Assembly: GCA_003611875.1 (NCBI GenBank)
Contig: RAYY01000001.1
Location: 62,001 to 126,000, forward strand
Reading direction: 5' to 3'
DNA length: 64,000 nt
Source: a bacterium D16-56
GTDB lineage: Bacteria > Bacillota > Clostridia > Lachnospirales > Lachnospiraceae
In this document: piece by piece, positions 1 to 64,000 of the stretch
Layout of the letters: each line of letters begins with the position of its first letter
How positions within the stretch are numbered: the stretch's first letter is position 1
Translations under genes and position numbers: made by a program
Notes under the pieces: generated by a model
Database searches by the model: none
Told to the model about the DNA's origin: nothing
What the model saw: only the letters and a program-made list of their open reading frames with translations

Positions 1-1981
1 GCACCTCTGTAGTGAACATCCTCCGCACAAACTCCTTTGCCAGGTCCGGTTGATCCGTATTCTGATTCACCCCTGCCAATACCTCCGGAAAATAAATCCC
101 GTTTATCGTATCCTGCCGCGCCTCAGGATGTTTATCCAGCACAGCCTCAAAAAGGATGACAGAAAACATTCCTTCCAGATGCATCATACCGCAGCCACTA
201 AGTCCCTGGTCAAACCTTGAATCCGATCCATAGATCCCATAAGGCACCTCATGGTTGCTGATATACATCTTCTCCATCTCCTCCTCTGTAAACATGCTCT
301 TGGCATGATTTTGATCCGTCAAAGCCTTCACCGTTTCCAGATAAGATATCAGCATTTCCTCAGTCAATGTCCCACTGCCGAATATCTCCTCATACCGGAT
401 GCTGGCCACCATCCTAAGCATATTGGCATAAGTAGAAGTATAAATCAGGGGCACCTCCCCCTCATAGCGCTTCATCCCCTCCAAACTTTCAATCGCCTTG
501 AGAGCAGGATCCTCCCCCATAATCAGCGGAACCGAAATCCTTGCCGGCATTTGGTAAATACTGCCGTCATCCTCCGTAAAGTCTGCCAGGACCTGCTCCA
601 TCATCGGATTCTCCCTTTGAACCGTCTCAAAAACATCCCGAAGATCCATCAAAATCCCTTTTTCCTGATAAGCCTTTCCCGGAAGTCCATCCAAAATCAG
701 AACATCCGCCCCTCGTCCTCCCAAAATCTCCGTATTTAACGCCCGAATCGTATCCTCTGACACATTCCCATCCTGATCCGCACCATTTAACACCTCCACC
801 CGCACATCCGGATAATCCTTCTGAAACAGCACTGCAGTCTGACGAACCGTAGAATTATCCTTCAGCCCATACACAGTAAGAGTAACCGGCGGCACTGCCG
901 ACATATCCGGATCATACATATAACGACACAGCATCAGCCCCTTCCCGCCTTCTCCCACAAACGCAGCAAAATAATCCTCATCCTCCCCGGCAAGAAACTC
1001 CTCCAGATACACACTTTTCATCCCCATGGTATTCAAGCTGCCGTCAATTATCTGCTCCCACAGACTTCCCCCTGGATTCACACGAGAAAGCCCCTGCTCA
1101 CCGGCCATACAGATTCCGCCGCTTCTATCCCCAAACAGCACCGTACCCTCATCCGATTCCCGTTTCACCCCCTCATAAGGAATCGTCTCCACCAGCTTTC
1201 CCCCATCCAGGCTGTAACGGGCCACCCCACTCTCAGCCCCGGTAATAAACTCCTCCTCCGTCAGATATCCTGCACTAGACTCAGAAGTTCCGCTCCACGC
1301 CTTATCCATGGAAAAAAGTTTCTTTCCATCCGGCTGATAATACACACAATCATCAAAAGTATGAACCAGAATATTCCCATTCTTCCCCACCTCCACCTTA
1401 GTAGGGATCAATCCATACTCCTTCCCTTCCTCTGCCTGAAACACCTCCGGAATCAGCTCCCTGCTCTCCCCCTCCTGCTGGACCTGATACAAATGACACA
1501 CATAATCCTCTCTCGTCATAACAGTAAAATAATAATTTCCATCCAGACCAAAGAAAACCCTCCGAATATCAACCAATTCCCCCTGAGGCTTCACCCGGTC
1601 CCACCATCCCTCATCCAGACGCCAATCCTCTCCCTCCCTCAAAAACCTCCGCACCCCACTTACATCCTCCGGCCCCTCCTCCCTGGCCATATACAGCTCC
1701 AGATTCCCATCTCTTCCATAAAATAACGCAACAAACCGATCCTCCCCCACATCCTGAGGAAGTCCCATCTCCACCTCCACATACCTCCCCACCGCAGCAA
1801 TCTCCCCATCTCCCCCCGTCTCCTCCATCCGGTTCCCACCACTGACATTCTGTCCATCTCCTCCCCCCATCTCCTGCTCCTTCCCACTTCCACACCCACT
1901 CAGATTCCCCATTACAATCCCCGCAGCCACCAATCCAGCCGCCATCCGTCTCCACAATCCCCTCATCCTATTCCACATCAT
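1..1981 (-). CDS. Lipoprotein with extracellular solute-binding-like C-terminal region (3' end beyond window)
   Basis: The reverse strand is open for 660 codons from ATG at 1981 to the left edge with no stop, so the C-terminus is missing. A GAGGAG site lies 9 nt before the start. Residues 1-30 form a lipoprotein signal: basic start, hydrophobic stretch, lipobox LSGC with Cys30. The middle (about 70-330) has short repeated segments (FYGRDGNLELY, FGLDGNYYF, GKNGNILVH, FGDRSGGICMA) suggesting a beta-propeller. From about residue 345 (LTVYGLKDNS, VLNGADQDGN, GRGADVLILDGLP) it resembles family 1 extracellular solute-binding proteins. Inferred role: surface sensor or binding lipoprotein, perhaps linked to the divergent two-component pair. 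Codons are unusually rich in final G (GGG, GAG, GTG). The ligand cannot be told. Confidence 0.8.
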   Translation of the reverse strand, partial: MMWNRMRGLWRRMAAGLVAAGIVMGNLSGCGSGKEQEMGGGDGQNVSGGNRMEETGGDGEIAAVGRYVEVEMGLPQDVGEDRFVALFYGRDGNLELYMAREEGPEDVSGVRRFLREGEDWRLDEGWWDRVKPQGELVDIRRVFFGLDGNYYFTVMTREDYVCHLYQVQQEGESRELIPEVFQAEEGKEYGLIPTKVEVGKNGNILVHTFDDCVYYQPDGKKLFSMDKAWSGTSESSAGYLTEEEFITGAESGVARYSLDGGKLVETIPYEGVKRESDEGTVLFGDRSGGICMAGEQGLSRVNPGGSLWEQIIDGSLNTMGMKSVYLEEFLAGEDEDYFAAFVGEGGKGLMLCRYMYDPDMSAVPPVTLTVYGLKDNSTVRQTAVLFQKDYPDVRVEVLNGADQDGNVSEDTIRALNTEILGGRGADVLILDGLPGKAYQEKGILMDLRDVFETVQRENPMMEQVLADFTEDDGSIYQMPARISVPLIMGEDPALKAIESLEGMKRYEGEVPLIYTSTYANMLRMVASIRYEEIFGSGTLTEEMLISYLETVKALTDQNHAKSMFTEEEMEKMYISNHEVPYGIYGSDSRFDQGLSGCGMMHLEGMFSVILFEAVLDKHPEARQDTINGIYFPEVLAGVNQNTDQPDLAKEFVRRMFTTEV

Positions 1982-2199
1982 TTTACTATCCTCCTCATTT
2001 TCATCTGCTTCTCACTATTTCCATTGCAACAATCCCATCCCAATACCCCCTCATCATACCACCCCCATCTCTAAAAAAACTGGAAACCCCACAAAAAATT
2101 TAAAGATTTTTTAGAGAAATCTGTGATACACTATCCTATATCAAAAACAATCAAACCAAATAACCCCCAGGCTTCAAAAAATAGAAACGGAGAATCCCC

Positions 2200-2880
2200 A
2201 TGCGAATCCTAATGATAGAAGACGACAAAGACCTCTGCCAAAACATCACCCTGACCCTGAACCAATCCGGCATCCAAACCGAATGCTGTCATACCGGCAG
2301 CGACGGCCTGTACCTGGCCAAGCACCACCCCTACGACGCCATTATCCTGGACCGAATGCTCCCCGAAATCGACGGCCTGACCGTCTTAGAGACCCTGCGC
2401 CGCCAAAACATCACCACCCCCATCATCCTGGCAACCGCCCTGGACCGTCTTCACGACCGAATAGACGGTCTGGACGCAGGCGCTGACGACTACCTGGTAA
2501 AACCCTTCGCCATAGAAGAACTCATGGCAAGACTCCGGGCTGTAACCCGCCGTTCCGGCAATCTCCGGCTGTCCAAGCATCTGTCCCTATCCGGCCTGAC
2601 CTTAGACCCAGAACAACACCTTCTTCAATACGGCGCTGTCTCCCTTACCCTTTCCAAACGAGAAGGCGCCCTTATGGAATTTTTCCTGCGCCATCCTCAC
2701 CAGACCCTGCCCCGCAGCCAGCTTCTCTCCTACGTGTGGGGCTGCTCCGAGGTAGAAGAAGGCAACCTTGACAACTACATCCACTTTCTGCGCCGCCGCC
2801 TAAAATCCCTGGACGCCCCGGTTCGCCTCACAACGGTCCACGGCATTGGCTACCGGCTGGAAGCCACCTCCGACACCTAA
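2200..2880 (+). CDS. OmpR/PhoB-family response regulator
   Basis: A 226-residue regulator of normal length. The receiver domain has the acidic pair D8/D9, phospho-acceptor D51 (AIILDRMLP), T79 and K101 (LVKPF). A winged-helix output domain follows from about residue 125, ending in the typical VRLTTVHGIGYRLE. It should bind DNA after phosphorylation by the kinase that begins 52 bp downstream on the same strand. The gene is divergent from the lipoprotein gene across a 218-bp gap, so that gene is a candidate target (inference). Family assignment is firm; the stimulus is unknown. Confidence 0.93.
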   Translation: MRILMIEDDKDLCQNITLTLNQSGIQTECCHTGSDGLYLAKHHPYDAIILDRMLPEIDGLTVLETLRRQNITTPIILATALDRLHDRIDGLDAGADDYLVKPFAIEELMARLRAVTRRSGNLRLSKHLSLSGLTLDPEQHLLQYGAVSLTLSKREGALMEFFLRHPHQTLPRSQLLSYVWGCSEVEEGNLDNYIHFLRRRLKSLDAPVRLTTVHGIGYRLEATSDT

Positions 2881-2932
2881 GGAACGGTCCTGAAAACAAG
2901 GCCCTCCGCACACCCAAGAAAGGATTCCTCCC

Positions 2933-4285
2933 ATGACCCGCCTGCGCTTCCGCCTAACCTGGCTCTACACCATTACCACCAGCCTGATCCTGACATTGGC
3001 TCTGACCTCCCTGTTCCTCCTGCGCATCAAAGAAACCCGCCAAGCCCAGTTGGACTCCTTTTATACCACCTGGAATTCCCTGTCCTTCCGCCTGACCTCT
3101 GACACCATCATTTCCCAGAATTTCCTGGCCCAGGCAGAAGCTGCCAGCCAGTCCATTATCCATATAGAAGAAAACGGCATCCCCCTCCTTTATCGCGGCT
3201 CCTGGACCCCTGCCACAGACCGCCAGCTTCTCATTGAAAAAACCAAAAAACAGGCTGCCGCCCAGGGAATCCTCACCTTTACCGCCCCGGTTTCCTCCTC
3301 CTCTGCCGCAACCACGCTCCTCACCATAAAAGGAGAGAATCAAGACCAATACTATGCCATGGTCCTGGTTCTCTCCCATCAAAAAACAGTAAGAAGCCTG
3401 TGTTTTATTTTCTATTGTCCTCCGGTCCTTCTGGTACTGAAAAAAACCCTTTTGATTCTCCTTGGAGCCGACCTGGCCGGATTCCTGTGCCTTCTTTTCG
3501 TTAGCTGGCACTTTGTAGGCTGGTCCCTGCAGCCGGTAGAAGAAAACCGCAAAAGACAGGCAGAATTTATTGCCTCAGCCTCCCATGAGCTGCGCTCCCC
3601 TCTGGCTGTGCTGCGCTCAGGCACCGCCGCCATTTTAGCGGCTCCAGAGCAAAAAGAGTCCCTTCTCAAAACCATGGACTCAGAATGTATCCGCATGTCC
3701 CGCCTGATAGACGATATGCTCCTTCTGGCCTCTGCAGATGCCAAAACCTGGAATATCCACATGGTAAAAACAGACATGGACACCCTGCTGATTGAGACCT
3801 ATGAGGCTTTTCTCCCAGCCTGCAGAGAAAAACAAATTACCCTCCGCCTTGAGCTGCCGGACACTTCCCTGCCGTCCATCCAGGCAGATCCGGAGCGCAT
3901 CCGCCAGATTCTCTTTATCCTGCTTGACAATGCCCTGACCTACACCCCTGCCGGGCAGCAGATCCAAATCCGCGCCGAAACCAAAATCGCTGCAGCCAAT
4001 CACTCTGACCGCCCATACCGCCCAGGTATTTCCCCCTCCCTTCTCCCTGCGGGACTGCTTATCCTTCAGGTGGCAGATCAGGGCTGCGGGATTCCGGACG
4101 ATCAGAAAAACCTTATCTTTGACCGCTTCTATCAAGCCGACAAGGCCCGCAGCTCAAAGTCTCACTTTGGCCTTGGGTTAAGCATTGCAAAAGAACTGGT
4201 CTGCCTCCATAAGGGAACCATCACTGTCACAGACAACCCGAAGGGCGGAAGCTGCTTTTCCATTATTCTGCCTTTCTCTTTATAA
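2933..4285 (+). CDS. Membrane sensor histidine kinase
   Basis: 450 residues. There are two membrane segments (about 12-30 and 172-192) around an extracytoplasmic loop of about 140 residues with no recognised fold. The dimerisation helix carries the phospho-acceptor in SASHELRSPL (H218). The ATPase domain has the N box (DNALTYTP), G1 (VADQGCGIP) and G2 (FGLGLSIAKE). There is no clear HAMP; the second membrane segment runs almost directly into the H box. It is the evident partner of the regulator just upstream. Its last 23 bp overlap the 3' end of the convergent hybrid kinase, so the two transcripts share an end region. Confidence 0.92.
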   Translation: MTRLRFRLTWLYTITTSLILTLALTSLFLLRIKETRQAQLDSFYTTWNSLSFRLTSDTIISQNFLAQAEAASQSIIHIEENGIPLLYRGSWTPATDRQLLIEKTKKQAAAQGILTFTAPVSSSSAATTLLTIKGENQDQYYAMVLVLSHQKTVRSLCFIFYCPPVLLVLKKTLLILLGADLAGFLCLLFVSWHFVGWSLQPVEENRKRQAEFIASASHELRSPLAVLRSGTAAILAAPEQKESLLKTMDSECIRMSRLIDDMLLLASADAKTWNIHMVKTDMDTLLIETYEAFLPACREKQITLRLELPDTSLPSIQADPERIRQILFILLDNALTYTPAGQQIQIRAETKIAAANHSDRPYRPGISPSLLPAGLLILQVADQGCGIPDDQKNLIFDRFYQADKARSSKSHFGLGLSIAKELVCLHKGTITVTDNPKGGSCFSIILPFSL

Positions 4286-7199
4286 TGTCCTTTATAACTG
4301 ATTTCAGGCGCTCCATATCAATCGGCTTTGCCACATGCTCATCCATTCCCGCATCCAGGGCATCCTTCACATCCTCAGAAAATGCATTGGCTGTCATGGC
4401 AATAATGGGTATGGTCTTTGCCTGAGGATGGCGGCAGCCTCGTATGGCTCTGGTAGCCTCATATCCGTCCATAACCGGCATCTGCACATCCATCAAAATC
4501 AAATCGTACTGTCCTGATTCTGCCCCTTCAAACATTTCCAGGGCTTCCCTTCCGTTCCCTGCAACCTGACAGGAAGCCCCTGCCATCTCAAGAAGCTCGG
4601 TCAGAATCTCCGCGTTCAGCTCATTGTCCTCTGCTGCAAGAATGTTCTTTCCCGCCAGAATATTATCCTGCTCCTGAACAGCCTCCTTTTCCTCTGTATG
4701 GTCTGATTTTAAATGATCCAGCATCAGCCGGAAATTACTGAGGAAAAAAGGCTTCTGCAAAAATCCGTCAATCCCGGCCTCGGTTCCTTCCTGCTCAATT
4801 CTGCTGATATCATAAGCAGTAAGAATCATAACCGGCACATGAGAAGGAACGATCCTCCGAATACGGCGGGCCGTCTCAATCCCGCTGATATCCGGCATCT
4901 GCCAGTCAATCATCACCAGGTCATAGCCCATGCCCTCACTTTGGGCCTTTTGAGCCATGGACACAGCCGGCTGGCCTCCCAATGCATAGCTTATTTGCAC
5001 TCCGGTATCTGCCATCACATTCTGAATTCCGATACAGATTTCTTCCTCGTCATCCACAATCAGCATCTTCGTCACACCATGCTTTTTCCAGAAATCCGGA
5101 TCCACATCCTGCTCTTTTACCCGCAGCTCCAAATCCACACGGAAGGTAGTTCCCTTATCTCTCTGGCTTTCGACCTCAATGGTTCCGCCCATCAGCTCCA
5201 CCAGGTTCTTTGTAATGGCCATTCCGAGGCCCGTTCCCTGAATCTCCGAGGTTTTCTTTGTGCTCTCACGGGTAAACGGCTGGAAAATCGTCTCCAGATA
5301 TTCCTGTGACATTCCGATTCCATTATCCCGGATCTCAAAATGAAAACGGGCATAATTCTTTGTGTTCTGGGGCATCTGACGCACTACCATATCGATCCTG
5401 CCGCCTTCCGGCGTATACTTAATGGCATTAGATAAAATGTTAATCAAAATCTGGTTGATCCGGAGACGGTCTCCCAGAATTTCTTCATTATAAATGTCAT
5501 AGACATCAATCTTAAATTGCTGATGCTTTGCTTTGGCCTGGGGCTGCATCATGGCACCCAGTTCTTCCACCAGCTCTGCCAGACTAACAACAGAAAGATT
5601 TAAGGTAGTCTTTCCACTCTCAATCTTGCTCATATCCAGCACATCGTTAATCAGCCCCAGCAGATGCTGGCTTGAAGACGTAATTTTGCGCGTATATTCC
5701 CGCACCTTTTCCGGGTTCCCTGCATCCCGCTGCAAAAGGGCAGCAAATCCTACAATAGCATTCATGGGCGTCCGGATGTCATGGCTCATATTGCTGAGAA
5801 AAACGCTTTTGGATTCATTGGCTGTTTTAGCAATGGCCAAAGCATCCCGAAGAGCCAGCTCGCTCTTGCGCTCCTGGGTCCGGTCTGACAAGACAGCCAC
5901 AAACCGCTCAGAGTGATCAACAGACGTCTTGTAGAGGGTTTCAAAAAACCATCTGGGCTCTCCGGTCCTTCGATGAATACGCTCTCCCTCATGTACCACA
6001 GAGCTTCCCACCTTCATCCGTTTTATGTTTCTTAGGCTTATGGCCTCCTCATTGTCAGCAAGCCTCCTTTGAATCACCCGGATATCCTTCTTCACCTCCT
6101 CCTGAGAGATGCCAAGCAAGCGCTCCACATTGGGGCTGATATATTCTAATTGATAGCGGTCTGTAGTGAACATCAGAAACACATCATTGGTATTGTTGGC
6201 TAGGATCCCAAAAAGCCGTTCCCGATACTGAAGATCCCCCTCTTTTTCCATGATCTTTTTCTGTGACTGGCGGTCCATATAGAGAAATAGTGCCAATACC
6301 ACCAGGACAGACCCCAGCAGAATCATAGCGGTCTGTGAGCTTTTTAAAATCTCATCCGCATGCTTCATGACCACGGCATCCGGCACGATCGCAATCAAAT
6401 ACCAGCCATTGGATCCCTCCACCGGCGTAAAGGCCAGCACGTTTTTTTCTCCTTCCAGGGAAAAACGCATAACCCCCTCTTTTCCCTGAAGCATACTGTC
6501 GCTGAAGCTCTGCAAAGCCTCACTGCTGTTGCCCGAAAGCCGGATTACACTGAAAATATTGGAGAATGTACTGCTGTTGTTATTTCTGTTAAACGAACGT
6601 ATCAGAATATCCCCTTTATCATTGGCAATGTAAGAAAACCCCTGATCATCATAAAAGGACAGCATAAATTCCTCTGCAACGGTTGACATTCTCCGCTTCA
6701 CCTGGGCGATTCCATGGGTTCCGTCTGCAAAGGTAAAACGCTGGTAGCCGCCGATCACACTGCGGCCTGTATCTGGATCCATATAAGGCTCTGTAACACC
6801 TTTTTCTGCAAATCTCTCATACATTTCCAAATCATCCGAATCCAGCCTTCTGGCGCCTTTGCCATTCTCCCCATACAGAATACCGTGGTCCAGATCCACT
6901 ACCGTAAAACCTGTCTCAGAATCCTGGAAAAAATCCACGATTTCCATGATAGATGCCTCATCCTTTACCTTATCCATAGAAAGATGCTTGATAATTCTGG
7001 TAAGGATCTGCATATCCTTTTCAATATAAACCTCAAAAGCATGGCCTCCCTGAGCAGTCACTTCCAATATTTCCGAGACCACCTGATTCCACAAGGAGTT
7101 TTTCATATCTCTTATGTAATACAATAAGCTGAAAAACCAAATAGCCAGCAACAGGACGGTCAGAGCTACCTTATTATAACGCTTGTTCCATTTAATCAT
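4263..7199 (-). CDS. Hybrid sensor histidine kinase with two receiver domains
   Basis: 978 residues. A membrane segment near 11-29, a large extracytoplasmic sensor (about 30-285, Cache-like by position and length), a second membrane segment near 290-308, then a PAS domain (about 325-440). The kinase core has H box LSNMSHDIRTP, a G1 box (IRDNGIGM) and a G2 box (GTGLGMAITK). Two receivers follow: the first with VDDEEE and MIDWQMPD, the second with AAEDNELN, LMDVQMPVMDG and AKPID. There is no HPt domain, so phosphate must leave to a separate HPt protein or the receivers act within the protein. A glycerophosphodiesterase gene ends 48 bp upstream on the same strand, so the two may be co-transcribed. 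Confidence 0.93.
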   Translation of the reverse strand: MIKWNKRYNKVALTVLLLAIWFFSLLYYIRDMKNSLWNQVVSEILEVTAQGGHAFEVYIEKDMQILTRIIKHLSMDKVKDEASIMEIVDFFQDSETGFTVVDLDHGILYGENGKGARRLDSDDLEMYERFAEKGVTEPYMDPDTGRSVIGGYQRFTFADGTHGIAQVKRRMSTVAEEFMLSFYDDQGFSYIANDKGDILIRSFNRNNNSSTFSNIFSVIRLSGNSSEALQSFSDSMLQGKEGVMRFSLEGEKNVLAFTPVEGSNGWYLIAIVPDAVVMKHADEILKSSQTAMILLGSVLVVLALFLYMDRQSQKKIMEKEGDLQYRERLFGILANNTNDVFLMFTTDRYQLEYISPNVERLLGISQEEVKKDIRVIQRRLADNEEAISLRNIKRMKVGSSVVHEGERIHRRTGEPRWFFETLYKTSVDHSERFVAVLSDRTQERKSELALRDALAIAKTANESKSVFLSNMSHDIRTPMNAIVGFAALLQRDAGNPEKVREYTRKITSSSQHLLGLINDVLDMSKIESGKTTLNLSVVSLAELVEELGAMMQPQAKAKHQQFKIDVYDIYNEEILGDRLRINQILINILSNAIKYTPEGGRIDMVVRQMPQNTKNYARFHFEIRDNGIGMSQEYLETIFQPFTRESTKKTSEIQGTGLGMAITKNLVELMGGTIEVESQRDKGTTFRVDLELRVKEQDVDPDFWKKHGVTKMLIVDDEEEICIGIQNVMADTGVQISYALGGQPAVSMAQKAQSEGMGYDLVMIDWQMPDISGIETARRIRRIVPSHVPVMILTAYDISRIEQEGTEAGIDGFLQKPFFLSNFRLMLDHLKSDHTEEKEAVQEQDNILAGKNILAAEDNELNAEILTELLEMAGASCQVAGNGREALEMFEGAESGQYDLILMDVQMPVMDGYEATRAIRGCRHPQAKTIPIIAMTANAFSEDVKDALDAGMDEHVAKPIDMERLKSVIKDIIKRKAE

Positions 7200-7247
7200 A
7201 AATATCTATATCACCCTATAAACCAAAAGCTGTCTCTGCAGCAATTC

Positions 7248-7991
7248 CTAATGACTTTCAAAAAGCTCTCTCCGGATTCGGCTCACCCGCTCTGGGAAAT
7301 TGCCGATAACCGTATCCACTCCCCGGAGCATCATGGTTCTGATATCCTTTTCCTCATTGACCGTCCAGGTATTGATCTCAATCCCCTGCCCCTTCACCTC
7401 AGCCACAATGTTCTCTGTCATATTGTAAAATACCGGATGCAGACACTCAATTCCCAGCTCCTTTGTATAATGCCCTGCATTGTAAAGCCAGGTTTCTGTC
7501 AAAAGGCCGCATTTTATATCCGGGCACAGCCTTTTCATCCTCATAACACTATAATGATTAAAAGAAGAAATAATGATCCGATCCTTCATCTCAAACTCCT
7601 GAATCAGGTCCCATACCTTCTTCTCAATCCCTTCATATTCGAAGATACCGGTCTTGAGCTCAATATTTGTCACCAGCTTTGAATCCTTGATCAGCTCAAA
7701 GTACTCCCGCAAAGTAGGAATCCTCTGCGGCTCGCACTTTCCTGCGAATCGAAAAGACATATCAAACCTTCTTAATTCATCAAGAGTATAATCCCTTACC
7801 AGCCCTGTGCCGTTGACACAGGTACGATTCAGCAGCTCATCATGGATGATCACCACCTCACCGTCTTTAGTCAGATGCACATCATTCTCAATCCCGTCAC
7901 ACCCTTCTGTCTCCATAGCCTTCCGAAACGCCAGCAGCGTATTCTCCGGATATTTACTGCTGTACCCTCTGTGAGCAAAATTCTTAACCAT
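7248..7991 (-). CDS. Glycerophosphodiester phosphodiesterase family protein
   Basis: From the ATG at 7991 it encodes 247 residues, the usual size of bacterial GDPD/UgpQ-type enzymes, beginning MVKNFAHRGYSSKYPENT. The catalytic HRG and PENT motifs and the metal-site region ENDVHLTKDG...IIHD are present. The reading frame extends 30 codons further upstream, but that stretch has no family similarity and the GAAGGG just before 7991 suits this start. The family hydrolyses glycerophosphodiesters to glycerol-3-phosphate and an alcohol. No signal peptide is seen, so it should be cytoplasmic. Confidence 0.88.
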   Translation of the reverse strand: MVKNFAHRGYSSKYPENTLLAFRKAMETEGCDGIENDVHLTKDGEVVIIHDELLNRTCVNGTGLVRDYTLDELRRFDMSFRFAGKCEPQRIPTLREYFELIKDSKLVTNIELKTGIFEYEGIEKKVWDLIQEFEMKDRIIISSFNHYSVMRMKRLCPDIKCGLLTETWLYNAGHYTKELGIECLHPVFYNMTENIVAEVKGQGIEINTWTVNEEKDIRTMMLRGVDTVIGNFPERVSRIRRELFESH

Positions 7992-8260
7992 AATACCCTT
8001 CATTCCTTTCGTCATTGTATACAGATGCATCATGCATTCTCCGGAATCCGGAGCAAAAAAATAGACCCCAGATACCTGCAACGCATCCCTTCATGCCTGC
8101 TCCATCTGACGCCTCTCTCTCCATCTTCCTGCATCACTCCCATATCTGTTTCCTACATTTAACAATCTTAACATAATTCGCTCCAACAATCAAGCAATAT
8201 CTTTGCTTCCTCCATTTTATCCCATGGTTTTTGTTACATTGAAAGTTCCATCGCCAAAGG

Positions 8261-8345
8261 CGATTCTAATCAGGTATGCCAAATGCGCCCGCCAAGCTTT
8301 CATAATTAGTGGCGCGTCCGCTGCCGGGCGCATGAAGGTTTACTG
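8261..8345 (-). repeat. Dispersed 85-bp intergenic repeat, copy 1
   Basis: Read on the reverse strand, this stretch aligns without gaps to 28797-28881. Both begin CAGTAAACCT, share ATGCGCC, and then share a nearly unbroken block from ATGAAAGCTTGGCGGGCGCA to CCTGATT. Most differences are transitions. Each copy has short inverted arms, ATGCGCC and GGCGCAT. It lies in the 454-bp gap between the GDPD and GH2 genes, which otherwise holds only a stem-loop and nothing else I can read. Confidence 0.7.
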
Positions 8346-8349
8346 ACAG

Positions 8350-8403
8350 AAGGCTGCCCAGAACCGGTTCCCCTCACAGCTTCAGGCAGCCTTCCTGCAT
8401 TTT
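8350..8403 (-). terminator. Stem-loop after the carbohydrate operon
   Basis: The arms AAGGCTGCC and GGCAGCCTT (9 bp) pair across a loop of about 36 nt just past the 3' end of the GH2 gene. There is no strong T run, so termination efficiency is uncertain. Confidence 0.45.
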
Positions 8404-8445
8404 ATCTATATACCTATTTCCACTAAAAATCCAATATAACAAACC

Positions 8446-10218
8446 TTATTTCTTCCGATCATTGATCCTTCGGATCTCCTCCGGATCAAACTTATACTCA
8501 TGATCATAGGTCAGAAGCCCGTTGGTCTCCTGCTCTACATCCGTCAGCTGGGTATAGCAGAATCCTCCAATAAGCTCGGAATCATAGATCGCTCCCACGA
8601 TCCTGCCATACTCCTCCAGAAAATCCGCCTTAGAGGCAGAGGTATATCCCCACTCCCTGTCATGCTCCCGGATAGCCTCCTCCATAGACTCCTGGGATAT
8701 AGCTTCGGTCTTTATGGTCACCCCGCCGCACTCGGTCAGTACCACTGGCTGTCCCTTGTAAAAGCTGCCCTTAGCGAACAAAAGCTTCTCCATGATCAGA
8801 TGAAGGCTGTCAAGCCTTTTTAACGAATCTCGGAACAATTTATGCTGGGCAGCATCCTCCTTTTCCCCATGCTTGTAGCTATGAAAAGCGCAGATATCGG
8901 TCTCTGTCATCTCCCAGCCGTCATTGGAAATCACCAGACGGGTCGTATCCAGCCCCTTGGCCAGATAGTAGAGGGCACGAGAAAAATCCTGCTGCTGCTG
9001 ATTGCTGTAAATCCTGGGTACACCCCAGCTCTCATTGAGCATTCCCCACACAATAATACTGGGATGATTATAATCCCTGTGAATCACATCCATCCACTCT
9101 CTTGTAAAGGCTTCTGCTGCCTGAGGGGTGTAGGACCAAAAGCTTGCCATAGCCTCCCACACCAGAAATCCCAGCTTGTCCGCCCAGTAAAGGAACCGTG
9201 GGTCTTCCACCTTCTCATGCTTCCTGCAGCCATTAAAGCCCATGTCCTTTGATTTGCGGATATCCTCGTAGTAATCCCGGTCTGAAGGCGCTGTCACCAG
9301 CCCGTCCTTCCAGTAGCCCTGATCCAGCAAAAGCTTTTGATAGTAGGGCTGATTATTCAGATATAATTTCCCGTTCTCCACATGGATCTTGCGCATTCCA
9401 AAATAAGTCTCCACATGATCCACCACGTTGCCAGTGGTCCTGTCGTCCACATCGATCCCAACATCGTAAAGGATGGGATTCTCCGGACTCCAATAATTTC
9501 CTGTAAAATGGAAGGCTCCCTCCATAGCCTTTTTCCGAAAAACATCCACGGTCAGGCTGTTTCTTGCCGTATTGCACAGCATATTTCCGTGAAAAATCTC
9601 CTCTTCTCCAAGAAAAATCTTCACATGAACCCGGTTCGGCAGTGCTGCGGTCTCTGAAAGCTGGTAATCGATCTTCACGGTACCCTCGTCAATATCCGGG
9701 GTGAAATGCACCCACAGAAGACTGGTTTCCGAAACCGGCTCCAGCCATACCGTCTGCCAGATTCCGGTACTGGGCGTATACCAGATAAACTTGGACTCTG
9801 CCTCCCAGAACTGCTTTCCCCTTGGAATGCTTTCATCCTGCAGCGGGTCGTCCACCTCCACCCGCACGGTCTCCTCCTTCCAGCTTAAATACCGGGTAAT
9901 ATCAAAGGAAAAGGAGGTCTGACCGCCTGTGTGGCTTCCCACACATTTCTCGTTAATAAACACACTGCATCGATAGTCCACCGCGCCAAAATGAAGCAGC
10001 ACTGCTTTACCCTTCCATTCTGAGGGAACCGTAAATTTCCGCTCGTATACTACATGGTCCTCCTCAATACGTTTTCCGATGCCGCTGAGCTTGCTCTGAC
10101 ATGGAAACGGGACCTGTATCTGTGTCGTTTCCCGGCCATATCGAAATGACCAGCAGCCGTTTAAGTTCATCCAATCCTTTCGGACAAACTCCGGACGTGG
10201 ATATTCCTCTCTCATCAT
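8446..10218 (-). CDS. Glycoside hydrolase family 2 enzyme
   Basis: 590 residues, with AGGAGG 8 nt before the ATG at 10218. The family order is visible: an N-terminal sugar-binding jelly roll (about 10-165), an immunoglobulin-like domain (165-280) and a TIM barrel (280-590). The acid/base is E396 in WGMLNESWG and the nucleophile is E496 in VVLTECGG. No signal peptide, so it acts inside the cell on oligosaccharides imported by the adjacent ABC genes. It is shorter than LacZ and nearer in size to beta-glucuronidase/beta-galactosidase-type GH2 enzymes; the glycoside specificity cannot be read. It is the last gene of the sugar operon, 26 bp after the second permease. Confidence 0.9.
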   Translation of the reverse strand: MMREEYPRPEFVRKDWMNLNGCWSFRYGRETTQIQVPFPCQSKLSGIGKRIEEDHVVYERKFTVPSEWKGKAVLLHFGAVDYRCSVFINEKCVGSHTGGQTSFSFDITRYLSWKEETVRVEVDDPLQDESIPRGKQFWEAESKFIWYTPSTGIWQTVWLEPVSETSLLWVHFTPDIDEGTVKIDYQLSETAALPNRVHVKIFLGEEEIFHGNMLCNTARNSLTVDVFRKKAMEGAFHFTGNYWSPENPILYDVGIDVDDRTTGNVVDHVETYFGMRKIHVENGKLYLNNQPYYQKLLLDQGYWKDGLVTAPSDRDYYEDIRKSKDMGFNGCRKHEKVEDPRFLYWADKLGFLVWEAMASFWSYTPQAAEAFTREWMDVIHRDYNHPSIIVWGMLNESWGVPRIYSNQQQQDFSRALYYLAKGLDTTRLVISNDGWEMTETDICAFHSYKHGEKEDAAQHKLFRDSLKRLDSLHLIMEKLLFAKGSFYKGQPVVLTECGGVTIKTEAISQESMEEAIREHDREWGYTSASKADFLEEYGRIVGAIYDSELIGGFCYTQLTDVEQETNGLLTYDHEYKFDPEEIRRINDRKK

Positions 10219-10244
10219 GTTCCGATCCTCCTACTGAACTGTCA

Positions 10245-11075
10245 TTATTTTATTCCCGATTGCGTAAATCCCCGCACAATATACTTGTTGGCAAACATAA
10301 AAATCAGCATGACCGGAAGCACCGATACTACGGTCGAGGCCATCATCAGCCCCGGATTGGTATAGTTCTCTCCCAGCACCAGCGCCGCGATTCCCAGGGT
10401 AATGGTTCTGTTCTCATTTCTGCTTATGACCAAGGACGGCCACAAATAGCTGTTGTACAGCCCGAGAAATGTAATAAATGCCTGGGTAACGATCACTGGC
10501 TTTACCGACGGAACCACAATATGCCAAAGCACCTGGAACACATTAGCTCCCTCCACAAATCCTGCCTCCTCCAGCTCTTTTGGGAAAGCCAGCAGGAAAT
10601 TGTAAATCAGATAAATGCACATGACACCAGATCCGGAGGGCAGAATCAGCGGCCAAAAGGTATTTAAGCCCCCAACCTGCTTAAACATATAAAACAGCGG
10701 GAAAAATGTCACGATCTCCGGAATCGCCATGGCCCAGATCAGCGCGACCAGGATAAATTTCTTTCCCGGCACAGGAAGCCTGGCCAATGCATAAGCAGCC
10801 AGCACACTGGTGACAATTCGAAGCGCCGTGCCTGCGCAGGTAACTACAGCCGTATTGCCCAGCCACCGGATCACCGGCGAGGTAGATGTATTCCGAAACA
10901 GCTCCTGGTAATTCTCCATGGTCCACACCTTTGGAAGCAGCGTGGTGGATGTAACGGATTCCGCAATTCCCTTAAAGCTGGTAAATACCATAAACATCAG
11001 CGGCAAAAGGAATATATAGGCGACAATACAGGCAATGATAACGAGAAATATTTTATTGATGTTCTTTGCTTTCAT
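10245..11075 (-). CDS. Carbohydrate ABC transporter permease (MalG type)
   Basis: 276 residues with six predicted membrane helices. The coupling region EEAGFVEGANVFQVLWHIVVPSVKP is the EAA loop that docks on the ATPase. The C-terminus FTQSGIK is typical of MalG/LacG-type subunits. It follows the MalF-type gene by 12 bp and precedes the GH2 enzyme. No ATPase gene is in the operon, so the importer probably uses a shared MsmK-type ATPase encoded elsewhere, as is usual for clostridial CUT1 systems. Confidence 0.93.
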   Translation of the reverse strand: MKAKNINKIFLVIIACIVAYIFLLPLMFMVFTSFKGIAESVTSTTLLPKVWTMENYQELFRNTSTSPVIRWLGNTAVVTCAGTALRIVTSVLAAYALARLPVPGKKFILVALIWAMAIPEIVTFFPLFYMFKQVGGLNTFWPLILPSGSGVMCIYLIYNFLLAFPKELEEAGFVEGANVFQVLWHIVVPSVKPVIVTQAFITFLGLYNSYLWPSLVISRNENRTITLGIAALVLGENYTNPGLMMASTVVSVLPVMLIFMFANKYIVRGFTQSGIK

Positions 11076-11087
11076 AGTCCCCTCCTT

Positions 11088-11981
11088 CTACCTGAATTCT
11101 TCTTTTTCTTTGGTCAGATAATATTGCCCCACAGAACACAGCACAATGACAATTCCCATCAGAATGGTCATGGCACTGCCTACCCCTAAGTCGTTCCGAT
11201 CCATAATGGTGGACGTGATCATCATGATCATGGGCTTCGTCGCCTCCCCCGGACCGCCCTGAGTCATCAGGCGGGTCTGCCCGTACACGTTAAAGGAGGC
11301 AATGATTGTCGTCATCAGCACAAAGAAAAACACGTTCTTAATCCCCGGAAAAATAATATAGCGAAGCTGAGTCCAAAAGTCTGCTCCGTCAATGGAAGAC
11401 GCCTCATAAAGCTGGGTATCAATCTCATTCAGCGCATTGACGAACAGCATCATATTGTAGCCGATGGTCCACCAGATCGTAGCCGCGGTCAGAGAAACCC
11501 ACACAAACGGCAGCTGCTCCATCCAGGGAATCGCCTTATCGATGATGTGCAGATTCATCATCAGGTTATTTAAGTAACCTCCGTTCCCCTTCATCAGCCA
11601 CACAAAGACAGCTGCAACGGCGGTTACGGAAACTGCATAGGACGCAAAGTAAATGGTTCTGAATATTCCCTTCACCCGGTCCGGAAGCCGGTCCAAAAGA
11701 AGCGCCAAAGCAAGGCTCCCCAGTACCAGAAACGGCGTGGTTAAAATCACAAATATCATGGTGTTCTTCATGCCAAGCCAAAATGACTTATTGTACATGG
11801 AAGAAGAAAATAAAATCTTTATATAATTATCCAATCCCACAAAACCCTGGTTCCCCTTTACCAGGCTGTATTTGCTCACGCTCATTACGATCCCGTACAA
11901 AAAGGGGATCAGCCAGAACATCATAAAAAACAGAATAAAAGGCAATACAAACAAAACCCCGGTCATTGTCTTTTTCTTCAT
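11088..11981 (-). CDS. Sugar ABC transporter permease (MalF type)
   Basis: I place the start at the ATG at 11981 (MKKKTMTGVLFVLPF), giving 297 residues behind GGGTAGGGTAAG; the frame extends 13 codons upstream without family similarity. Six membrane helices are expected. The EAA-type loop is EASSIDGADFWTQLRYIIFPGI. It pairs with the MalG-type subunit to form the membrane channel of a CUT1 sugar importer. The binding-protein gene lies upstream with a 212-bp gap containing a stem-loop. Confidence 0.92.
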   Translation of the reverse strand: MKKKTMTGVLFVLPFILFFMMFWLIPFLYGIVMSVSKYSLVKGNQGFVGLDNYIKILFSSSMYNKSFWLGMKNTMIFVILTTPFLVLGSLALALLLDRLPDRVKGIFRTIYFASYAVSVTAVAAVFVWLMKGNGGYLNNLMMNLHIIDKAIPWMEQLPFVWVSLTAATIWWTIGYNMMLFVNALNEIDTQLYEASSIDGADFWTQLRYIIFPGIKNVFFFVLMTTIIASFNVYGQTRLMTQGGPGEATKPMIMMITSTIMDRNDLGVGSAMTILMGIVIVLCSVGQYYLTKEKEEFR

Positions 11982-12105
11982 TCTTACCCTACCCTTTCCG
12001 GCTGCGCTGCAGCCCTTCAAGCCCGTTATGCGTACCCGAAAGTCCCCTTATGCTCCTGGCCCCTTTCCCTTTTTGCCAAAAAGCATCTTTCGGGTGTGCC
12101 GCCTT

Positions 12106-12171
12106 CCAGGCAGCTTTTTTCCTTATGCTTCGCAAAGGCACAGGAAAGCCTGGTATCTTTTAGCTGCCTGG
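12106..12171 (-). other. Intercistronic stem-loop between binding-protein and permease genes
   Basis: Perfect 10-bp arms CCAGGCAGCT and AGCTGCCTGG enclose about 46 nt. There is no T run after the stem on the reverse strand. Such structures between a binding-protein gene and its permeases often protect the upstream mRNA and raise binding-protein dosage (inference). Confidence 0.5.
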
Positions 12172-12193
12172 ACACGTCTGTGGCTTTGCCTGC

Positions 12194-13525
12194 CTACTGT
12201 TCTGACAATTCCGTTGCAATCTCTGTAGCGTTCTTTAACTCCTCCATCAGCTGCTCTCTCGTCAAATCCGGAGTCTGCAGCACCATTGACCATACATTCT
12301 TATTTACATACTTCACCTGCTCACGGATGTTGTAGATAGCAGGAAGGATCATGGCATTGTCAAAAATCTCATAGTTTACTGCTGCCACCGGATATTTCTC
12401 CGGCTCTGCCTTTACCTTCTCCATGGTGGCAAGATGAATGGGAGCCTGTCCGGAATCTGCCCAGTTAAGCATCACATCTGGCTGATAGGCGTACTGCATA
12501 AACGCAGCGATTCCATCCAGCTTGACCTGGTCGGTCACATCAGCAGAAACCGCAAAAGTATGTCCTCCTGCAGGAACACAGGGAGTATCGCCATAAATCT
12601 GCGGCAGGGTGCCGATGCCTAGGTTATCTCCCAAAATCTCCTTGGCCGTCACATACTTCCAGGGACCGGACAAACACATGGCAGCCTTTACATTGGAATT
12701 GTCCGTGGACTCATTGACAAAGGTATTGTAATGATCCTGATCGCCAAGTCCCTCTGCGCTTAAATGATCCACATAAATCAGGTCATGAACCTTCATAAAG
12801 GCATCGCATACTTCCTCTGTATCCATCTTAATATGTTCACCCTCCACCCAGTTGCAGCCAGACTGTCCCAAGGCTGTCATCCAGGCCCACTGCTCATCAC
12901 CAGTCAGCGGAAGACCAATGGGGTAAACCCGGGAATTTTCCGAATCCAGCTTATCTCTGAGAGCGATCATCTCTGCATAGTCCTTGGGCGGGGTGTCGGT
13001 CAGCTCTTTGTTATAGTAAAAGGTCTCTGCATACAGATCCAGCGGAAATGCAAACACGCCGTCCTCATACTTGGCATAGGTCTGGGTAATCGGATGCCAA
13101 TCATTCTCAAAAGAAAGCCCTGCCTTCTCATAGAGATCCGACACCTCCCGAAGAAGTCCCATGGCATGATAGGTGGAAATCCAATCTGCATGGATGATCA
13201 GCATATCAAAGCTGTCTGCCTTAAACTTGGTGTAATGATCCGAATCCTGAAGCTGCTCGATAAAATACTGATCCTGGGATTCGTTAAATCCATCCACGAT
13301 CTTGCTCATGAAAGGACCGTCGCCTCCAGTAAATCCGTTAATAAAGGTTATCTTGGTCTTGCCCTCTGCCCCTGCAGAGGAGCTGCTGCCTCCGGTCTCT
13401 GTCTGCGCCCCTCCTGCTCCCTGACCGGACGCTGCTGCAGAATCTGTCCCCTGAGATCCGCCGCCGCAGGCCGTTAAAGACAACGCCATAACTCCTGCCA
13501 GTAACAATGCTGCTGTTTTTTTCAT
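12194..13525 (-). CDS. Sugar ABC transporter substrate-binding lipoprotein
   Basis: The start at 13525 (MKKTAALLLAGVMALS) follows AAGGAGAG; 443 residues. The lipoprotein signal ends with lipobox LTAC, followed by a Gly/Ser/Ala-rich linker (about 22-55) and a family 1 solute-binding fold. It is the first gene of the operon, upstream of two CUT1 permeases and a GH2 enzyme, so it should capture an oligosaccharide or glycoside at the cell surface. The upstream region carries a promoter with an overlapping inverted repeat. The ligand is unknown. Confidence 0.92.
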   Translation of the reverse strand: MKKTAALLLAGVMALSLTACGGGSQGTDSAAASGQGAGGAQTETGGSSSSAGAEGKTKITFINGFTGGDGPFMSKIVDGFNESQDQYFIEQLQDSDHYTKFKADSFDMLIIHADWISTYHAMGLLREVSDLYEKAGLSFENDWHPITQTYAKYEDGVFAFPLDLYAETFYYNKELTDTPPKDYAEMIALRDKLDSENSRVYPIGLPLTGDEQWAWMTALGQSGCNWVEGEHIKMDTEEVCDAFMKVHDLIYVDHLSAEGLGDQDHYNTFVNESTDNSNVKAAMCLSGPWKYVTAKEILGDNLGIGTLPQIYGDTPCVPAGGHTFAVSADVTDQVKLDGIAAFMQYAYQPDVMLNWADSGQAPIHLATMEKVKAEPEKYPVAAVNYEIFDNAMILPAIYNIREQVKYVNKNVWSMVLQTPDLTREQLMEELKNATEIATELSEQ

Positions 13526-13635
13526 TTTTCTCTCCTTTTCCTTGCATTTCCCCCCTACCATTCATCACATAAATCATGTAACAAACACTCCTAAAAGATA
13601 AATGCAAAATGTGATTTGTTGAAATATTTCTTTGT

Positions 13636-13676
13636 TACTGTACCTTTACAGTAGCATATATTCGTTGATATGTCAA
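13636..13676 (-). promoter_or_regulatory. Promoter and likely operator of the sugar operon
   Basis: On the reverse strand a perfect -35 TTGACA (13676-13671) is followed after 17 nt by a weak -10 TACTGT (13653-13648). The -10 sits inside a perfect inverted repeat, TACTGTA and TACAGTA with a 5-nt spacer (13636-13653). A second repeat, GTTGA TATG TCAAC, overlaps the -35. This suggests a repressor covering the promoter. The rest of the 381-bp gap is very A+T-rich, with T and A tracts. Confidence 0.6.
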
Positions 13677-13856
13677 CATTATATGAGCTTTTTTTGCTAT
13701 TTTTGTGTATTATACCAACATTTTGGCATATTTTTCTTTTTTCATTTATTTTTATTATATTTTTTATGTAATAAATAAGACCTTTTCTCGTATTGAAAAA
13801 TCAAATCAATGTAGGAAATCAGATCTTCAGACATAAGAACAAAATCCTGAAAACAG

Positions 13857-13901
13857 AAAGCAGCCCGGGAGAGTCTGCTGCCCTCGTCCCAGGCTGCCTT
13901 T
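13857..13901 (-). terminator. Terminator of the TIM-barrel isomerase gene
   Basis: Arms GCAGCCCGGGA and TCCCAGGCTGC pair with one mismatch just past the isomerase stop. On the reverse strand the stem is followed by a T-rich tract (TTTCTGTTTTC). Confidence 0.6.
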
Positions 13902-13906
13902 GAAAT

Positions 13907-14719
13907 TTATAAACCAGATTCTAATTTTTCCCGAATCCTGCAGCCCCGGTCATAGGCTGCCGTCAAATACTGCTCCAGCGGCATTTTCTGATATTCCTCC
14001 TTCCCCTGGTTGGATACCTCCAGGGTAATGGGTCCCTCATAATGATACTCCCTCAGCGTCCGGGCAAACCAGTCCCAGTCCAGGCTTCCGTCAAAGGGAA
14101 GAAGATGAAGATCATCCCGGTAGTCAATATTGCCGGGCTGAGTGACCCCCTTGTTGTCATGAACATGAAGACACTTGAGACGGCGGCCGTATTTCTTCAT
14201 CCAGTCCGTCTGAGGGGTATAGCAGATATTATGTCCAATATCCCAGCAAAATCCATGGTAGGAATCATCCATATAAGCCATAACCGCCTCCAAATGAGGA
14301 TGAGGCTCTAAATTCTCAAAACAGATGCAGACCTCTCTGGCTTTGGCATAATCACATAACTGCCCGAACCGGTCCAATCCGACCTGAGAAACCTCCGGAA
14401 CTATATTCCCCATTGTTACATGGACAATACATTTGCCTACCTGAATTTGGCTGCAGACATCCACCAGCTCCTTTAAGGAAGACAGATACTCCTCTCCTGC
14501 CTCTTTAGGCTCCCAGATATGGTTGGTCTCTTTAAAAGGCGCATGAACCGTCTCAAATACCAGCCCAAGCTGCCTGGCCATCCCGGCACAGAGCTTTAAA
14601 GAGTCTGCATTTGTATCCGCAGCAAAAAAACCATCAAAGCCAGCCTGTCTTATAAGGGGAAGCTGTTCCTGCTCCGGCAGTCCGCAGCCAATAATGGTAG
14701 AAATATTTAAGGGATTCAT
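13907..14719 (-). CDS. Sugar phosphate isomerase/epimerase (xylose isomerase-like TIM barrel)
   Basis: 270 residues of the AP endonuclease 2/IolE-like barrel family. Metal-ligand regions are visible as FETVHAPF, ICFENLEPH, FCWDIGHN, CLHVHDNKG and ITLEVSNQG. It should interconvert or epimerise a keto sugar or inositol-like compound in the cytoplasm. It lies just upstream of the sugar operon but has its own terminator, and it follows the activase pair by 49 bp, so it may be read from that side. The substrate is not identifiable. Confidence 0.85.
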   Translation of the reverse strand: MNPLNISTIIGCGLPEQEQLPLIRQAGFDGFFAADTNADSLKLCAGMARQLGLVFETVHAPFKETNHIWEPKEAGEEYLSSLKELVDVCSQIQVGKCIVHVTMGNIVPEVSQVGLDRFGQLCDYAKAREVCICFENLEPHPHLEAVMAYMDDSYHGFCWDIGHNICYTPQTDWMKKYGRRLKCLHVHDNKGVTQPGNIDYRDDLHLLPFDGSLDWDWFARTLREYHYEGPITLEVSNQGKEEYQKMPLEQYLTAAYDRGCRIREKLESGL

Positions 14720-14768
14720 GCTTGATTTACCTCTTTTCTTTTAATGCGTACATTGACAGGTACATCTT

Positions 14769-16034
14769 TTATTCCATTGCCTCTCTGGCAACCGAAAGCA
14801 TCAGCTTGATCCGGTTTTCCTGATTCACCTTGGTAGCCCCCGGGTCGTAATCAATAGGCACAATATTGGCCTGGGGATAAAGCTCCTTGATACGATGGAT
14901 CATCCCCTTCCCGCACACATGGGTGGGAAGACAGCCAAAGGGCTGGGTGCAGACAATATTTTCATATCCGTGGTTCACCAGCTCAATCATCTCTGCCGGC
15001 AAAAACCATCCCTCTCCCATCCGGTTCCCCACTCCGATCAGTCCTTCTACCAATGGCTTGGTATCCTCATAGCAGGAAAGCTGGGTAAATACCGGATACC
15101 GGTCCACCGCCTCCATGAAAGCCTTTTCCACCTTTTTGAAATAATCCAGAAGAAAGGTGGCTATGGCAAGCTTCACCTTGCTTCCTCCATACAGCCGCAC
15201 ATCCTGGATCCTGGCATCTATCTTAAACATCAAAAAGCCCAAAAGCCCCGGAACCATCACCTCACAGTCCTGCTCTGCCAGGAAATCCTCCAGATTATTG
15301 TTGGCAAAGCTGGCATACTTTACATAGATCTCTCCCACAACCCCCACCTTTACCTTGGGAACCTTCTTAATGGGAATCTTTGCAAAGGACGCAATGATCC
15401 GGTCAAAATTGTGCTTCATGGCCTTTAAGGCAAAGCCTCTGGAACGCTTGAACTGCCCTGTAATCCTGTCCACCCACTTTTCAATCAGCCGGTCCGCATC
15501 CCCCTTATGAGTCTCATACGCCTTGACCTGGTTGCCAAGAAGCATCAAAAGATCCCCATATATGACTCCTGCCACACATTTCCGTATAATGGGATAAGTC
15601 AAGGAAAAACCGCTGTTAAACTCCACGCCGGAAAGGTTAAAGGAAATCACCGGCACCTGATGATAGCCTGCCTTTTCCAAAGCCTTTCTCAGAAGATGGA
15701 TATAATTGGAGGCTCTGCAGCCTCCGCCTGTCTGCATAATCATCAGAGCCGTCTTGTCCACATCATACTTCCCGCTCTCCAGCGCATCCAAAAACTGCCC
15801 GATTACCAAAAGGGCCGGGTAGCAGGTATCGTTGTGCACATACCGCAGCCCAAGCTGCTTAATATCCGGATTGGCAGTCCGCAGAAGCTCCATCTTGTAG
15901 CCCTCGTTGAGGAATACATATTTCATGATCTCAAAATGAATCGGAAGCATATCCGGGACCAGGATGGTATAATCCTTTTTCATTTCCTTTGTAAAAATGA
16001 TTCTTCCGTTTTTTCCCCGCTTGATCTTTGCCAT
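14769..16034 (-). CDS. Second part of a two-gene 2-hydroxyacyl-CoA dehydratase activase-like system
   Basis: 421 residues. It resembles the C-terminal third of the large clostridial activase/dehydratase-related proteins (DUF2229-linked). Conserved-looking Cys-bearing segments are NDTCYPALL, GGGCRASNY and TQPFGCLPTHVCGKG, which suggest an iron-sulfur protein related to the dehydratase D subunit. The gene starts 34 bp after the activase gene on the same strand, so the two are one unit. In many relatives the two parts are a single polypeptide of about 1400 residues. Function beyond ATP-driven electron transfer is unknown. Confidence 0.8.
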   Translation of the reverse strand: MAKIKRGKNGRIIFTKEMKKDYTILVPDMLPIHFEIMKYVFLNEGYKMELLRTANPDIKQLGLRYVHNDTCYPALLVIGQFLDALESGKYDVDKTALMIMQTGGGCRASNYIHLLRKALEKAGYHQVPVISFNLSGVEFNSGFSLTYPIIRKCVAGVIYGDLLMLLGNQVKAYETHKGDADRLIEKWVDRITGQFKRSRGFALKAMKHNFDRIIASFAKIPIKKVPKVKVGVVGEIYVKYASFANNNLEDFLAEQDCEVMVPGLLGFLMFKIDARIQDVRLYGGSKVKLAIATFLLDYFKKVEKAFMEAVDRYPVFTQLSCYEDTKPLVEGLIGVGNRMGEGWFLPAEMIELVNHGYENIVCTQPFGCLPTHVCGKGMIHRIKELYPQANIVPIDYDPGATKVNQENRIKLMLSVAREAME

Positions 16035-16068
16035 AGCTGTTTCTCTTTCCTGTGATTTCTTTTGATTC

Positions 16069-19008
16069 CTAATTTCTTTTCCTGTCCAAGGCTGCCAGAA
16101 GGCTTCGAAGCCTTACCCGAACCGCGCCTAAATTCGTAATCTCGTCGATCTTGATCTGGGTGTAGATCTTTCCGCCCTCCTCGATAATGCCGCGCACCTC
16201 ATCCGTGGTAATGGCATCCAGGCCGCACCCAAAACTGACCAGCTGCACCAGCTCCATATCTGCCTGGGTACACACATACTTGGCCGCCGCATAGAGCCTT
16301 GCATGGTACATCCACTGGTTCAGAACATGCACCGGGAATTTGTGTACCAGATGGCTGATGGAATCCTCCGAGATCACGGACACACCAAAGCTGTTGATCA
16401 GCATATCAATGCCATGGTTGATCTCCGGATCCACATGATAGGGCCGCCCGGCCAGCACAAGAATCCGTCTTCCCTCATCTCTTGCGGAAAATATGATCTG
16501 GGCCGCCTTTTTCCTCACCCGCATCAAAAACCGCCGCCGTTCCAGAAATGCCAGGTCACTGGCCCTCTTTACCGCCTTCTGGTCTATATCCTTAAAATAT
16601 TTGCGCAGAAGCTCTGTCATCTTTTGGGGGAAAAATTTCTTCTTATGAGGCCCCACATAGTCATGGATCAGCACAGGGCCGTCCTCAAGCTTCATATTGG
16701 CGGCAATCACCTCCGGATAATAAGCCACCACCGGACAGTTATAATTATTATCCCCCAAACCCTCATCAAAATTAAAACTCATACAGGGATAAAAAATGGC
16801 ATCCACCTTCTTATCCTTCAAATACTGAATATGCCCGTGAAGCATTTTTGCCGGAAAACATACCGTGTCGCTGGGAATAGAATGCTGCCCTGCCAGATAC
16901 AGCTCCCGGTTGGAGAAGGGCGAAACCTCCACCCCAAAGCCCAGGGCAGTAAAAAACTTATGCCAGAAAGGAACCAGCTCATAAAAATTCAGCCCCAGAG
17001 GAAGCCCGATGACCTCCCTTCGTCTGCCCTTAACCGACGGATATCCCAAAAGAAGCTCCTGCTTATATTTATAAATATTGTGTCCTGTATCAGAAGACCG
17101 CTTTGTCACCGGGCGCTCGCACTTATTCCCTGCTATGTATTTTCTCCCCTGGGAAAACGTATTGACGCTTAACAGGCAGTTGTTGCTGCAGCGCCCGCAG
17201 TGCACATTTTTCACCTTGTGGGTAAAATTCAAAAGCTGCTCATGGGTAATGATGGAGGACCTGTCCTTCTTTTCCTCCTTCTTGTCATGCTGCCCCTTAG
17301 TCCCGCTGTCCATGGCGTGAAGTGCACATCCGTATGCTCCCATCAGCCCTGCAATCACCGGACGCACCACCGGAAAGCCCATCTCCCTCTCAAAAGCCCG
17401 CAGCACCGCATCATTTAAAAAGGTACCGCCCTGAACAACGATCTTCTTTCCCAGCTCATCCATACTGGCCGGACGGATCACCTTATAGATGGCATTCTTC
17501 ACCACACTGATGGACAGCCCTGCCGAGATATCCTCAGTGCTCACCCCATCCTTTTGAGCCTGCTTCACTGAGGAATTCATAAACACCGTACACCGGGATC
17601 CTAAGTCCACCGCATTTTTGGAAAACAGCCCCAGCCTGGAGAACTCCTCTGCCGAATAATGCAAAGCTCCGGCAAACGTCTGCAGAAAAGAACCGCAGCC
17701 GGAGGAGCACGCCTCATTCAGATAAATATTATCAATGGCAGAATTATGAATCTTAAAGCACTTCATGTCCTGGCCGCCGATATCAATGATAAACTCCACA
17801 TCCGGCATAAACTCCTGAGCTGCCCTTAAATGGGCCATGGTCTCCACCAGGCCCTGGTCAATGGAAAAGGCATTCTTAATAATATCCTCCCCATACCCTG
17901 TCACACAAGATCCGGCAATCCGGATATCCGGACACCGCTCATACACGCCAGACAAATATTCCCGCACAATGGGTACCGGGTTGCCGCTGTTGGACAGATA
18001 GGTACTGTCCAGGATCTCCCGGTTTTCCCCGATCACCACAGCCTTCACCGTGGTAGAACCAGCGTCGATCCCAATCCAGGTCCTTCCCTTATACCCCTCC
18101 AAGCGCCCATAGGCAACATCGGCCTTGGCATGGCGGGCCTGAAAGGCTTCATACTCCTCCTGATTTTCAAACAAAGCCGGCAGGGTGTGAAACTCATTGA
18201 CCGACTCATACCGGGAAAGCTTCTCAATCACATCGCCTAACTCCACCCGCCCCTTGGCGCAGAGGGCAGCTCCCAGTGCCACAAAATAAAGCGAATTTTC
18301 CGGGCAGATCCCTTTTAAGGAAAGAGCCTCATCAAAGCTTTTCTGAAGCTCCGGCATAAAGGTGAGAGGTCCTCCCAGATACAGTACATTTCCCTCAATG
18401 GCACGGCCCTGAGCCAGCCCGCCGATGGTCTGGTTCACCACAGCGCTGAAAATGCTGGCCGAAATGTCCCGCTTGTCCGCCCCCTGGTTAATGAGAGGCT
18501 GAATATCACTCTTTGCAAACACGCCGCACCGGGAAGCAATGGTATAACGCTTCGTGCTCTCTCCCGCATAATCATTCATCTCATCCGGGGTAATGCCAAG
18601 AAGCGTGGCCATCTGATCAATAAAAGCCCCGGTTCCCCCTGCACAGGATCCGTTCATCCGGGCCTCCATAGCGCCCTGGAGAAAAATGATCTTGGCATCC
18701 TCTCCCCCTAACTCAATGATCACATCTGTATCCGGCGCCTTTTTCTCTGCCGCAACCTTTGTGGCATACACCTCCTGTACAAAATCCACAGAGCAGCTCT
18801 CCGCCATTCCCATACCGGCAGATCCAGAGATCACCAGGGAAAAGGGCGTGCTCTCCGAAAATACATCCCGAACCTTTACAAGAGCTTCCACCGTCTTTGC
18901 CGTGATCTGGGAAAAATGCCGTTCATATGCAGAATACACAATTCTTCCGCCGTCATCCAACACAATCGTCTTTATGGTCGTGGAACCAACGTCCAATCCA
19001 ATCTTCAA
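16069..19008 (-). CDS. Double BadF/BcrA-type activase ATPase with DUF2229 region
   Basis: 979 residues from a TTG start at 19008 (AGGAG 8 nt upstream; protein begins LKIGLDVGSTTIK). The frame runs 13 codons further but without similarity. Two ASKHA ATPase domains are in tandem: the first with GLDVGSTTIK and SCAGGTGAFIDQ, the second with GIDAGSTTVK and ACSSGCGSFLQ, whose Cys should bind the bridging iron-sulfur cluster. A DUF2229 region with several Cys (CGRCSNNC, FYPCMSF) follows from about residue 650. Family role: ATP hydrolysis drives low-potential electrons into a partner, here probably the 421-residue protein encoded next. Confidence 0.85.
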   Translation of the reverse strand: MKIGLDVGSTTIKTIVLDDGGRIVYSAYERHFSQITAKTVEALVKVRDVFSESTPFSLVISGSAGMGMAESCSVDFVQEVYATKVAAEKKAPDTDVIIELGGEDAKIIFLQGAMEARMNGSCAGGTGAFIDQMATLLGITPDEMNDYAGESTKRYTIASRCGVFAKSDIQPLINQGADKRDISASIFSAVVNQTIGGLAQGRAIEGNVLYLGGPLTFMPELQKSFDEALSLKGICPENSLYFVALGAALCAKGRVELGDVIEKLSRYESVNEFHTLPALFENQEEYEAFQARHAKADVAYGRLEGYKGRTWIGIDAGSTTVKAVVIGENREILDSTYLSNSGNPVPIVREYLSGVYERCPDIRIAGSCVTGYGEDIIKNAFSIDQGLVETMAHLRAAQEFMPDVEFIIDIGGQDMKCFKIHNSAIDNIYLNEACSSGCGSFLQTFAGALHYSAEEFSRLGLFSKNAVDLGSRCTVFMNSSVKQAQKDGVSTEDISAGLSISVVKNAIYKVIRPASMDELGKKIVVQGGTFLNDAVLRAFEREMGFPVVRPVIAGLMGAYGCALHAMDSGTKGQHDKKEEKKDRSSIITHEQLLNFTHKVKNVHCGRCSNNCLLSVNTFSQGRKYIAGNKCERPVTKRSSDTGHNIYKYKQELLLGYPSVKGRRREVIGLPLGLNFYELVPFWHKFFTALGFGVEVSPFSNRELYLAGQHSIPSDTVCFPAKMLHGHIQYLKDKKVDAIFYPCMSFNFDEGLGDNNYNCPVVAYYPEVIAANMKLEDGPVLIHDYVGPHKKKFFPQKMTELLRKYFKDIDQKAVKRASDLAFLERRRFLMRVRKKAAQIIFSARDEGRRILVLAGRPYHVDPEINHGIDMLINSFGVSVISEDSISHLVHKFPVHVLNQWMYHARLYAAAKYVCTQADMELVQLVSFGCGLDAITTDEVRGIIEEGGKIYTQIKIDEITNLGAVRVRLRSLLAALDRKRN

Positions 19009-19104
19009 GATCTTCACTCCTAAGAATTTAAAATCAACCGCAGCCATTCTTTTCCCATGCCGCCGCCAGTCAGCACGGCTGTTCTTTCAGGCCAAGCAGC
19101 CGCT

Positions 19105-19132
19105 GTTATATCACATTATAATGTTATATCAC
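19105..19132 (-). promoter_or_regulatory. Direct repeat around a -10 element ahead of the activase genes
   Basis: GTTATATCAC occurs twice exactly (19105-19114 and 19123-19132), separated by ATTATAAT. On the reverse strand this is GTGATATAAC, ATTATAAT, GTGATATAAC. The spacer holds TATAAT, a perfect -10 for the activase operon about 100 bp upstream of its start. The -35 is poor. An 18-bp repeat period around the -10 suits a regulator binding on one helix face. Confidence 0.45.
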
Positions 19133-19299
19133 GAAAGCAGAAATTCGGCAAGAATCCCCTGTATTTTTTATTTTATTTTTATTTCCAATTTTATTTCCAT
19201 TTTTTTCTTCATGCTGCGCACACTTCACAGCACAAAATGATATGGGTGAGACATTTTCCTTTCGCCCCTTCCTTTATTCCAAAAAAACGCAAATTTCTC

Positions 19300-19328
19300 T
19301 TGCCAAATCCCCAATAATTTGTTATGAT
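19300..19328 (+). promoter_or_regulatory. Sigma-A promoter of rpmB
   Basis: TTGCCA (19300-19305), a 17-nt spacer and TATGAT (19323-19328), 56 bp before the rpmB start. Confidence 0.75.
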
Positions 19329-19384
19329 ACCTATGTTGTGGTTTCCACATCGGGGACAAATCGTATGGTTAAGGAGGTGCGATC

Positions 19385-19570
19385 ATGGCTAAATGTGCTA
19401 TTTGTCAAAAGGCTGCTCACTTCGGCAACAATGTGAGCCATTCCCATAGAAGATCCAATGCGATCTGGAAAGCCAATGTAAAATCTGTCAAGGTTAAGGT
19501 CAACGGCGGCGCGAAAAAGATGTACGTATGTACTTCCTGCCTGCGCTCCGGCTTAGTAGAGAGAGCGTAA
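19385..19570 (+). CDS. rpmB: 50S ribosomal protein L28
   Basis: 61 residues with GGAGG just before the ATG. The sequence starts MAKCAICQKAAHFGNNVSHS and has two CxxC-type pairs (CAIC and CTSC), marking the zinc-binding form of L28. It is a large-subunit ribosomal protein. The gene is monocistronic, with its own promoter and a strong terminator. Confidence 0.97.
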   Translation: MAKCAICQKAAHFGNNVSHSHRRSNAIWKANVKSVKVKVNGGAKKMYVCTSCLRSGLVERA

Positions 19571-19594
19571 TACAGCAGTGCTTTTTAAAACAAG

Positions 19595-19647
19595 ATCCGG
19601 CAGAATGCATCCCTGATTTTGATGCATTCTGCCGGATTTCTTTATTT
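19595..19647 (+). terminator. Terminator of rpmB
   Basis: A perfect 17-bp stem (19595-19611 with 19621-19637) with a 9-nt loop, followed by TTCTTTATTT. Confidence 0.92.
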
Positions 19648-19676
19648 CACTTCTCAACCCCCACTTTTCATGCCGT

Positions 19677-19814
19677 TCAGCAGCAAAACAGATGATACCC
19701 CAGCACCAGACAGCCAATAATAAAAATCAGGGTAGAGATCGTTTCTGGAATAAACAAAAGAAGCGTCATTCCAATTCCAAAACAAAACAGCATAAGTCCA
19801 ATGACCCGCTTCAT
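19677..19814 (-). CDS. Small membrane protein, unknown
   Basis: 45 residues starting MKRVIGLMLFCFGIGMTLLL, behind GGAGG 6 nt from the ATG. Two hydrophobic segments (about 5-22 and 28-43) are separated by PET, giving a small hairpin membrane protein ending in Cys-Cys. It lies 109 bp after gerW on the same strand and may be the last gene of the sporulation-linked run. No function is recognised. Confidence 0.6.
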   Translation of the reverse strand: MKRVIGLMLFCFGIGMTLLLFIPETISTLIFIIGCLVLGYHLFCC

Positions 19815-19923
19815 AGATACCTCCGGTCAAATCCTTATGCTGTCAGTATATGCAGCCATCCCTTCTATTATCCGCAATTCCTCCACTTCCATTACGGCAA
19901 TTCCATCCTGCAAAGCCTTTCCC

Positions 19924-20331
19924 CTATTCCGTATGAGAAACATCCTCCGCAGCCATCTCCTCTGCAGCCTTCATGGCTTCCGGAGAAATCTCCTTTTTCT
20001 TCCCTCCGGTAAACCGGTTCACAATATCCGGCACCATATCCAGCACCTTGGTCACTGCATCCTGCTGCTTTACATTAACTAATCGGGTCACACCATTCTG
20101 AATCACCAGAACCGCACTGGGACTCATCTTGGCACTTAACCCGCCTCCCCCATTATGCTTTCCGCCGTCCGCAAAAGAACCTGCCCCCATACCACAGGTC
20201 ACGTCCACCAGAGGAAGGATAATGGCATCATCAATCTTCACCGCCTCTCCCACCACAGTCTTGGTAGTCACAAACTGATCCATGCCCCGGAACAAAGCTT
20301 CCACCGTAGAACTAAAATGATTTTCCGACAT
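19924..20331 (-). CDS. gerW: GerW-family sporulation protein (YtfJ)
   Basis: 135 residues of the GerW/YtfJ family: N-terminal ENHFSSTVEALFRGMDQF, VGEAVKIDDAIILPLVDVT, then the Gly-rich core GMGAGSFADGG and GGGGLSAKMSP. In Bacillus the homologue is a spore protein needed for proper germination. The DUF2953 gene lies 16 bp upstream on the same strand, as in other Firmicutes where the two are neighbours. This supports a spore-forming host. Confidence 0.92.
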   Translation of the reverse strand: MSENHFSSTVEALFRGMDQFVTTKTVVGEAVKIDDAIILPLVDVTCGMGAGSFADGGKHNGGGGLSAKMSPSAVLVIQNGVTRLVNVKQQDAVTKVLDMVPDIVNRFTGGKKKEISPEAMKAAEEMAAEDVSHTE

Positions 20332-20347
20332 AATAAATTCCTCCTTC

Positions 20348-21496
20348 TTACGCTCTCAGATACTTTTTCAGCAAACCCCTGAAATTCCTGTCAAACAGCA
20401 TCCGGATCCCGATCAGCAGCACAGTCCCCATACGAATCCTGCCCTTCAGCACCCCTTCCCCCTCCATCACCGATTCCCCAAACGCCGGAATCACCTGAAC
20501 ACGCCTGGCATACAAGCCATAAAAAGGGCTGATATAAGTCAGCACCTGTCCGGTAATATAAGGATCCTCAAACCCAAATCGCACCCTTCCAGCCGCCTTC
20601 CCAGGCAATACATGTCTGCAAAGAGCCCACACCTGCCTTTTCAGCAAACGAAACGTCCTCTGATTAGCCTCATCAGAAAAAATCGCCATCCAATGCTCCT
20701 TCTTCTCCCCCACCTCATGCAGACTCTCCTGAAGGCGCTTCATCCCTTCCCTCAAACGCCGCACAATTTCCTTTAGTTTACCACAAATCCCCCCAAAAGA
20801 AAATCCCTCTATTTTCCGTTTCCTTTTCCGTTCTCCCCGTTTTTTCTCCTTCCCAAATCCGCTCCCAACCCTTCTGCCATCTTTCCCAGCCTCCGCCCTT
20901 TGACCTGACCTCTCAGCTTCCGCTTCCTCCCCCTTCTGAACTTCCCTTCCCGCTTCCGCATCTTCCCCCTTCTGAACTTCCCCTTCCGCTTCCATTTCTT
21001 CCGCCTTCTGACTTGGCCTTCCGGCTTCCGTTTCTTCCGCCTTCTGACTTGGCTCCTCAGTTTCCTCCCTCTCCGTCTTCTGATTCAACCTATCAGCCTC
21101 CGCTTCCTCCGCCTTCTGCCCCGGCCATCCGGCTCCCGTTTCCTCTCGCTTCCGTTTCCCTTTCCCAATCTCCGTCTTCCCCTCTGCGCTCTCATCCCCC
21201 GTCTTATCCACATCCCCCTTTCCAAACACCTTCTCCATCCGAAACACCCGAAACCCCAAAATCCGGGCTGTCACAATCAACCTGTTCTCATACACAGCCT
21301 TCACACACAACACACGACACAGCCAGCTCACCCCAGCCCATCCCTTAGGTTCCCCATAAAAACTCCCTTGAATCCGATACCGAACCGGCACAAACAACAC
21401 CAACAAAAGCACCAAAAACAGAAGCCCCAAAATCCCCAGCAGGACGAGCCCTCCGATTCTCAATGCTCCCAATACCATCCATACGGCAGTCAGCAT
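20348..21496 (-). CDS. DUF2953 domain protein with a repetitive acidic/basic insert
   Basis: 382 residues. A hydrophobic N-terminal segment (about 12-38, rich in Leu/Val) anchors it. The DUF2953 part follows (VPVRYRIQGSF, VSWLCRVLCVK) and resumes after about residue 240 (HVLPGKAAGRVRFGFEDPYITG). Residues about 100-225 are a low-complexity insert of repeated E-A-E and QK-containing units (SQKAEE, VQKGED, VQKGEE). Underlying DNA repeats suggest slippage growth. The RBS lies in the end of the decayed gene upstream. Members neighbour gerW; the role is presumed sporulation-related. Confidence 0.85.
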   Translation of the reverse strand: MLTAVWMVLGALRIGGLVLLGILGLLFLVLLLVLFVPVRYRIQGSFYGEPKGWAGVSWLCRVLCVKAVYENRLIVTARILGFRVFRMEKVFGKGDVDKTGDESAEGKTEIGKGKRKREETGAGWPGQKAEEAEADRLNQKTEREETEEPSQKAEETEAGRPSQKAEEMEAEGEVQKGEDAEAGREVQKGEEAEAERSGQRAEAGKDGRRVGSGFGKEKKRGERKRKRKIEGFSFGGICGKLKEIVRRLREGMKRLQESLHEVGEKKEHWMAIFSDEANQRTFRLLKRQVWALCRHVLPGKAAGRVRFGFEDPYITGQVLTYISPFYGLYARRVQVIPAFGESVMEGEGVLKGRIRMGTVLLIGIRMLFDRNFRGLLKKYLRA

Positions 21497-21499
21497 ACT

Positions 21500-21801
21500 C
21501 TACTCCCTACCACCCTTTCCATCCGGCACAACATTCCGCAAATTCTCATGAAAACAACCCACATCATCCACACATTCATTTATCAAGCCCGCAACCAGCA
21601 CCCCATCCGACCAGAAACCAAACTCCTCAACAGTCTGACACACACCATTTCATCGTTAAAAAATCCAGCCGACGACCCCACATCCCCTCACACTCTTTCC
21701 ACATCTCTCCCCAAGGCTGCGTCCCTCTCAAAATCCACTGTACTCCCTCAAAAAACCTCCCCCTCAGAAGTCACTATACCCCTCCAAAACCCCAAACCCT
21801 C
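21500..21801 (-). pseudogene. Decayed 3' half of the upstream small gene
   Basis: The 108-residue frame that stops at 21802 stays coding-like beyond its stop. In the same frame only TGA stops interrupt it, between segments such as VDFERDAALGRDVERV and GDVGSSAGFFNDEMVC. At a GTGTGTGT run near 21640 the coding-like frame shifts and continues as QTVEEFGFWSDGVLVAG... to a TAG at 21500, 3 bp before the DUF2953 start. Removing one GT would join the frames. This looks like a former protein of about 200 residues broken by three TGA codons and a dinucleotide slip. The reading is by eye. Confidence 0.4.
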
Positions 21802-22128
21802 TCAGGATCCCCCATCCCCCTCAATCATCTCCCTCAAACAAAAACCCCCGGTCCGCCGATACAGCTCATCCACAATCTGCCCCGCCACCACAAGCGCCTC
21901 CCAGTATGTAACTGCGATGCCCATCACCAAAATCTCCCTCCCCTGATACGGCGGCTCAAAAATCAAAGCAGAAGGAACAATCTCAAGAACATTATTCCCA
22001 TTTAAAGGCGGCATTATCACATACACCTCCGGCTGCAGCCTTCCCTCCCGCAGTCCCTGCAATATTCCATAACGCCTCTCCTTCGCCTTCTCCCCCACAA
22101 ACAAATGCTCATAATAATCCATAACCAT
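21802..22128 (-). CDS. Small conserved-looking protein, probably truncated
   Basis: 108 residues (MVMDYYEHLFVGEKAKERRYG...), not recognised. It contains VIMPPLNGNNVLEIVPS and VMGIAVTYWEALVVAGQIVDEL, which look like a folded cytoplasmic protein. The start overlaps the end of the 442-residue gene upstream by 20 bp, suggesting translational coupling. The coding signal seems to continue past the TGA stop (see the remnant at 21500-21801), so this may be the surviving N-terminal half. Confidence 0.6.
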   Translation of the reverse strand: MVMDYYEHLFVGEKAKERRYGILQGLREGRLQPEVYVIMPPLNGNNVLEIVPSALIFEPPYQGREILVMGIAVTYWEALVVAGQIVDELYRRTGGFCLREMIEGDGGS

Positions 22129-23437
22129 CGCTCTCCATGACCTGCATCAGCAAATCCATACAAGCTTCCTTTTCCGCCAAATCCGCACAGCATCCCAGGC
22201 TATTCCGAATATACGCCCCGATTTCCTCCGGCGAATTAAAAAACACAGGCAAATAAGACAAACTCATTGCCATAACCCCACGCGCCACCGGCTTCTGCAA
22301 AGAAGACAAAACCGGCTTCAGCTCCGCAAAAAACCGGTCCGCCTCCCTCTCCACATCCTCTCGGCTCACACCGGCACAGTCCTTCCTTGTCTCCAGAGAC
22401 GCAAACGTACTAGAAGACATCAGCCGATCCACCATCTCCCCACGTCTGGCCAGCTCTCCTTCCTCCCCCGGCACATTCTCGCTTTCCTCCCAATGAAAAT
22501 CCAGACGCTGATATTTCTCGGCATATTCCTCCTGAATCCCTTCTAAATTCGGAAGACGATCCGTCAATTCCTGAGGAATTCCCCGTTCCCCCTGCTCATA
22601 AAGCCTTTGCAGCCCACGAAGAATCTCCACAGCATGCCCTTCCTCCCTGGCATCCCGCACAGCCCAATCTCCTGTCAGGCACAAAATATAAAGGTCATTC
22701 ACCATTTCCTCAAGAATCGTACAATAGGCCATAAGAGCCTCCGCCATTTCCCCGGCCTCTGACACCAGGCTTCGTGCATGTTCATAAGATATCCCATCCA
22801 TCTCTTTCAAAGACAGCTTCCCAAGCTCTGACAAAATCCCATGAAGCCTTTCATACCCCTTCTTTGGCTCCCCGGAAATCCCCACCATACTGCATCCCCT
22901 CAGCAAATACATCATATCCTCCAGCCCTGCCGGATCCGAGCCGATATACGCAGTCAAAGCGTCATGAACCATCCCGAAATATTTCTGCCTGGTCAGACGC
23001 ACCGGAAGCTGCCCCACGATCATCTGAATCCTTTGATTCTGGATTCCAGCCTCCTTTGGCTCCCCTATATACCGCATCAGATTTCCTGCCAGCGCCACCT
23101 CGCTAATCTCAATGGGCCGACATTTGACAAACTGGCGTTCCACACGGTTTAAAACATACTCGTAAACCTGCAGTGCGTCAGAATAAGCCATGACCTGATG
23201 CATTTCATCCTGTATACGGATCCGAAAAGCAGAGATCTGCTCCAAAAGCTCCTTAGCCTTACCATCCAGAAAGCTTCCTGTCAGTCCAACAAGCTGCCCG
23301 TCCAGCTCCCTCTGGCTGCTGTTTTCATCCTCATATTGTTCAGGAAGCTCCTCAAAAAACAGATAAAAATTCAAAGCCAGCCGGGTCAGGGCACATCCAT
23401 ATGCCAAGGATGCCTGCCGTTTCCAGTTGTGTGCCAT
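22109..23437 (-). CDS. Hypothetical cytoplasmic protein
   Basis: 442 residues starting MAHNWKRQASLAYGCALTRL; not recognised. It is Leu/Glu-rich and probably mostly helical (QVYEYVLNRVERQFVKCRP, EEMVNDLYILCLTGDWAV), without signal peptide, membrane segment or known motif. It begins 14 bp after cinA and overlaps the next small gene, so it belongs to the same run. Codon use has many G-ending triplets, like its downstream neighbours. Confidence 0.75.
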   Translation of the reverse strand: MAHNWKRQASLAYGCALTRLALNFYLFFEELPEQYEDENSSQRELDGQLVGLTGSFLDGKAKELLEQISAFRIRIQDEMHQVMAYSDALQVYEYVLNRVERQFVKCRPIEISEVALAGNLMRYIGEPKEAGIQNQRIQMIVGQLPVRLTRQKYFGMVHDALTAYIGSDPAGLEDMMYLLRGCSMVGISGEPKKGYERLHGILSELGKLSLKEMDGISYEHARSLVSEAGEMAEALMAYCTILEEMVNDLYILCLTGDWAVRDAREEGHAVEILRGLQRLYEQGERGIPQELTDRLPNLEGIQEEYAEKYQRLDFHWEESENVPGEEGELARRGEMVDRLMSSSTFASLETRKDCAGVSREDVEREADRFFAELKPVLSSLQKPVARGVMAMSLSYLPVFFNSPEEIGAYIRNSLGCCADLAEKEACMDLLMQVMESDGYGLL

Positions 23438-23451
23438 GTGATTCCTCCTCC

Positions 23452-24699
23452 TTACCTGTATTGTTCCAGGATTGAGCGGCGCAGCAAATCAAGAGCACGC
23501 ACCACAGCCTGCTCCCGCACCTTTGCCCGGTTTCCCTTAAACTGGAATTTCTTCACAGTAACCTTTTCCTTCATGTAAGTGGCAATATATACCAGCCCCA
23601 CAGGCTTTTCCTCCGTGCCGCCGTCCGGCCCTGCAATGCCGGTCACAGCCACACACACATCACAATCTGCCGCGAACACGCCGCCGATTGCCATCTCCCT
23701 TGCGGTCTCACTGCTGACTGCCCCGTATTTTTTCAATGTGCTCTTATTTACATCCAAATACTTTCTCTTGGCTTTATTAGAATAGGTAATAAAGCCCTCC
23801 CGAAACACCTCCGATGCCCCAGGCACATTCACCAGCCGTCCAGCTAAAAGTCCGCCGGTACAAGACTCTGCCGTGGTAACAGTCAGTTCATGCTTCTGCA
23901 AAAGCTTTACCACTGCCATCTCCAGGGTTTCCTCCTCCCGGACCGAATACACATTGTCCCCAAAACGGCTCTTGATCTCCTTGACCACCGGCTTAACCAG
24001 CTTTTTCGCCTCCTCCTCGCTCCGTGCACGGGCTGTCACCCGCAGGTGAACCTCCCCGGTCTTTGCATAGGTGGCAATGGTAGGGTTCGTCTGCTTATCG
24101 ATTAAATCCAGCAGCTTATCCTCCACCTGGCTTTCTCCCACACCGCAGATCTTTACCATCTGCGAACGCAGAATCTCTGGCTGCCGCTTTTTCAGATAAG
24201 GAAATACCTGCTTTTTAAACAAAGGGTACAGCTCCCCCGGAGGACCCGGAAGCAGCACTGCCGCCTTCTGGTTCTTTTCCAGGATAAGCCCCGGCGCTGT
24301 GCCATTGTCATTGTCCAGGACAATGGCTCCCTCCGGAACCATAGCCTGCTTCCAGTTATTGTCCGGAATTACCTTGAAGACACTGTTCTTCAAATATTCC
24401 TCAATCCTCTTTTTCGTGTGGGAATCCTCCTTTAAAGCAAATCCCATCACCTCTGCACAGACCTCCTTGGTCAGATCATCCTCAGTAGGACCCAAGCCAC
24501 CGGTCAGAATTACCACATCCGAACGTCCCAAGGCTGTACGGACTGCCTCAGAAAGCCGCTCTCGATTATCTCCCACTGTCACCTGGTGATACATGGACAG
24601 TCCCAGCAGAGCACATTGCTCTGCCAGAAACTGCGTGTTGGTATTCACAATATTCCCCAGCAAAAGCTCCGTTCCTACCGAAATCAGTTCTACAACCAT
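23452..24699 (-). CDS. cinA: CinA family protein
   Basis: 415 residues with both usual domains. The N-terminal MoCF/CinA region has ELISVGTELLLGN, VILTGGLGPTEDD and LLPGPPGEL. The C-terminal nicotinamide-nucleotide amidohydrolase-type domain has TTAESCTGGLLAG, FITYSNKAK and VTGIAGPDGG. Known role of the family: pyridine nucleotide salvage and NMN deamidation, historically linked to competence. The start directly abuts the pgsA stop. The usual recA neighbour is absent here. Confidence 0.95.
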   Translation of the reverse strand: MVVELISVGTELLLGNIVNTNTQFLAEQCALLGLSMYHQVTVGDNRERLSEAVRTALGRSDVVILTGGLGPTEDDLTKEVCAEVMGFALKEDSHTKKRIEEYLKNSVFKVIPDNNWKQAMVPEGAIVLDNDNGTAPGLILEKNQKAAVLLPGPPGELYPLFKKQVFPYLKKRQPEILRSQMVKICGVGESQVEDKLLDLIDKQTNPTIATYAKTGEVHLRVTARARSEEEAKKLVKPVVKEIKSRFGDNVYSVREEETLEMAVVKLLQKHELTVTTAESCTGGLLAGRLVNVPGASEVFREGFITYSNKAKRKYLDVNKSTLKKYGAVSSETAREMAIGGVFAADCDVCVAVTGIAGPDGGTEEKPVGLVYIATYMKEKVTVKKFQFKGNRAKVREQAVVRALDLLRRSILEQYR

Positions 24700-25242
24700 C
24701 TACATCTGTCCTCCTGTCAGTACTTTATGATTTTTCTGAATGTAATCCACCAGGGAAACCACGGTTAAAATCAAGGCAATCCAAGTACACAGCCATGTGG
24801 CCGGATTCAGCACCCTCAAATCCACGATCATCAGGATAATAGCAATCATCTGAAACGTAGTCTTGAATTTTCCCCAATAGCTTGCCGCAATGACGATCCC
24901 CTGCTCTGCCGCCACCAGCCTGAAACCGCTTATGATAAATTCCCGGCTGACAATCACGATCACCATCCAGGCCGGAAGCTGCTCCAGCTCCACCAGACAG
25001 ATCAGAGCCGCACATACCAGCAGCTTATCTGCCAAGGGATCCATGAACTTCCCGAAATTTGTAACCAGATTGTACTTTCTTGCAATCTTTCCGTCCAGCA
25101 TGTCTGTTAAGCTGGCCACAATAAAAATCGACGCGGCAAGATATCGGAATATCTGGCTGTCTCCCTCATCAAACAAAACTGCCGCCACAAAAAAAGGAAT
25201 CAAAATCACCCTAAGCACGGTAAGCTTATTTGGTAAATTCAT
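24700..25242 (-). CDS. pgsA: CDP-diacylglycerol-glycerol-3-phosphate 3-phosphatidyltransferase
   Basis: 180 residues of the CDP-alcohol phosphatidyltransferase family. The N-terminus is MNLPNKLTVLRVILIPFF. The catalytic signature D-G-x2-A-R-x8-G-x3-D-x3-D is spread over SLTDMLDGKIARKYNLVTNF and GKFMDPLADKLL. Four or more membrane helices are expected. It makes phosphatidylglycerophosphate for anionic phospholipids. The start overlaps the rimO stop by 4 bp (ATGA). Confidence 0.96.
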   Translation of the reverse strand: MNLPNKLTVLRVILIPFFVAAVLFDEGDSQIFRYLAASIFIVASLTDMLDGKIARKYNLVTNFGKFMDPLADKLLVCAALICLVELEQLPAWMVIVIVSREFIISGFRLVAAEQGIVIAASYWGKFKTTFQMIAIILMIVDLRVLNPATWLCTWIALILTVVSLVDYIQKNHKVLTGGQM

Positions 25243-26579
25243 TCCGCACCTCCACTCTCAACCACCTGGCCAATCAGATCATATTCTGAGGCCCCGGTTA
25301 CTTTTACCCTCACAAAATCCCCTGACATAAAAAGCTCCCCGCTGTTTACAAACAGATAGCCGTCCACACCCGGAGCATCCATATAGGTTCTGGCCACATA
25401 AGCCGGCTCATCTGCCACCTTGCCCTCAATCATCACATCCAGCACCCGTCCTACCATGGACTCAGACTTTTCAAAGGCAATCTCCTGCTGCAGCTCCATC
25501 ACCTCATCCCGCCGCGCCTCCTTCACCTCATCCGGAATCTGATCCTCAAAATCTGCCGCCGGCGTATCCTCCTCTGCCGAGTAGGGAAATACCCCCAGCC
25601 GCTCAAATTCCATCTCATCCACAAATGCCATCAGCTCCTGGTGGTCTTCCTCTGTCTCTCCCGGAAAACCGGTAATCAGGGTAGTGCGCAGGGCAATATC
25701 CGGAATCTCCCTTCGAAGCCGTCCCACGATCTCCCGGATGGAAGCCTGGTCTGTGCGCCGTCCCATGCGCCGCAGGATCCGGTCGCTGGCATGCTGAATC
25801 GGAATATCCAGATAATGGCACACCTTTTCCTCACCCTTTATAGCCTGAATCAGCTCGTCTGTGATCTCCTCCGGATAGCAGTACTGAATCCGGATCCAAT
25901 AAATGCCGGATATCTCCGCCAGCCGGTGCAAAAGCTCTGGCAAAGTCTTTTTTCCGTACAAATCCACTCCATACAAGGTAGTCTCCTGAGCTACCAGAAT
26001 CAGCTCCCTGACCCCCTTTGCCGCCAAGCCGCGGGCTTCCTCCAAAAGCCTCTCCATAGGAACACTTCGATATGCTCCCCGAAGGCTGGGAATAATACAG
26101 TAAGTACAATGCTTGTCACACCCCTCCGCAATCTTTAAAAAGGCATAATGGCCGCCTGTGGTCAAAATCCTCTCCGTGTCCTTTCCCGGCAATCCTTCCG
26201 GAGCCGTAACGCACAGAGGCCTTTCCCCCTTTTCTGCCTGCTCCAGCACCTGGCTGATCTCATCCCAGGCCGCTGTCCCCACAATCCCGTCCACCTCCGG
26301 GATCTCCTTGTAAATCTCCTGCCGGTAACGCTGTGCCAGACAACCGGTAACAATAAGAGCCCGGCATCTTCCGTTTTCTTTCAGTCTGGCCATCTCCAAA
26401 ATCGTGTTGATGCTTTCTTCCTTTGCATCCCCGATAAAACAGCACGTATTGACGATCACAGCCTCAGCCTCCTGCTCAAGATCCGTAAAGGTATGACCGT
26501 CCTGCTGCAGCCGCCCCAGCATATTTTCCGTATCCACCAGGTTTTTATCACATCCTAAGGATATCATTAATAATTTCAT
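25239..26579 (-). CDS. rimO: Ribosomal protein S12 methylthiotransferase
   Basis: 446 residues from the second ATG (26579), 9 nt after AAGGAG; the ATG two codons earlier is only 3 nt from it. The N-terminal UPF0004 domain has SLGCDKNLVDTE and VNTCCFI. The radical SAM centre is CDKHCTYCIIPSLRG (CxxxCxxC). A C-terminal TRAM domain follows (about 375-446). It methylthiolates the conserved aspartate of S12. SLGCDKN marks RimO rather than MiaB. Confidence 0.95.
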   Translation of the reverse strand: MKLLMISLGCDKNLVDTENMLGRLQQDGHTFTDLEQEAEAVIVNTCCFIGDAKEESINTILEMARLKENGRCRALIVTGCLAQRYRQEIYKEIPEVDGIVGTAAWDEISQVLEQAEKGERPLCVTAPEGLPGKDTERILTTGGHYAFLKIAEGCDKHCTYCIIPSLRGAYRSVPMERLLEEARGLAAKGVRELILVAQETTLYGVDLYGKKTLPELLHRLAEISGIYWIRIQYCYPEEITDELIQAIKGEEKVCHYLDIPIQHASDRILRRMGRRTDQASIREIVGRLRREIPDIALRTTLITGFPGETEEDHQELMAFVDEMEFERLGVFPYSAEEDTPAADFEDQIPDEVKEARRDEVMELQQEIAFEKSESMVGRVLDVMIEGKVADEPAYVARTYMDAPGVDGYLFVNSGELFMSGDFVRVKVTGASEYDLIGQVVESGGAE

Positions 26580-26622
26580 CTGCATCAGCTCCTTCTAACA
26601 AATAAAGGAAAACGGAATGAAG

Positions 26623-26657
26623 AAAAAGCCATCTCTGTCACAACTGCCCGAGACGGC
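26623..26657 (-). terminator. Terminator after rpoZ
   Basis: On the reverse strand GCCGTCTC pairs with GAGATGGC (one G-T pair) across a 14-nt loop and is followed by TTTTTC. It lies between rpoZ and rimO, so it may partly uncouple the two halves of the gene run. Confidence 0.65.
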
Positions 26658-26669
26658 CTCCTTTCTTAT

Positions 26670-26951
26670 TTATTCATCCTGGTAATCCTCATTCTCCTGG
26701 TCCGGCATTTCCTCATCTGCAGAATCATCCCCGATAATCTTTACCTTGCCCTCATAGATCTCCTGAATCGCCTCAGACAGCGGCTTTTTTCCCGCATCGC
26801 CTGACATGGGATCTGTCTCCTCTATCAGCTGTCTGGCCCGCTTTGCCGAGGCAAGCACAATGGAATATCGGCTCTGTACCACCGGCTGCTCTCCTGGCTC
26901 TACCTCACTGTTCACTACATTGATCAAATCCGCATAGGATGGATGTAACAT
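26670..26951 (-). CDS. rpoZ: DNA-directed RNA polymerase omega subunit
   Basis: 93 residues. MLHPSYADLINVVN and SRYSIVLASAKRARQLIEE are the omega core that binds the beta' C-terminus; an acidic tail follows. It lies downstream of gmk and upstream of rimO, the usual Firmicutes order. Confidence 0.95.
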   Translation of the reverse strand: MLHPSYADLINVVNSEVEPGEQPVVQSRYSIVLASAKRARQLIEETDPMSGDAGKKPLSEAIQEIYEGKVKIIGDDSADEEMPDQENEDYQDE

Positions 26952-27066
26952 AAAAACTCCTTTCCAAATCCGATATTATTATGTTCTGCAGTCTGTCATC
27001 CGCTTAAATGTCTGCATATTTTCTCATTATCATAATACAATTAATTCCGTCTGAAAATTCCTTCTG

Positions 27067-27690
27067 CTACAGACAGCGCAGCTCCTGTCTTATCCTGTTG
27101 ATCCACTCTCTGCTGCCGCCGGTGCGCAGATGCTGGGCCTGAATCAGCTCATGCATTTCCCGAACACAGGTATCCAGGTTGTCATTTATCAAAATATAAT
27201 CATAATTTTCCATATATTCCGATTCTTCCACAGCCCTTTTTAACCGGCTGCAGACCACCTCATCGCTCTCTGTCCCCCTTCCCCGCAGCCGGTTTTCCAG
27301 CTCCGCCGCAGAGGGAGGCGTCACAAACAAAAGAAGGGCATCCGGAAAACGCTCCTTAACCTTAAGGGCTCCCTGAATCTCGATCTCTAAGATCACATCC
27401 TTTCCTGACTCCATCTGCTCTGACACATAGTCCCTGGGAGTACCGTAATAATTCCCCACATAACAGGCATGTTCGATCAGGGCTCCCTCCCGGATCATGC
27501 CCTCAAACTCCTCCCTGCTCACAAAGAAATATTCCCTGCCATGCTCCTCCCCTGCCCTGGGCAGTCTGGTGGTGGCAGAGATAGAAAGCGCATACTGATC
27601 GGGATGAGCCTGCAAAAGAGCCTTCATAAGAGTTCCCTTTCCCGCTCCGGAAAATCCTGACACAACTGCCAATACCCCTTTTTTCTTCAT
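27067..27690 (-). CDS. gmk: Guanylate kinase
   Basis: 207 residues from the ATG at 27690, behind AGGAGAGGACAG; the frame extends 15 codons further without similarity. The P-loop is VSGFSGAGKGT. GMP-binding and lid regions follow (ISATTRLPRAGEEHGREYFF, VILEIEIQGALKVKERFPDA). It phosphorylates GMP to GDP. It sits between yicC and rpoZ as usual, but the small remA gene often found between yicC and gmk in Firmicutes is absent from the 98-bp gap. Confidence 0.96.
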   Translation of the reverse strand: MKKKGVLAVVSGFSGAGKGTLMKALLQAHPDQYALSISATTRLPRAGEEHGREYFFVSREEFEGMIREGALIEHACYVGNYYGTPRDYVSEQMESGKDVILEIEIQGALKVKERFPDALLLFVTPPSAAELENRLRGRGTESDEVVCSRLKRAVEESEYMENYDYILINDNLDTCVREMHELIQAQHLRTGGSREWINRIRQELRCL

Positions 27691-27788
27691 CTGTCCTCTC
27701 CTGGCCTGCAAAAAGCCCAAATCTCCTGCATCCATTTCAAAGTCTCTGTCTCTAAAACGGCTGCAGCACTTTTACTGCTGCCTTATGG

Positions 27789-28667
27789 CTACTCAATATT
27801 CTGAATCTGTTCCCGCACCTTCTCAATCTCCGTCTTAAGTCCAATGGCCCGATCTGTGATCTCTAAATCCCCAGATTTACTTAAGATCGTGTTGGCTTCC
27901 CGGTTCATCTCCTGGGCTATAAAATCCAGCTTTCTTCCCACGCTCCCGCCGTTTTCCAGCTCCTTGCGAGTAGCATGAATATGGCTGCGGAGCCGCACAA
28001 GCTCCTCATCCACACAGATCTTGTCTGCATAAAGGGTCACCTCAGCCGCTATCCTGCCTTCCTCAATCAGGCTGTTCTCCAGAAGCTCCTTTACCTTTTC
28101 CTCCAGCTTTGCCCGGTATTCCAAGAGGAGCGCCGGAGACCGTTCTTCAATAAAATCCACCAGGCTCTCCATGTAATCCAGCTTGCCCAGCAGATCTGCC
28201 TTCAGTCTTTCGCCCTCCTGTACACGGGCCTCCACAAATCTCTTTGCCGCCTCCTCCATGGCCTCAGACAAAAGCCTCCACACCTGTTCCTCATCCTCCG
28301 GCGCCTGCTCCATGGTCAAAACCTCCGGCATCCGGGCCAGGGTGGATACCTTGATATCATATTCAATCCCAAACTGGCGCTGCATTTCTGCAAAATACTC
28401 CATGTACTCCGAAGCAAGGGTATTGTTATACTTCAGGCACAGCTTTTCTTCCGTATAATCCTCATAGCTGATAAAAACATCGACCTTTCCACGCTGAATA
28501 TAATTCTTCAGAAGATTGCGCAGCCCTGCCTCAAAATAATTAAACTTCTTTGGCATCTTAATACTTAAATCCAGGTATCTGTGATTTACCGCTTTCATCT
28601 CTGCCGTTATCTTATGCTCTGGCGTGACAGCCTCAAAACGGCCAAAACCGGTCATACTTCTTATCAT
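27789..28667 (-). CDS. yicC: YicC/YloC-family endoribonuclease
   Basis: 292 residues from the ATG at 28667, giving the family signature start MIRSMTGFGR; the longer frame lacks similarity. The C-terminal region has GGSVGRKLDFIAQEMNREAN and TILSKS, also typical. Family members are oligomeric endoribonucleases. It is the first gene of the run down to gerW, behind a near-consensus promoter. Confidence 0.94.
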   Translation of the reverse strand: MIRSMTGFGRFEAVTPEHKITAEMKAVNHRYLDLSIKMPKKFNYFEAGLRNLLKNYIQRGKVDVFISYEDYTEEKLCLKYNNTLASEYMEYFAEMQRQFGIEYDIKVSTLARMPEVLTMEQAPEDEEQVWRLLSEAMEEAAKRFVEARVQEGERLKADLLGKLDYMESLVDFIEERSPALLLEYRAKLEEKVKELLENSLIEEGRIAAEVTLYADKICVDEELVRLRSHIHATRKELENGGSVGRKLDFIAQEMNREANTILSKSGDLEITDRAIGLKTEIEKVREQIQNIE

Positions 28668-28715
28668 CTGAATTGTATACTCCTTTTTCCATAAATAGAA
28701 ACAACTACATGCCCC

Positions 28716-28744
28716 ATTATAATTCATCTGGAAAAACAAGTCAA
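28716..28744 (-). promoter_or_regulatory. Sigma-A promoter of the yicC-gmk-rpoZ run
   Basis: On the reverse strand TTGACT (28744-28739), a 17-nt spacer and a perfect TATAAT (28721-28716), about 50 bp before the yicC start. Confidence 0.8.
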
Positions 28745-28796
28745 CGGGCTTATGGAATATTTCTTATGCAGTAACATTTTTGCTGCTGTTTACTGG

Positions 28797-28881
28797 TCCC
28801 CAGTAAACCTCCATGCGCCTGACTGTAAACACACTACCAATCATGAAAGCTTGGCGGGCGCATTTGGCATTCCTGATTTTA
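28797..28881 (+). repeat. Dispersed 85-bp intergenic repeat, copy 2
   Basis: Direct counterpart of the copy at 8261-8345, in opposite orientation, with the same CAGTAAACCT start and the same conserved block around AAAGCTTGGCGGGCGCATTT. It lies between the yicC promoter and the 3' end of the TelA-like gene. A further 29-bp stretch just downstream (28916-28944) resembles 34438-34466. Confidence 0.7.
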
Positions 28882-28978
28882 AACCGCCTGCGGCCATAAG
28901 ATCTTACTCTCTGGTCCGGTGTATCATACGGTCAGCGCAGCAAGCACCCTCGCTGCACAAGCCTGCCGGAACAGTTCC

Positions 28979-30112
28979 TTACTGCATCACCCCATTTTCC
29001 ATCTTCTGAAGCACTGCTTCCCCTTCCCTGGCCAGCTCTCCGAATTGGGCAATGGTCTCCTTCATCTGAGGCAGAGCTTTCTGCTTATACTGGCTGATGG
29101 AATGGAGTGCCTCCAGCGTTTGCTGAAACGCTTCCTTTAACGTTTCCACCTGAATATTGGCATCCATGGCCTGTTTTTGAATTTCCGTTCCCTGGGTGTT
29201 GATCATCCTTGAAGTGGCGGCAATCATATTGTTGGTGGCCTGATTCAGCATTTTCACCTTTTCCAAAACGATCTTCTGGTTGTATAAAGCCCCTGCCACC
29301 GTCACGGCAACATTGAGGGCAGCCACGGTCACAGTTCTTGCACGGCCCACAGACCGGATCAATTCATAGTTGTTCTTGCGGATCACCTCCATAGCAATAA
29401 TACCGTTCTGATTCACTGCCAGCATTTGATTAAAATCGATCATCCTTTGCCTTAAAGGAAATAAAATCTCCTCCTCAATAAACCGGATTTTCTCCGGATC
29501 CCCGTTTGCTGCCCTCTGACGCTCCACCTGCATAGTCAGATAGTCGTCCAGCTCCTGTCCCAAGGTAATCTTCTGATTAAGCTGCTTTGTCAAATCGCGC
29601 ATAGCCGCCTGCTCCAGCTCCAAGGTTGTGTTGTCGTCCTTCAGAGTCTTAGCCCCCTTTTCCAATGACTGTATAATATCCGCAATCACCGAATCCGCAG
29701 ATTTAAATTTATTAAAATAATTCCGCACCGGATTAAACAGCCCTCCCAAGGGTCCCTTTTTCAGGAAATCTACTGCAGACGGATCCAGATCCTCCATCTG
29801 TCTGGAAAGCTCCTCTAATCCCTTTGCCACGGCTCCGCCCTCGCCTCCTGCCTTTGACAGGTCTCCGATTCTTGTCTTCATCAAAGAGTTTTTATCCGCA
29901 GATTTCCGAATCACATCTGTCCCAAATTCCTCAATGGCCTTTGTCAAATCTCTTCTTTCTTCAAAATTATCAAGATCCGCATGCAGAATCTCATTCCCCT
30001 TTTCCCTGGACACATCTGAGATCATCTGCGTGGTCTCCTTATCAAGTCCCGTCTGTTCCTCCACAACCTTTTTGATTTCTTCCTTTTTGGGAAGCTCTAA
30101 TGAAAATGCCAT
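28979..30112 (-). CDS. Toxic anion resistance protein (TelA/YaaN family)
   Basis: 377 residues. Strongly helical, with the family core SADSVIADIIQSLEKGAKTL, LELEQAAMRDLTKQ and VTVAALNVAVTVAGALYNQK. No membrane segment. The family was named from tellurite resistance, but its biochemical role is unknown. It is the last gene of a three-gene set with a VWA lipid-side protein and an XpaC-like membrane protein, echoing the xpaC-yaaN pair of Bacillus. Confidence 0.88.
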   Translation of the reverse strand: MAFSLELPKKEEIKKVVEEQTGLDKETTQMISDVSREKGNEILHADLDNFEERRDLTKAIEEFGTDVIRKSADKNSLMKTRIGDLSKAGGEGGAVAKGLEELSRQMEDLDPSAVDFLKKGPLGGLFNPVRNYFNKFKSADSVIADIIQSLEKGAKTLKDDNTTLELEQAAMRDLTKQLNQKITLGQELDDYLTMQVERQRAANGDPEKIRFIEEEILFPLRQRMIDFNQMLAVNQNGIIAMEVIRKNNYELIRSVGRARTVTVAALNVAVTVAGALYNQKIVLEKVKMLNQATNNMIAATSRMINTQGTEIQKQAMDANIQVETLKEAFQQTLEALHSISQYKQKALPQMKETIAQFGELAREGEAVLQKMENGVMQ

Positions 30113-30132
30113 TTTGATTCCTCCTGGTTTTC

Positions 30133-30357
30133 TTATCTGAATGTTTCTTTTTGGTTTTTCCTTTTTCTGTTTTTCTTTTGCTGTTTTTTCTTTAACTGGT
30201 TCTCCCTTTTCCTGGTTCTTCCTTTTTCAATGTCAGCGCCGGCACATCCCACATCCATATGGATTTCAATACAAAGATTTCCGCCATCCAAATAAACTCC
30301 TGCCCATGGATTTCCTTCAAAGCAATACCATGCCAAGATTTTGACCTTTACCCTCAA
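30133..30357 (-). CDS. Possible small basic protein, doubtful
   Basis: A 74-codon frame from TTG, with AGGA about 8 nt upstream. The first 48 residues look protein-like (WYCFEGNPWAGVYLDGG, IEIHMDVGCAGADIEKG); the rest is a Lys/Arg/Asn/Gln run that may be A-rich spacer. It sits between the VWA and TelA genes on the same strand. I do not recognise it; it could be a remnant or chance. Confidence 0.25.
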   Translation of the reverse strand: MRVKVKILAWYCFEGNPWAGVYLDGGNLCIEIHMDVGCAGADIEKGRTRKRENQLKKKQQKKNRKRKNQKETFR

Positions 30358-30409
30358 AGAAATATCCTGCGCACTATTTAAAAGTTATTTCTGAACAGCT
30401 CCTTACGAC

Positions 30410-32095
30410 CTACAAACTAGAATTAAATAAATTCTTCAGCTTATAAATCACATCATCCGAATCCGCATTAATGCTGGCTGCCTCATTGATGGCAGAAATG
30501 CTCTCCAATGCCGGAATATCTGCATTATATCCAATGGTGTAGATCGGAATATTCAAAGCATCAATAGACTCCTGAATATCCTTCAGAGAATGTCCGCGAT
30601 TGGTCTCCCCGTCAGAAAGCACAAACATCATCAGCTTTGCATCCGGATATTCTTCCTTTGCCTTAATCAGCATATCTGCCGCCACAATAATCCCGTCAAA
30701 GGTAGCTGTGCCGCCGGCAGCGCTTAAGCTTTCCACTGCCCCCTTAAACGCAGACTGATGATTTAAATCAAACTGTCCCACCGGCACATTGATCACCACA
30801 TCGTCTGAATAGGATACCAGCCCCACATAATTGGAAGCATTAATATATTTCATCCCGTTAATCAGAGATGCCTTTAAGGCATTAATCGGCTCTCCGTCCA
30901 TAGAGCCAGACACATCGGCTACAAACACTGCCAGAATCGGTTTGCCGTTGTCCTTTTCCTTTTTCCACAATTCCTGAGCCCGCAAAAGCGTATCCCCGTC
31001 TACCTCTCTCTGCTCCACCACATAGTTCAAATCCATATTAAAGCCATACTCCTTGGCCATTTCCTGATTTTCCTCATTCCGGGAAAACTCTGCAAAAAGA
31101 CGCAGAATCTCTTTTTTCTTCCCATCCGTGTCCTCTGTGGTGTAGAGAGGATTCGAGTGCATAAATCCGAAAGGGGTAAATTCATACTTGCGCACCAGCT
31201 CCGGATCATTTACATAAGTCTGATACTCCATGACAAATCCATCCAAAGTCCCTGTCTCTGCTGCCTCCCGCATCTGAAGAGTGGTGTAGGCCACAAAAGG
31301 CACATTGGCCTGAAAAGACTGAAAGCCCTCTACCGCCTCCTCGCTTAAAGGATTCTGGACATTGTAGGTCTGCAGGGTGGAAATCAGAAAATTAAGTCCT
31401 GTGGCTGACGCATAGGGATTGGTGTAGCCCATGGCAAATTCCCCGTTGGCCGTAGCATCCACAATCGTCTTTAAATTAATAGATCCATATTTCGCCACCA
31501 GCTTCTTCTGGGTGTCAGAAGAAAGAAGAATCCCTGCTGTATTTCCTGCCAGGCAATCCTCTACGACCTCAACCCTTGTCCCGTTCGCCGTCAGCATCCT
31601 GCCCCAGAAATCATTGGACGGAGAATATCCGTCAGGAATGTATTTGCCGCTGTCAATATAGTCCATGCCAAGACCGGAAGCCACGCTGCGGATCATAACC
31701 GAAGCCGGCTCTCCATCCACCGTAAACCCAGCCTCATTAAACCGCTTTGCCACCTCGTTCATCCACCCGTCCTTTCCCGGACCGCATTTTTCAGAAGTAG
31801 AAAAAATCTCTGCATACAGGCTGGTAGACGGCTGTACGGTAATGGGATTGGTTTCAATATCCGGAAGCTCATCTACCTTGGTATCTGTCAGCTCCACCGG
31901 AGATTTAACCGGAGCTGCCTGTATGGGATCAATCTTTTTCGTATATTTCGCGATAACGGCTGACGCAGCCTCCGTGTTAACGGTTTTGGAAGACTTTCCC
32001 ACATTTCTGGTAAGAAAGATTCCTGCAAAGGAAGCCGCAAACACCAAAATCCCCATGCCTATCATCACAAAAAGCTGATTTTTTCTGTTTTTCAT
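30410..32095 (-). CDS. Substrate-binding-like and VWA domain protein
   Basis: 561 residues from ATG at 32095 behind GAGGAG. A single N-terminal membrane anchor (about 8-28) is followed by an extracytoplasmic region resembling an ABC solute-binding fold (SASVIRS-like, FAMGYTNPYASATGLNFL, EYGFNMDLNYVV). The C-terminus is a von Willebrand A domain from about residue 370 with an intact MIDAS (DVSGSMDG; later SDGETNRG). The fusion suggests a ligand-sensing surface adhesin or scaffold. It lies between the XpaC-like and TelA-like genes, so the three probably work together; the ligand is unknown. Confidence 0.85.
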   Translation of the reverse strand: MKNRKNQLFVMIGMGILVFAASFAGIFLTRNVGKSSKTVNTEAASAVIAKYTKKIDPIQAAPVKSPVELTDTKVDELPDIETNPITVQPSTSLYAEIFSTSEKCGPGKDGWMNEVAKRFNEAGFTVDGEPASVMIRSVASGLGMDYIDSGKYIPDGYSPSNDFWGRMLTANGTRVEVVEDCLAGNTAGILLSSDTQKKLVAKYGSINLKTIVDATANGEFAMGYTNPYASATGLNFLISTLQTYNVQNPLSEEAVEGFQSFQANVPFVAYTTLQMREAAETGTLDGFVMEYQTYVNDPELVRKYEFTPFGFMHSNPLYTTEDTDGKKKEILRLFAEFSRNEENQEMAKEYGFNMDLNYVVEQREVDGDTLLRAQELWKKEKDNGKPILAVFVADVSGSMDGEPINALKASLINGMKYINASNYVGLVSYSDDVVINVPVGQFDLNHQSAFKGAVESLSAAGGTATFDGIIVAADMLIKAKEEYPDAKLMMFVLSDGETNRGHSLKDIQESIDALNIPIYTIGYNADIPALESISAINEAASINADSDDVIYKLKNLFNSSL

Positions 32096-32178
32096 AATCT
32101 CCTCCGTTCTTATGTATCTGTCACCCTCAGAAGCGCTCATCCCCTCATCTGTGCAGGTAAATCTTTAAAGGTAGTCTG

Positions 32179-32937
32179 TCACAACCGCTGCGAATAATAT
32201 TCCAGCTGTCCGATCAGGGTATTGATCTGTTCTGCCACACTGTCAATATCCTGCTCCGAGCAGCCCATCTCTGACATTTCCATCATCAAATGATCGGTCT
32301 CCAGAAGAATCTTCTCATTTCTTTCCAATATAAAACGAAGACCTTCCAAGGTCGTCTCATAAAACCGTTTCCTTTCTTCCTGAATCTCATCTGGAATATC
32401 GTCCAGCTTATACTCCATGGAGGACAGCTTCTTGTATTCCGCCTCGTCAAATAGCGCCATCTTGTTTGCCATTTTTATCAGCCCGTTGGAAAAACACTCT
32501 CCGGCAGAATCCATCACCTTCATAAACTTTTCATAGCTCAAGGTGCCTGCGCCGAATCTTCGGATCACCAGCTTTTCAAAATTCCCTCGTGCCTTGTCCA
32601 TCTTCTCCATCTGGGAAACGGCAGACTGGGCAATCCCTCCTAAAACCTTGCTGGAGCGGTAATATTCCATCAAGGCAAGGGACTTTTCCCATGCATGCTC
32701 CTCATCAGCCTTTAAAAGCTCTGTCTTTCTCTCCGCCAGAAGAATCCGATTAAGCCAGATAAAAAAAGGAATTGACATAACGCCTATCGTAATCGCTGCT
32801 GCCGCTGCCAAGGGGCTGGGACTCAATGGCGAAAGCCCTAAAAGTCCAGGGGAAAACAGGCAGACCTCCACAGCCGCAAAGACAGCATTTCCCACAAAAA
32901 GCTTCCTGTATTTTTTCACGCAGCTTTGTACCTCCAT
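32179..32937 (-). CDS. Two-helix membrane protein, XpaC-like by position
   Basis: 252 residues. Two N-terminal membrane segments (about 13-32 and 42-62) and a long helical cytoplasmic part (EHAWEKSLALMEYYRSSKVL, SQMEKMDKARGNFEKLVIRR). Length, topology and linkage to a TelA-family gene recall XpaC (the 5-bromo-4-chloroindolyl phosphate hydrolysis protein family) of Bacillus, but I cannot confirm homology by eye. It is the first gene of the set; a TATACT -10-like hexamer lies about 30 bp upstream. Confidence 0.6.
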   Translation of the reverse strand: MEVQSCVKKYRKLFVGNAVFAAVEVCLFSPGLLGLSPLSPSPLAAAAAITIGVMSIPFFIWLNRILLAERKTELLKADEEHAWEKSLALMEYYRSSKVLGGIAQSAVSQMEKMDKARGNFEKLVIRRFGAGTLSYEKFMKVMDSAGECFSNGLIKMANKMALFDEAEYKKLSSMEYKLDDIPDEIQEERKRFYETTLEGLRFILERNEKILLETDHLMMEMSEMGCSEQDIDSVAEQINTLIGQLEYYSQRL

Positions 32938-33138
32938 AAAGAATCGTTTGTGTTAAGGATAGTATACACCTTTTTTTAATCTTTGAGAAGCACAAATCCA
33001 CTGCAAAAACAGTAGACAACCAAGCCATATAAGTGGTATGCTGTATTACAGAATGTTTTTCGATTGTGCAGACCTAAATCAAAATTCTGCCGTTTCGTCC
33101 AGAAAATTGCTGACAAATGCCTGATTTATAGGGAAGGA

Positions 33139-33729
33139 ATGAAACAACACATGAAAAATTATAAGAAATTGCCGAATCTGGTTTGGACCTTTTTTAAGAT
33201 CGGTTTATTTACCTTTGGCGGCGGATATGCCATGATTGCACTGATTGAAGATATTTGTGTGGAAAAAAACAACTGGATTACCCATGATGAAATGATAACG
33301 GTTACCGCCATTGCAGAATCCACCCCCGGCCCCATTGCCATTAACTGTGCTACCTTTGTCGGGTTGAAACAGGCCGGGCTTTTGGGCGCTGCATCTGCTA
33401 CCATAGGAATCGTACTTCCTTCCTTTGTTATCATCTTCGCCATATCCCGGTTTTTGAAAGACTTTCTTGCCATCCCTGTGGTTTCCAGCGCATTCCATGG
33501 CATCAAGATTGCTGTAGGTGTTTTGATTGTCAATGCAGCAGCCACTATGATTAAAAAAATGCCGAAAAAAAGGTTTCCTCTTTCTGTCATGATCAGCTCC
33601 TTTTTAGTCATGCTTCTGATCAATTTCTCATCCCTGGGCATTTCCTCCATCTGCCTGATCCTGACAGCAGCGGCTGTCAGCCTGGCAATTACAGCTATTT
33701 TCTCACAGAAAGGCGGTAAACAATCATGA
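33139..33729 (+). CDS. Chromate transporter, first half-size subunit
   Basis: 196 residues from ATG at 33139 (AGGG 5 nt upstream); the frame starts earlier without similarity. CHR-domain signatures: FKIGLFTFGGGYAMIALIE, AESTPGPIAINCATFVG. Short-chain CHR proteins come in adjacent pairs and together make the equivalent of ChrA. They move chromate or a related anion across the membrane; the natural substrate in gut Clostridia is not known. The stop overlaps the next start. Confidence 0.92.
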   Translation: MKQHMKNYKKLPNLVWTFFKIGLFTFGGGYAMIALIEDICVEKNNWITHDEMITVTAIAESTPGPIAINCATFVGLKQAGLLGAASATIGIVLPSFVIIFAISRFLKDFLAIPVVSSAFHGIKIAVGVLIVNAAATMIKKMPKKRFPLSVMISSFLVMLLINFSSLGISSICLILTAAAVSLAITAIFSQKGGKQS

Positions 33730-34298
33730 TCCTGCTGGAACTCTTTCTGGGATTTTTGTGGGTTGGCTGCTTTTCCTTTGGCGGCGCGTATGGTGCAATC
33801 CCCCTGATTCGCGATGTGGTGCTTTCTCATGGCTGGCTGGATGAGGAGACTCTCACATACATGATCGCTGTTAGTGAGAGCACACCAGGCCCTATCATGG
33901 TAAACCTTGCCACCTACATCGGCAGCAGCAAAGCCGGACTTGCAGGCGCATCCCTGGCCACCCTGGCTGTGGTGCTTCCGGCATTTCTGATCATCCTGCT
34001 GGTGATGACTGCAGTGAACACACTGCTCCACAATCCCTATATGCAGGCGCTCCTGCAGGGAATCAAGCCCTGTGTCATCGGAATCATCCTGGCCACCGGC
34101 ACCTATATGGTCCTGAACCACTGCTTCCCTCTGACCTCCGGCTCCCTTCTTGATGTACATGCCTCAGTCATCACAGCTTCCCTGTTTGCCGCTTTGTGGA
34201 GCGCCAAACATTTTCTAAAGAAAAGAATCTCTCCCATCATGCTGATCGTTCTCTCGGCATGTCTTGGAGTAATGGTATATGGGGGACTGCATCTTTAG
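33726..34298 (+). CDS. Chromate transporter, second half-size subunit
   Basis: 190 residues, the partner of the preceding gene, overlapping it by 4 bp (ATGA). Signatures LWVGCFSFGGAYGAIPLIRD and SESTPGPIMVNLATYIG match the second CHR repeat. Five or six membrane helices are expected. Translational coupling supports a heterodimer. Confidence 0.92.
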   Translation: MILLELFLGFLWVGCFSFGGAYGAIPLIRDVVLSHGWLDEETLTYMIAVSESTPGPIMVNLATYIGSSKAGLAGASLATLAVVLPAFLIILLVMTAVNTLLHNPYMQALLQGIKPCVIGIILATGTYMVLNHCFPLTSGSLLDVHASVITASLFAALWSAKHFLKKRISPIMLIVLSACLGVMVYGGLHL

Positions 34299-34374
34299 CC
34301 AGTGTCCTGTCCGTTTTTTCCACCCCTCCATATGATGCTGTTTTGACGATATGTGGAAAGAGAGACCAAAAAAA

Positions 34375-34389
34375 ACAGACACGGTCTGT
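34375..34389 (-). terminator. Small hairpin with T tract on the reverse strand
   Basis: ACAGAC, loop ACG, GTCTGT; on the reverse strand it is followed by eight T. No reverse-strand gene ends nearby, so it may be a relic or a bidirectional end for the chromate genes. The rest of the 419-bp gap holds a 29-bp relative of 28916-28944 (at 34438-34466) and the promoter and hairpins listed next. Confidence 0.35.
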
Positions 34390-34529
34390 GTTCTTATCGA
34401 TCTGTATTCTTATGGTGACGGGATTTTTACCGCCGGCCCAGTGTGCCATATGATCAGCGCAGCAAGAGCAAAGATGTGCCTGAACCGCCTTGATCCCTTA
34501 AAAATACAAAGCATCAGGAAACAAAAGCC

Positions 34530-34558
34530 TTGAAAATCCCCCCTGAATATGGTAAAGT
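34530..34558 (+). promoter_or_regulatory. Candidate promoter of the PD-(D/E)XK nuclease gene
   Basis: TTGAAA (34530-34535), 17-nt spacer, TAAAGT (34553-34558), 160 bp before the start. Confidence 0.5.
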
Positions 34559-34570
34559 ATAAACATCTTT

Positions 34571-34618
34571 TCCAGATCTTATTTTTAGGTCTGGAATCCA
34601 TAGATCGATCCGATCTAT
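34571..34618 (+). other. Two consecutive hairpins in the nuclease gene leader
   Basis: TCCAGATCT pairs with AGGTCTGGA across TATTTTT (34571-34595), then ATAGATCG pairs with CGATCTAT across ATC (34600-34618). Both fall between the candidate promoter and the gene, so they would form in the mRNA leader and may dampen expression. Confidence 0.5.
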
Positions 34619-34717
34619 CACAGCTATTTTAGCATCCTTTTCAGTTTTCTAATGGCAGTTTTTTTCCTGCCGCTCGAATGATTCCCGAACCATTACAAAT
34701 CACTAGGAGGTCTCTTT

Positions 34718-35908
34718 ATGGCACAAAATTCTCAAAACATTGCTCCCGGCTCTCTTTCCAAATATTTTCCGGAAATCTATTCCCGAAAGCAGGTTCTGCA
34801 GATCATTCATTCCCAAAAAAACCTGAATGCTTTATTCCAAAGCTGGAATCCCCAGGATCAGGAAACCTTTCTGGACTGCTGCAGCGGCAGCCGCGGCATG
34901 AAAGTACTTTATGACGGCATTTTCAAGGAAATCTTCAATCCCGAAGCTGCCCCAGAACGGCTGGAAGATCTTCTTTCCCTTCTCTTTCAGAAAAAAGTAA
35001 AAATTGACTCGGTTCTTCCTAATGATTCCGTCCGGTTAGGCGCTGAATCCTCTTTGCTCTACACAGACATTATTGTACAGTTAGAAGACGGAAGCCTGTC
35101 CAACATTGAAATTCAAAAAATCGGATATGCCTTTCCCGGCCAGCGCTGTGCCTGCTACTCTGCTGACCATCTGCTTCGTCAGTATAAACGAGTCCGCGGA
35201 GCACAGGGAAAACAATTCCATTACCGGAATATCAAAAGCGTCTATACCATTATATTTTTTGAACAATCCCCAAAGGAATTTCATGACTATCCAGACCACT
35301 GGCTTCATATCTTCCGTCAACAGTCCAACACCGGTCTGACCCTCAATCTTTTGCAGGAATATTATTTCATTCCACTTGACATTTTCCGAAAAAACATGGA
35401 CAATAAAAGTATAACCAGTGATCTGGAAGCGTGGCTTTCCTTTCTTTCCTTTGATGAACCGGAAAGAATTGTGGAACTGTTTACCCGTTATCCCAGATTC
35501 AGGGCTTTATACCAGGACATTTATGAGCTATGCCAGAATATGGAAAAGGTGATGAATATGTACTCAAAAGAATTATTAGAATTAGACCACAATACCGTAT
35601 TATACATGATTGATGAAATGCAGGAACAGATTGATCAAAAGCAACTGGAGATAACAGAAATGGATGCTCAGATAAGCCAGCAAAAGGTTCAGATTCATCA
35701 ACAGGTATCGCAGATTAACCAACAAGTAACCCAAATCAACCAACAAGAAGCCCAAATCAACCGACAGGAAGCCCAAATCAACCAACAGGAAGCCCAAATC
35801 AACCAACAGGAAGCCCAAATCAACCAACAGGAAGCCCAAATCAACCAACAGGCCATTTTAATCCAAAATCTCCAAAAACAGCTTGCAGATTTACAATCAT
35901 CCAAATGA
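34718..35908 (+). CDS. PD-(D/E)XK nuclease family transposase-like protein with heptad-repeat tail
   Basis: 396 residues behind AGGAGG. The Rpn/PDDEXK transposase fold is suggested by the start of the core (LYDGIFKEIFNPE), the metal-site segment SSLLYTDIIVQLEDGSLSNI and EIQK, then ACYSADHLLRQY. The C-terminal 80 residues are a coiled coil of seven-residue units (variants of INQQEAQ), encoded by near-identical 21-bp DNA repeats. The family includes recombination-promoting nucleases, often present in many copies. It has no terminal inverted repeats here. The variable tail may set oligomer length. Confidence 0.82.
   Translation: MAQNSQNIAPGSLSKYFPEIYSRKQVLQIIHSQKNLNALFQSWNPQDQETFLDCCSGSRGMKVLYDGIFKEIFNPEAAPERLEDLLSLLFQKKVKIDSVLPNDSVRLGAESSLLYTDIIVQLEDGSLSNIEIQKIGYAFPGQRCACYSADHLLRQYKRVRGAQGKQFHYRNIKSVYTIIFFEQSPKEFHDYPDHWLHIFRQQSNTGLTLNLLQEYYFIPLDIFRKNMDNKSITSDLEAWLSFLSFDEPERIVELFTRYPRFRALYQDIYELCQNMEKVMNMYSKELLELDHNTVLYMIDEMQEQIDQKQLEITEMDAQISQQKVQIHQQVSQINQQVTQINQQEAQINRQEAQINQQEAQINQQEAQINQQEAQINQQAILIQNLQKQLADLQSSK
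35705..35850 (+). repeat. 21-bp in-frame tandem repeat
   Basis: About seven units related to CAAATCAACCAACAGGAAGCC, the last four nearly identical at DNA level, each coding one heptad of the nuclease tail. Because the unit is a multiple of three, gain or loss keeps the frame. Confidence 0.85.
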
Positions 35909-35930
35909 CCCCGTTCCTAATTCCGTCATT

Positions 35931-35976
35931 CGCCCATCAACAGATACACTGCCGAAAAGAAGGGTCTTGATGGGCG
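35931..35976. other. Inverted repeat between convergent genes
   Basis: Perfect 10-bp arms CGCCCATCAA and TTGATGGGCG with a 26-nt loop, between the nuclease gene and the convergent fucosidase fragment. No T run on either side. The right arm runs into GGGCGCATT, which recalls the dispersed 85-bp repeat. Confidence 0.5.
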
Positions 35977-35983
35977 CATTGGA

Positions 35984-36430
35984 TCACCCCCGCACCCTTA
36001 TCACCACCGGAAGATCACCTTTCACTGTCTTAGCACAGACATGGAGTCCTTCTCTGTCCTGCTTCCACTCCAAAGCCTCCTTGGATCCTAAAATCCCCAC
36101 ACTCCAGATTTTTCCGAAAAACATCCCTTTTGCCCCTTTTTCTATCAGATCCTGACTGCCAGGCACTGCCAAGGAGCGGATCATCACCTGTCCATCCTTC
36201 GGAAATGCAATCAAAAAAGCATAAATACTGTCTCCCCGCGCCCTAAACCGAATATCCTCTCTTGTATATGGGATTTCCTTCTGGTCTGTAAATGGCCCCT
36301 CCGGTTCCTGGGTATTCCCCTCTCGGTCGATCTTCCAGGGACGGCTTCCATAAATCGCCTGCCCATTTACCTGCATCCATGCACCGATCTCCTGCAAAAT
36401 CTCCTGCAAAGAATCCTGATCCCTGTCCAT
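35984..36430 (-). CDS. Orphan C-terminal domain of an alpha-L-fucosidase-like (GH29) protein
   Basis: 148 residues beginning at residues that in GH29 enzymes follow the catalytic barrel: LQEIGAWMQVNGQAIYGSRPWK, then YTREDIRFRARGDSIYAFLIAFP. Only the C-terminal beta domain is present; the catalytic barrel and its nucleophile are absent. Yet it has a very strong AAGGAGGAG 8 nt before its ATG. So it is either a truncated remnant that gained a start or a free-standing domain. A tiny frame (ATG at about 36472, 11 codons, AGGAGG) precedes it. The rest of the gap to hsp20 holds only that gene's promoter. Confidence 0.7.
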   Translation of the reverse strand: MDRDQDSLQEILQEIGAWMQVNGQAIYGSRPWKIDREGNTQEPEGPFTDQKEIPYTREDIRFRARGDSIYAFLIAFPKDGQVMIRSLAVPGSQDLIEKGAKGMFFGKIWSVGILGSKEALEWKQDREGLHVCAKTVKGDLPVVIRVRG

Positions 36431-36628
36431 TCTGTTTTCTCCTCCTTAAATCAAGCTACCTTCCAAATCGAATTGCGCCATAACTGCCTCCTGCTGCCCA
36501 AACGGCTGCCTTAAAGCCATTTTAATCTATTTTACCACCACCTCCATTCCCTGATACCCCCAAGATTCCTACTACTTTCCCCCGATTTTTTTCACAAATC
36601 GTCTGTTCACACTTTTTTCACAATATCA

Positions 36629-36671
36629 TTAGCACTCACCTCTTGACAGTGCTGATAATATATGTTATATT
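36629..36671 (+). promoter_or_regulatory. CIRCE operator overlapping the hsp20 promoter
   Basis: TTAGCACTC (36629-36637), 9-nt spacer, CAGTGCTGA (36647-36655) matches the CIRCE consensus TTAGCACTC-N9-GAGTGCTAA in all of the left arm and 7 of 9 in the right. A perfect TTGACA (36643-36648) lies within it, with TATATT (36666-36671) 17 nt on. HrcA bound here would block RNA polymerase. Confidence 0.85.
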
Positions 36672-36730
36672 ACAACCATAACAAATAAAACACAACAAAC
36701 AAATGCAATCATAAAAAGGAGGAATTTATT

Positions 36731-37171
36731 ATGTTATTTACACCTGCAAGAAGACACTCGGGATTTGATTTATTTGACGACTTTTTCAGCGATTCATTTT
36801 TCAGCGCTCCCATCAGCCAGCCTGTTAACTCCATGATGCGCACAGACATCCGCGACGATGGGACCAACTATCTGCTGGATATTGAGCTTCCGGGATTTAA
36901 AAAAGAAGATATTCAAGCGGAATTAAAGAACGGCTATCTGACCATCGCCGCCTCCAACGAAAACAGCAAAGAGGAAAAAGATGCAAGCGGAAAGGTGATT
37001 CGTCAGGAACGCTACAGCGGTTCCTGCAGAAGAAGCTTTTATGTAGGCGACCAGCTCAAGCAGGAGGACATTAAGGCTTCCTTTGAGAACGGAGTCTTAA
37101 AGCTTCAGTTCCCCAAAGAAGCTCCCAAGGCTGTGGAGGAACCCCCTAGATATATCCAGATCAATGGCTAA
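36731..37171 (+). CDS. Hsp20/alpha-crystallin small heat shock protein
   Basis: 146 residues. The alpha-crystallin domain has IELPGFKKEDIQAELKNGYL and the later SGSCRRSFYVGD; FENGVLKLQFPKEAP closes it. The C-terminal I-x-I anchor is IQI in RYIQING. It is an ATP-independent holdase forming oligomers in the cytoplasm. Control is by the HrcA/CIRCE site at 36629, and the gene stands alone. Confidence 0.95.
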   Translation: MLFTPARRHSGFDLFDDFFSDSFFSAPISQPVNSMMRTDIRDDGTNYLLDIELPGFKKEDIQAELKNGYLTIAASNENSKEEKDASGKVIRQERYSGSCRRSFYVGDQLKQEDIKASFENGVLKLQFPKEAPKAVEEPPRYIQING

Positions 37172-37184
37172 ATAGCCCTAAAGG

Positions 37185-37277
37185 GGCTGCCGCAAAATCC
37201 CGCAATTTCACAATACAGGATCCATATCCATAGTATATAGATCCCATACCTTGTAAATATGCCGTTTTGCCGCAGCC
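37185..37277. terminator. Large stem between convergent hsp20 and helicase genes
   Basis: GGCTGCCGCAAAA pairs with TTTTGCCGCAGCC with one mismatch across a loop of about 67 nt; TCTTTT follows on the + strand. A smaller alternative stem GCCGC/GCGGC overlaps the right arm. Probably terminates both genes. Confidence 0.6.
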
Positions 37278-37331
37278 TCTTTTGCGGCTGATTTTGATCA
37301 GAAAATCATTGATACATGCCAAAGAGAAGCT

Positions 37332-39365
37332 TTATCCCTTCCTGTCAAAGCACCGCCTGCATTTTCCTGCCGCATATCCCACAGGCAGCAGTCGGCCGCA
37401 GTACTGACATCGGGCAATATAACCCTTCTTCCCCTTGGAGAGATATCGCATGATCATGGCTTCTGTCCTCTCCCGTTCCTTTGTCAGCCATTCCTGATCA
37501 ATCACCTTGTCAAACCGATAAGAAAACTGATAATACAGATCCAGCTTTTTATAATAGGTCTCATAACACTGCATAGACCTTTTGGCTTCCCTGCTCTCGG
37601 ATACATCGATTCCGTATGACCTGCCATCTCTGTTTTCTGCGCCGATTCCCCGCCTATATCTCCTGCCGGAAATCCTTTCATACGGCGTATCCATCCTTGG
37701 GTGATCCAGGGAAACATCAGCCGGATAATTCATACAATACTCCAGCCACTGCTTCACCACCTTCTGATCCTTCACATCAATGGGACAGCTTATCATCCGG
37801 TACAGCACTGCCTTATCCTCAAACCCCATAATCTGATCCTGGAAACGTTTGGCATATCCATACAGACACAAAAGCTCATCAATACTAACCTTCTCAAAAG
37901 GCGCCTGAGCCTTCTGAGAATGCCATACCTGCAAAATCACGTCCAAAGGCTCGTCCAGCTCCAACAGCACCTGGGGAAAACCTAAGCTGACCTTTTCCAC
38001 CGGCTTGTCCTCTGCGGAAAACCGTTCTTTTATATAAGCAAGAGCTGTAGAACCCATGGCATTCACATACCCTGTATCATAGATCCCATACCTTCCGGCA
38101 CGTCCGGCAATTTGAAGGATCTCGGGAACAGATAATCCCCTTCTCTCAACCCCGTCAAACTTTTCTGTCTGAATAAACACAATACGCCGGACCGGCAGAT
38201 TCAGTCCCATGCCAATGGCATCCGTCGCCACTACTACCTTTGTCTGGCCACCTGCAAAAAGCTGCATCTGCCGTCGGCGGATCTCCGGCGGCAGGCTTCC
38301 ATAAATCACGCTGGCTTCTATACCCTTTTCCTCCAGCCTGCCTGCCACATCAAGCACAGATTTTTTGGAAAACACCACTAAAGCATCTCCCTCCCGCACA
38401 TCCTCCGGAAACCGAAATGCCGTCTCCTCACAGATCAGTGCTGTCTTCCTCTCATAGCGGAAAATCTCAAAATCATCGTTGCATACCTGAATCAGATGCC
38501 GGATCACCTGCTCTGCCGCCGGACTCATGCACACATGGATTTCTCTGGCCTGGATACCCAGAATCGCCTTTGTCCAGCAATGGCCCCGCTCTGGATCTGC
38601 CGTCATTTGGGCCTCGTCAATTACCGCAATGTCATAAATCTTATAAAAATCCGCCATTTCCACGGTGGAAGCGGTCACCCGGCTGTTCTCCTGGGAAATG
38701 CACTCCTGCCCTGTCAGCATGGTACAGGGAACCCCATATTCGTTCATCCTCTCAAAGACCTCCAGGGCCAACAGCCTGAGCGGTCCCAAATACACTCCGC
38801 TCTCTGCCATTTTAAGCCTTTCCAATGACTGAAAGGTCTTGCCGCTGTTGGTTGGTCCGATATGCAGAATAAAATGCCGCCTCATCTCCAAAGCCTCCGG
38901 AAACTCCAATTCCGGTCGGGAAGGCACAAGCTGCAGGATCTTGTGCATCAATGCCTCTGTCCGAAATACCCGGAACAGATCATACAAAGGCGCCACACAA
39001 ATCTCCCCGGCTGCATCCGTTTCCAAATACTCGAAAAATGCCGGTCCCACCAAGCGCTCATCCTCCGGCAGTAAAATCGCCAGATCCAGCCTTACTAACT
39101 CTGGAACCACATCTCGCCTCAGCCGCTCCAAAACCTGCCGAATCCCATACCGCACCGCACAATGATACAGATTATTGATCTGCCGGTGGTAATTTTCCAA
39201 AGCATTCTTTGTCACCCGGCTGTTCTTCGTGCGCTTTAACACCTTGGTCAGACTTACCGTCCTCTCCGCCGCCCCTTTCGGCTTAACCATTGCCCCGCGC
39301 CGTCTCTGGCCGGCCTTCTCATACTGCCGCACATAAATTTGTATTAATTCCTCTTTTTCTGTCAT
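37332..39365 (-). CDS. SUV3-like DExH-box RNA helicase
   Basis: 677 residues. Helicase core near residues 165-450: Walker A IGPTNSGKT, motif II DEAQ, later VVATDAIGMGLNLPVRRIVF and QIAGRAGRYG. This layout, with the GPTNSGKT P-loop and the SUV3 C-terminal region, is that of the mitochondrial SUV3 group rather than typical bacterial DEAD proteins. A zinc ribbon ends the protein (CQYCGRLLPVGYAAGKC). Probable role: RNA unwinding in turnover. Monocistronic. Confidence 0.88.
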   Translation of the reverse strand: MTEKEELIQIYVRQYEKAGQRRRGAMVKPKGAAERTVSLTKVLKRTKNSRVTKNALENYHRQINNLYHCAVRYGIRQVLERLRRDVVPELVRLDLAILLPEDERLVGPAFFEYLETDAAGEICVAPLYDLFRVFRTEALMHKILQLVPSRPELEFPEALEMRRHFILHIGPTNSGKTFQSLERLKMAESGVYLGPLRLLALEVFERMNEYGVPCTMLTGQECISQENSRVTASTVEMADFYKIYDIAVIDEAQMTADPERGHCWTKAILGIQAREIHVCMSPAAEQVIRHLIQVCNDDFEIFRYERKTALICEETAFRFPEDVREGDALVVFSKKSVLDVAGRLEEKGIEASVIYGSLPPEIRRRQMQLFAGGQTKVVVATDAIGMGLNLPVRRIVFIQTEKFDGVERRGLSVPEILQIAGRAGRYGIYDTGYVNAMGSTALAYIKERFSAEDKPVEKVSLGFPQVLLELDEPLDVILQVWHSQKAQAPFEKVSIDELLCLYGYAKRFQDQIMGFEDKAVLYRMISCPIDVKDQKVVKQWLEYCMNYPADVSLDHPRMDTPYERISGRRYRRGIGAENRDGRSYGIDVSESREAKRSMQCYETYYKKLDLYYQFSYRFDKVIDQEWLTKERERTEAMIMRYLSKGKKGYIARCQYCGRLLPVGYAAGKCRRCFDRKG

Positions 39366-39524
39366 TTGTCTGACAACCTTTCCTAAAAACCTCTCTTTAA
39401 TTTAACGAACCATCCCCATCGTTCCCACAAGCATACCATACTTCCTCATAAAATAACAGATCTGTCTTCTGTATTTTATTTATCCGTTACGATCTGACCA
39501 CGGTTCACACTGCTGATCGCTGTG

Positions 39525-39558
39525 CCGGCGCTCCATCCAGCCAGCAATCAGGCGCCGG
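39525..39558. other. Stem-loop downstream of rtcB
   Basis: CCGGCGC and GCGCCGG (7 bp) around a 20-nt loop in the 262-bp gap between rtcB and the helicase gene. No T run. Nothing else is seen in the gap. Confidence 0.4.
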
Positions 39559-39627
39559 TCGGAACATGAAAACGTGTCTGAAAACCACTTTCTATTTTGT
39601 CTGTTTTTGCTGAGAAACGAACCGCCC

Positions 39628-40842
39628 CTACTCCTCTCCCGCCTTAAAATTATACACCGGACGGATCACCTTCACAATCTCTGCCGTATCTCCGATATTC
39701 CTCACAATATCCTCCATGCCCTTGTACGCCATGGGACACTCATCCAAAGTAGCCCCATTGACAGAGGTTGTATAGATCCCCTTCATCTGCTTTTTAAACT
39801 CTGATACAGTCCAAGTCTTTTTTGCCTGTGCCCGTGACATCAGACGCCCGGCCCCGTGAGGCGCAGAAAAATTCCACTCCTCATTTCCCTTTCCCACACA
39901 GAGCAGGGAGCCATCCCGCATATTGATGGGAATCAGAAGCTTTTCCCCCTTTTTGGCGGAAACGGCTCCCTTTCGGAGAATCCCTGCATCCGTATCAATA
40001 TAGTTGTGAATGGTGGTAAATTCCTCCTCCACCTTAAGCTTCATCCCCCGAATCAATTCATCCATCATAGCCTTCCGGTTCAGCATGGCAAACTGCTGGA
40101 CCAGCTTCATATCATGAATATAATCTTCCATCAGCGCTCCAGTGCAGTAAGCCAGGCTTTTCGGAACTGAAGTCTTGATCTGCTTTTTCAAAGCTTTCAG
40201 CGCCCTCTCGATCTCCTTTTCTCTTCCCTGCGCCCGGTAAGTCGCAATCAGCGCTTTTTCATCTTTTTTTGTATTTCCGTTCAGCTCCCGGTATGCCTGT
40301 TCCTGATAATATTGCGCCACCTCCAGCCCTAAGTGACGCGAGCCCGAATGCACCACCAGATAAAGCTTTCCCTCTTGGTCCTGATCTGCCTCAATAAAAT
40401 GATTTCCGCCTCCAAGCGTCCCTAATGACAGTGCTGCCCGCCGTAAATCCAGCCGCGCCTCCTTTTTGCACCGAAGCTGTTCCAGATCAATTTGCTCACA
40501 AAGGGAATGAGGTTTTTTTCGCACCTCGTACCCAGAAGGAATTTTTTCAAGAATCAGCTTATCCAGCTTTTCCAGTTCAATATGGCGATTCTTTATTCGA
40601 ATTGTTTCCATGCCGCAGCCAATATCCACCCCTACCAGATTAGGCGCCACCGCATCTCGGATCGTCATGGTAGTCCCAATGGTACATCCGGCTCCTGCAT
40701 GAACATCCGGCATAATGCGGATCCTTAAATCCTTCACATACTCCTGGTCGCATAGACTCTTAATCTGCGCTAATGCCGTATCTTCCACCACATCCGTATA
40801 AATCCTGGCTGTATTATATTCTCCTTTTACCTCCTGGTACAT
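39628..40842 (-). CDS. rtcB: RtcB-family RNA ligase
   Basis: 404 residues from ATG at 40842 (MYQEVKGEYNTARIY), behind AAAGGGGG; the frame extends 34 codons upstream without similarity. Metal and guanylylation motifs are intact: DVHAGAGCTIG, VGVDIGCGM, GGGNHFIEAD, VHSGSRHLG and APHGAGRLMSR with the His nucleophile. The family joins 2',3'-cyclic phosphate and 5'-OH RNA ends using GTP. No archease or RtcA gene is adjacent. Confidence 0.93.
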   Translation of the reverse strand: MYQEVKGEYNTARIYTDVVEDTALAQIKSLCDQEYVKDLRIRIMPDVHAGAGCTIGTTMTIRDAVAPNLVGVDIGCGMETIRIKNRHIELEKLDKLILEKIPSGYEVRKKPHSLCEQIDLEQLRCKKEARLDLRRAALSLGTLGGGNHFIEADQDQEGKLYLVVHSGSRHLGLEVAQYYQEQAYRELNGNTKKDEKALIATYRAQGREKEIERALKALKKQIKTSVPKSLAYCTGALMEDYIHDMKLVQQFAMLNRKAMMDELIRGMKLKVEEEFTTIHNYIDTDAGILRKGAVSAKKGEKLLIPINMRDGSLLCVGKGNEEWNFSAPHGAGRLMSRAQAKKTWTVSEFKKQMKGIYTTSVNGATLDECPMAYKGMEDIVRNIGDTAEIVKVIRPVYNFKAGEE

Positions 40843-40977
40843 TCTCTTTTTCCCCCTTTCTGCAGCAGGCCCTCTCCTATAAGGCAGTCTATTTTCTGCC
40901 GAACCTTGCATAGAATCCCTTGGCATGGAATCCACATACAACACTTATGCTCCGTCCCTGCCGCTCTATTCATCTGA

Positions 40978-41163
40978 CTATTCATTTTCCCGCTCCTTTA
41001 TTCGTCTCAGCTTTTCCTTTCTTAGATTTTTATGCCGAACCCGAGCCCTTGGCATATACTTGTCACATCTTTGGCAATAATGGGTATGAGATGCCTCTCG
41101 TCCCTTTTTACACTGTCCCGCTGCCATATAATACATACACACTGTTTCTCTGTCTCGTGCCAT
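40978..41163 (-). CDS. Small Cys/His-rich basic protein
   Basis: 61 residues behind AGGAGG. Possible zinc ligands: CMYYMAAGQCKKG and HYCQRCDKY; the last third is Lys/Arg-rich (RHKNLRKEKLRRIKERENE). It could bind zinc and nucleic acid. Not recognised as a named family. Confidence 0.65.
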   Translation of the reverse strand: MARDRETVCMYYMAAGQCKKGREASHTHYCQRCDKYMPRARVRHKNLRKEKLRRIKERENE

Positions 41164-41182
41164 ATGCTCCTCCTGTATTCAT

Positions 41183-41490
41183 TCACGCAAAAAAAGCCCA
41201 TCCTCCGGTGTCGCTACCGGAACAGATCGGCTTTTCTCCTAATCCTTCCTTTACAAACTGCAGAGACAGACCATGCATCCGCATCCTTCCTGTCCCCACT
41301 TTCGACAGCCCGTGAATCCACTCCGTCACGTTCACTGCCGTATCCGCTGCCCTCCAGGCATCCGCTGCACAGATCTCCTTTATACCAGTCCCTCCGCCAA
41401 AGGAAAGCTGCTATAAACATCCGACGCAGCCAGCCATGAACATGACTCTCTATCAAATTTTTCCATTCTGTAACCTGCACTTCGTTTCAT
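41183..41490 (-). pseudogene. Small frameshifted reading frame
   Basis: A very strong AAAGGAGG site precedes ATG at 41490, giving MKRSAGYRMEKFDRESCSWL..., which stops at 41380 after 36 codons. A protein-like frame resumes at once in another phase (KEICAADAWRAADTAVNV, EWIHGLSKVGTGRMRMHGL) and ends at 41183, just before the RBS of the next gene. A single frameshift near 41385 would give one protein of about 100 residues. It could instead be two short peptides. Confidence 0.35.
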
Positions 41491-41585
41491 AGCAATCCTC
41501 CTTTCCGCGTCCTGCGCTTTTTATAATTTTCCAAACTATACCACAAAATTCCAGCCTTGTAAACCTTTCTTCCATTACAATATTC

Positions 41586-41720
41586 TTACTGTTTTCTTAC
41601 CGTTTCCGTTACAAGTACAGCAGTCCAGATACCCCTGAACATTTTCTGCAGAAGCTGAGCTTTTCTTTTTTCCCTCCATAATGTGTTTCCTCTTGTGATA
41701 GATGATAAATTTCTGTCCAT
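41586..41720 (-). CDS. Possible 44-residue basic peptide
   Basis: ATG at 41720 lies 8 nt after AAGGAG. The peptide starts MDRNLSSITRGNTLWREKRK and ends VLVTETVRKQ. Upstream on the reverse strand lies the 62-bp repeat array. No family recognised. Confidence 0.35.
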   Translation of the reverse strand: MDRNLSSITRGNTLWREKRKAQLLQKMFRGIWTAVLVTETVRKQ

Positions 41721-41830
41721 AAATAAATCTCCTTCCATGATAAATTTCCAGCTAAGATACAATTTTGATACAACTTTGAAACCATCTGGATACCAATCTC
41801 CTGTATATTTTGAGACAGTCCCCTTACTTA

Positions 41831-42115
41831 TTCGGAGCGGAGGGCACTTCGTGCCACAAAGTATACCCAAGGGCACCCCTTAATACATGCTCCTTCGGAG
41901 CGGGGGCACTTCGTGCCACAAAGTATACCCAAGGGCACCCCTTAATACATGCTCCTTCGGAGCGGGGGCACTTCGTGCCACAAGGTATACCCAAGGGCAC
42001 CCCTTAATACATGCTCCTTCGGAGCGGGGGCACTTCGTGCCACAAGGTATACCCAAGGGCACCCCTTAATACATGCTCCTTCGGAGCGGGGGCACTTCGT
42101 GCCACAAGGTATACC
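41831..42115 (+). repeat. 62-bp tandem repeat array built from three mini-hairpins
   Basis: Four full units start at 41831, 41894, 41956 and 42018, and a partial fifth (about 36 bp) at 42080. The first is 63 bp with one extra A; the others are nearly identical. Each unit has three perfect 5-bp stems with 3-nt loops: GCTCC-TTC-GGAGC, GGCAC-TTC-GTGCC and AAGGG-CAC-CCCTT, plus GTATAC. Short open frames crossing it on both strands are artefacts. The array ends about 95 bp before the VIT/VWA gene. The 490-bp gap otherwise holds nothing clear. Confidence 0.93.
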
Positions 42116-42210
42116 TTATAATACAAAATGCCCCTGAGCCATCTTGCCATTTTAATCAGCTGCCATTTTAAGCGGCTGCTCTGAACAAAATGAAAGGAAT
42201 GTGAATCATC

Positions 42211-44274
42211 ATGAAAAGAAAAAAACAAACACTGCTCTCGTTTCTTCTTACCACCTTGTTCATTCTGTCTTTCTTGGCCCCTGCCTATGGCGGGCAGGAA
42301 GATGACAGCAGCGAAGAACCTCTTGCTCCTTATTTCTTCATTGAAGATGCAGACCCTCAGGCTGACCAGTTTCCTCTAAAGGAAACGCTTGTATCCACTA
42401 CCATAAACGGCGTGATTGCCGAAACCTTTGTGACCCAGACCTATGCCAACCAGGGGATGAATTCCATTAATGCCCGATACATTTTCCCTGCCTCAGACCG
42501 TGTATCGATCCATGGAATGAAAATGCAGATAGAAGATCAGATCATCACTGCCCAAATCCAGGAGCAAAAGGAGGCAAGACAAACCTTCGAAAAGGCAAAA
42601 AGCGAGGGAAAAAGCGCCTCACTTCTGGAACAGCAGCGTCCCAATGTATTTTCCATGGATGTAGCCAATATCATGCCTGGGGACACGGTTCGCATTGAGC
42701 TTCACTATACAGAGCTGATCTCCCCCACAGAGGGTGTCTACCAGTTTGTATTTCCCACTGTAGTGGGACCCCGTTATGCCAGCTCGTCTGCAGAAGAAGC
42801 TCCTGACAGCACACACAGTCAGAAAAATGAATCCGATTCCGGCCCTGGTTCCAAAGAGGAGGAACCAGACCAATGGCTCTCCTCCCCTTATCTGGAAGAA
42901 GACAGCTTTCCTCCCGGAAAGTATGATATTACAGTAAAGCTGTCCACCGGTGTCCCCATCACAGACATTTCCTCTGACTCTCACTCCATTAAGTTGGAAA
43001 AAATCAGCGAAGACAAGGCAGACATCACTCTTGCCGACCCGGAGGAATATGGGGGGAACCGGGATTTTATCCTGAATTATAAGCTGACCGGACAGGAGGT
43101 AAACTGCGGCCTTTTGTTAGACTGCGAAGATGATGAAAACTTTTTTATGCTGATGGTACAACCTCCTGAACACTATACTCCAGAGAATCTGCCTCCCAGA
43201 GAGTATATCTTTATTGTGGATGTATCCGGTTCCATGTTCGGCTATCCCCTGAGCATTTCCAAGAATCTTATTGGGAAGCTGGTCAGCAGCCTAAAACCAG
43301 AGGACCGCTTTAACCTGCTTTTATTTTCCAATTCCTCCATCCAGATGTCCCCTCGGTCTGTGCCTGCAGCAGCAGAAAATATCAGCCGTGCCATCGATTT
43401 AATTAATGAGGAAAGCGGCGGCGGCGGAACAGAGCTGGCTCCGGCCTTAAGAAACGCCATTTCCATTCCTAGGGCCGAATCCTATTCCCGCAGCATCGTG
43501 ATCATCACAGACGGCTATATTTCCGGAGAAAAGGAGATTTTTAATATCATTCATGACAATCTGGATAATACCAGCTTTTTCGCCTTTGGAATCGGCGATT
43601 CGGTCAACCGCTATCTGATTAATGGAATTGCTGGGGCAGGACAGGGAGAAGCCTTTGTGGTAACAAACCAGGAAGAAGCCAATGACACCCTGGGCCGTTT
43701 CCTTTCCTATGTTCACGCTCCTCTTTTGACGGACATTCAAATTACCTACGACGGCTTTGATGCCTATGATGTGGAACCATCCATGATTCCCACCTTATTT
43801 GCCAAGCGTCCCATTGTGGTCTTTGGAAAATGGAGAGGGCAGCCAGAAGGAACCATCCGAATCACCGGAAAAACAAACGGACAGGATTATGTGAAAGAAA
43901 TTCCGGTTTCTCAGTCAGAACCCTCCTCATCCAACCAAGCGATCCGCTATCTGTGGGCGCGGAAAATGGTCGAACGTCTGACTGACTATGGCGGCCGGGG
44001 GACTGATTCCAAGCTTGCCAAAATCCTGGTCACTTCACTGGGGCTGAAATACAGCATGATGACCCCCTACACCTCCTTTGTGGCTGTGACAGAAACCATC
44101 TCCAATCCTGACGGCGCCGGCAGCGACGTAAAACAGCCCTCTGTACTTCCTTTGCATGTATCCAACCTTTCTGTAGGCGGATACACCACCGGATCCGAAC
44201 CTGGCACGGTCCTCCTTATTTTGGGAATTGCATTGCTTATGCTGTGCAGAATCCTTCGGTATAAAAAGTCCTGA
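42211..44274 (+). CDS. VIT and VWA domain surface protein with PEP-CTERM-like tail
   Basis: 687 residues. An N-terminal signal peptide (KRKKQTLLSFLLTTLFILSF, cleaved near AYGG). A VIT domain (about 45-175) has ETFVTQTYANQG and IFPASDRVSIHGM. A VWA domain (about 325-490) has MIDAS FIVDVSGSMFG and ITDGYISG. The C-terminus has SEPG (662-665), a hydrophobic stretch TVLLILGIALLML and basic RILRYKKS: the motif-helix-basic order of PEP-CTERM exosortase substrates. The exosortase gene follows 30 bp downstream, so this is very likely its dedicated substrate. Function is unknown; VIT/VWA proteins often bind metal or protein ligands outside the cell. Confidence 0.88.
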   Translation: MKRKKQTLLSFLLTTLFILSFLAPAYGGQEDDSSEEPLAPYFFIEDADPQADQFPLKETLVSTTINGVIAETFVTQTYANQGMNSINARYIFPASDRVSIHGMKMQIEDQIITAQIQEQKEARQTFEKAKSEGKSASLLEQQRPNVFSMDVANIMPGDTVRIELHYTELISPTEGVYQFVFPTVVGPRYASSSAEEAPDSTHSQKNESDSGPGSKEEEPDQWLSSPYLEEDSFPPGKYDITVKLSTGVPITDISSDSHSIKLEKISEDKADITLADPEEYGGNRDFILNYKLTGQEVNCGLLLDCEDDENFFMLMVQPPEHYTPENLPPREYIFIVDVSGSMFGYPLSISKNLIGKLVSSLKPEDRFNLLLFSNSSIQMSPRSVPAAAENISRAIDLINEESGGGGTELAPALRNAISIPRAESYSRSIVIITDGYISGEKEIFNIIHDNLDNTSFFAFGIGDSVNRYLINGIAGAGQGEAFVVTNQEEANDTLGRFLSYVHAPLLTDIQITYDGFDAYDVEPSMIPTLFAKRPIVVFGKWRGQPEGTIRITGKTNGQDYVKEIPVSQSEPSSSNQAIRYLWARKMVERLTDYGGRGTDSKLAKILVTSLGLKYSMMTPYTSFVAVTETISNPDGAGSDVKQPSVLPLHVSNLSVGGYTTGSEPGTVLLILGIALLMLCRILRYKKS

Positions 44275-44304
44275 GAAGCTTATTCCATAAATGAAAGGAG
44301 CCAT

Positions 44305-45084
44305 ATGAAGCCCATAAAAACATTCAGGCATTTTTTGCGGACCTGGGGAACAGTCTACCTGACCGGTTTTCTTCTCCTATCATGCATCAAGGTATATTAT
44401 GGAAAAGCGGGGAGCGACAGCCTTTTATGGCTTCTCGCTCCTGCTGCCTGGTGGACCAAAGCCTTATCCGGGCTTTCCTTTGAGTACGTTCCTCAGATCG
44501 GATATGTCAATCATTCCTGTCAGTTTATTATTGCCGCTTCCTGCTCCGGCGCACAATTTATGATCCTTTCTGCTGCCATGCTGATCTTTTCCTTCACCCA
44601 TTGGATGAATACCCGCCGTCAGGGCTTCTTGTGGCTTGGCGTCAGCTTGGGAGGCTCTTACCTTTATACGATTTTTATCAATGGCATTCGAATCCTCCTG
44701 TCCATCCGTGTTCCGCTTTATCTTCAAAAAACAGGATTCCTTCGTGCCCTTGACGGCAGGCTGGATTCCGGACAAGTACACACCATAATCGGAACTGCTG
44801 TGTTCTTCAGCTCTCTGTTTCCCCTGTACGCAGCAGCAGAACAGGCAGCCAGAAAAATATCCGTGTCGCCGCCAGCCAAATCCGCTCAATCCCTGTACCC
44901 TGCATTGTGGTACTTTGCTGTTGTACTCGGCCTTCCCTTTCTGAGCCTTGCCTGCAGGAACCGTCTTCAGGCATTTATCCCATATGCCCTTGTAATTTGC
45001 ATGGTATGCGTTCCTGTCTTGCTTCTCCAGCTTCTCCCTGCCGTAATACAGAAAGCGATCCATAAGAAAATACATAAAAAATAA
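44305..45084 (+). CDS. xrtK: Exosortase (XrtK-like)
   Basis: 259 residues with about eight membrane helices. The exosortase catalytic triad is in place: Cys80 in AASCSGAQF, Arg129 in NGIRILLS and His159 in GQVHTIIG. Exosortases are membrane cysteine transpeptidases that process PEP-CTERM tails; the type with one adjacent substrate in Firmicutes is called exosortase K, and I assign that subtype from context and length. It follows the VIT/VWA substrate by 30 bp and ends in a terminator, so the two form a two-gene operon. No other candidate substrate is in the window. Confidence 0.82.
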   Translation: MKPIKTFRHFLRTWGTVYLTGFLLLSCIKVYYGKAGSDSLLWLLAPAAWWTKALSGLSFEYVPQIGYVNHSCQFIIAASCSGAQFMILSAAMLIFSFTHWMNTRRQGFLWLGVSLGGSYLYTIFINGIRILLSIRVPLYLQKTGFLRALDGRLDSGQVHTIIGTAVFFSSLFPLYAAAEQAARKISVSPPAKSAQSLYPALWYFAVVLGLPFLSLACRNRLQAFIPYALVICMVCVPVLLLQLLPAVIQKAIHKKIHKK

Positions 45085-45089
45085 AACAG

Positions 45090-45124
45090 AGAAAAAGCCG
45101 GGGCTCTCGGCTCAGGCTTTTTCT
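45090..45124 (+). terminator. Terminator of the exosortase operon
   Basis: AGAAAAAGCC and GGCTTTTTCT (10 bp) with a 15-nt loop and built-in T run. Confidence 0.85.
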
Positions 45125-45168
45125 TTCACAAAATCCCCCTCCATCTTCGACAAAAAAATCGCCAAACA

Positions 45169-45209
45169 TAACATAGGTTATATTCATTTTTCATTTTTTA
45201 TGGTACAAT
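45169..45209 (+). promoter_or_regulatory. PrfA-like box and promoter of the first anion permease
   Basis: TAACATAGGTTA (45169-45180, centre 45174.5) precedes a -10 TACAAT (45204-45209). The predicted start of transcription, 7 nt after the -10, is 45216, so the box is centred at -41.5, the class II activator position. The -35 region (TATTCA) is poor. Related boxes lie before trxB and the second permease. Confidence 0.7.
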
Positions 45210-45262
45210 TTCACTATAAGTTATTAATTTAACAAACCTTAAGGGAAAGGGGTACTTTAGCA

Positions 45263-46738
45263 ATGGCTAGTACAGCAAACAAAAAAGAGCAAGCCACTCT
45301 GATTCACTCCGCTGTTGGTGTAGGTATCATGTTATTTTTCCGATTCCTGCCTCTCAGCCTCCCGGAGGTCACTCCGGTCGGTATGGAAATCCTGGGCATA
45401 TTCCTGGGAACCCTGTACCTATGGACATTTGTAGACCCGATCTGGGGCAGCATCATGTCCATCGCCATGGTTGGATTTTCTTCCTACAGTAGCATGTCAG
45501 CCGTTATCGGCGAAGCATTTGGCTCCCCGGTGGTCTGTCAGGTATTATTTATGCAGATCATGTCCGGCGGCCTGGCCTATTACAAGATTACCGGCTACAT
45601 GGGACGTTTCTTCCTTACCAGGAAGTTTACCAATGGCAAGCCTTGGCTGCTGATGGGCGTTATCTGTATGGGATGTTATTTTATCGCCGGCTTCGTTAAT
45701 GCCTTCACCCCTATTTTCGTCATGTGGCCCGTCCTCTACGGTGTATTTGACGAGATTGGCTACAAAAAGGGTGATCCGTTCCCCAGAGTTGCCCTGACAC
45801 TGGTCGTCATTGCCTCTCTGATCGGTTTCCCCATGGCGCCATTTGCTCAGAACGGCCTGGCGCTTCTCAGCAACTTTGAAAAGGTCAGCGCTGAGATGCC
45901 AGGAGGACCTGTTGTTGTCAACAGCGGCGGATATTTGCTGACTGCCATTATTCTGGGCATGATACTGATTACGGCGGTGGTTCTGTTTGCCAAGTTTGTC
46001 CTGCGTCCAGACGCCTCCCGTCTTATGGATTATGACGTAGAAAGCTTAAACCGCAACCCGCTTCCGCCTCTTTCCTTGGGACAAAAGCTGTATATTCTTG
46101 GCTTTGTCCTGGTGATCCTGGGAATGATGATTCCTTCCCTGGTTCCCTCCCTGCCCTTTATGGGGTATCTGAAGGGCTGTGTCTATGGTCTGGCTATGTT
46201 TATCGCAGCCTGCCTGGCCGCCATCCGTATCAAAGGCGAGCCGGTGCTGGACATTGGAAAGGTTCTGGCAACCAACAGCTGGGGTGCATATTTTATCATT
46301 GTTGCTGCCATCCTTTTAGGTGGTGTTCTTACCAATGAGGCAACCGGTATTTCCGGATTTTTAAGGGTAATGCTTACCCCGATCTTCCAGGGCATGTCCT
46401 CAACCGTTTTCATTATACTGCTGCTGGCTTTGGGTGGTATTCTTACCAACCTGTGCAACAGCCTGGTAATCGGTATGCTGCTGCAGCCTATTATCATTAC
46501 GTACTGTACCCAGGCAGGCGCAGATCCCAGACCTATTGTGACCCTGATGATCCAGTTTGTGCTGCTGTCTGCCTGTGTTACCCCGGCAGCTTCGCCCTTT
46601 GCAGCACTGCTGCACAGCAATAAGGAATGGGTTCCCACTAAGTATGTATATTCCTATACCCTGCCCATGGTTCTCATTGAGCTGGTACTGATGCTGATTA
46701 TCGGAATCCCGGTAGCCACAATATTGTGCGGCGCCTGA
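45263..46738 (+). CDS. DASS/SLC13-like anion permease 1
   Basis: 491 residues, about 11-12 membrane helices, in the ion transporter superfamily as judged by two similar halves with helix-break regions (GGVLTNEATGISGFL and GGILTNLCNSLVIGMLL). It closely parallels the second permease (53047-54522) along its whole length, including LPLSLPEVTPVGMEI and RNPLPPL. Families of this kind move sulfate, dicarboxylates or other anions with Na+. Position beside arylsulfotransferase genes suggests an organic sulfate or related anion (inference). Confidence 0.8.
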   Translation: MASTANKKEQATLIHSAVGVGIMLFFRFLPLSLPEVTPVGMEILGIFLGTLYLWTFVDPIWGSIMSIAMVGFSSYSSMSAVIGEAFGSPVVCQVLFMQIMSGGLAYYKITGYMGRFFLTRKFTNGKPWLLMGVICMGCYFIAGFVNAFTPIFVMWPVLYGVFDEIGYKKGDPFPRVALTLVVIASLIGFPMAPFAQNGLALLSNFEKVSAEMPGGPVVVNSGGYLLTAIILGMILITAVVLFAKFVLRPDASRLMDYDVESLNRNPLPPLSLGQKLYILGFVLVILGMMIPSLVPSLPFMGYLKGCVYGLAMFIAACLAAIRIKGEPVLDIGKVLATNSWGAYFIIVAAILLGGVLTNEATGISGFLRVMLTPIFQGMSSTVFIILLLALGGILTNLCNSLVIGMLLQPIIITYCTQAGADPRPIVTLMIQFVLLSACVTPAASPFAALLHSNKEWVPTKYVYSYTLPMVLIELVLMLIIGIPVATILCGA

Positions 46739-46793
46739 TTCCAGCTATCCTTAGTACGCACATTGCCAGCATACATTTCAAGATAGGAAGATG

Positions 46794-46899
46794 CCTTGGG
46801 ACACAAAGTGTCTCCGCTTCAAAGAAGCAGGGGAACATATATGAATAACACCCCTTAAAACATGCTCCTTCCAAGCGGGAGATACTGCGTGTCACAAGG
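46794..46899. repeat. Inverted pair of diverged 62-bp repeat units
   Basis: The left half (46794-46831) resembles the reverse complement of the 41.8-kb unit: it keeps hairpins GACAC-AAA-GTGTC and GCTTC-AAA-GAAGC in the expected order and spacing. The right half (about 46849-46899) resembles the forward unit: CACCCCTTAAAACATGCTCC, then AGCGGGAGATACTGCGTGTC and ACAAGG. The two halves make an imperfect palindrome of about 106 bp. It lies between the first permease and trxB. A further stem ATCCGGC/GCCGGAT follows at about 46906-46942; the rest of this gap is unremarkable. Confidence 0.7.
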
Positions 46900-47023
46900 G
46901 ACATGGATCCGGCCAAGCGCATTTCCGACGCACTTTGCCGGATACTTGCTGAATAAGGGCAAAATCTATCTGTCAAATCCGACATGCCCAAAATACATTT
47001 TTTGCACAAAATCTGAATTTTCT

Positions 47024-47064
47024 TAACATACTTTATAGAATATTCTACCAAAAAACGTTATAAT
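47024..47064 (+). promoter_or_regulatory. PrfA-like box and promoter of trxB
   Basis: TAACATACTTTA (47024-47035, centre 47029.5) precedes a perfect -10 TATAAT (47059-47064). Predicted transcription start 47071, so the box is at -41.5. The -35 region (TAGAAT) is poor. The leader to trxB is about 160 nt. Confidence 0.62.
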
Positions 47065-47229
47065 AAAAGATAGCTGAGCACAAAAGTGCAAAGCAATCCG
47101 CTGCCCAGACAAGCAATGCCCAATACCTGTTTTATACAGGCCAAAGCGCAGCGCTAAGGTTTGGGCTTCCATCCTGTTTCCAGGGCAAAGGGAAAGCGGA
47201 ATAAAACAAAATGGAGGAGGTCGATTACA

Positions 47230-48150
47230 ATGGCACAATACGATCTGATCATCATCGGAGCCGGTCCGGCCGGCATGACTGCCGCAATCTATGGAGCGCG
47301 GGCAGACATGAATGTCCTGATGCTGGATAAGCTGGCACCCGGCGGACAGATCATCAACACAAATGAGATTCAGAACTACACAGGTGTAGGCACCATTAAC
47401 GGCGCTGAACTTGCTTATCAGATGTTTGAGCATACCCAGCAGTTTGACACCATTACCTTTGACTATGCCACAGTCAAAGAGGTTGTAGATAATGGAAAGG
47501 AAAAATTGGTGCGCTGCGAGGAGGATGATAAGGAATTTACTGCCAGCTCCGTCATTCTTGCCACCGGTACCCGCCCAAGATGCCTTCACGTCACAGGAGA
47601 AGACAAGTTCCGCGGCAATGGTATCAGTTGGTGCGCCATTTGCGACGGAGCCCAATACCGAGATAAGGATGTGGTAGTCATCGGCGGCGGCAACTCTGCC
47701 GTAGAAGAATCTATCTTCCTGGCTGGTATTGTCAAGTCCCTGACCATTGTCACTATGTTTGATCTGACTGCTGATCCCATTGCCTGTGACAAGCTGCGGG
47801 CCATGGACAAGGTAAGTATTTATCCTTACCAGGATATTCTGGAATTTGTAGGCGACACTCGTCTGGAAGGAGTCCGTTTCCGTTCCACCAAGACCGGAGA
47901 GGAAAAGACAGTAAGCTGTGACGGTGTATTTGAATACATCGGCCTGACTCCCACCACAGAATGTTTTAAGGATTTAGGCGTATTAAACCAGATGGGCTAT
48001 GTAGAAGTTAATGACCGTATGGTCTCTAAGGTTCCCGGTATCTTTGGCGCCGGCGACTGTGTTACCAAGAATCTCCGTCAGGTGATTACCGCCTGTGCAG
48101 ACGGAGCGATTGCCGCTCAGGAAGCATCCCACTATGTAAAGAATCTCTAG
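47230..48150 (+). CDS. trxB: Thioredoxin reductase
   Basis: 306 residues from ATG at 47230 (GGAGGAGG upstream); the longer frame is not supported. FAD motif IIIGAGPAGMTAAIYGARA, redox pair C135/C138 in SWCAICDGA, NADPH motif VVIGGGNSAVEE, and closing FAD motif GIFGAGDCV. It reduces thioredoxin with NADPH. It lies between the first permease and trxA, inside the sulfotransferase cluster, with a PrfA-like box at its promoter. Its TAG stop coincides with the start of a palindromic element. Confidence 0.95.
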   Translation: MAQYDLIIIGAGPAGMTAAIYGARADMNVLMLDKLAPGGQIINTNEIQNYTGVGTINGAELAYQMFEHTQQFDTITFDYATVKEVVDNGKEKLVRCEEDDKEFTASSVILATGTRPRCLHVTGEDKFRGNGISWCAICDGAQYRDKDVVVIGGGNSAVEESIFLAGIVKSLTIVTMFDLTADPIACDKLRAMDKVSIYPYQDILEFVGDTRLEGVRFRSTKTGEEKTVSCDGVFEYIGLTPTTECFKDLGVLNQMGYVEVNDRMVSKVPGIFGAGDCVTKNLRQVITACADGAIAAQEASHYVKNL

Positions 48151-48311
48151 TGCTCCATCCGGCCAGAAATTGCACTGCCAGTGCCGGATATTTTGTCAGT
48201 CTGCAAGGCGGAGGAGGAAGACGATGCGGTGGCATCGTTGACTAACGACAACGCAGCAGATGGCAAAATAGGCGGTACTGAAAGTACAGTTACTGGCCGA
48301 ATGGAGTACTA
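48148..48311. mobile_element. 164-bp palindromic MITE-like element
   Basis: Terminal inverted repeats of 19 bp, TAGTGCTCCATCCGGCCAG and CTGGCCGAATGGAGTACTA, match at 17 of 19 positions. The inner arms remain complementary (for example GGATATTTTGTCAG with TGGCAAAATAGGC). The centre has ACGATGC-GGTG-GCATCGT. It has no coding capacity. The left end starts on the trxB stop codon. No target-site duplication is evident. It could form a long RNA hairpin at the trxB 3' end. Confidence 0.7.
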
Positions 48312-48332
48312 GACCATTTTGTCATAATCATA

Positions 48333-48362
48333 AGAGCAGAAATCCGCCGCAGCTACTGCTCT
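48333..48362 (+). terminator. Possible trxB terminator
   Basis: AGAGCAG and CTGCTCT (7 bp) with a 16-nt loop, followed by GATTTTCC. Confidence 0.45.
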
Positions 48363-48399
48363 GATTTTCCAGGCAATTATTTATTATGAGCATCAGGAG

Positions 48400-48468
48400 C
48401 TGTCATGGAAAAGCATTTCGTTTAACCCCAACGGGATTTCTTAAGGAGTTTTACATTTCCCATGACAG
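48400..48468 (+). other. Long-range inverted repeat in the trxA leader
   Basis: Perfect 9-bp arms CTGTCATGG and CCATGACAG enclose 51 nt just before the trxA ribosome site. The enclosed part includes a small CCC-CAAC-GGG hairpin and an internal AAGGAG. It could be a leader structure or an operator pair. Confidence 0.45.
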
Positions 48469-48495
48469 ATCCCTAATATTAAAAGGAGGTACAAC

Positions 48496-48807
48496 ATGTT
48501 AAAAGAAGTAAACAGTACAGAATTCAAAGACTTAGCCGGCAAGGGGCTGGTACTCGCCGACTTCTTCTCCACTACCTGCGGTCCCTGCAAGATGCTGGGC
48601 TTTGTCTTAAAGGATGTGGAAAAGGAGTTCGGTGATGATCTCACCATCTTAAAGGTAGATTTTGACCAGAACAAAGAGCTGACCGCAGAGTACGGCGTGG
48701 CCGGTTATCCCACCTTGATTCTTTTAAAGGACGGGACTGAGGTAAAGCGTCTTCAGGGTCTGCAGCAGAAGCCGGTTATTGTCAAAATGGTTAAAGAAAA
48801 TATCTGA
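48496..48807 (+). CDS. trxA: Thioredoxin
   Basis: 103 residues behind AAAGGAGG. The active site is CGPC (C28-C31) but the usual preceding Trp is replaced: TTCGPC instead of WCGPC. The cis-Pro segment is GVAGYPTLIL. It is the electron acceptor of TrxB. Placement directly upstream of an arylsulfotransferase gene hints at a dedicated role, for example keeping its Cys residues reduced (inference). Confidence 0.93.
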   Translation: MLKEVNSTEFKDLAGKGLVLADFFSTTCGPCKMLGFVLKDVEKEFGDDLTILKVDFDQNKELTAEYGVAGYPTLILLKDGTEVKRLQGLQQKPVIVKMVKENI

Positions 48808-48898
48808 ATTTTGTTGACTTTACATAACCCTGTACAGCAGTCTGAATGTTCTCACTGCTATGTCAAAAAATTATTATGTATATGGAGGAAAACAACTC

Positions 48899-50776
48899 AT
48901 GAGTGTTAAATATATCTTAGAGAAGCATCTGATTGACCGTCAGGCAGAAGCTGAGGAATCCATGCTAAAGGAATTTGAGGCCGGCAATTTTACCATTCAA
49001 AATCCGTTGGTAAAATACAATCTGTATGAGGTCAGCCCCTTAAGCGCTGTGGTCTGCTTTGAAACCAAGAGCGAGACCCCTGTGACGATTACCGTACTGG
49101 GCAAGACCAAAGAGGCCAACATCAGCCACACCTTCCCCAAGGCAAAAAAGCATGTGCTTCCGGTTGTGGGACTGTACTCCAACTATGCCAATCAGGTAGA
49201 GATCCGCGCTTACCGGGGTGAGTCTAATGTGATTACCATCGACGTGCCGGATGTTTACAATGGTGAGAATCCGATTTACCATATGCACACCACTCCCGAA
49301 TATCTCCAGGACAATGTGATCATGGTATCTCCGGCTGGCCTTCAGCTCTCCTCTGCCTTTGACTATGCAGGGGATGCTCGCTGGCACATGAACGTAGCCT
49401 GTGTATTTGATATCAAGCGTCTGAAAAACGGCAACCTGATCATGGGTACCCATCGTCTTCTGAAGATGCCTTACTATATGTCCGGTCTTTACGAGATCAG
49501 CCCCTGCGGCAAGGTTTACAAAGAGTTCCGTCTGCCTGGCGGCTATCATCACGATGAGTTTGAGATGGAGGACGGCAACCTGCTGGTACTGACCGATGAC
49601 TTAGAAAGCGATACTGTGGAGGATATGTGTGTCCTGATCGACCGCAACACCGGTGAGATCTTAAAGACCTGGGATTACAAGAAATTTCTCAATCCTGAAA
49701 CTGTCAGCCATTCCGGCAGCTGGTCTGAGGAAGACTGGTTCCACAACAACGCTGTATGGTATGACAAGAACACCAACTCTCTGACCTTCTCCGGCCGTCA
49801 CATTGACTCTATGGTGAACATTGATTTTGACAGTGGAGAACTGAACTGGATCATCGGCGATCCGGCTGGCTGGCCTCAGGATATGGTGGACAAATACTTC
49901 TTCAAGCCCATTGGCAGCAACTTCGGCTGGCAATATGAGCAGCACGCCAATGTGATCACCCCTAATGGTGATGTAATGTGCTTTGACAACCATCACTATG
50001 GCTGCAAGCAGGTAGAGCGGGATGCCAAGAACCTGGCTGCCAAGGATAACTACTCCAGAGGTGTTCGTTACCGCATCAACACAGAAGATATGACCATTGA
50101 GCAGGTATGGGAATACGGAAAAGACCGGGGTGCTGAGTTCTTCTCCCCCTACATCTGTAATGTAGAGTACTACAATGAAGGTCATTACATGATTCACTCC
50201 GGCGGTATTGCTTATGACAAGGACGGCGCTCCTTCCGAGGCTTTAGGCGCATTTGTCAAGGATTTGGGCGGCACCTGCCGCAGCATTACCGTTGAAGTCT
50301 GCGACGGCAAGGTTATGCTGGATCTGGAAGTTCCCGGCAACTACTATCGTGCTGAAAAGCTGAAACTCTACAGCGACGGCATCAACTTAGAGCTGGGCAA
50401 GGGACAGATTCTTGGAAAGATGGGACATACCAAAGAATTTGATACAGATATCCCAATGGAAAATTCCGGTGAGATGCTTCCGGAAAGCTGCAATGCCAGA
50501 ATCGAAGAAGAAATCGACCGTTTCACCTTCTTCTCCCGCTTCGAGAAGGGCCAGATGGTTATGATGCTTTTAGAGCAGGGTGACGAAGTTCACAGATATT
50601 ACATCTCCACTACTGCTGTAGCCTATCTGGCTATGTGCTGCGGAACCTTCTTAGATTCCGATGAGCGTAACACCAGAACCAGCGTCAACAAAGCTGGATT
50701 AAAGGGTGTGTATGACGTGAGAGTCATTGTGGATGACAAGAAATACGAGACTGGTGTAAAGATCACCTGCGAATAA
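48899..50776 (+). CDS. Arylsulfotransferase (ASST family) 1
   Basis: 625 residues from ATG at 48899 (GGAGG upstream), matched by the start of its paralogue; 13 upstream codons are not shared. ASST beta-propeller enzymes move sulfate from one phenolic ester to another through a sulfated His. Candidate active-site residues: H217/H218 (YHHDEFEMEDGN), H282 (DWFHNN), R300/H301 (SGRHID) and H349 (EQHANV), in the order of E. coli His252, His356, Arg374 and His436. There is no signal peptide, so unlike the periplasmic E. coli enzyme it should be cytoplasmic. It needs imported substrate, consistent with the flanking permeases. It follows trxA by 91 bp and ends in a strong terminator. Confidence 0.88.
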   Translation: MSVKYILEKHLIDRQAEAEESMLKEFEAGNFTIQNPLVKYNLYEVSPLSAVVCFETKSETPVTITVLGKTKEANISHTFPKAKKHVLPVVGLYSNYANQVEIRAYRGESNVITIDVPDVYNGENPIYHMHTTPEYLQDNVIMVSPAGLQLSSAFDYAGDARWHMNVACVFDIKRLKNGNLIMGTHRLLKMPYYMSGLYEISPCGKVYKEFRLPGGYHHDEFEMEDGNLLVLTDDLESDTVEDMCVLIDRNTGEILKTWDYKKFLNPETVSHSGSWSEEDWFHNNAVWYDKNTNSLTFSGRHIDSMVNIDFDSGELNWIIGDPAGWPQDMVDKYFFKPIGSNFGWQYEQHANVITPNGDVMCFDNHHYGCKQVERDAKNLAAKDNYSRGVRYRINTEDMTIEQVWEYGKDRGAEFFSPYICNVEYYNEGHYMIHSGGIAYDKDGAPSEALGAFVKDLGGTCRSITVEVCDGKVMLDLEVPGNYYRAEKLKLYSDGINLELGKGQILGKMGHTKEFDTDIPMENSGEMLPESCNARIEEEIDRFTFFSRFEKGQMVMMLLEQGDEVHRYYISTTAVAYLAMCCGTFLDSDERNTRTSVNKAGLKGVYDVRVIVDDKKYETGVKITCE

Positions 50777-50811
50777 TTAATAATCTTTTTCCCTTATATA
50801 ATGATATAGGG

Positions 50812-50849
50812 AACCGTGACCTGTCGGAAAGATCCGACAGGTCACGGTT
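50812..50849 (+). terminator. Terminator of arylsulfotransferase 1
   Basis: A perfect 17-bp stem (50812-50828 with 50833-50849), tetraloop AAGA, then TCTGCC. The rest of the 358-bp gap between the two sulfotransferase genes holds only the facing terminator. Confidence 0.85.
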
Positions 50850-51002
50850 TCTGCCGTTTTCCATCCTTTTCTATCTTATGATGTTGGGATTAAAAGGTCT
50901 TCTGCCTCCTCTGATACCGAATCGATTCGTACTTTGTACTCCCTCAATCCTCAAAAACATTCAAAATCCGCCCTGATCAGCTGCTGTCTTATTATAAAAA
51001 AC

Positions 51003-51047
51003 AAAGTGTACAGGCTCTGAACGTTATATTTTCAGTCTGCACACTTT
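51003..51047 (-). terminator. Terminator of arylsulfotransferase 2
   Basis: On the reverse strand AAAGTGTGCAGACT pairs with AGCCTGTACACTTT (12 of 14) and is followed by GTTTTTTATAA. Confidence 0.75.
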
Positions 51048-51134
51048 ATTTATCTGTTCTTAAAAGCTGCTCATATCATTAATTAAGCCCTATATATCAT
51101 CGAATCTTTTGTCCTGCATATACCCTTTAAGGCA

Positions 51135-53003
51135 TCAGCAATGAATCTTAATTCCTGTGTCGAACTTCTCGTCATCTACAATCACACGCACATCATAGTC
51201 CCCGGAAAGCCCTGCCTTGTTGACGCTCAGCATAATAGCGCGCCCATCCTTGTTGATAAAGGTGCCGCAGCAAAGAGCCTCAAACTTATTGGCAGCCGTG
51301 GAAATATAATAGCGGTGCTTCTCATCTCCCTGCTCAAGCATCAGCATTACCAGCTGGCCCTTCTCAAAGACTGCCTTATAGGTGAAACGATCATCTTCCT
51401 CAATAAACTCTGAACCATACTTCTCTGGAATCAGAACCCCTGAAGACTCCAATGGGATATCTGTATCAAACTCCTTGGTTACTCCCATGGATCCTAAGAA
51501 GCATCCCTTACCCATGGAAAGATTATCCTGGTCATGATACAGACGAAGCTTCTCTGCCCGGTAGAAGTTCCCTTCCACCTCCAGCTCCATCATCACCTGG
51601 TTATCCAATATCTCCACCGTAATACTCCTGGTAGACACATCCGGGTTATCCTGCATCAATGCAGCAAACTGCTCAGAAGCCTCTCCTTTATAATACTGAA
51701 CACCGCCGGAATGAACCATATAGTGACCTTCCTCATAGTATTCCACATTACAAATATAGGAGGAGAAAAATTCCTGGCCTCTCTCTTTACCATATTGCCA
51801 TACCTGACGAATGGTCATATCGTCCGTATTGATCTTATAGCGGACGCCACGAGAGAAATTATCTTTATTCAGACGGTACTGCTCCTTAATCTTGGAACGG
51901 AAATGTCCGTTGTCAAAGCACATCACATCCCCGTCCGGAGTAATCACGTTTGCGTGCTGCTCATACTGCCAGTCAAACTCCCCGTCTCCCACCGGAGTAA
52001 AGAAATACTTCTGGTACTTCTCCGGCCATCCTGTCGGATCGCCGATAATCCAATTCAGCTCACCGCTGTCATAATCAATATTCACCATAGAGTCAATATG
52101 GCGCCCGGAGAATGTCAGAGAATTGGTATTCTTGTCATACCACACCGCATTGTTGTGGAACCAGTCATGGGCAGACCAGCTTCCCGATTTGCTGCATCCC
52201 GGATCCAAAAACTTCTTATAATCCCAGGTCTTTAAGATCTCACCTGTATTCCGATCTACCAGGACGCACATATCCTCCACTGTATCGCTTCTCAGGTCCT
52301 CAGTCAAAACCAGCAGATTGCCGTCCTCCATCTCAAACTGGTCATGGTGATAGCCGCCGGGGATTCCGAATTCTTTATAGATCTTACCTGTCATACTCAT
52401 CTCATAAATTCCTGACATGTAGTAAGGAATCTGCAGCAGACGGTCCGTACCCACGCAAATATTGCCGTTCTTCAAGCGCTTTAAGTCAAATACCACCGGA
52501 ATATTCAGATACCAGCGGATATCGCCCTGATAATCAAATCCAGTAGCCAACTGGGTCAGAGCCGGTGTGATAATGATAATCTGATCCCGCAGATAGCCGG
52601 CTGTAGTGTTCATATGTACCAGCTTCGGCACATCCTTTCCTAAAGGCTCTGTCTTGATGTGGATGGTTTTCTTATAGCCCCGGTACAGCTCAATCTCAAC
52701 CGTATTGTCAAAATCCGCATACAAGCCCAAAACCGGCAGGATATGGGTCTTTGCCCGGGGGAAAGTATGACTTATATTCCCCTGAGGCTGCTCTTTGCCC
52801 AGAACTGTCACAGTCACAGCAGTCTCCTGCTCAGTCTTAAAAAGCACCACTGCAGCCAGCGGATTGATCAGATAAGGATTATACTTTACAAGAGGCTCCT
52901 CGATAGTATAATTACCAGCTTCAAACTCAGCCAGCATGGCTTCCTCCGCCTCTGCCTGACGGGTCAGAATTGAGGGTAGAAATGAATACTTGATGGATTC
53001 CAT
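51135..53003 (-). CDS. Arylsulfotransferase (ASST family) 2
   Basis: 622 residues behind AAGGAGGAG, paralogous to the enzyme at 48899 over its full length. The same candidate residues are kept: YHHDQFEMEDGN, DWFHNN, SGRHID and EQHANV. No signal peptide. It is the second gene of an operon with permease 2, which ends 43 bp upstream. The N-terminal part differs most from its twin (PQGNISHTF against KEANISHTF region), so the two may take different phenolic donors or acceptors. The convergent arrangement makes an inverted duplication. Confidence 0.88.
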   Translation of the reverse strand: MESIKYSFLPSILTRQAEAEEAMLAEFEAGNYTIEEPLVKYNPYLINPLAAVVLFKTEQETAVTVTVLGKEQPQGNISHTFPRAKTHILPVLGLYADFDNTVEIELYRGYKKTIHIKTEPLGKDVPKLVHMNTTAGYLRDQIIIITPALTQLATGFDYQGDIRWYLNIPVVFDLKRLKNGNICVGTDRLLQIPYYMSGIYEMSMTGKIYKEFGIPGGYHHDQFEMEDGNLLVLTEDLRSDTVEDMCVLVDRNTGEILKTWDYKKFLDPGCSKSGSWSAHDWFHNNAVWYDKNTNSLTFSGRHIDSMVNIDYDSGELNWIIGDPTGWPEKYQKYFFTPVGDGEFDWQYEQHANVITPDGDVMCFDNGHFRSKIKEQYRLNKDNFSRGVRYKINTDDMTIRQVWQYGKERGQEFFSSYICNVEYYEEGHYMVHSGGVQYYKGEASEQFAALMQDNPDVSTRSITVEILDNQVMMELEVEGNFYRAEKLRLYHDQDNLSMGKGCFLGSMGVTKEFDTDIPLESSGVLIPEKYGSEFIEEDDRFTYKAVFEKGQLVMLMLEQGDEKHRYYISTAANKFEALCCGTFINKDGRAIMLSVNKAGLSGDYDVRVIVDDEKFDTGIKIHC

Positions 53004-53046
53004 AAAAAACTCCTCCTTCTAAAAATACAAAAAATATTATAGTTAC

Positions 53047-54522
53047 TTAATGAATCAACGCTGTTGCCAGCGGAATTCCCACCAGAATCACTAAAATCAA
53101 CTCAATAGCCGCAAACATCATGGTGTGCATATAAATATCTTTTGATTTCAGCCACTCCTTATTTCCGTGAATCATGGCCGCAAAAGGTGACGCAGAAGGC
53201 GTCACAGAAGCGCTTGCCAGCACAAAAATAATAATCAGCGATGTGATAGGCGCCGAGTTAATCCCGCTTGACAAACAAAAGGAAGCGATCACCGGCTGCA
53301 TTAACATGCCTACCACCAGGCTGTTGCAGATATTGGTCAGAACTAAGGTAATCACCAACAAGGTCACATAAAATACCACCAGCGACATGCTGCTGAAAAT
53401 CGGGCGCAGAATGGTATTCAGAAATGCAGAAATACCTGTAGACTCATTGGTTAACACACTTCCCAAAAGAATAGCAGCCGTACAGAGGAAGAATGTTCCC
53501 CAAGCAAAGCCATTCATCACTTTATTAAATGGCAGCACCGGCTCATGCTTCTCTTTATCCAGGCTGACACAACAAAGGAGTGCCGTATAGCCTAGAGCGA
53601 TACCATAATTGTTGACGCTTAAAAACTTCATAATGCCCATATTTGGCAGCATACTTGGCAAAAGCATAGTCAAAATATAAAATACAAAGGAGATTGCCAT
53701 GAACTTCTGGTTGCCATTCAACGGAGGAAGCGGATTCCGCTTTAACATCTCCACATCCAGGTTCTTTAACTTCGTCACATCCGGACGCAGCACATATTTA
53801 CAAAACAGCACAATCACTGCAATAGACACAAAGCCATAAATCAGAGCTACAGCCAGATAAGAGGCACTGTTAATCATGACCTTATTTCCCATATTCTCTG
53901 TAATGCCGGCATAATTGCCGATTAGTGCTAAAGAATTTCCGCTGTAAGGCGGAACCGGAAAGCCTAGAAGCGTGGCAATGGCCACCAGAATCAACATAAT
54001 CGTAGGATACTTCTCTCCTTTTTTGATACCGATCTCCTGAAAAATATCATAGAGCACCGGCCAAAACAAAAAGATAGGGGAAAAGGGGCCTACAAAGGCA
54101 GCCATCAGCATGGCGCCAACCATCAACATGGCAGTAAATACCCAGGGTCTTCCGCTGTTGATCTTCATGGTAAGGAAAAAGCGTCCGATGTAAGCAGTCA
54201 GCTTGTTATATACCATGGAATTCATGACAATCATCAAAAACAGCATCTGGATAACTACAGGATTTCCAAAAGCAGCAGACAGAACCTGATTCATAGGAGC
54301 ATAGCTGGACACTCCGATCATAAAGATGCTCAAAATGCTTGACCAGACCGGATCCACGGTTGTCCAAAGATATAAAGTCCCAATAAATACTCCGATGATT
54401 TCCATGCCTACAGGAGTAATCTCCGGAAGACCCAGAGGCAGATAGCGAAACAATATCATGATGGACACTCCCACCAAAGAATGTATTGCTCGGCGGCTAA
54501 CCGGGGCTGCAGAATTGCTCAT
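53047..54522 (-). CDS. DASS/SLC13-like anion permease 2
   Basis: 491 residues, the same length as permease 1 and similar throughout: LPLGLPEITPVGMEI, GSVLTNESTGISAFL, VLTNICNSLVVGMLMQ and ASASVTPSASPFAAMIHGNK. About 11-12 membrane helices. It is the first gene of a two-gene operon with arylsulfotransferase 2. Its promoter carries the best PrfA-like box, shared with the divergent regulator. Substrate inferred only from context: an aryl sulfate, sulfate or exchange anion. Confidence 0.8.
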   Translation of the reverse strand: MSNSAAPVSRRAIHSLVGVSIMILFRYLPLGLPEITPVGMEIIGVFIGTLYLWTTVDPVWSSILSIFMIGVSSYAPMNQVLSAAFGNPVVIQMLFLMIVMNSMVYNKLTAYIGRFFLTMKINSGRPWVFTAMLMVGAMLMAAFVGPFSPIFLFWPVLYDIFQEIGIKKGEKYPTIMLILVAIATLLGFPVPPYSGNSLALIGNYAGITENMGNKVMINSASYLAVALIYGFVSIAVIVLFCKYVLRPDVTKLKNLDVEMLKRNPLPPLNGNQKFMAISFVFYILTMLLPSMLPNMGIMKFLSVNNYGIALGYTALLCCVSLDKEKHEPVLPFNKVMNGFAWGTFFLCTAAILLGSVLTNESTGISAFLNTILRPIFSSMSLVVFYVTLLVITLVLTNICNSLVVGMLMQPVIASFCLSSGINSAPITSLIIIFVLASASVTPSASPFAAMIHGNKEWLKSKDIYMHTMMFAAIELILVILVGIPLATALIH

Positions 54523-54569
54523 TGGTAAATACCTCCATTCCTTTTATAGAATTTATAGAAACTGATATT

Positions 54570-54655
54570 ATTTTAACATCTCCTTAGTCATTTTAGCATA
54601 ACATATGTTAAGTTTTTTCAAAAATATGGCAAAAATCTATAAATAGTGGTATACT
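54570..54655. promoter_or_regulatory. Divergent control region with perfect PrfA-like palindrome
   Basis: TAACATATGTTA (54599-54610) is a perfect 12-bp palindrome; with flanks it matches the Listeria PrfA box TTAACANNTGTTAA at 11 of 12 defined positions. For the permease 2 operon (reverse strand) the -10 is TAAAAT (54575-54570), start about 54563, so the box centre (54604.5) is at -41.5; the -35 is poor. For the regulator (+ strand) TATACT (54650-54655) gives a start near 54662, with the box at about -57.5, suggesting autoregulation. Confidence 0.72.
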
Positions 54656-54693
54656 GTTCACAGAAGTAATTTATCAAGGACGGTACGATTATT

Positions 54694-55380
54694 ATGGAAA
54701 TAAAGAACGAATTATTTGACTGTTTTTTCACCTATGGAGAACGGATTATTGTAGAAAAAAACAAGATTATATTTGCCCCGGACAACAAGCTGCAGAGTGA
54801 CTGTCTCTATTTTCTGGAATCCGGGCTGGTAGCCCTCATGAGCTATTCCCGGGGGGGCGAGGAGCGGGTATACCTTTATATGAAGGGGCCGCGGATCATT
54901 TCCTTCATGACTCTGCTAATCAGCATTACCAACAGTCACGAGATCACCGGCAATGTTTTTCCCAGCCACTTGGTTCAAATGACTAAAACCCGCTGTGTGC
55001 TTCACCGAATGCAAGGTCCTACCTTCCGCAGACTTTTAGATGAAGATCTGAAGTTTAACCGACTGATCCTTCAGGCAACGGCAGCGAACTTTCAGGAGGT
55101 CTTAAGCCATTTCCAACAGGCCCTGGAGGACAGCGCCAGCGTCCGCTTATGTCGGCTGCTCCTGGACTTCTGTGTTCTCAAGGACGGAAAAAAGATCCTT
55201 CCCAAGACCATGAGCTTTCTGGAAATGTCCAAATATTTAGGCACTCACCCTGTCACTGTGTCCCGCATTGTGGCTGTTCTCAAAAAGGAAGGCTGTATTG
55301 CCAAGGAGCAAGGTTCTGTGGTCATCAAAAATGAAGATCGGCTGAAGCAGATGATTGAGAATGGCATTGATATTAAATAA
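54694..55380 (+). CDS. Crp/Fnr-family transcriptional regulator
   Basis: 228 residues. The N-terminal cupin-like effector domain has YFLESGLVALMSYSRGGEER and YLYMKGPRIISFM. A long dimer helix is near residues 115-140. The C-terminal winged helix has the recognition helix in GTHPVTVSRIVAVLKKEG. There is no N-terminal Cys cluster, so it is not an oxygen-sensing Fnr. It is divergent from the permease 2 operon across a palindrome of the type bound by PrfA, itself a member of this superfamily. It is the likely activator of the three PrfA-like promoters (inference). The effector is unknown; a phenolic sulfate or phenol is attractive. Confidence 0.88.
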   Translation: MEIKNELFDCFFTYGERIIVEKNKIIFAPDNKLQSDCLYFLESGLVALMSYSRGGEERVYLYMKGPRIISFMTLLISITNSHEITGNVFPSHLVQMTKTRCVLHRMQGPTFRRLLDEDLKFNRLILQATAANFQEVLSHFQQALEDSASVRLCRLLLDFCVLKDGKKILPKTMSFLEMSKYLGTHPVTVSRIVAVLKKEGCIAKEQGSVVIKNEDRLKQMIENGIDIK

Positions 55381-55419
55381 GATCCAATACCCCATTATTT
55401 GGGGGAATCGGATCTTATT
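55376..55419. terminator. Bidirectional terminator
   Basis: AATAAGATCC and GGATCTTATT (10 bp) with an inner CCCC/GGGG pairing, between the convergent regulator and phosphoribosyltransferase genes; A and T tracts lie within the arms. Confidence 0.85.
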
Positions 55420-55444
55420 TTCCATTGGAGTTTGAAAGGCAATC

Positions 55445-56164
55445 CTAATCCAGAACACTGTAGCCATAGCTGTTAATAATGGCATCCAGCTTTACACCGT
55501 TTTTGCAATCCGGACATTCATTGGGATCCGAAAGCTTAAAGTCCGGCAGATCCTCCACACCGAATACGGAATTTACCAGATATCCGTCAATCTCATCCAC
55601 AGCAGAGAAGATTACAGAAATCCCCTCAATAATACCGCCGTAGGAGTTGATGCAGCGGATGCTCTTCGCGATCGTCCTGCCGGACATGGCTGTTGCCAGC
55701 ACAACCAGCACATGCTTGTCCTTCAGCATGGGACGGATGTTGTCCCGAACCACCATCTGACCGGTGGAATCAAACTCCGGTGTAATAATATAGCTGGTGT
55801 GGTGGCTGTTTAAGGTTGTAATGCCAACACTGGAAAGCTCTGATGCCACATAAGCCCCGATCACCTCACATCCATCCATACAAATAATGGTGTCAATGTG
55901 GGTTTTCGTGGCCAGAGAAGCCATCAGCTGCTCCATCTCCGCGCCAGCCAGAGAAATATTTCCTGACAGACTGACCCGGCTTACATAGCGGGATACCATG
56001 GCCTTTGCCACCTCCTGTGCATCCTTGCGGCGCATCTTCAAAGAGGCCATGTCAATATAATAATTAATATGAAAACGGTCCGATGAAAAATGTCCCTTAG
56101 TAACCTTCAGCGCCACCTCCGGGTTATCCTTGGCATAGATCTTTTTGGGTTCTGCCATGCTCAT
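55445..56164 (-). CDS. Phosphoribosyltransferase-like protein (orotate PRTase-like)
   Basis: 239 residues; AGGAGG 8 nt before the ATG at 56164. The type I PRTase fold is suggested by TIICMDGCEVIGAYVASEL, and the PRPP-binding position is held by LVVLATAMSGRT instead of a classic acidic-acidic loop. A C-terminal pair CPDCKNG may bind metal. Similar proteins are often annotated as orotate phosphoribosyltransferases, but the altered PRPP loop makes the activity uncertain. It lies downstream of nifJ with a terminator between. Confidence 0.7.
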   Translation of the reverse strand: MSMAEPKKIYAKDNPEVALKVTKGHFSSDRFHINYYIDMASLKMRRKDAQEVAKAMVSRYVSRVSLSGNISLAGAEMEQLMASLATKTHIDTIICMDGCEVIGAYVASELSSVGITTLNSHHTSYIITPEFDSTGQMVVRDNIRPMLKDKHVLVVLATAMSGRTIAKSIRCINSYGGIIEGISVIFSAVDEIDGYLVNSVFGVEDLPDFKLSDPNECPDCKNGVKLDAIINSYGYSVLD

Positions 56165-56283
56165 AGTCCATACCTCCTATATTCTTGATACTATCAGAGT
56201 ACCGCAAAATTACAAAAAAATCCATAACCAAGGCTAATAATGTAAAAATTCTTTTTCTTCCAGACCAGCCTTGTCTCCTAAAA

Positions 56284-56318
56284 ACAGCCCCCTGCAAAAA
56301 CCTCTTGCAGGGGACTGT
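56284..56318 (-). terminator. Terminator of nifJ
   Basis: On the reverse strand ACAGTCCCCTGCAA pairs with TTGCAGGGGGCTGT (one mismatch) and TTTTAGG follows. Confidence 0.85.
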
Positions 56319-56364
56319 CTGATTCATGGTCTGCCATATATGATGGCTCGCCGGCTCTGACTTT

Positions 56365-59300
56365 TTATTCGTTGCCGTACAGATTCACCAGCTTGGACAG
56401 ATACTCATATCTCTCCTTGGCCTCAGCCTCATTCTTCTCGAACAGTCTGGAAGCTCTCTCCGGATTCTTCATAGCCAGGGAAGCATAACGCACCTCGCCC
56501 TTTAAGAAGTCTTGATAGCCTTCCATCTTCGGAGCCTTGCTGTCTAAGGAGAACTTCTTCTCAGCAGTCGGATTAAAGCGGAAATTGTTCCAATAGCCGG
56601 TCTCAACAGCCAGCTTTTCTTCTTCCTGTGCCTTGCTCATGCCCTTCTTGATGCCGTGGTTAATACACGGAGCATAAGCCAGAATCAAGGACGGACCCGG
56701 ATAAGCCTCTGCCTCTGCAATGGCCTTCACGGTCTGGGCATAGTCTGCACCCATGGCAATCTGAGCCACATAGACATAGCCGTAAGACATGGCAATGCTT
56801 GCCAAATCCTTCTTCTTGGTCTCCTTACCGCCAGCTGCAAACTGAGCGACCGCACCGGTCTTGGTAGCCTTGGAGGACTGACCGCCCGTATTGGAGTAAA
56901 CCTCTGTATCATATACCATGATGTTAATATCCTTGCCGCTTGCCAGCACATGGTCCACACCGCCAAAGCCGATATCATAAGCCCATCCGTCACCGCCGAA
57001 GATCCACTGAGACTTCTTTGCCAGGAAATCCTTGTTGGCTACAATGTACTTACAGGTCGGACAGTCAATGCCTTCCAGAGCTGCCACCAGCTTGTCGGTA
57101 GCGCTTCCATTGAGAGCGCCGATGCCAAAGGTATCCAACCACTCCTTGCAGGCAGCCTTCACTTCCTCAGAAGCCTGGTCATTGGCTGCAACCGTCTCAA
57201 CCTTTTCCTTCAGCTCGTCACGGATCGCGTTCTGAGCCAGCAGCATACCAAATCCGAACTCTGCGTTATCCTCAAACAGGGAGTTGTCCCATGCCGGACC
57301 CTGTCCCCTTCCATTCACCGTATATGGGGTGGACGGTGAGGAGTTGCCCCAAATGGAAGAACATCCTGTGGCATTGGCAATGTACATCCTGTCGCCGAAA
57401 AGCTGGGTAATCAGCTTAGCATAAGGAGTCTCGCCGCAGCCAGCGCAGGCGCCGGAGAACTCAAGCAGAGGCTGCTTGAATTGGCTGCCCTTCACGGTGG
57501 TCTCTTTAAACTTGTCGATCACATCCTGCTTAATGGTTACGGTCTGGCCAAAGTCATAGATGGGCTGCTCATCCATATGGGATGCCAGCTTGTCCATGGT
57601 CAGAGCCTTCTCGCCCTTCTTGCCCGGGCAGACATTTGCACAGGATCCGCATCCGGTACAGTCAAGAGCAGAAACCGTAATCGCAAACTTGTAGTCTGCC
57701 ATACCCGTCATGGGCAGAACCTTCATATCAGCCGGAGCCTTTGCAGCCTCATCGGCAGTCATAGCCACCGGACGGATCACTGCATGAGGACATACATAAG
57801 AGCAGAAATTACACTGGATACAGTTGTCCGGATTCCAAACCGGTACATTCACTGCAATACCGCGCTTCTCATAGGCTGCAGAGCCGGACGGAGTGGAGCC
57901 GTCTACATACTCGGTAAATGCGGATACCGGAAGGCTGTTGCCCTCCTGAGCGCTGACCTTGGTCTGTACATTGTTGACAAAGTCAACAACATCTTTTCTT
58001 CCATCGGTCACTACCTTGTAATCCAGTCCCTCGTCTGCACAGTTCTTCCAGCTCTCCGGAACCTCTACCTTCACCACACCCTGAGCGCCTGCATCAATGG
58101 CAGCCCAGTTCTTCTTCACCACATCCTCGCCCTTACGGCCATAGGTCTTCTGAGCAGCGTCCTTCATAAGCTGAATCGCCTTCTCCTCCGGGATAATGCC
58201 GGTCAGCTTAAAGAATGCAGACTGGAGAATGGTATTGATACGGGTGGGACCCATACCGGTCTCAATACCGATCTTCACACCGTCAATGGTGTACAGGTTA
58301 ATGTTATGGTCAGCAATAAACTTCTTCATCTGACCCGGCAGATGCTTCTCCAACTCCTCTGCACTCCACGGGCAGTTGAGCAGGAAGGTACCGCCGTCAA
58401 CCAGCTCCTGAACCATGTTGTACTTGCGCACATATGCCGGATTGTGGCAGGCAACAAAGTTTGCCTGATGGATCAGATAGGTGGATTTGATCTTCTTGTG
58501 TCCGAAACGCAGGTGAGACATGGTCACGCCGCCGGACTTCTTGGAATCGTAATCAAAATATGCCTGAGCATACATGTCGGTGTTGTCGCCGATGATCTTA
58601 ATGGAGTTCTTATTGGCGCCTACCGTACCGTCTGCACCCAGACCCCAGAACTTACAGTTGGTGGTTCCCTCCGGAGTCGTAACCAAGGGAGCTCCCAGCG
58701 GCAGGGACAGGTGGGTCACGTCATCCTCAATGCCAATGGTAAATCTCTTCTTCTCATTGTTGCCATAAACAGCAACGATCTGTGCCGGGGTGGTATCCTT
58801 AGATCCCAGACCATAGCGGCCGGAAACAATCTCAACAGCATCAAACTTGCTGCCCTTTAATGCAGCAACAACATCCAGATACAGCGGCTCGCCTAAGGAG
58901 CCTGGCTCCTTGGTTCTGTCAAGGACTGAAATCTTCTTCACGGAATCCGGAATCGCTGCAATCAGAGCCTCAGCGCTGAACGGGCGGTACAGGCGAACCT
59001 TCACCACACCCACCTTGGCACCGGTTGTCTTTACCATATAGTCAATGGTTTCCTCGATGGTATCATTGACAGAACCCATGGCCACGATCACATGCTCGGC
59101 ATCTGCTGCGCCATAGTAGTTAAACAGCTTATAATCCGTACCGATCTTGGCGTTTACCTTGTCCATATACTCCTGCACAATGCCCGGCAGAGCATCATAA
59201 TACGGGTTGCAGGCTTCTCTTGCCTGGAAGAAAATATCCGGGTTCTGGGCAGAACCTCTCTGGCAAGGATGATTGGGGTTTAAAGCATGCTTACGGAACG

Positions 59301-59904
59301 CAGCAATCGCATCCCAGTCCGCCATCTCAGCCAGGTCGTCATAATCCCAGGCTTCGATCTTCTGAATCTCGTGAGAGGTACGGAAGCCGTCAAAGAAATT
59401 AATAAACGGAACCTTCCCCTTGATGGCTGCCAGATGGGCAACTGCAGTTAAGTCCATAACCTCCTGCACACTGGATTCGCACAGCATAGCGCAGCCAGTC
59501 TGGCGGCAGGCATAAACATCCGAGTGATCGCCGAAAATAGACAGCGCATGGCTGGCTAAAGCACGTGCAGATACATTGATCACGCCCGGAAGCTGCTCAC
59601 CGGCAATCTTGTACAGGTTAGGAATCATCAGTAACAGACCCTGGGAAGCAGTATAGGTGGTAGTAAGAGCACCTGCTGCCAGGGAGCCGTGGACGGCACC
59701 TGCTGCGCCTGCCTCAGACTGCATCTCAGTGATCTGTACCGTGCGGCCGAAAATATTCTTTCTGCCCTCGGTCGCCCATTCGTCCGTATGCTCGGGCATA
59801 ACGGAAGAGGGGGTGATGGGATACATAGCAGCTACTTCGGTAAATGCATACGAAGCATGAGCAGCAGCCTGATTACCATCCATGGTTTTCATTTTTCTTG
59901 CCAT
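56365..59904 (-). CDS. nifJ: Pyruvate:ferredoxin (flavodoxin) oxidoreductase
   Basis: 1179 residues, the full single-chain length. Domain order: pyruvate-binding domain I (AYPITPSSVMPEH), domains II-III, the ferredoxin-like domain with two 4Fe-4S motifs (CIQCNFCSYVCP and CTGCGSCANVCP), then the thiamine diphosphate domain (CAGCGETPYAKL, GDGWAYDIGFGG, NTGGQSSKAT). It oxidises pyruvate and CoA to acetyl-CoA and CO2 while reducing ferredoxin, the central step of clostridial fermentation. Single gene with its own promoter and terminator. Long open frames antisense to it are artefacts of its codon use. Confidence 0.97.
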   Translation of the reverse strand: MARKMKTMDGNQAAAHASYAFTEVAAMYPITPSSVMPEHTDEWATEGRKNIFGRTVQITEMQSEAGAAGAVHGSLAAGALTTTYTASQGLLLMIPNLYKIAGEQLPGVINVSARALASHALSIFGDHSDVYACRQTGCAMLCESSVQEVMDLTAVAHLAAIKGKVPFINFFDGFRTSHEIQKIEAWDYDDLAEMADWDAIAAFRKHALNPNHPCQRGSAQNPDIFFQAREACNPYYDALPGIVQEYMDKVNAKIGTDYKLFNYYGAADAEHVIVAMGSVNDTIEETIDYMVKTTGAKVGVVKVRLYRPFSAEALIAAIPDSVKKISVLDRTKEPGSLGEPLYLDVVAALKGSKFDAVEIVSGRYGLGSKDTTPAQIVAVYGNNEKKRFTIGIEDDVTHLSLPLGAPLVTTPEGTTNCKFWGLGADGTVGANKNSIKIIGDNTDMYAQAYFDYDSKKSGGVTMSHLRFGHKKIKSTYLIHQANFVACHNPAYVRKYNMVQELVDGGTFLLNCPWSAEELEKHLPGQMKKFIADHNINLYTIDGVKIGIETGMGPTRINTILQSAFFKLTGIIPEEKAIQLMKDAAQKTYGRKGEDVVKKNWAAIDAGAQGVVKVEVPESWKNCADEGLDYKVVTDGRKDVVDFVNNVQTKVSAQEGNSLPVSAFTEYVDGSTPSGSAAYEKRGIAVNVPVWNPDNCIQCNFCSYVCPHAVIRPVAMTADEAAKAPADMKVLPMTGMADYKFAITVSALDCTGCGSCANVCPGKKGEKALTMDKLASHMDEQPIYDFGQTVTIKQDVIDKFKETTVKGSQFKQPLLEFSGACAGCGETPYAKLITQLFGDRMYIANATGCSSIWGNSSPSTPYTVNGRGQGPAWDNSLFEDNAEFGFGMLLAQNAIRDELKEKVETVAANDQASEEVKAACKEWLDTFGIGALNGSATDKLVAALEGIDCPTCKYIVANKDFLAKKSQWIFGGDGWAYDIGFGGVDHVLASGKDINIMVYDTEVYSNTGGQSSKATKTGAVAQFAAGGKETKKKDLASIAMSYGYVYVAQIAMGADYAQTVKAIAEAEAYPGPSLILAYAPCINHGIKKGMSKAQEEEKLAVETGYWNNFRFNPTAEKKFSLDSKAPKMEGYQDFLKGEVRYASLAMKNPERASRLFEKNEAEAKERYEYLSKLVNLYGNE

Positions 59905-59968
59905 TTGATTTTCCTCCTACAAATGTGAATATTGCTCGTTCCGGTAAAACCCCGGAATCCTGTCTTTT

Positions 59969-59996
59969 ATTATAGCAACTTTTTATCATTTTGCAA
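59969..59996 (-). promoter_or_regulatory. Promoter of nifJ
   Basis: On the reverse strand TTGCAA (59996-59991), 16-nt spacer, TATAAT (59974-59969). The leader contains TTCCGG/CCGGAA (59939-59957), a short inverted repeat downstream of the start site. Confidence 0.7.
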
Positions 59997-60047
59997 ATAC
60001 GAAAACCATAAAAAACAAGTATTATTTCTCATACAATGCAAGAAAAC

Positions 60048-60079
60048 AGGAGATATCCGTCCTGCGGCGGATATCTCCT
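60048..60079 (-). terminator. Terminator of the VanW-domain gene
   Basis: AGGAGATATCCG and CGGATATCTCCT (12 bp, 8-nt loop); on the reverse strand GTTTTCTTG follows. Confidence 0.85.
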
Positions 60080-60138
60080 GTTCCATACATATTATTACCA
60101 AGAGCGTCTCACAACAAATCCTTTGTCCCACGGGTCTG

Positions 60139-62124
60139 TCAGTTGCCCGGCATAGGCGCCACAATGGGCGGAACATTGGTCTGAGGTCCTGGGTCCTCTC
60201 CTGCCTCCGGTCCCGGCTGAACTGAGGCGCTGGTTGTCTGAGGCGGCGCCGGCATCTGCACAGGCTGAGTGGCAGAGCTGCCTCCGCCAGGTCCTTCGCC
60301 TACCGTATTGCTGCCTCCCGAGCTGCTTTGCTGTCCGCCGCCAGGTCCGGCGGACGTTCCGCTTCCTGTACCGCCGCCCGGGGTGCTGCTTCCCGTGCCC
60401 GGATTTTTTACGCCCGTGCTGGTATCAGGCTGAACAAAACCGTCTCCTGCTCCCTCCGGCGCAATGGAGGACTCCTGGTTGGGATCCACAGTACTCTCAG
60501 CAGGCGCAGACTCGGTAGGCGCTACGGTTCCTGTAGAGTTGCGCAGAATAACAGGAGCATGTCCCTTGTACCGTACCGTATGATCCACATCCTGGCTGAT
60601 CACCTCATCCCCCTTCTTGACCACCAGACGAGTCTCCCAGTAGCTTCCCTTGCTGCCTGCACTCTTCTGCTTTTCCACCCCCGGCTCCAAAGTCGGATCC
60701 TCTTCATAGGTAGGGGCCGGCGGGTCCAGGTCATTTAACTTGGTGGATTTCAGGGAGTAGGTCACTCCCTCCTCCAGCACCGGCACTCCATAGATGGATA
60801 TGGTTATGGTCTGATCCGAATATCTGGCCCGAATCCCGATGGCTGCGCTGGAATTGTTCACAAACTTATAGTCTGGTCCATTCCAGCTGACCGTAGCGTC
60901 AGTTCCCGGAGTCACGTAAGAAGGCTCATAGGTGTGGGATTGACGCTTTGTGGTCTTCAGACCGGATTTTAATACTGCATTATACAGAGTAGACGAGGTC
61001 TGGCACACACCCCCTCCGATCTCCTCCACCACCTCGCCGTTGTTGTAGGCGGCTGCTCCTTTATATCCCTTTGCCTCGGTTCTCTGTCCTACCGTCTCAT
61101 TAAAGGAAAACTCCTCCCCCGGCTGCAGGATCGTACCGTTAATCGCCTCTGCAGAAAGCTTAACATTCGTATTGCGCTTACTGTTGGAAGTGGTTTTCGT
61201 GGTAAAGGTACCAATGGTCTTATATTTCTCCTTTGCCGTCTCCTCGCTAAATTCTGGTTCCACTGGATTCATCACGGCTGTAAGCTTTGCATCAAAGTCC
61301 TTCTTCTTTACGGCATCTAAAATGTCCTTTGTCAGCTTTTCCTGATCCAAAGCCTGTCCCTGCTCTGCACCGGTAAAGAGGAACTTGTCCGAAGCCTTGT
61401 CATAGCTGGAAATCGAACCGTTCTTAGCTGCCTTATCCCACTTGGCTGCTGCTTTGGCCGCTTCTGCCGCAGCCGCTTCCTCCAAACCGTCCGTATCCAG
61501 AGAATACTTTTCCTTGGGCTCGCCGGAATAAATCTCTGTCAAAAGGGTATCTACTTTACCGCCCATTAGATCCGTGATCTCATAGGTGTCCTCCTGCCAG
61601 GAAACCGTCATGGCCCAGGGATAATTCTCGAGAATCGCCTCCCTGGCCTGTTCCCGGGACATTCCGGTAATATTCACCCCGTCAACCAGCACCTCCTTCT
61701 GAAGCTCTGTCTCCGGAACCGAGCTGGTGATCTCTGTCTCGGTTTCCATCTCCAAAGGTTCCTTATCCATGCCTTTTATAAAAAATACAATCAAGGTAAT
61801 CGCTGCAATCAAAAGCACGCCGCCTACGGCCAGCTTTTTAAAGTCATCCTCCTGTCTCCGCTTTCCCTTTCCATGGCCTCGTCCATGGCTTGAACTGCCA
61901 TAACGGCTGCTGCTTCCCCTTGCAGAAGTGCTTCTGGTTCCAGAGGAGCTGTGTCCGGAGACGCCTCTTGCAGAGGTTCCTCTGGAAGCGGTCCCTCTGG
62001 AAGCGCTGCTTCTGGTTCCGGAGGACCCGGTTCTGCCCCTGGAGGCGCTGCTTCTGCTCCTAGAACTATTCCTTGCCCTGGAATTGCCTGAATTGTACAT
62101 CTGATCTTCGTCGTACCTGCTCAT
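60139..62124 (-). CDS. VanW-domain membrane-anchored cell-wall protein
   Basis: 661 residues from ATG at 62124 (GGGTGG upstream); a GTG three codons earlier lacks a site. Residues 1-85 are cytoplasmic Ser/Arg/Gly low complexity (SRSRSSASRGRTGSSG, HGRGHGKGKRRQ). A membrane helix follows (LAVGGVLLIAAITLIVFFI). The outside part has a YoaR-like putative peptidoglycan-binding region (GVNITGMSREQAREAI) and a VanW domain (about 300-440) with LQPGEEFSFNETVG and EEIGGGVCQTSSTLYNAVL. A Pro/Gly/Ser-rich tail ends it. Probable role in cell-wall assembly; despite the name, vancomycin resistance is not implied. Confidence 0.87.
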   Translation of the reverse strand: MSRYDEDQMYNSGNSRARNSSRSRSSASRGRTGSSGTRSSASRGTASRGTSARGVSGHSSSGTRSTSARGSSSRYGSSSHGRGHGKGKRRQEDDFKKLAVGGVLLIAAITLIVFFIKGMDKEPLEMETETEITSSVPETELQKEVLVDGVNITGMSREQAREAILENYPWAMTVSWQEDTYEITDLMGGKVDTLLTEIYSGEPKEKYSLDTDGLEEAAAAEAAKAAAKWDKAAKNGSISSYDKASDKFLFTGAEQGQALDQEKLTKDILDAVKKKDFDAKLTAVMNPVEPEFSEETAKEKYKTIGTFTTKTTSNSKRNTNVKLSAEAINGTILQPGEEFSFNETVGQRTEAKGYKGAAAYNNGEVVEEIGGGVCQTSSTLYNAVLKSGLKTTKRQSHTYEPSYVTPGTDATVSWNGPDYKFVNNSSAAIGIRARYSDQTITISIYGVPVLEEGVTYSLKSTKLNDLDPPAPTYEEDPTLEPGVEKQKSAGSKGSYWETRLVVKKGDEVISQDVDHTVRYKGHAPVILRNSTGTVAPTESAPAESTVDPNQESSIAPEGAGDGFVQPDTSTGVKNPGTGSSTPGGGTGSGTSAGPGGGQQSSSGGSNTVGEGPGGGSSATQPVQMPAPPQTTSASVQPGPEAGEDPGPQTNVPPIVAPMPGN

Positions 62125-62256
62125 AATTACCACCCATTTTCTTTATACTACATACCTTTATGAGTATAACATACTTTGCCGAAAAGGGAATTAAATTTTT
62201 TTAAAATTATCCTCTTTTTTTTCGCCATTTATCACAATTATTTTTTTACACCCTAT

Positions 62257-62298
62257 ACAAGTACAGTGCTGCCGAAATTTAAGCAAGGCTGTACTTGT
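62257..62298 (+). other. Inverted repeat upstream of the Cys/Gly-rich gene
   Basis: Perfect 10-bp arms ACAAGTACAG and CTGTACTTGT with a 22-nt spacer, about 105 bp before the start. A second weaker pair TTTCCG/CGGAAA follows. It may be an operator or leader stem. Nothing else stands out in the 279-bp gap. Confidence 0.5.
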
Positions 62299-62403
62299 CT
62301 CGATCCGTCTGAAAAACTTTCCGCAAATTTTTCAAAAAAATCGGAAACTGTGACATGCAGGCCCACATATGATGCATTGTAAATAATTTTTGGAGGAACT
62401 GGT

Positions 62404-62640
62404 ATGAGCGATTTAGCAGCAACAAACTGCGGCTGTGACTGCAACTGCAACTGTAACGCAGGAGGAAGCGGGTGCAATATCATCTGGCTGATCCTGATCC
62501 TGTGCTGCTGCGGCGGCGGCAGCAACGGGTGTGGATGTGAACATAACAACTGCTTTGGCTGTGGAAACGGCTTTGGCTGTGACTGGATCTGGATTATCCT
62601 TCTTCTCTGCTGCTGCGGCAACGGCGGCTTCTTCTGCTAA
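62404..62640 (+). CDS. Small Cys/Gly-rich protein (chorion high-cysteine-like)
   Basis: 78 residues with GGAGG 7 nt upstream of the ATG. It contains 20 or so Cys and many Gly and Asn, in the pattern CGCDCNCNCNAGGSGC, then IIWLILILCCCGGGS, repeated later as WIWIILLLCCCGNGG. So it is two similar halves, each a Cys/Gly stretch plus a short hydrophobic run ending in CCCG. Such proteins in Clostridia are often labelled chorion class high-cysteine protein; the function is unknown, possibly spore-coat or metal-related. Confidence 0.75.
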   Translation: MSDLAATNCGCDCNCNCNAGGSGCNIIWLILILCCCGGGSNGCGCEHNNCFGCGNGFGCDWIWIILLLCCCGNGGFFC

Positions 62641-62659
62641 AGAATCCAGCCCCCTTCTC

Positions 62660-62827
62660 TCAAGGGGGCATTTCTTCTTTTCCTTCTGTATTTTCCTCAA
62701 AAGCAACCCCTCGGTATTCCCGGCGGCGTGTACGGCATTTGATTCCGTTTCCTTTCCTCTGGTACTCCTGACAATCCTCATCAATCTCGTAAACCGCATT
62801 TCCCTCTATAATCAATCTTGTTGCCAT
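62660..62827 (-). CDS. Small hypothetical protein
   Basis: 55 residues from ATG at 62827 behind AGGAGG (MATRLIIEGNAVYEIDEDCQ). Basic centre (GIKCRTRRREYRG), acidic end. The longer frame upstream has no support. It is convergent with the Cys/Gly-rich gene. Not recognised. Confidence 0.6.
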   Translation of the reverse strand: MATRLIIEGNAVYEIDEDCQEYQRKGNGIKCRTRRREYRGVAFEENTEGKEEMPP

Positions 62828-62921
62828 TTGTTTTCTTCCTCCTGATAAAGATAATATATGCAGTTGGTATGTTTTTCTTGAATCCTGCATATATTGTTTC
62901 AAAAATGTTAAGGAGCCGTCT

Positions 62922-63263
62922 ATGAACGACGAATCGGGAATTGATGTCCGTCTGACGGATTTTGACTATCTGCTTGCAGATCCGCACCTGCAGATGGTAA
63001 AAGCAGCCATTCCCTATATGCAGCAGCCCATGCAGCGCTTTCTTTCCATGATGATCAAAATGCAGGAGCTGAACCGCACCATGAGCCTGTTTTCCGGAGG
63101 AGAGGTATCTGCCATGAGCTTTGGCTCTGCCGGAGACCGGAAAGCCTCGCCGGTAGAAATGCTTCAGGCCATCAAACCATATGCCAGTCCAAGAGAACAG
63201 GAATTAATTGAGATGATGGAAAACCTGCAGATCATGCTGCAGGCCATGCAGACCCAAGCTTAA
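62922..63263 (+). CDS. Hypothetical helical protein
   Basis: 113 residues behind AAGGAG (MNDESGIDVRLTDFDYLLAD). Met/Gln-rich helices (QQPMQRFLSMMIKMQELNRT, LQIMLQAMQTQA). No membrane segment or known motif. The next gene starts 16 bp downstream, so the two are an operon. Confidence 0.65.
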   Translation: MNDESGIDVRLTDFDYLLADPHLQMVKAAIPYMQQPMQRFLSMMIKMQELNRTMSLFSGGEVSAMSFGSAGDRKASPVEMLQAIKPYASPREQELIEMMENLQIMLQAMQTQA

Positions 63264-63279
63264 CGGAAAGGAGTTTTTT

Positions 63280-63567
63280 ATGGCCCTCAGCAACTGGAAA
63301 CAAGACCCCAGGCTTCATCAGATGGCACCGGAAAAGCTGGATTACCTGACTTCCTTTGCAGACCGGATCTCCGGGCTGCCAAAGGAGCAGATCCTTCCCG
63401 CTTTTATGTCCATGCAAGTGGACGCCGCTCAGAAGGGCATTCGTTTTTCCGACCAGGAGGCCGAGCTTTTGGCTTCTGTTTTAACCTCCGGTATGTCTCC
63501 GGAGGAAAAAAAGAAACTAGAAGCTCTCCGCTTTATTGCAAAAAAATTGGCTGCCAGGTCCTCCTGA
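63280..63567 (+). CDS. Hypothetical helical protein
   Basis: 95 residues behind AAAGGAG (MALSNWKQDPRLHQMAPEKL). Predicted all-helical: ADRISGLPKEQILPAFMSMQ, FSDQEAELLASVLTSGMSPE. It pairs with the preceding gene; both are short, helical and Met-rich. Not recognised. Confidence 0.65.
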   Translation: MALSNWKQDPRLHQMAPEKLDYLTSFADRISGLPKEQILPAFMSMQVDAAQKGIRFSDQEAELLASVLTSGMSPEEKKKLEALRFIAKKLAARSS

Positions 63568-63647
63568 CAGCCATAACCGATCCGATAAAATTCGTTGGGA
63601 GCCGATTTCCCATCTGACTATGGTATTCCTGCAGCATAATAAAAATA

Positions 63648-64000
63648 TCACAAGGACGGCTCTCCTGAAGGAAGATTTTCCGTCTCTGCCCGGGGAAGCT
63701 GCGGCATAATCACAATTCTGGCTTCTGGCTTTAATTCCTGCACCAGCTGTTTCACCCTTTCTTCCGGAATGGCAATGCACCCTTCCGTCCAGGTCTTCTG
63801 AGGATGAATCCCATGAAGGAAAATAGCGGAGCCTTTCCCCGGAATCCGTTCTTCCGTGTTATAATCCAGGGCAAGGGCATAATTGTAAGAGGGAACTACC
63901 TTTGCCAGCTCCTCAGCAGAATTCCAGTCCCGAGCCACCTGCCTGGTGCTTACCATCTGGTTATAATAACGGCTGCTGCTGTCATCCACCCAAAAGTCGT
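63648..64000 (-). CDS. L,D-transpeptidase catalytic domain protein (5' end beyond window)
   Basis: The reverse strand is open to the right edge; the visible part is the YkuD-type catalytic region. FWVDDSSSRYYNQMV, ALDYNTEERIPGKGSAIFLH and the active-site Cys in TWTEGCIAIP are all family hallmarks. The frame enters from beyond base 64000 (DFWV at the edge), so the internal GTG is not the true start. These enzymes form 3-3 peptidoglycan cross-links or attach proteins to the wall. Confidence 0.88.
   Translation of the reverse strand, partial: DFWVDDSSSRYYNQMVSTRQVARDWNSAEELAKVVPSYNYALALDYNTEERIPGKGSAIFLHGIHPQKTWTEGCIAIPEERVKQLVQELKPEARIVIMPQLPRAETENLPSGEPSL

Follow-up and report, generated by a model that had tools for sequence, protein, structure and literature searches.

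A mirror-image locus of permeases and arylsulfate sulfotransferases

The window, the whole stretch of 64,000 nt from the Lachnospiraceae bacterium D16-56 that was analyzed here, carries seven neighboring genes in the order permease 1, trxB, trxA, and ASST 1 on the forward strand, ASST 2 and permease 2 on the reverse strand, and a Crp/Fnr-type gene again on the forward strand (Table 1). An earlier interpretation of the letters alone (the sequence-only reading) had described a mirror-image permease-thioredoxin-arylsulfotransferase block with this gene order and these strands, and both are borne out by the open frames and the profile matches. The regulator that it placed at the end of the block is present as well, though past the boundary at 54522 that it had drawn. 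Both pairs are indeed paralogous along their length, as it had claimed, with 65% identity between the two arylsulfate sulfotransferase (ASST) homologues over 626 columns and 51% identity between the two permeases over 478 columns. The true start of ASST 1 may be an internal ATG at 48899. For trxB, the mechanical open reading frame begins at 47161, as opposed to the start given in Table 1.

Table 1. Genes and candidate operator sites of the locus (window coordinates).
Feature	Position	Strand	Remarks
Candidate operator palindrome ATAACATAGGTTAT	45168..45181	.	about 95 bases before permease 1
Permease 1, CitMHS-like	45263-46738	+	491 aa; weak match to PF03600 (7.1e-11)
trxB, flavin thioredoxin-disulfide reductase	47230-48150	+	CAIC; TIGR01292 2.1e-95, below equivalog cut-off
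trxA, thioredoxin, TCGPC	48496-48807	+	PF00085 5.4e-23
ASST 1, predicted cytosolic arylsulfate sulfotransferase homologue	48860-50776	+	PF05935 1.2e-100, also PF17425
ASST 2, paralogue of ASST 1	51135-53003	-	PF05935 6e-106
Permease 2, paralogue of permease 1	53047-54522	-	491 aa
Candidate operator palindrome ATAACATATGTTAA	54598..54611	.	between permease 2 and regulator
Crp/Fnr-type regulator	54694-55380	+	PF13545 2.5e-12; divergent from permease 2

The ASSTs keep the catalytic residues of the E. coli enzyme and are predicted to be cytosolic

ASST 1 and ASST 2 match PF05935 along most of the model and score 337.6 and 355.0 bits against it, for a cut-off of 24.2. The active-site residues of the E. 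coli enzyme, His252, His356, Asn358, Arg374, and His436, correspond to H231, H295, N297, R313, and H362 in ASST 1, and all five are invariant in 103/103 grouped near-family rows, the invariance of H231 being biased because the retrieval pattern YHHD[EQ]FE includes this residue. An AlphaFold2 model of ASST 1 (pLDDT 91.7, with residues 1-13 below 50) matches the fold of the E. coli enzyme (3ets_A, Z 30.5, rmsd 2.9 over 433 residues). At the position of E. coli Thr501, ASST 1 has I432, and the next column has C433 in ASST 1 versus Ser502 in E. coli; since the commonest residue at the Thr501 position is also not Thr in the distant PF05935 rows, this threonine is no strict family mark. By a simple hydropathy scan of proteins with mechanical starts, an N-terminal hydrophobic stretch was found in 0/104 near-family proteins versus 16/19 distant PF05935 proteins. 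The lack of such a stretch leads one to expect a cytosolic location, and the near-family ASSTs should be cytosolic.

In a quick tree of the ASSTs, with branch support by SH-aLRT only, ASST 1 falls among ASSTs that occupy the first position in other cassettes, and ASST 2 among those that come second in tandem cassettes, for example in Longibaculum (L026). This tree, together with the tandem cassettes elsewhere, leads us to reject the idea that the mirror image arose by inverted duplication in place; the layout is an old duplication, locally rearranged. The genome encodes a third ASST, which has Ser433, on a separate contig (G000:C33:98710-99759), accompanied by a permease and a Crp-like gene, and no trx gene was found in the 16 kb stretch around it.

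A dedicated thioredoxin pair accompanies the ASSTs in relatives

The trxB/trxA genes adjoin ASSTs of the predicted cytosolic type in 55/79 related loci (both genes in 53), which span Lachnospiraceae, Erysipelotrichaceae, and sulfate reducers. In all 55 loci, trx is on the same strand as the ASST, upstream in 44 and downstream in 11, and thus the link between trx and ASST outlived rearrangement. No trx gene is found in the other 24/79 loci, in 8 of which the ASST is near the locus end. A permease of the family found in the window is present in 58/79 loci. The genes therefore co-occur in relatives, and the sequence-only reading, which would have fallen had they not, is not weakened on this point.

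TrxB scores 319.0 bits against TIGR01292, under the equivalog cut-off of 343.45, and both cysteines of its CxxC motif, CAIC, are present in 55/55 readable cassette rows. In thioredoxin reductases, the HRR-type segment binds the phosphate of NADPH. This segment reads HRRD.LRA in 7aaw and 4gcm; the window protein does not have it and reads TMFDLTADP, and in this region the readable rows of cassette TrxBs have LTA in 55/55, D in 54/55, and TADP in 54/55. The cassette TrxAs, the window copy included, have CGPC in 54/54, directly preceded by T instead of the usual W in 51/54. As the genome has another thioredoxin, with WCGPC, and another TrxB-like protein, the pair in the locus looks dedicated.

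The ASSTs linked to trx stand out most at C433 and C374, and not at the cysteines common to all members. C433, which adjoins the position of E. coli T501, a reported sulfuryl-binding position, is present in 77/78 trx-linked ASSTs, in 15/25 unlinked ones, and in 0/19 distant ones, and ASST 2 has the equivalents of both C433 and C374. Three loci deviate: L049 is trx-linked yet has Ser433, and L036 and L073 have Cys433 with no trx in uncut flanks. When C433 was compared with trx in 9 independent pairs, a mean of 2.1 went the same way, 0.0 the opposite way, and 6.9 showed no difference; the phylogeny-corrected sign test on the quick tree, which holds few independent changes, was not significant. 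Two other cysteines were considered as marks of thioredoxin use and rejected, as they do not track linkage: C593, common to all near-family ASSTs (103/103), and C257 (75/78 linked, 25/25 unlinked), whose conservation is biased by its inclusion in the retrieval pattern DTVEDMC.

Sulfite reductase genes occur in the same loci and genomes

In 14/79 loci, including that of Hungatella hathewayi, asrABC is in the same locus as the ASST, and asrA alone is found in L032. In L018, AsrA, AsrB, and AsrC are above the NCBIfam cut-offs, and siroheme genes come after asrC. The window genome has asrABC on another contig, with scores of 434.8, 327.4, and 371.1 bits for AsrA, AsrB, and AsrC, all above the NCBIfam equivalog cut-offs. 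Sulfite reductase turned up in 32/33 trx-linked genomes that were examined. AsrC was present in 20/27 genomes searched for it; DsrA was present in 12/13 genomes of sulfate-reducer type searched for it, and these 13 include the 7 that lack AsrC. The one exception is L057, in which no DsrA was found. As a background, 51/299 genomes of the family have AsrC, and within these 299, AsrC is present in 8/9 genomes with this ASST type versus 43/290 without it (p 3.5e-6, kinship ignored); the AsrC subtype was found in 5 genomes of the family that do not have ASSTs of this type.

We also considered CysD or PAPS reductase as the origin of sulfite and rejected it: among 17 trx-linked Bacillota genomes, PF01507 matched in 9, CysD above the cut-off in none (with far-below-cut-off matches in 4), and ATP sulfurylase (PF01747) in none. 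With neither ATP sulfurylase nor CysD above the cut-off in these genomes, it is unlikely that sulfite comes from sulfate.

A putative thioredoxin-dependent aryl sulfate reductase system

Considering gene neighborhoods and conserved residues, some anaerobes, many of them from the gut, appear to have a gene set that would import sulfated phenols, desulfate them, and release sulfite via a private thioredoxin. We regard it as likely that the block is an ATP-independent aryl sulfate reductase system, in which an aryl sulfate and 2 electrons would give phenol and sulfite, the latter being then converted to sulfide by AsrABC or Dsr. Aryl sulfate anions would enter by the permeases, which we propose as aryl sulfate importers, and the cytosolic ASST would accept the sulfuryl group on H362 (in ASST 1), the equivalent of E. 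coli His436, whose sulfuryl chemistry is published for the E. coli enzyme and is matched here by conservation of the residue. By analogy with PAPS reductase, a thiol would then take over the sulfuryl group and form a thiosulfonate, this thiol being either C433 of the ASST or, in TrxA, the first cysteine; TrxA would cleave the thiosulfonate, freeing sulfite and becoming oxidized, and the private TrxB would re-reduce TrxA. Sulfite would go to sulfide by AsrABC, or by DsrAB in sulfate reducers, and the phenol would be released. On balance, and with somewhat less assurance, we also favor the broader view that aryl sulfates serve directly as electron acceptors. On this view, an enzyme of sulfotransferase fold in the cytosol would have turned into a thioredoxin-dependent aryl sulfate reductase whose sulfite, made without ATP, would feed AsrABC in Lachnospiraceae and Erysipelotrichaceae; in sulfate reducers it would feed DsrAB. 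Phenol sulfates from host and diet would end up as sulfide and free phenols.

Within this reductase system, a variant that we consider possible though doubtful makes TrxA itself the sulfuryl acceptor, its first Cys attacking the sulfo-histidine and its second releasing sulfite, while C433 only shapes the pocket. The uniform CGPC of the cassette TrxAs and their T for the usual W would suit such a role, as would the Ser433 of L049 beside a trx cassette, but the variant leaves the tracking of trx linkage by C433 unexplained.

An unlikely alternative is that the only role of thioredoxin is to maintain a cytosolic, cysteine-containing ASST in its reduced, active state, the ASST shuttling sulfate between phenols and the sulfite reductase being a neighbor for other reasons. 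In its favor, C593 is kept in near-family ASSTs whether trx-linked or not, and, in the accessible text of the reports, transfer activity of ASST homologues in vitro is published (PMC13426309, PMC11576661) and the E. coli ASST likewise has a dedicated thiol-redox partner, DsbL/DsbI (PMC13426309). The published Cluster II enzymes, one of them from Hungatella effluvii, are described there as sulfotransferases that use phenols and alcohols as acceptors (PMC11576661, PMC13426309); they thus need no reductant in vitro, which counts against a reductase. Also counting against it are the placement of asrABC on another contig in the window genome with no operator-like site within one mismatch directly upstream, the few independent changes behind the link of C433 to trx and the three deviating loci, the failure to find DsrA in L057, the AsrC subtype in genomes that do not have this ASST type, and the loci in which no trx was found. 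On the other side, asrABC in the locus and sulfite reductase in nearly all trx-linked genomes require a source of sulfite, and it is at C433 and C374, rather than at the universally shared cysteines, that the trx-linked ASSTs stand apart most. About as unlikely is that the permeases act as exchangers, with aryl sulfate moving against phenol or some other anion, and that the set mainly detoxifies or salvages phenols, with sulfite and sulfide as by-products; the presence of the permease family in most loci, and a substrate and transport mode not readable from sequence (no relative of solved structure by sequence, best match E 0.05; for permease 2, no Pfam match at E 0.1), agree with this, but neither asrABC in the locus nor the dedicated redox genes are explained in this way.

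The sequence-only reading had suggested import of phenolic sulfates, or their exchange against phenols, and intracellular sulfate transfer. Aryl sulfate import and intracellular ASST chemistry fit our data, whereas sulfate transfer between phenols as the purpose is disfavored, since asrABC in the loci of relatives and the frequent thioredoxin partner favor reductive release of sulfite. A view of the set as phenol sulfate exchange, with thioredoxin as a mere accessory, is probably beside the point.

Relation to known systems

PAPS/APS reductase (CysH) forms a cysteine thiosulfonate that is resolved by thioredoxin to give sulfite. The logic proposed for the window is the same, but the fold of CysH is unrelated and its donor is ATP-activated, whereas the donor here would be an aryl sulfate. 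Clostridial glycine reductase operons carry a private trxBA feeding one reductase, and the window would share with them a private thioredoxin pair for a single reductase, although the reductase differs. In Bilophila, which respires taurine and isethionate, the sulfite-forming step is a glycyl-radical lyase; in the window this step would be Trx-dependent and the donor a sulfate ester. As described in the accessible text on Bilophila, an organic sulfur compound there gives sulfite to sulfite reductase (PMC11610557).

According to the accessible text, E. coli CFT073 encodes its ASST together with a thiol-redox pair, in assT-dsbL-dsbI, as the window does (PMC13426309); the E. coli pair is periplasmic and oxidizing and serves the ASST disulfide, while the window has a thioredoxin and its reductase, predicted to act in the cytosol. 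By name and source organisms (Desulfitobacterium, Desulfosporosinus, Hungatella effluvii), the PAPS-independent aryl sulfotransferases of Cluster II belong, as far as the accessible text tells, to the family of the window ASSTs (PMC13426309, PMC11576661), in which the catalytic residues are conserved. Their literature takes the view of biocatalysts acting on phenol and alcohol acceptors, whereas we read the window ASSTs as putative Trx-linked reductases. The words "sulfite" and "thioredoxin reductase" are absent from PMC13426309, "thioredoxin" from PMC11468790, and "operon" and "cysteine" from PMC11576661. Within the accessible open-licence literature other than preprints, we found no description of a pathway from aryl sulfate over sulfite to sulfide.

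If the reductase system is real, sulfated phenols from host and diet, such as p-cresyl, indoxyl, and drug sulfates, would yield sulfide in the gut with no need for sulfatases or classical sulfate reducers, and one and the same step would deconjugate them. The Cluster II aryl sulfotransferases, for which we found no natural purpose stated in the accessible part of their literature, would gain a physiological role, and sulfate reducers would avoid the ATP cost of sulfate activation.

Candidate operator sites and the Crp/Fnr-type regulator

The site before permease 1, ATAACATAGGTTAT, is an exact ATAAC-N4-GTTAT palindrome, and the site before permease 2, ATAACATATGTTAA, has the same pattern with one mismatch. 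In the window, trxB is preceded by a weak palindrome with 2 mismatches (p about 0.07), and no operator-like site within one mismatch was found directly upstream of asrA/asrABC in the window genome. A genome-wide regulon was rejected, with 5 exact sites per strand versus 7 for the reversed-pattern control; since exact sites are no commoner than the control, it is the placement of the sites that is telling and not their number. The Crp/Fnr-type protein probably controls both arms via ATAAC-N4-GTTAT. Crp-like genes adjoin many related cassettes, a similar site precedes the cassette permease in 20/79 loci, and the inner palindrome of the permease 2 site, TAACATATGTTA, is kept in L005, L009, L043, L047, and L048.

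Thioredoxin genes adjoin the sulfotransferase in most related loci

The seven genes lie where the sequence-only reading had placed them and belong to the families it had named; the regulator falls past the end it had given. The claimed paralogous pairs are borne out by identities of 65% (ASST 1 and ASST 2, arylsulfate sulfotransferase homologues) and 51% (permeases 1 and 2). Both ASSTs served as queries in a single scan of the GTDB collection; of 102 hits the best 80 were kept, giving 79 distinct loci that cover the closer relatives, with more distant ones falling outside. Their gene content was determined using the window proteins as queries. The co-occurrence in relatives that the same reading had proposed to check is there: trxB or trxA adjoins the ASST in 55 of these 79 loci (both genes in 53) and a permease of the cassette family is present in 58, counts that are not independent because sets of near-identical relatives are included. 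In all 55 trx-linked loci the trx genes are on the strand of the ASST; they lie upstream of it in 44 loci and downstream in the other 11. The trxBA pair precedes the ASST in Lachnospiraceae, Erysipelotrichaceae and Desulfobulbus-type records and follows it in Desulfosporosinus and others, therefore the link has outlived rearrangement. In 8 of the 24 loci with no trx gene, the ASST is close to the locus end.

As the D16-56 genome encodes a second TrxB-like protein, the trxB-trxA pair has the look of a dedicated, additional set. TrxA of the window carries TCGPC, compared with WCGPC in the genome's other thioredoxin, and the TrxB redox motif is CAIC. TrxB has TMFDLTADP where the structures 7aaw and 4gcm have HRRD.LRA; since the LTADP portion recurs in almost every one of the 55 cassette rows that could be read, this replacement suggests that TrxB may use a different electron donor or binding mode.

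A cysteine in the ASST accompanies the thioredoxin genes

The ASST 1 model is confident (pLDDT 91.7) and superimposes on 3ets_A, the structure of E. coli ASST (Z 30.5, rmsd 2.9, 433 residues). H231, H295, N297, R313 and H362 correspond to E. coli His252, His356, Asn358, Arg374 and His436 and are invariant in 103/103 grouped near-family sequences, H231 lying inside one of the two retrieval patterns behind this set. An N-terminal hydrophobic stretch is absent from 104/104 near-family proteins and present in 16/19 distant PF05935 proteins.

Excluding ASST 2 of the window, column 433 (ASST 1 numbering) is Cys in 77/78 trx-linked, 15/25 unlinked and 0/19 distant sequences (Ser in 16 of the 19); column 374 behaves alike (75/78, 14/25 and 0/19). 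Column 433 directly follows the position of E. coli Thr501, reported in PMC13426309 to help hold the sulfuryl group. Among the 15 unlinked Cys433 sequences, nine belong, as matched by record name, to genomes that carry a trx cassette at another site, and five are close to the locus end, one of these also having a cassette elsewhere. The true exceptions are L036 and L073 (Cys433, unlinked) and L049 (Ser433, trx-linked). The association has a raw Fisher p of 1.3e-6. On the ASST tree Cys433 changes 7 times, and a sign test on nine independent pairs is not significant because only about two are informative (mean 2.1 in the expected direction, 0.0 opposite). A third ASST of D16-56, with Ser433 and no trx gene seen within the 16 kb stretch examined, gives the proposed mechanism a natural control (Table). 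Locus L049 is exceptional in several traits at once, and its genome, G250, has only the high-scoring AsrC type.

Table. Positions of features in the window, on own-genome contig C33 and in related loci (L)
Feature	Location	Strand	Remarks
VIT/VWA-domain protein, then exosortase K	window 42211-45084	+	TIGR03788 3e-135; TIGR04287
Exact ATAAC-N4-GTTAT	window 45168		ahead of permease 1
Long perfect hairpin	window 50777-51134		between convergent ASST genes; without T run
One-mismatch ATAAC-N4-GTTAT	window 54598		between permease 2 and regulator
Crp/Fnr-type regulator	window 54694-55380	+	
Full pyruvate:ferredoxin oxidoreductase	window 56365-59904	-	adjoins block
Third ASST	G000:C33:98710-99759 (L112 8276-12428)		Ser433; permease and Crp-like gene alongside
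trx-linked ASST of L049	L049 7826-11863		Ser433; no permease detected in locus

Sulfite reductases co-occur with the cassette

Among the 79 loci (best 80 of 102), asrA, asrB and asrC all occur in 14, after the ASST in 13 and before the permease in L039, with a CobA-type siroheme gene in 11 of the 14; a fifteenth, L032, has asrA at the locus end. AsrA, AsrB and AsrC exceed the NCBIfam cut-offs in L018 (H. hathewayi), where siroheme-type genes follow asrC, and in D16-56 (5.54 Mb, 202 contigs), whose asrABC lies on another contig, C135, with haem/siroheme-type genes and away from the block.

AsrC was found in 51 of 299 Lachnospiraceae genomes at E 1e-60, 50 of them over the cut-off. Defining this ASST type by a best PF05935 match above 320 bits, a cut set after the scores were known, AsrC is present in 8/9 genomes with it and 43/290 others (Fisher p 3.5e-6, kinship ignored), and a low-scoring AsrC subtype in 7/9 and 5/290 (p 7.0e-10, kinship ignored). 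In these five genomes asrABC has other neighbours; AsrABC is therefore not confined to the proposed pathway. AsrC was sought in 27 trx-linked genomes and is present in 20 (8 from the 299-genome set and 12 others); the remaining seven are all of sulfate-reducer type. DsrA occurs in 12 of 13 such genomes (these seven and six more) and was not found in that of L057 (1.9 Mb), where it was the sole sulfite reductase sought. Overall, a sulfite reductase, AsrC or DsrA, is present in 32 of the 33 trx-linked genomes covered.

Exogenous sulfite or sulfonates are a possible origin of sulfite. Sulfate is an unlikely one in trx-linked Bacillota because ATP sulfurylase (PF01747) and CysD over the cut-off were each found in 0/17 genomes, D16-56 included; PF01507 matches occur in nine and CysD matches far below the cut-off in four, and 14 control genomes gave PF01747 in five and CysD in four, both over the cut-off.

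Gene content, linkage, conservation and fold are established here. We consider a pathway of aryl sulfate reduction probable. The permeases would import aryl sulfates, Cys433 or TrxA may accept the sulfuryl group, and sulfite would be released reductively; we hold the exact acceptor with less confidence than the pathway itself. Comparison systems are PAPS reductase, Bilophila chemistry and glycine reductase operons. Sulfite formation from aryl sulfates was not found described in the portions consulted of PMC13426309, PMC11576661, PMC11468790, PMC12453122, PMC10866078 and PMC3306737.

Origin of the mirror-image layout and candidate operators

The sequence-only reading had proposed dating the duplication by a phylogeny of both pairs; our tree covers the ASSTs. 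ASST 1 groups with ASSTs that stand first in other cassettes, and ASST 2 with those that stand second in L026 (Longibaculum), L044, L045, L028 and L037; the second-position ASSTs of Hungatella-type cassettes form an additional clade. The mirrored layout recurs in L005 and L009, and in L040 with permease 2 undetected, and 1XD21-29 (L014, L041) has the two modules on separate contigs. It follows from this grouping and these varied arrangements that the duplication took place long ago and that the facing layout is local.

Palindromes lie before permease 1 and between permease 2 and the regulator (Table). These candidate sites suggest that one regulator may govern both arms; two further one-mismatch sites lie elsewhere in the window. 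Exact palindromes number 21 in the 1.30 Mb of the 79 loci (best 80 of 102), several of the loci bearing them being close relatives, versus 1 in one single-base shuffle. Twenty lie just upstream of the permease of a cassette, the one in L015 falling within an ORF that was called too long; the remaining site precedes trxB (L031). Matches to TAACATATGTTA at p <=0.02 occur in 27/64 upstream regions, extending to Selenomonadales record L064 and Desulfosporosinus L060. In D16-56 the palindrome neither marks asrA nor is enriched genome-wide.

The hairpin between the ASST genes is absent from the terminator scan output. Directly adjoining the block, the VIT/VWA-domain protein (below its family cut-off) is likely the target of exosortase K (104.8 bits, cut-off 55). 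GC skew is about -0.5 in window 1-2000 and 20001-22000 and about -0.07 to -0.35 elsewhere in the first 44 kb.
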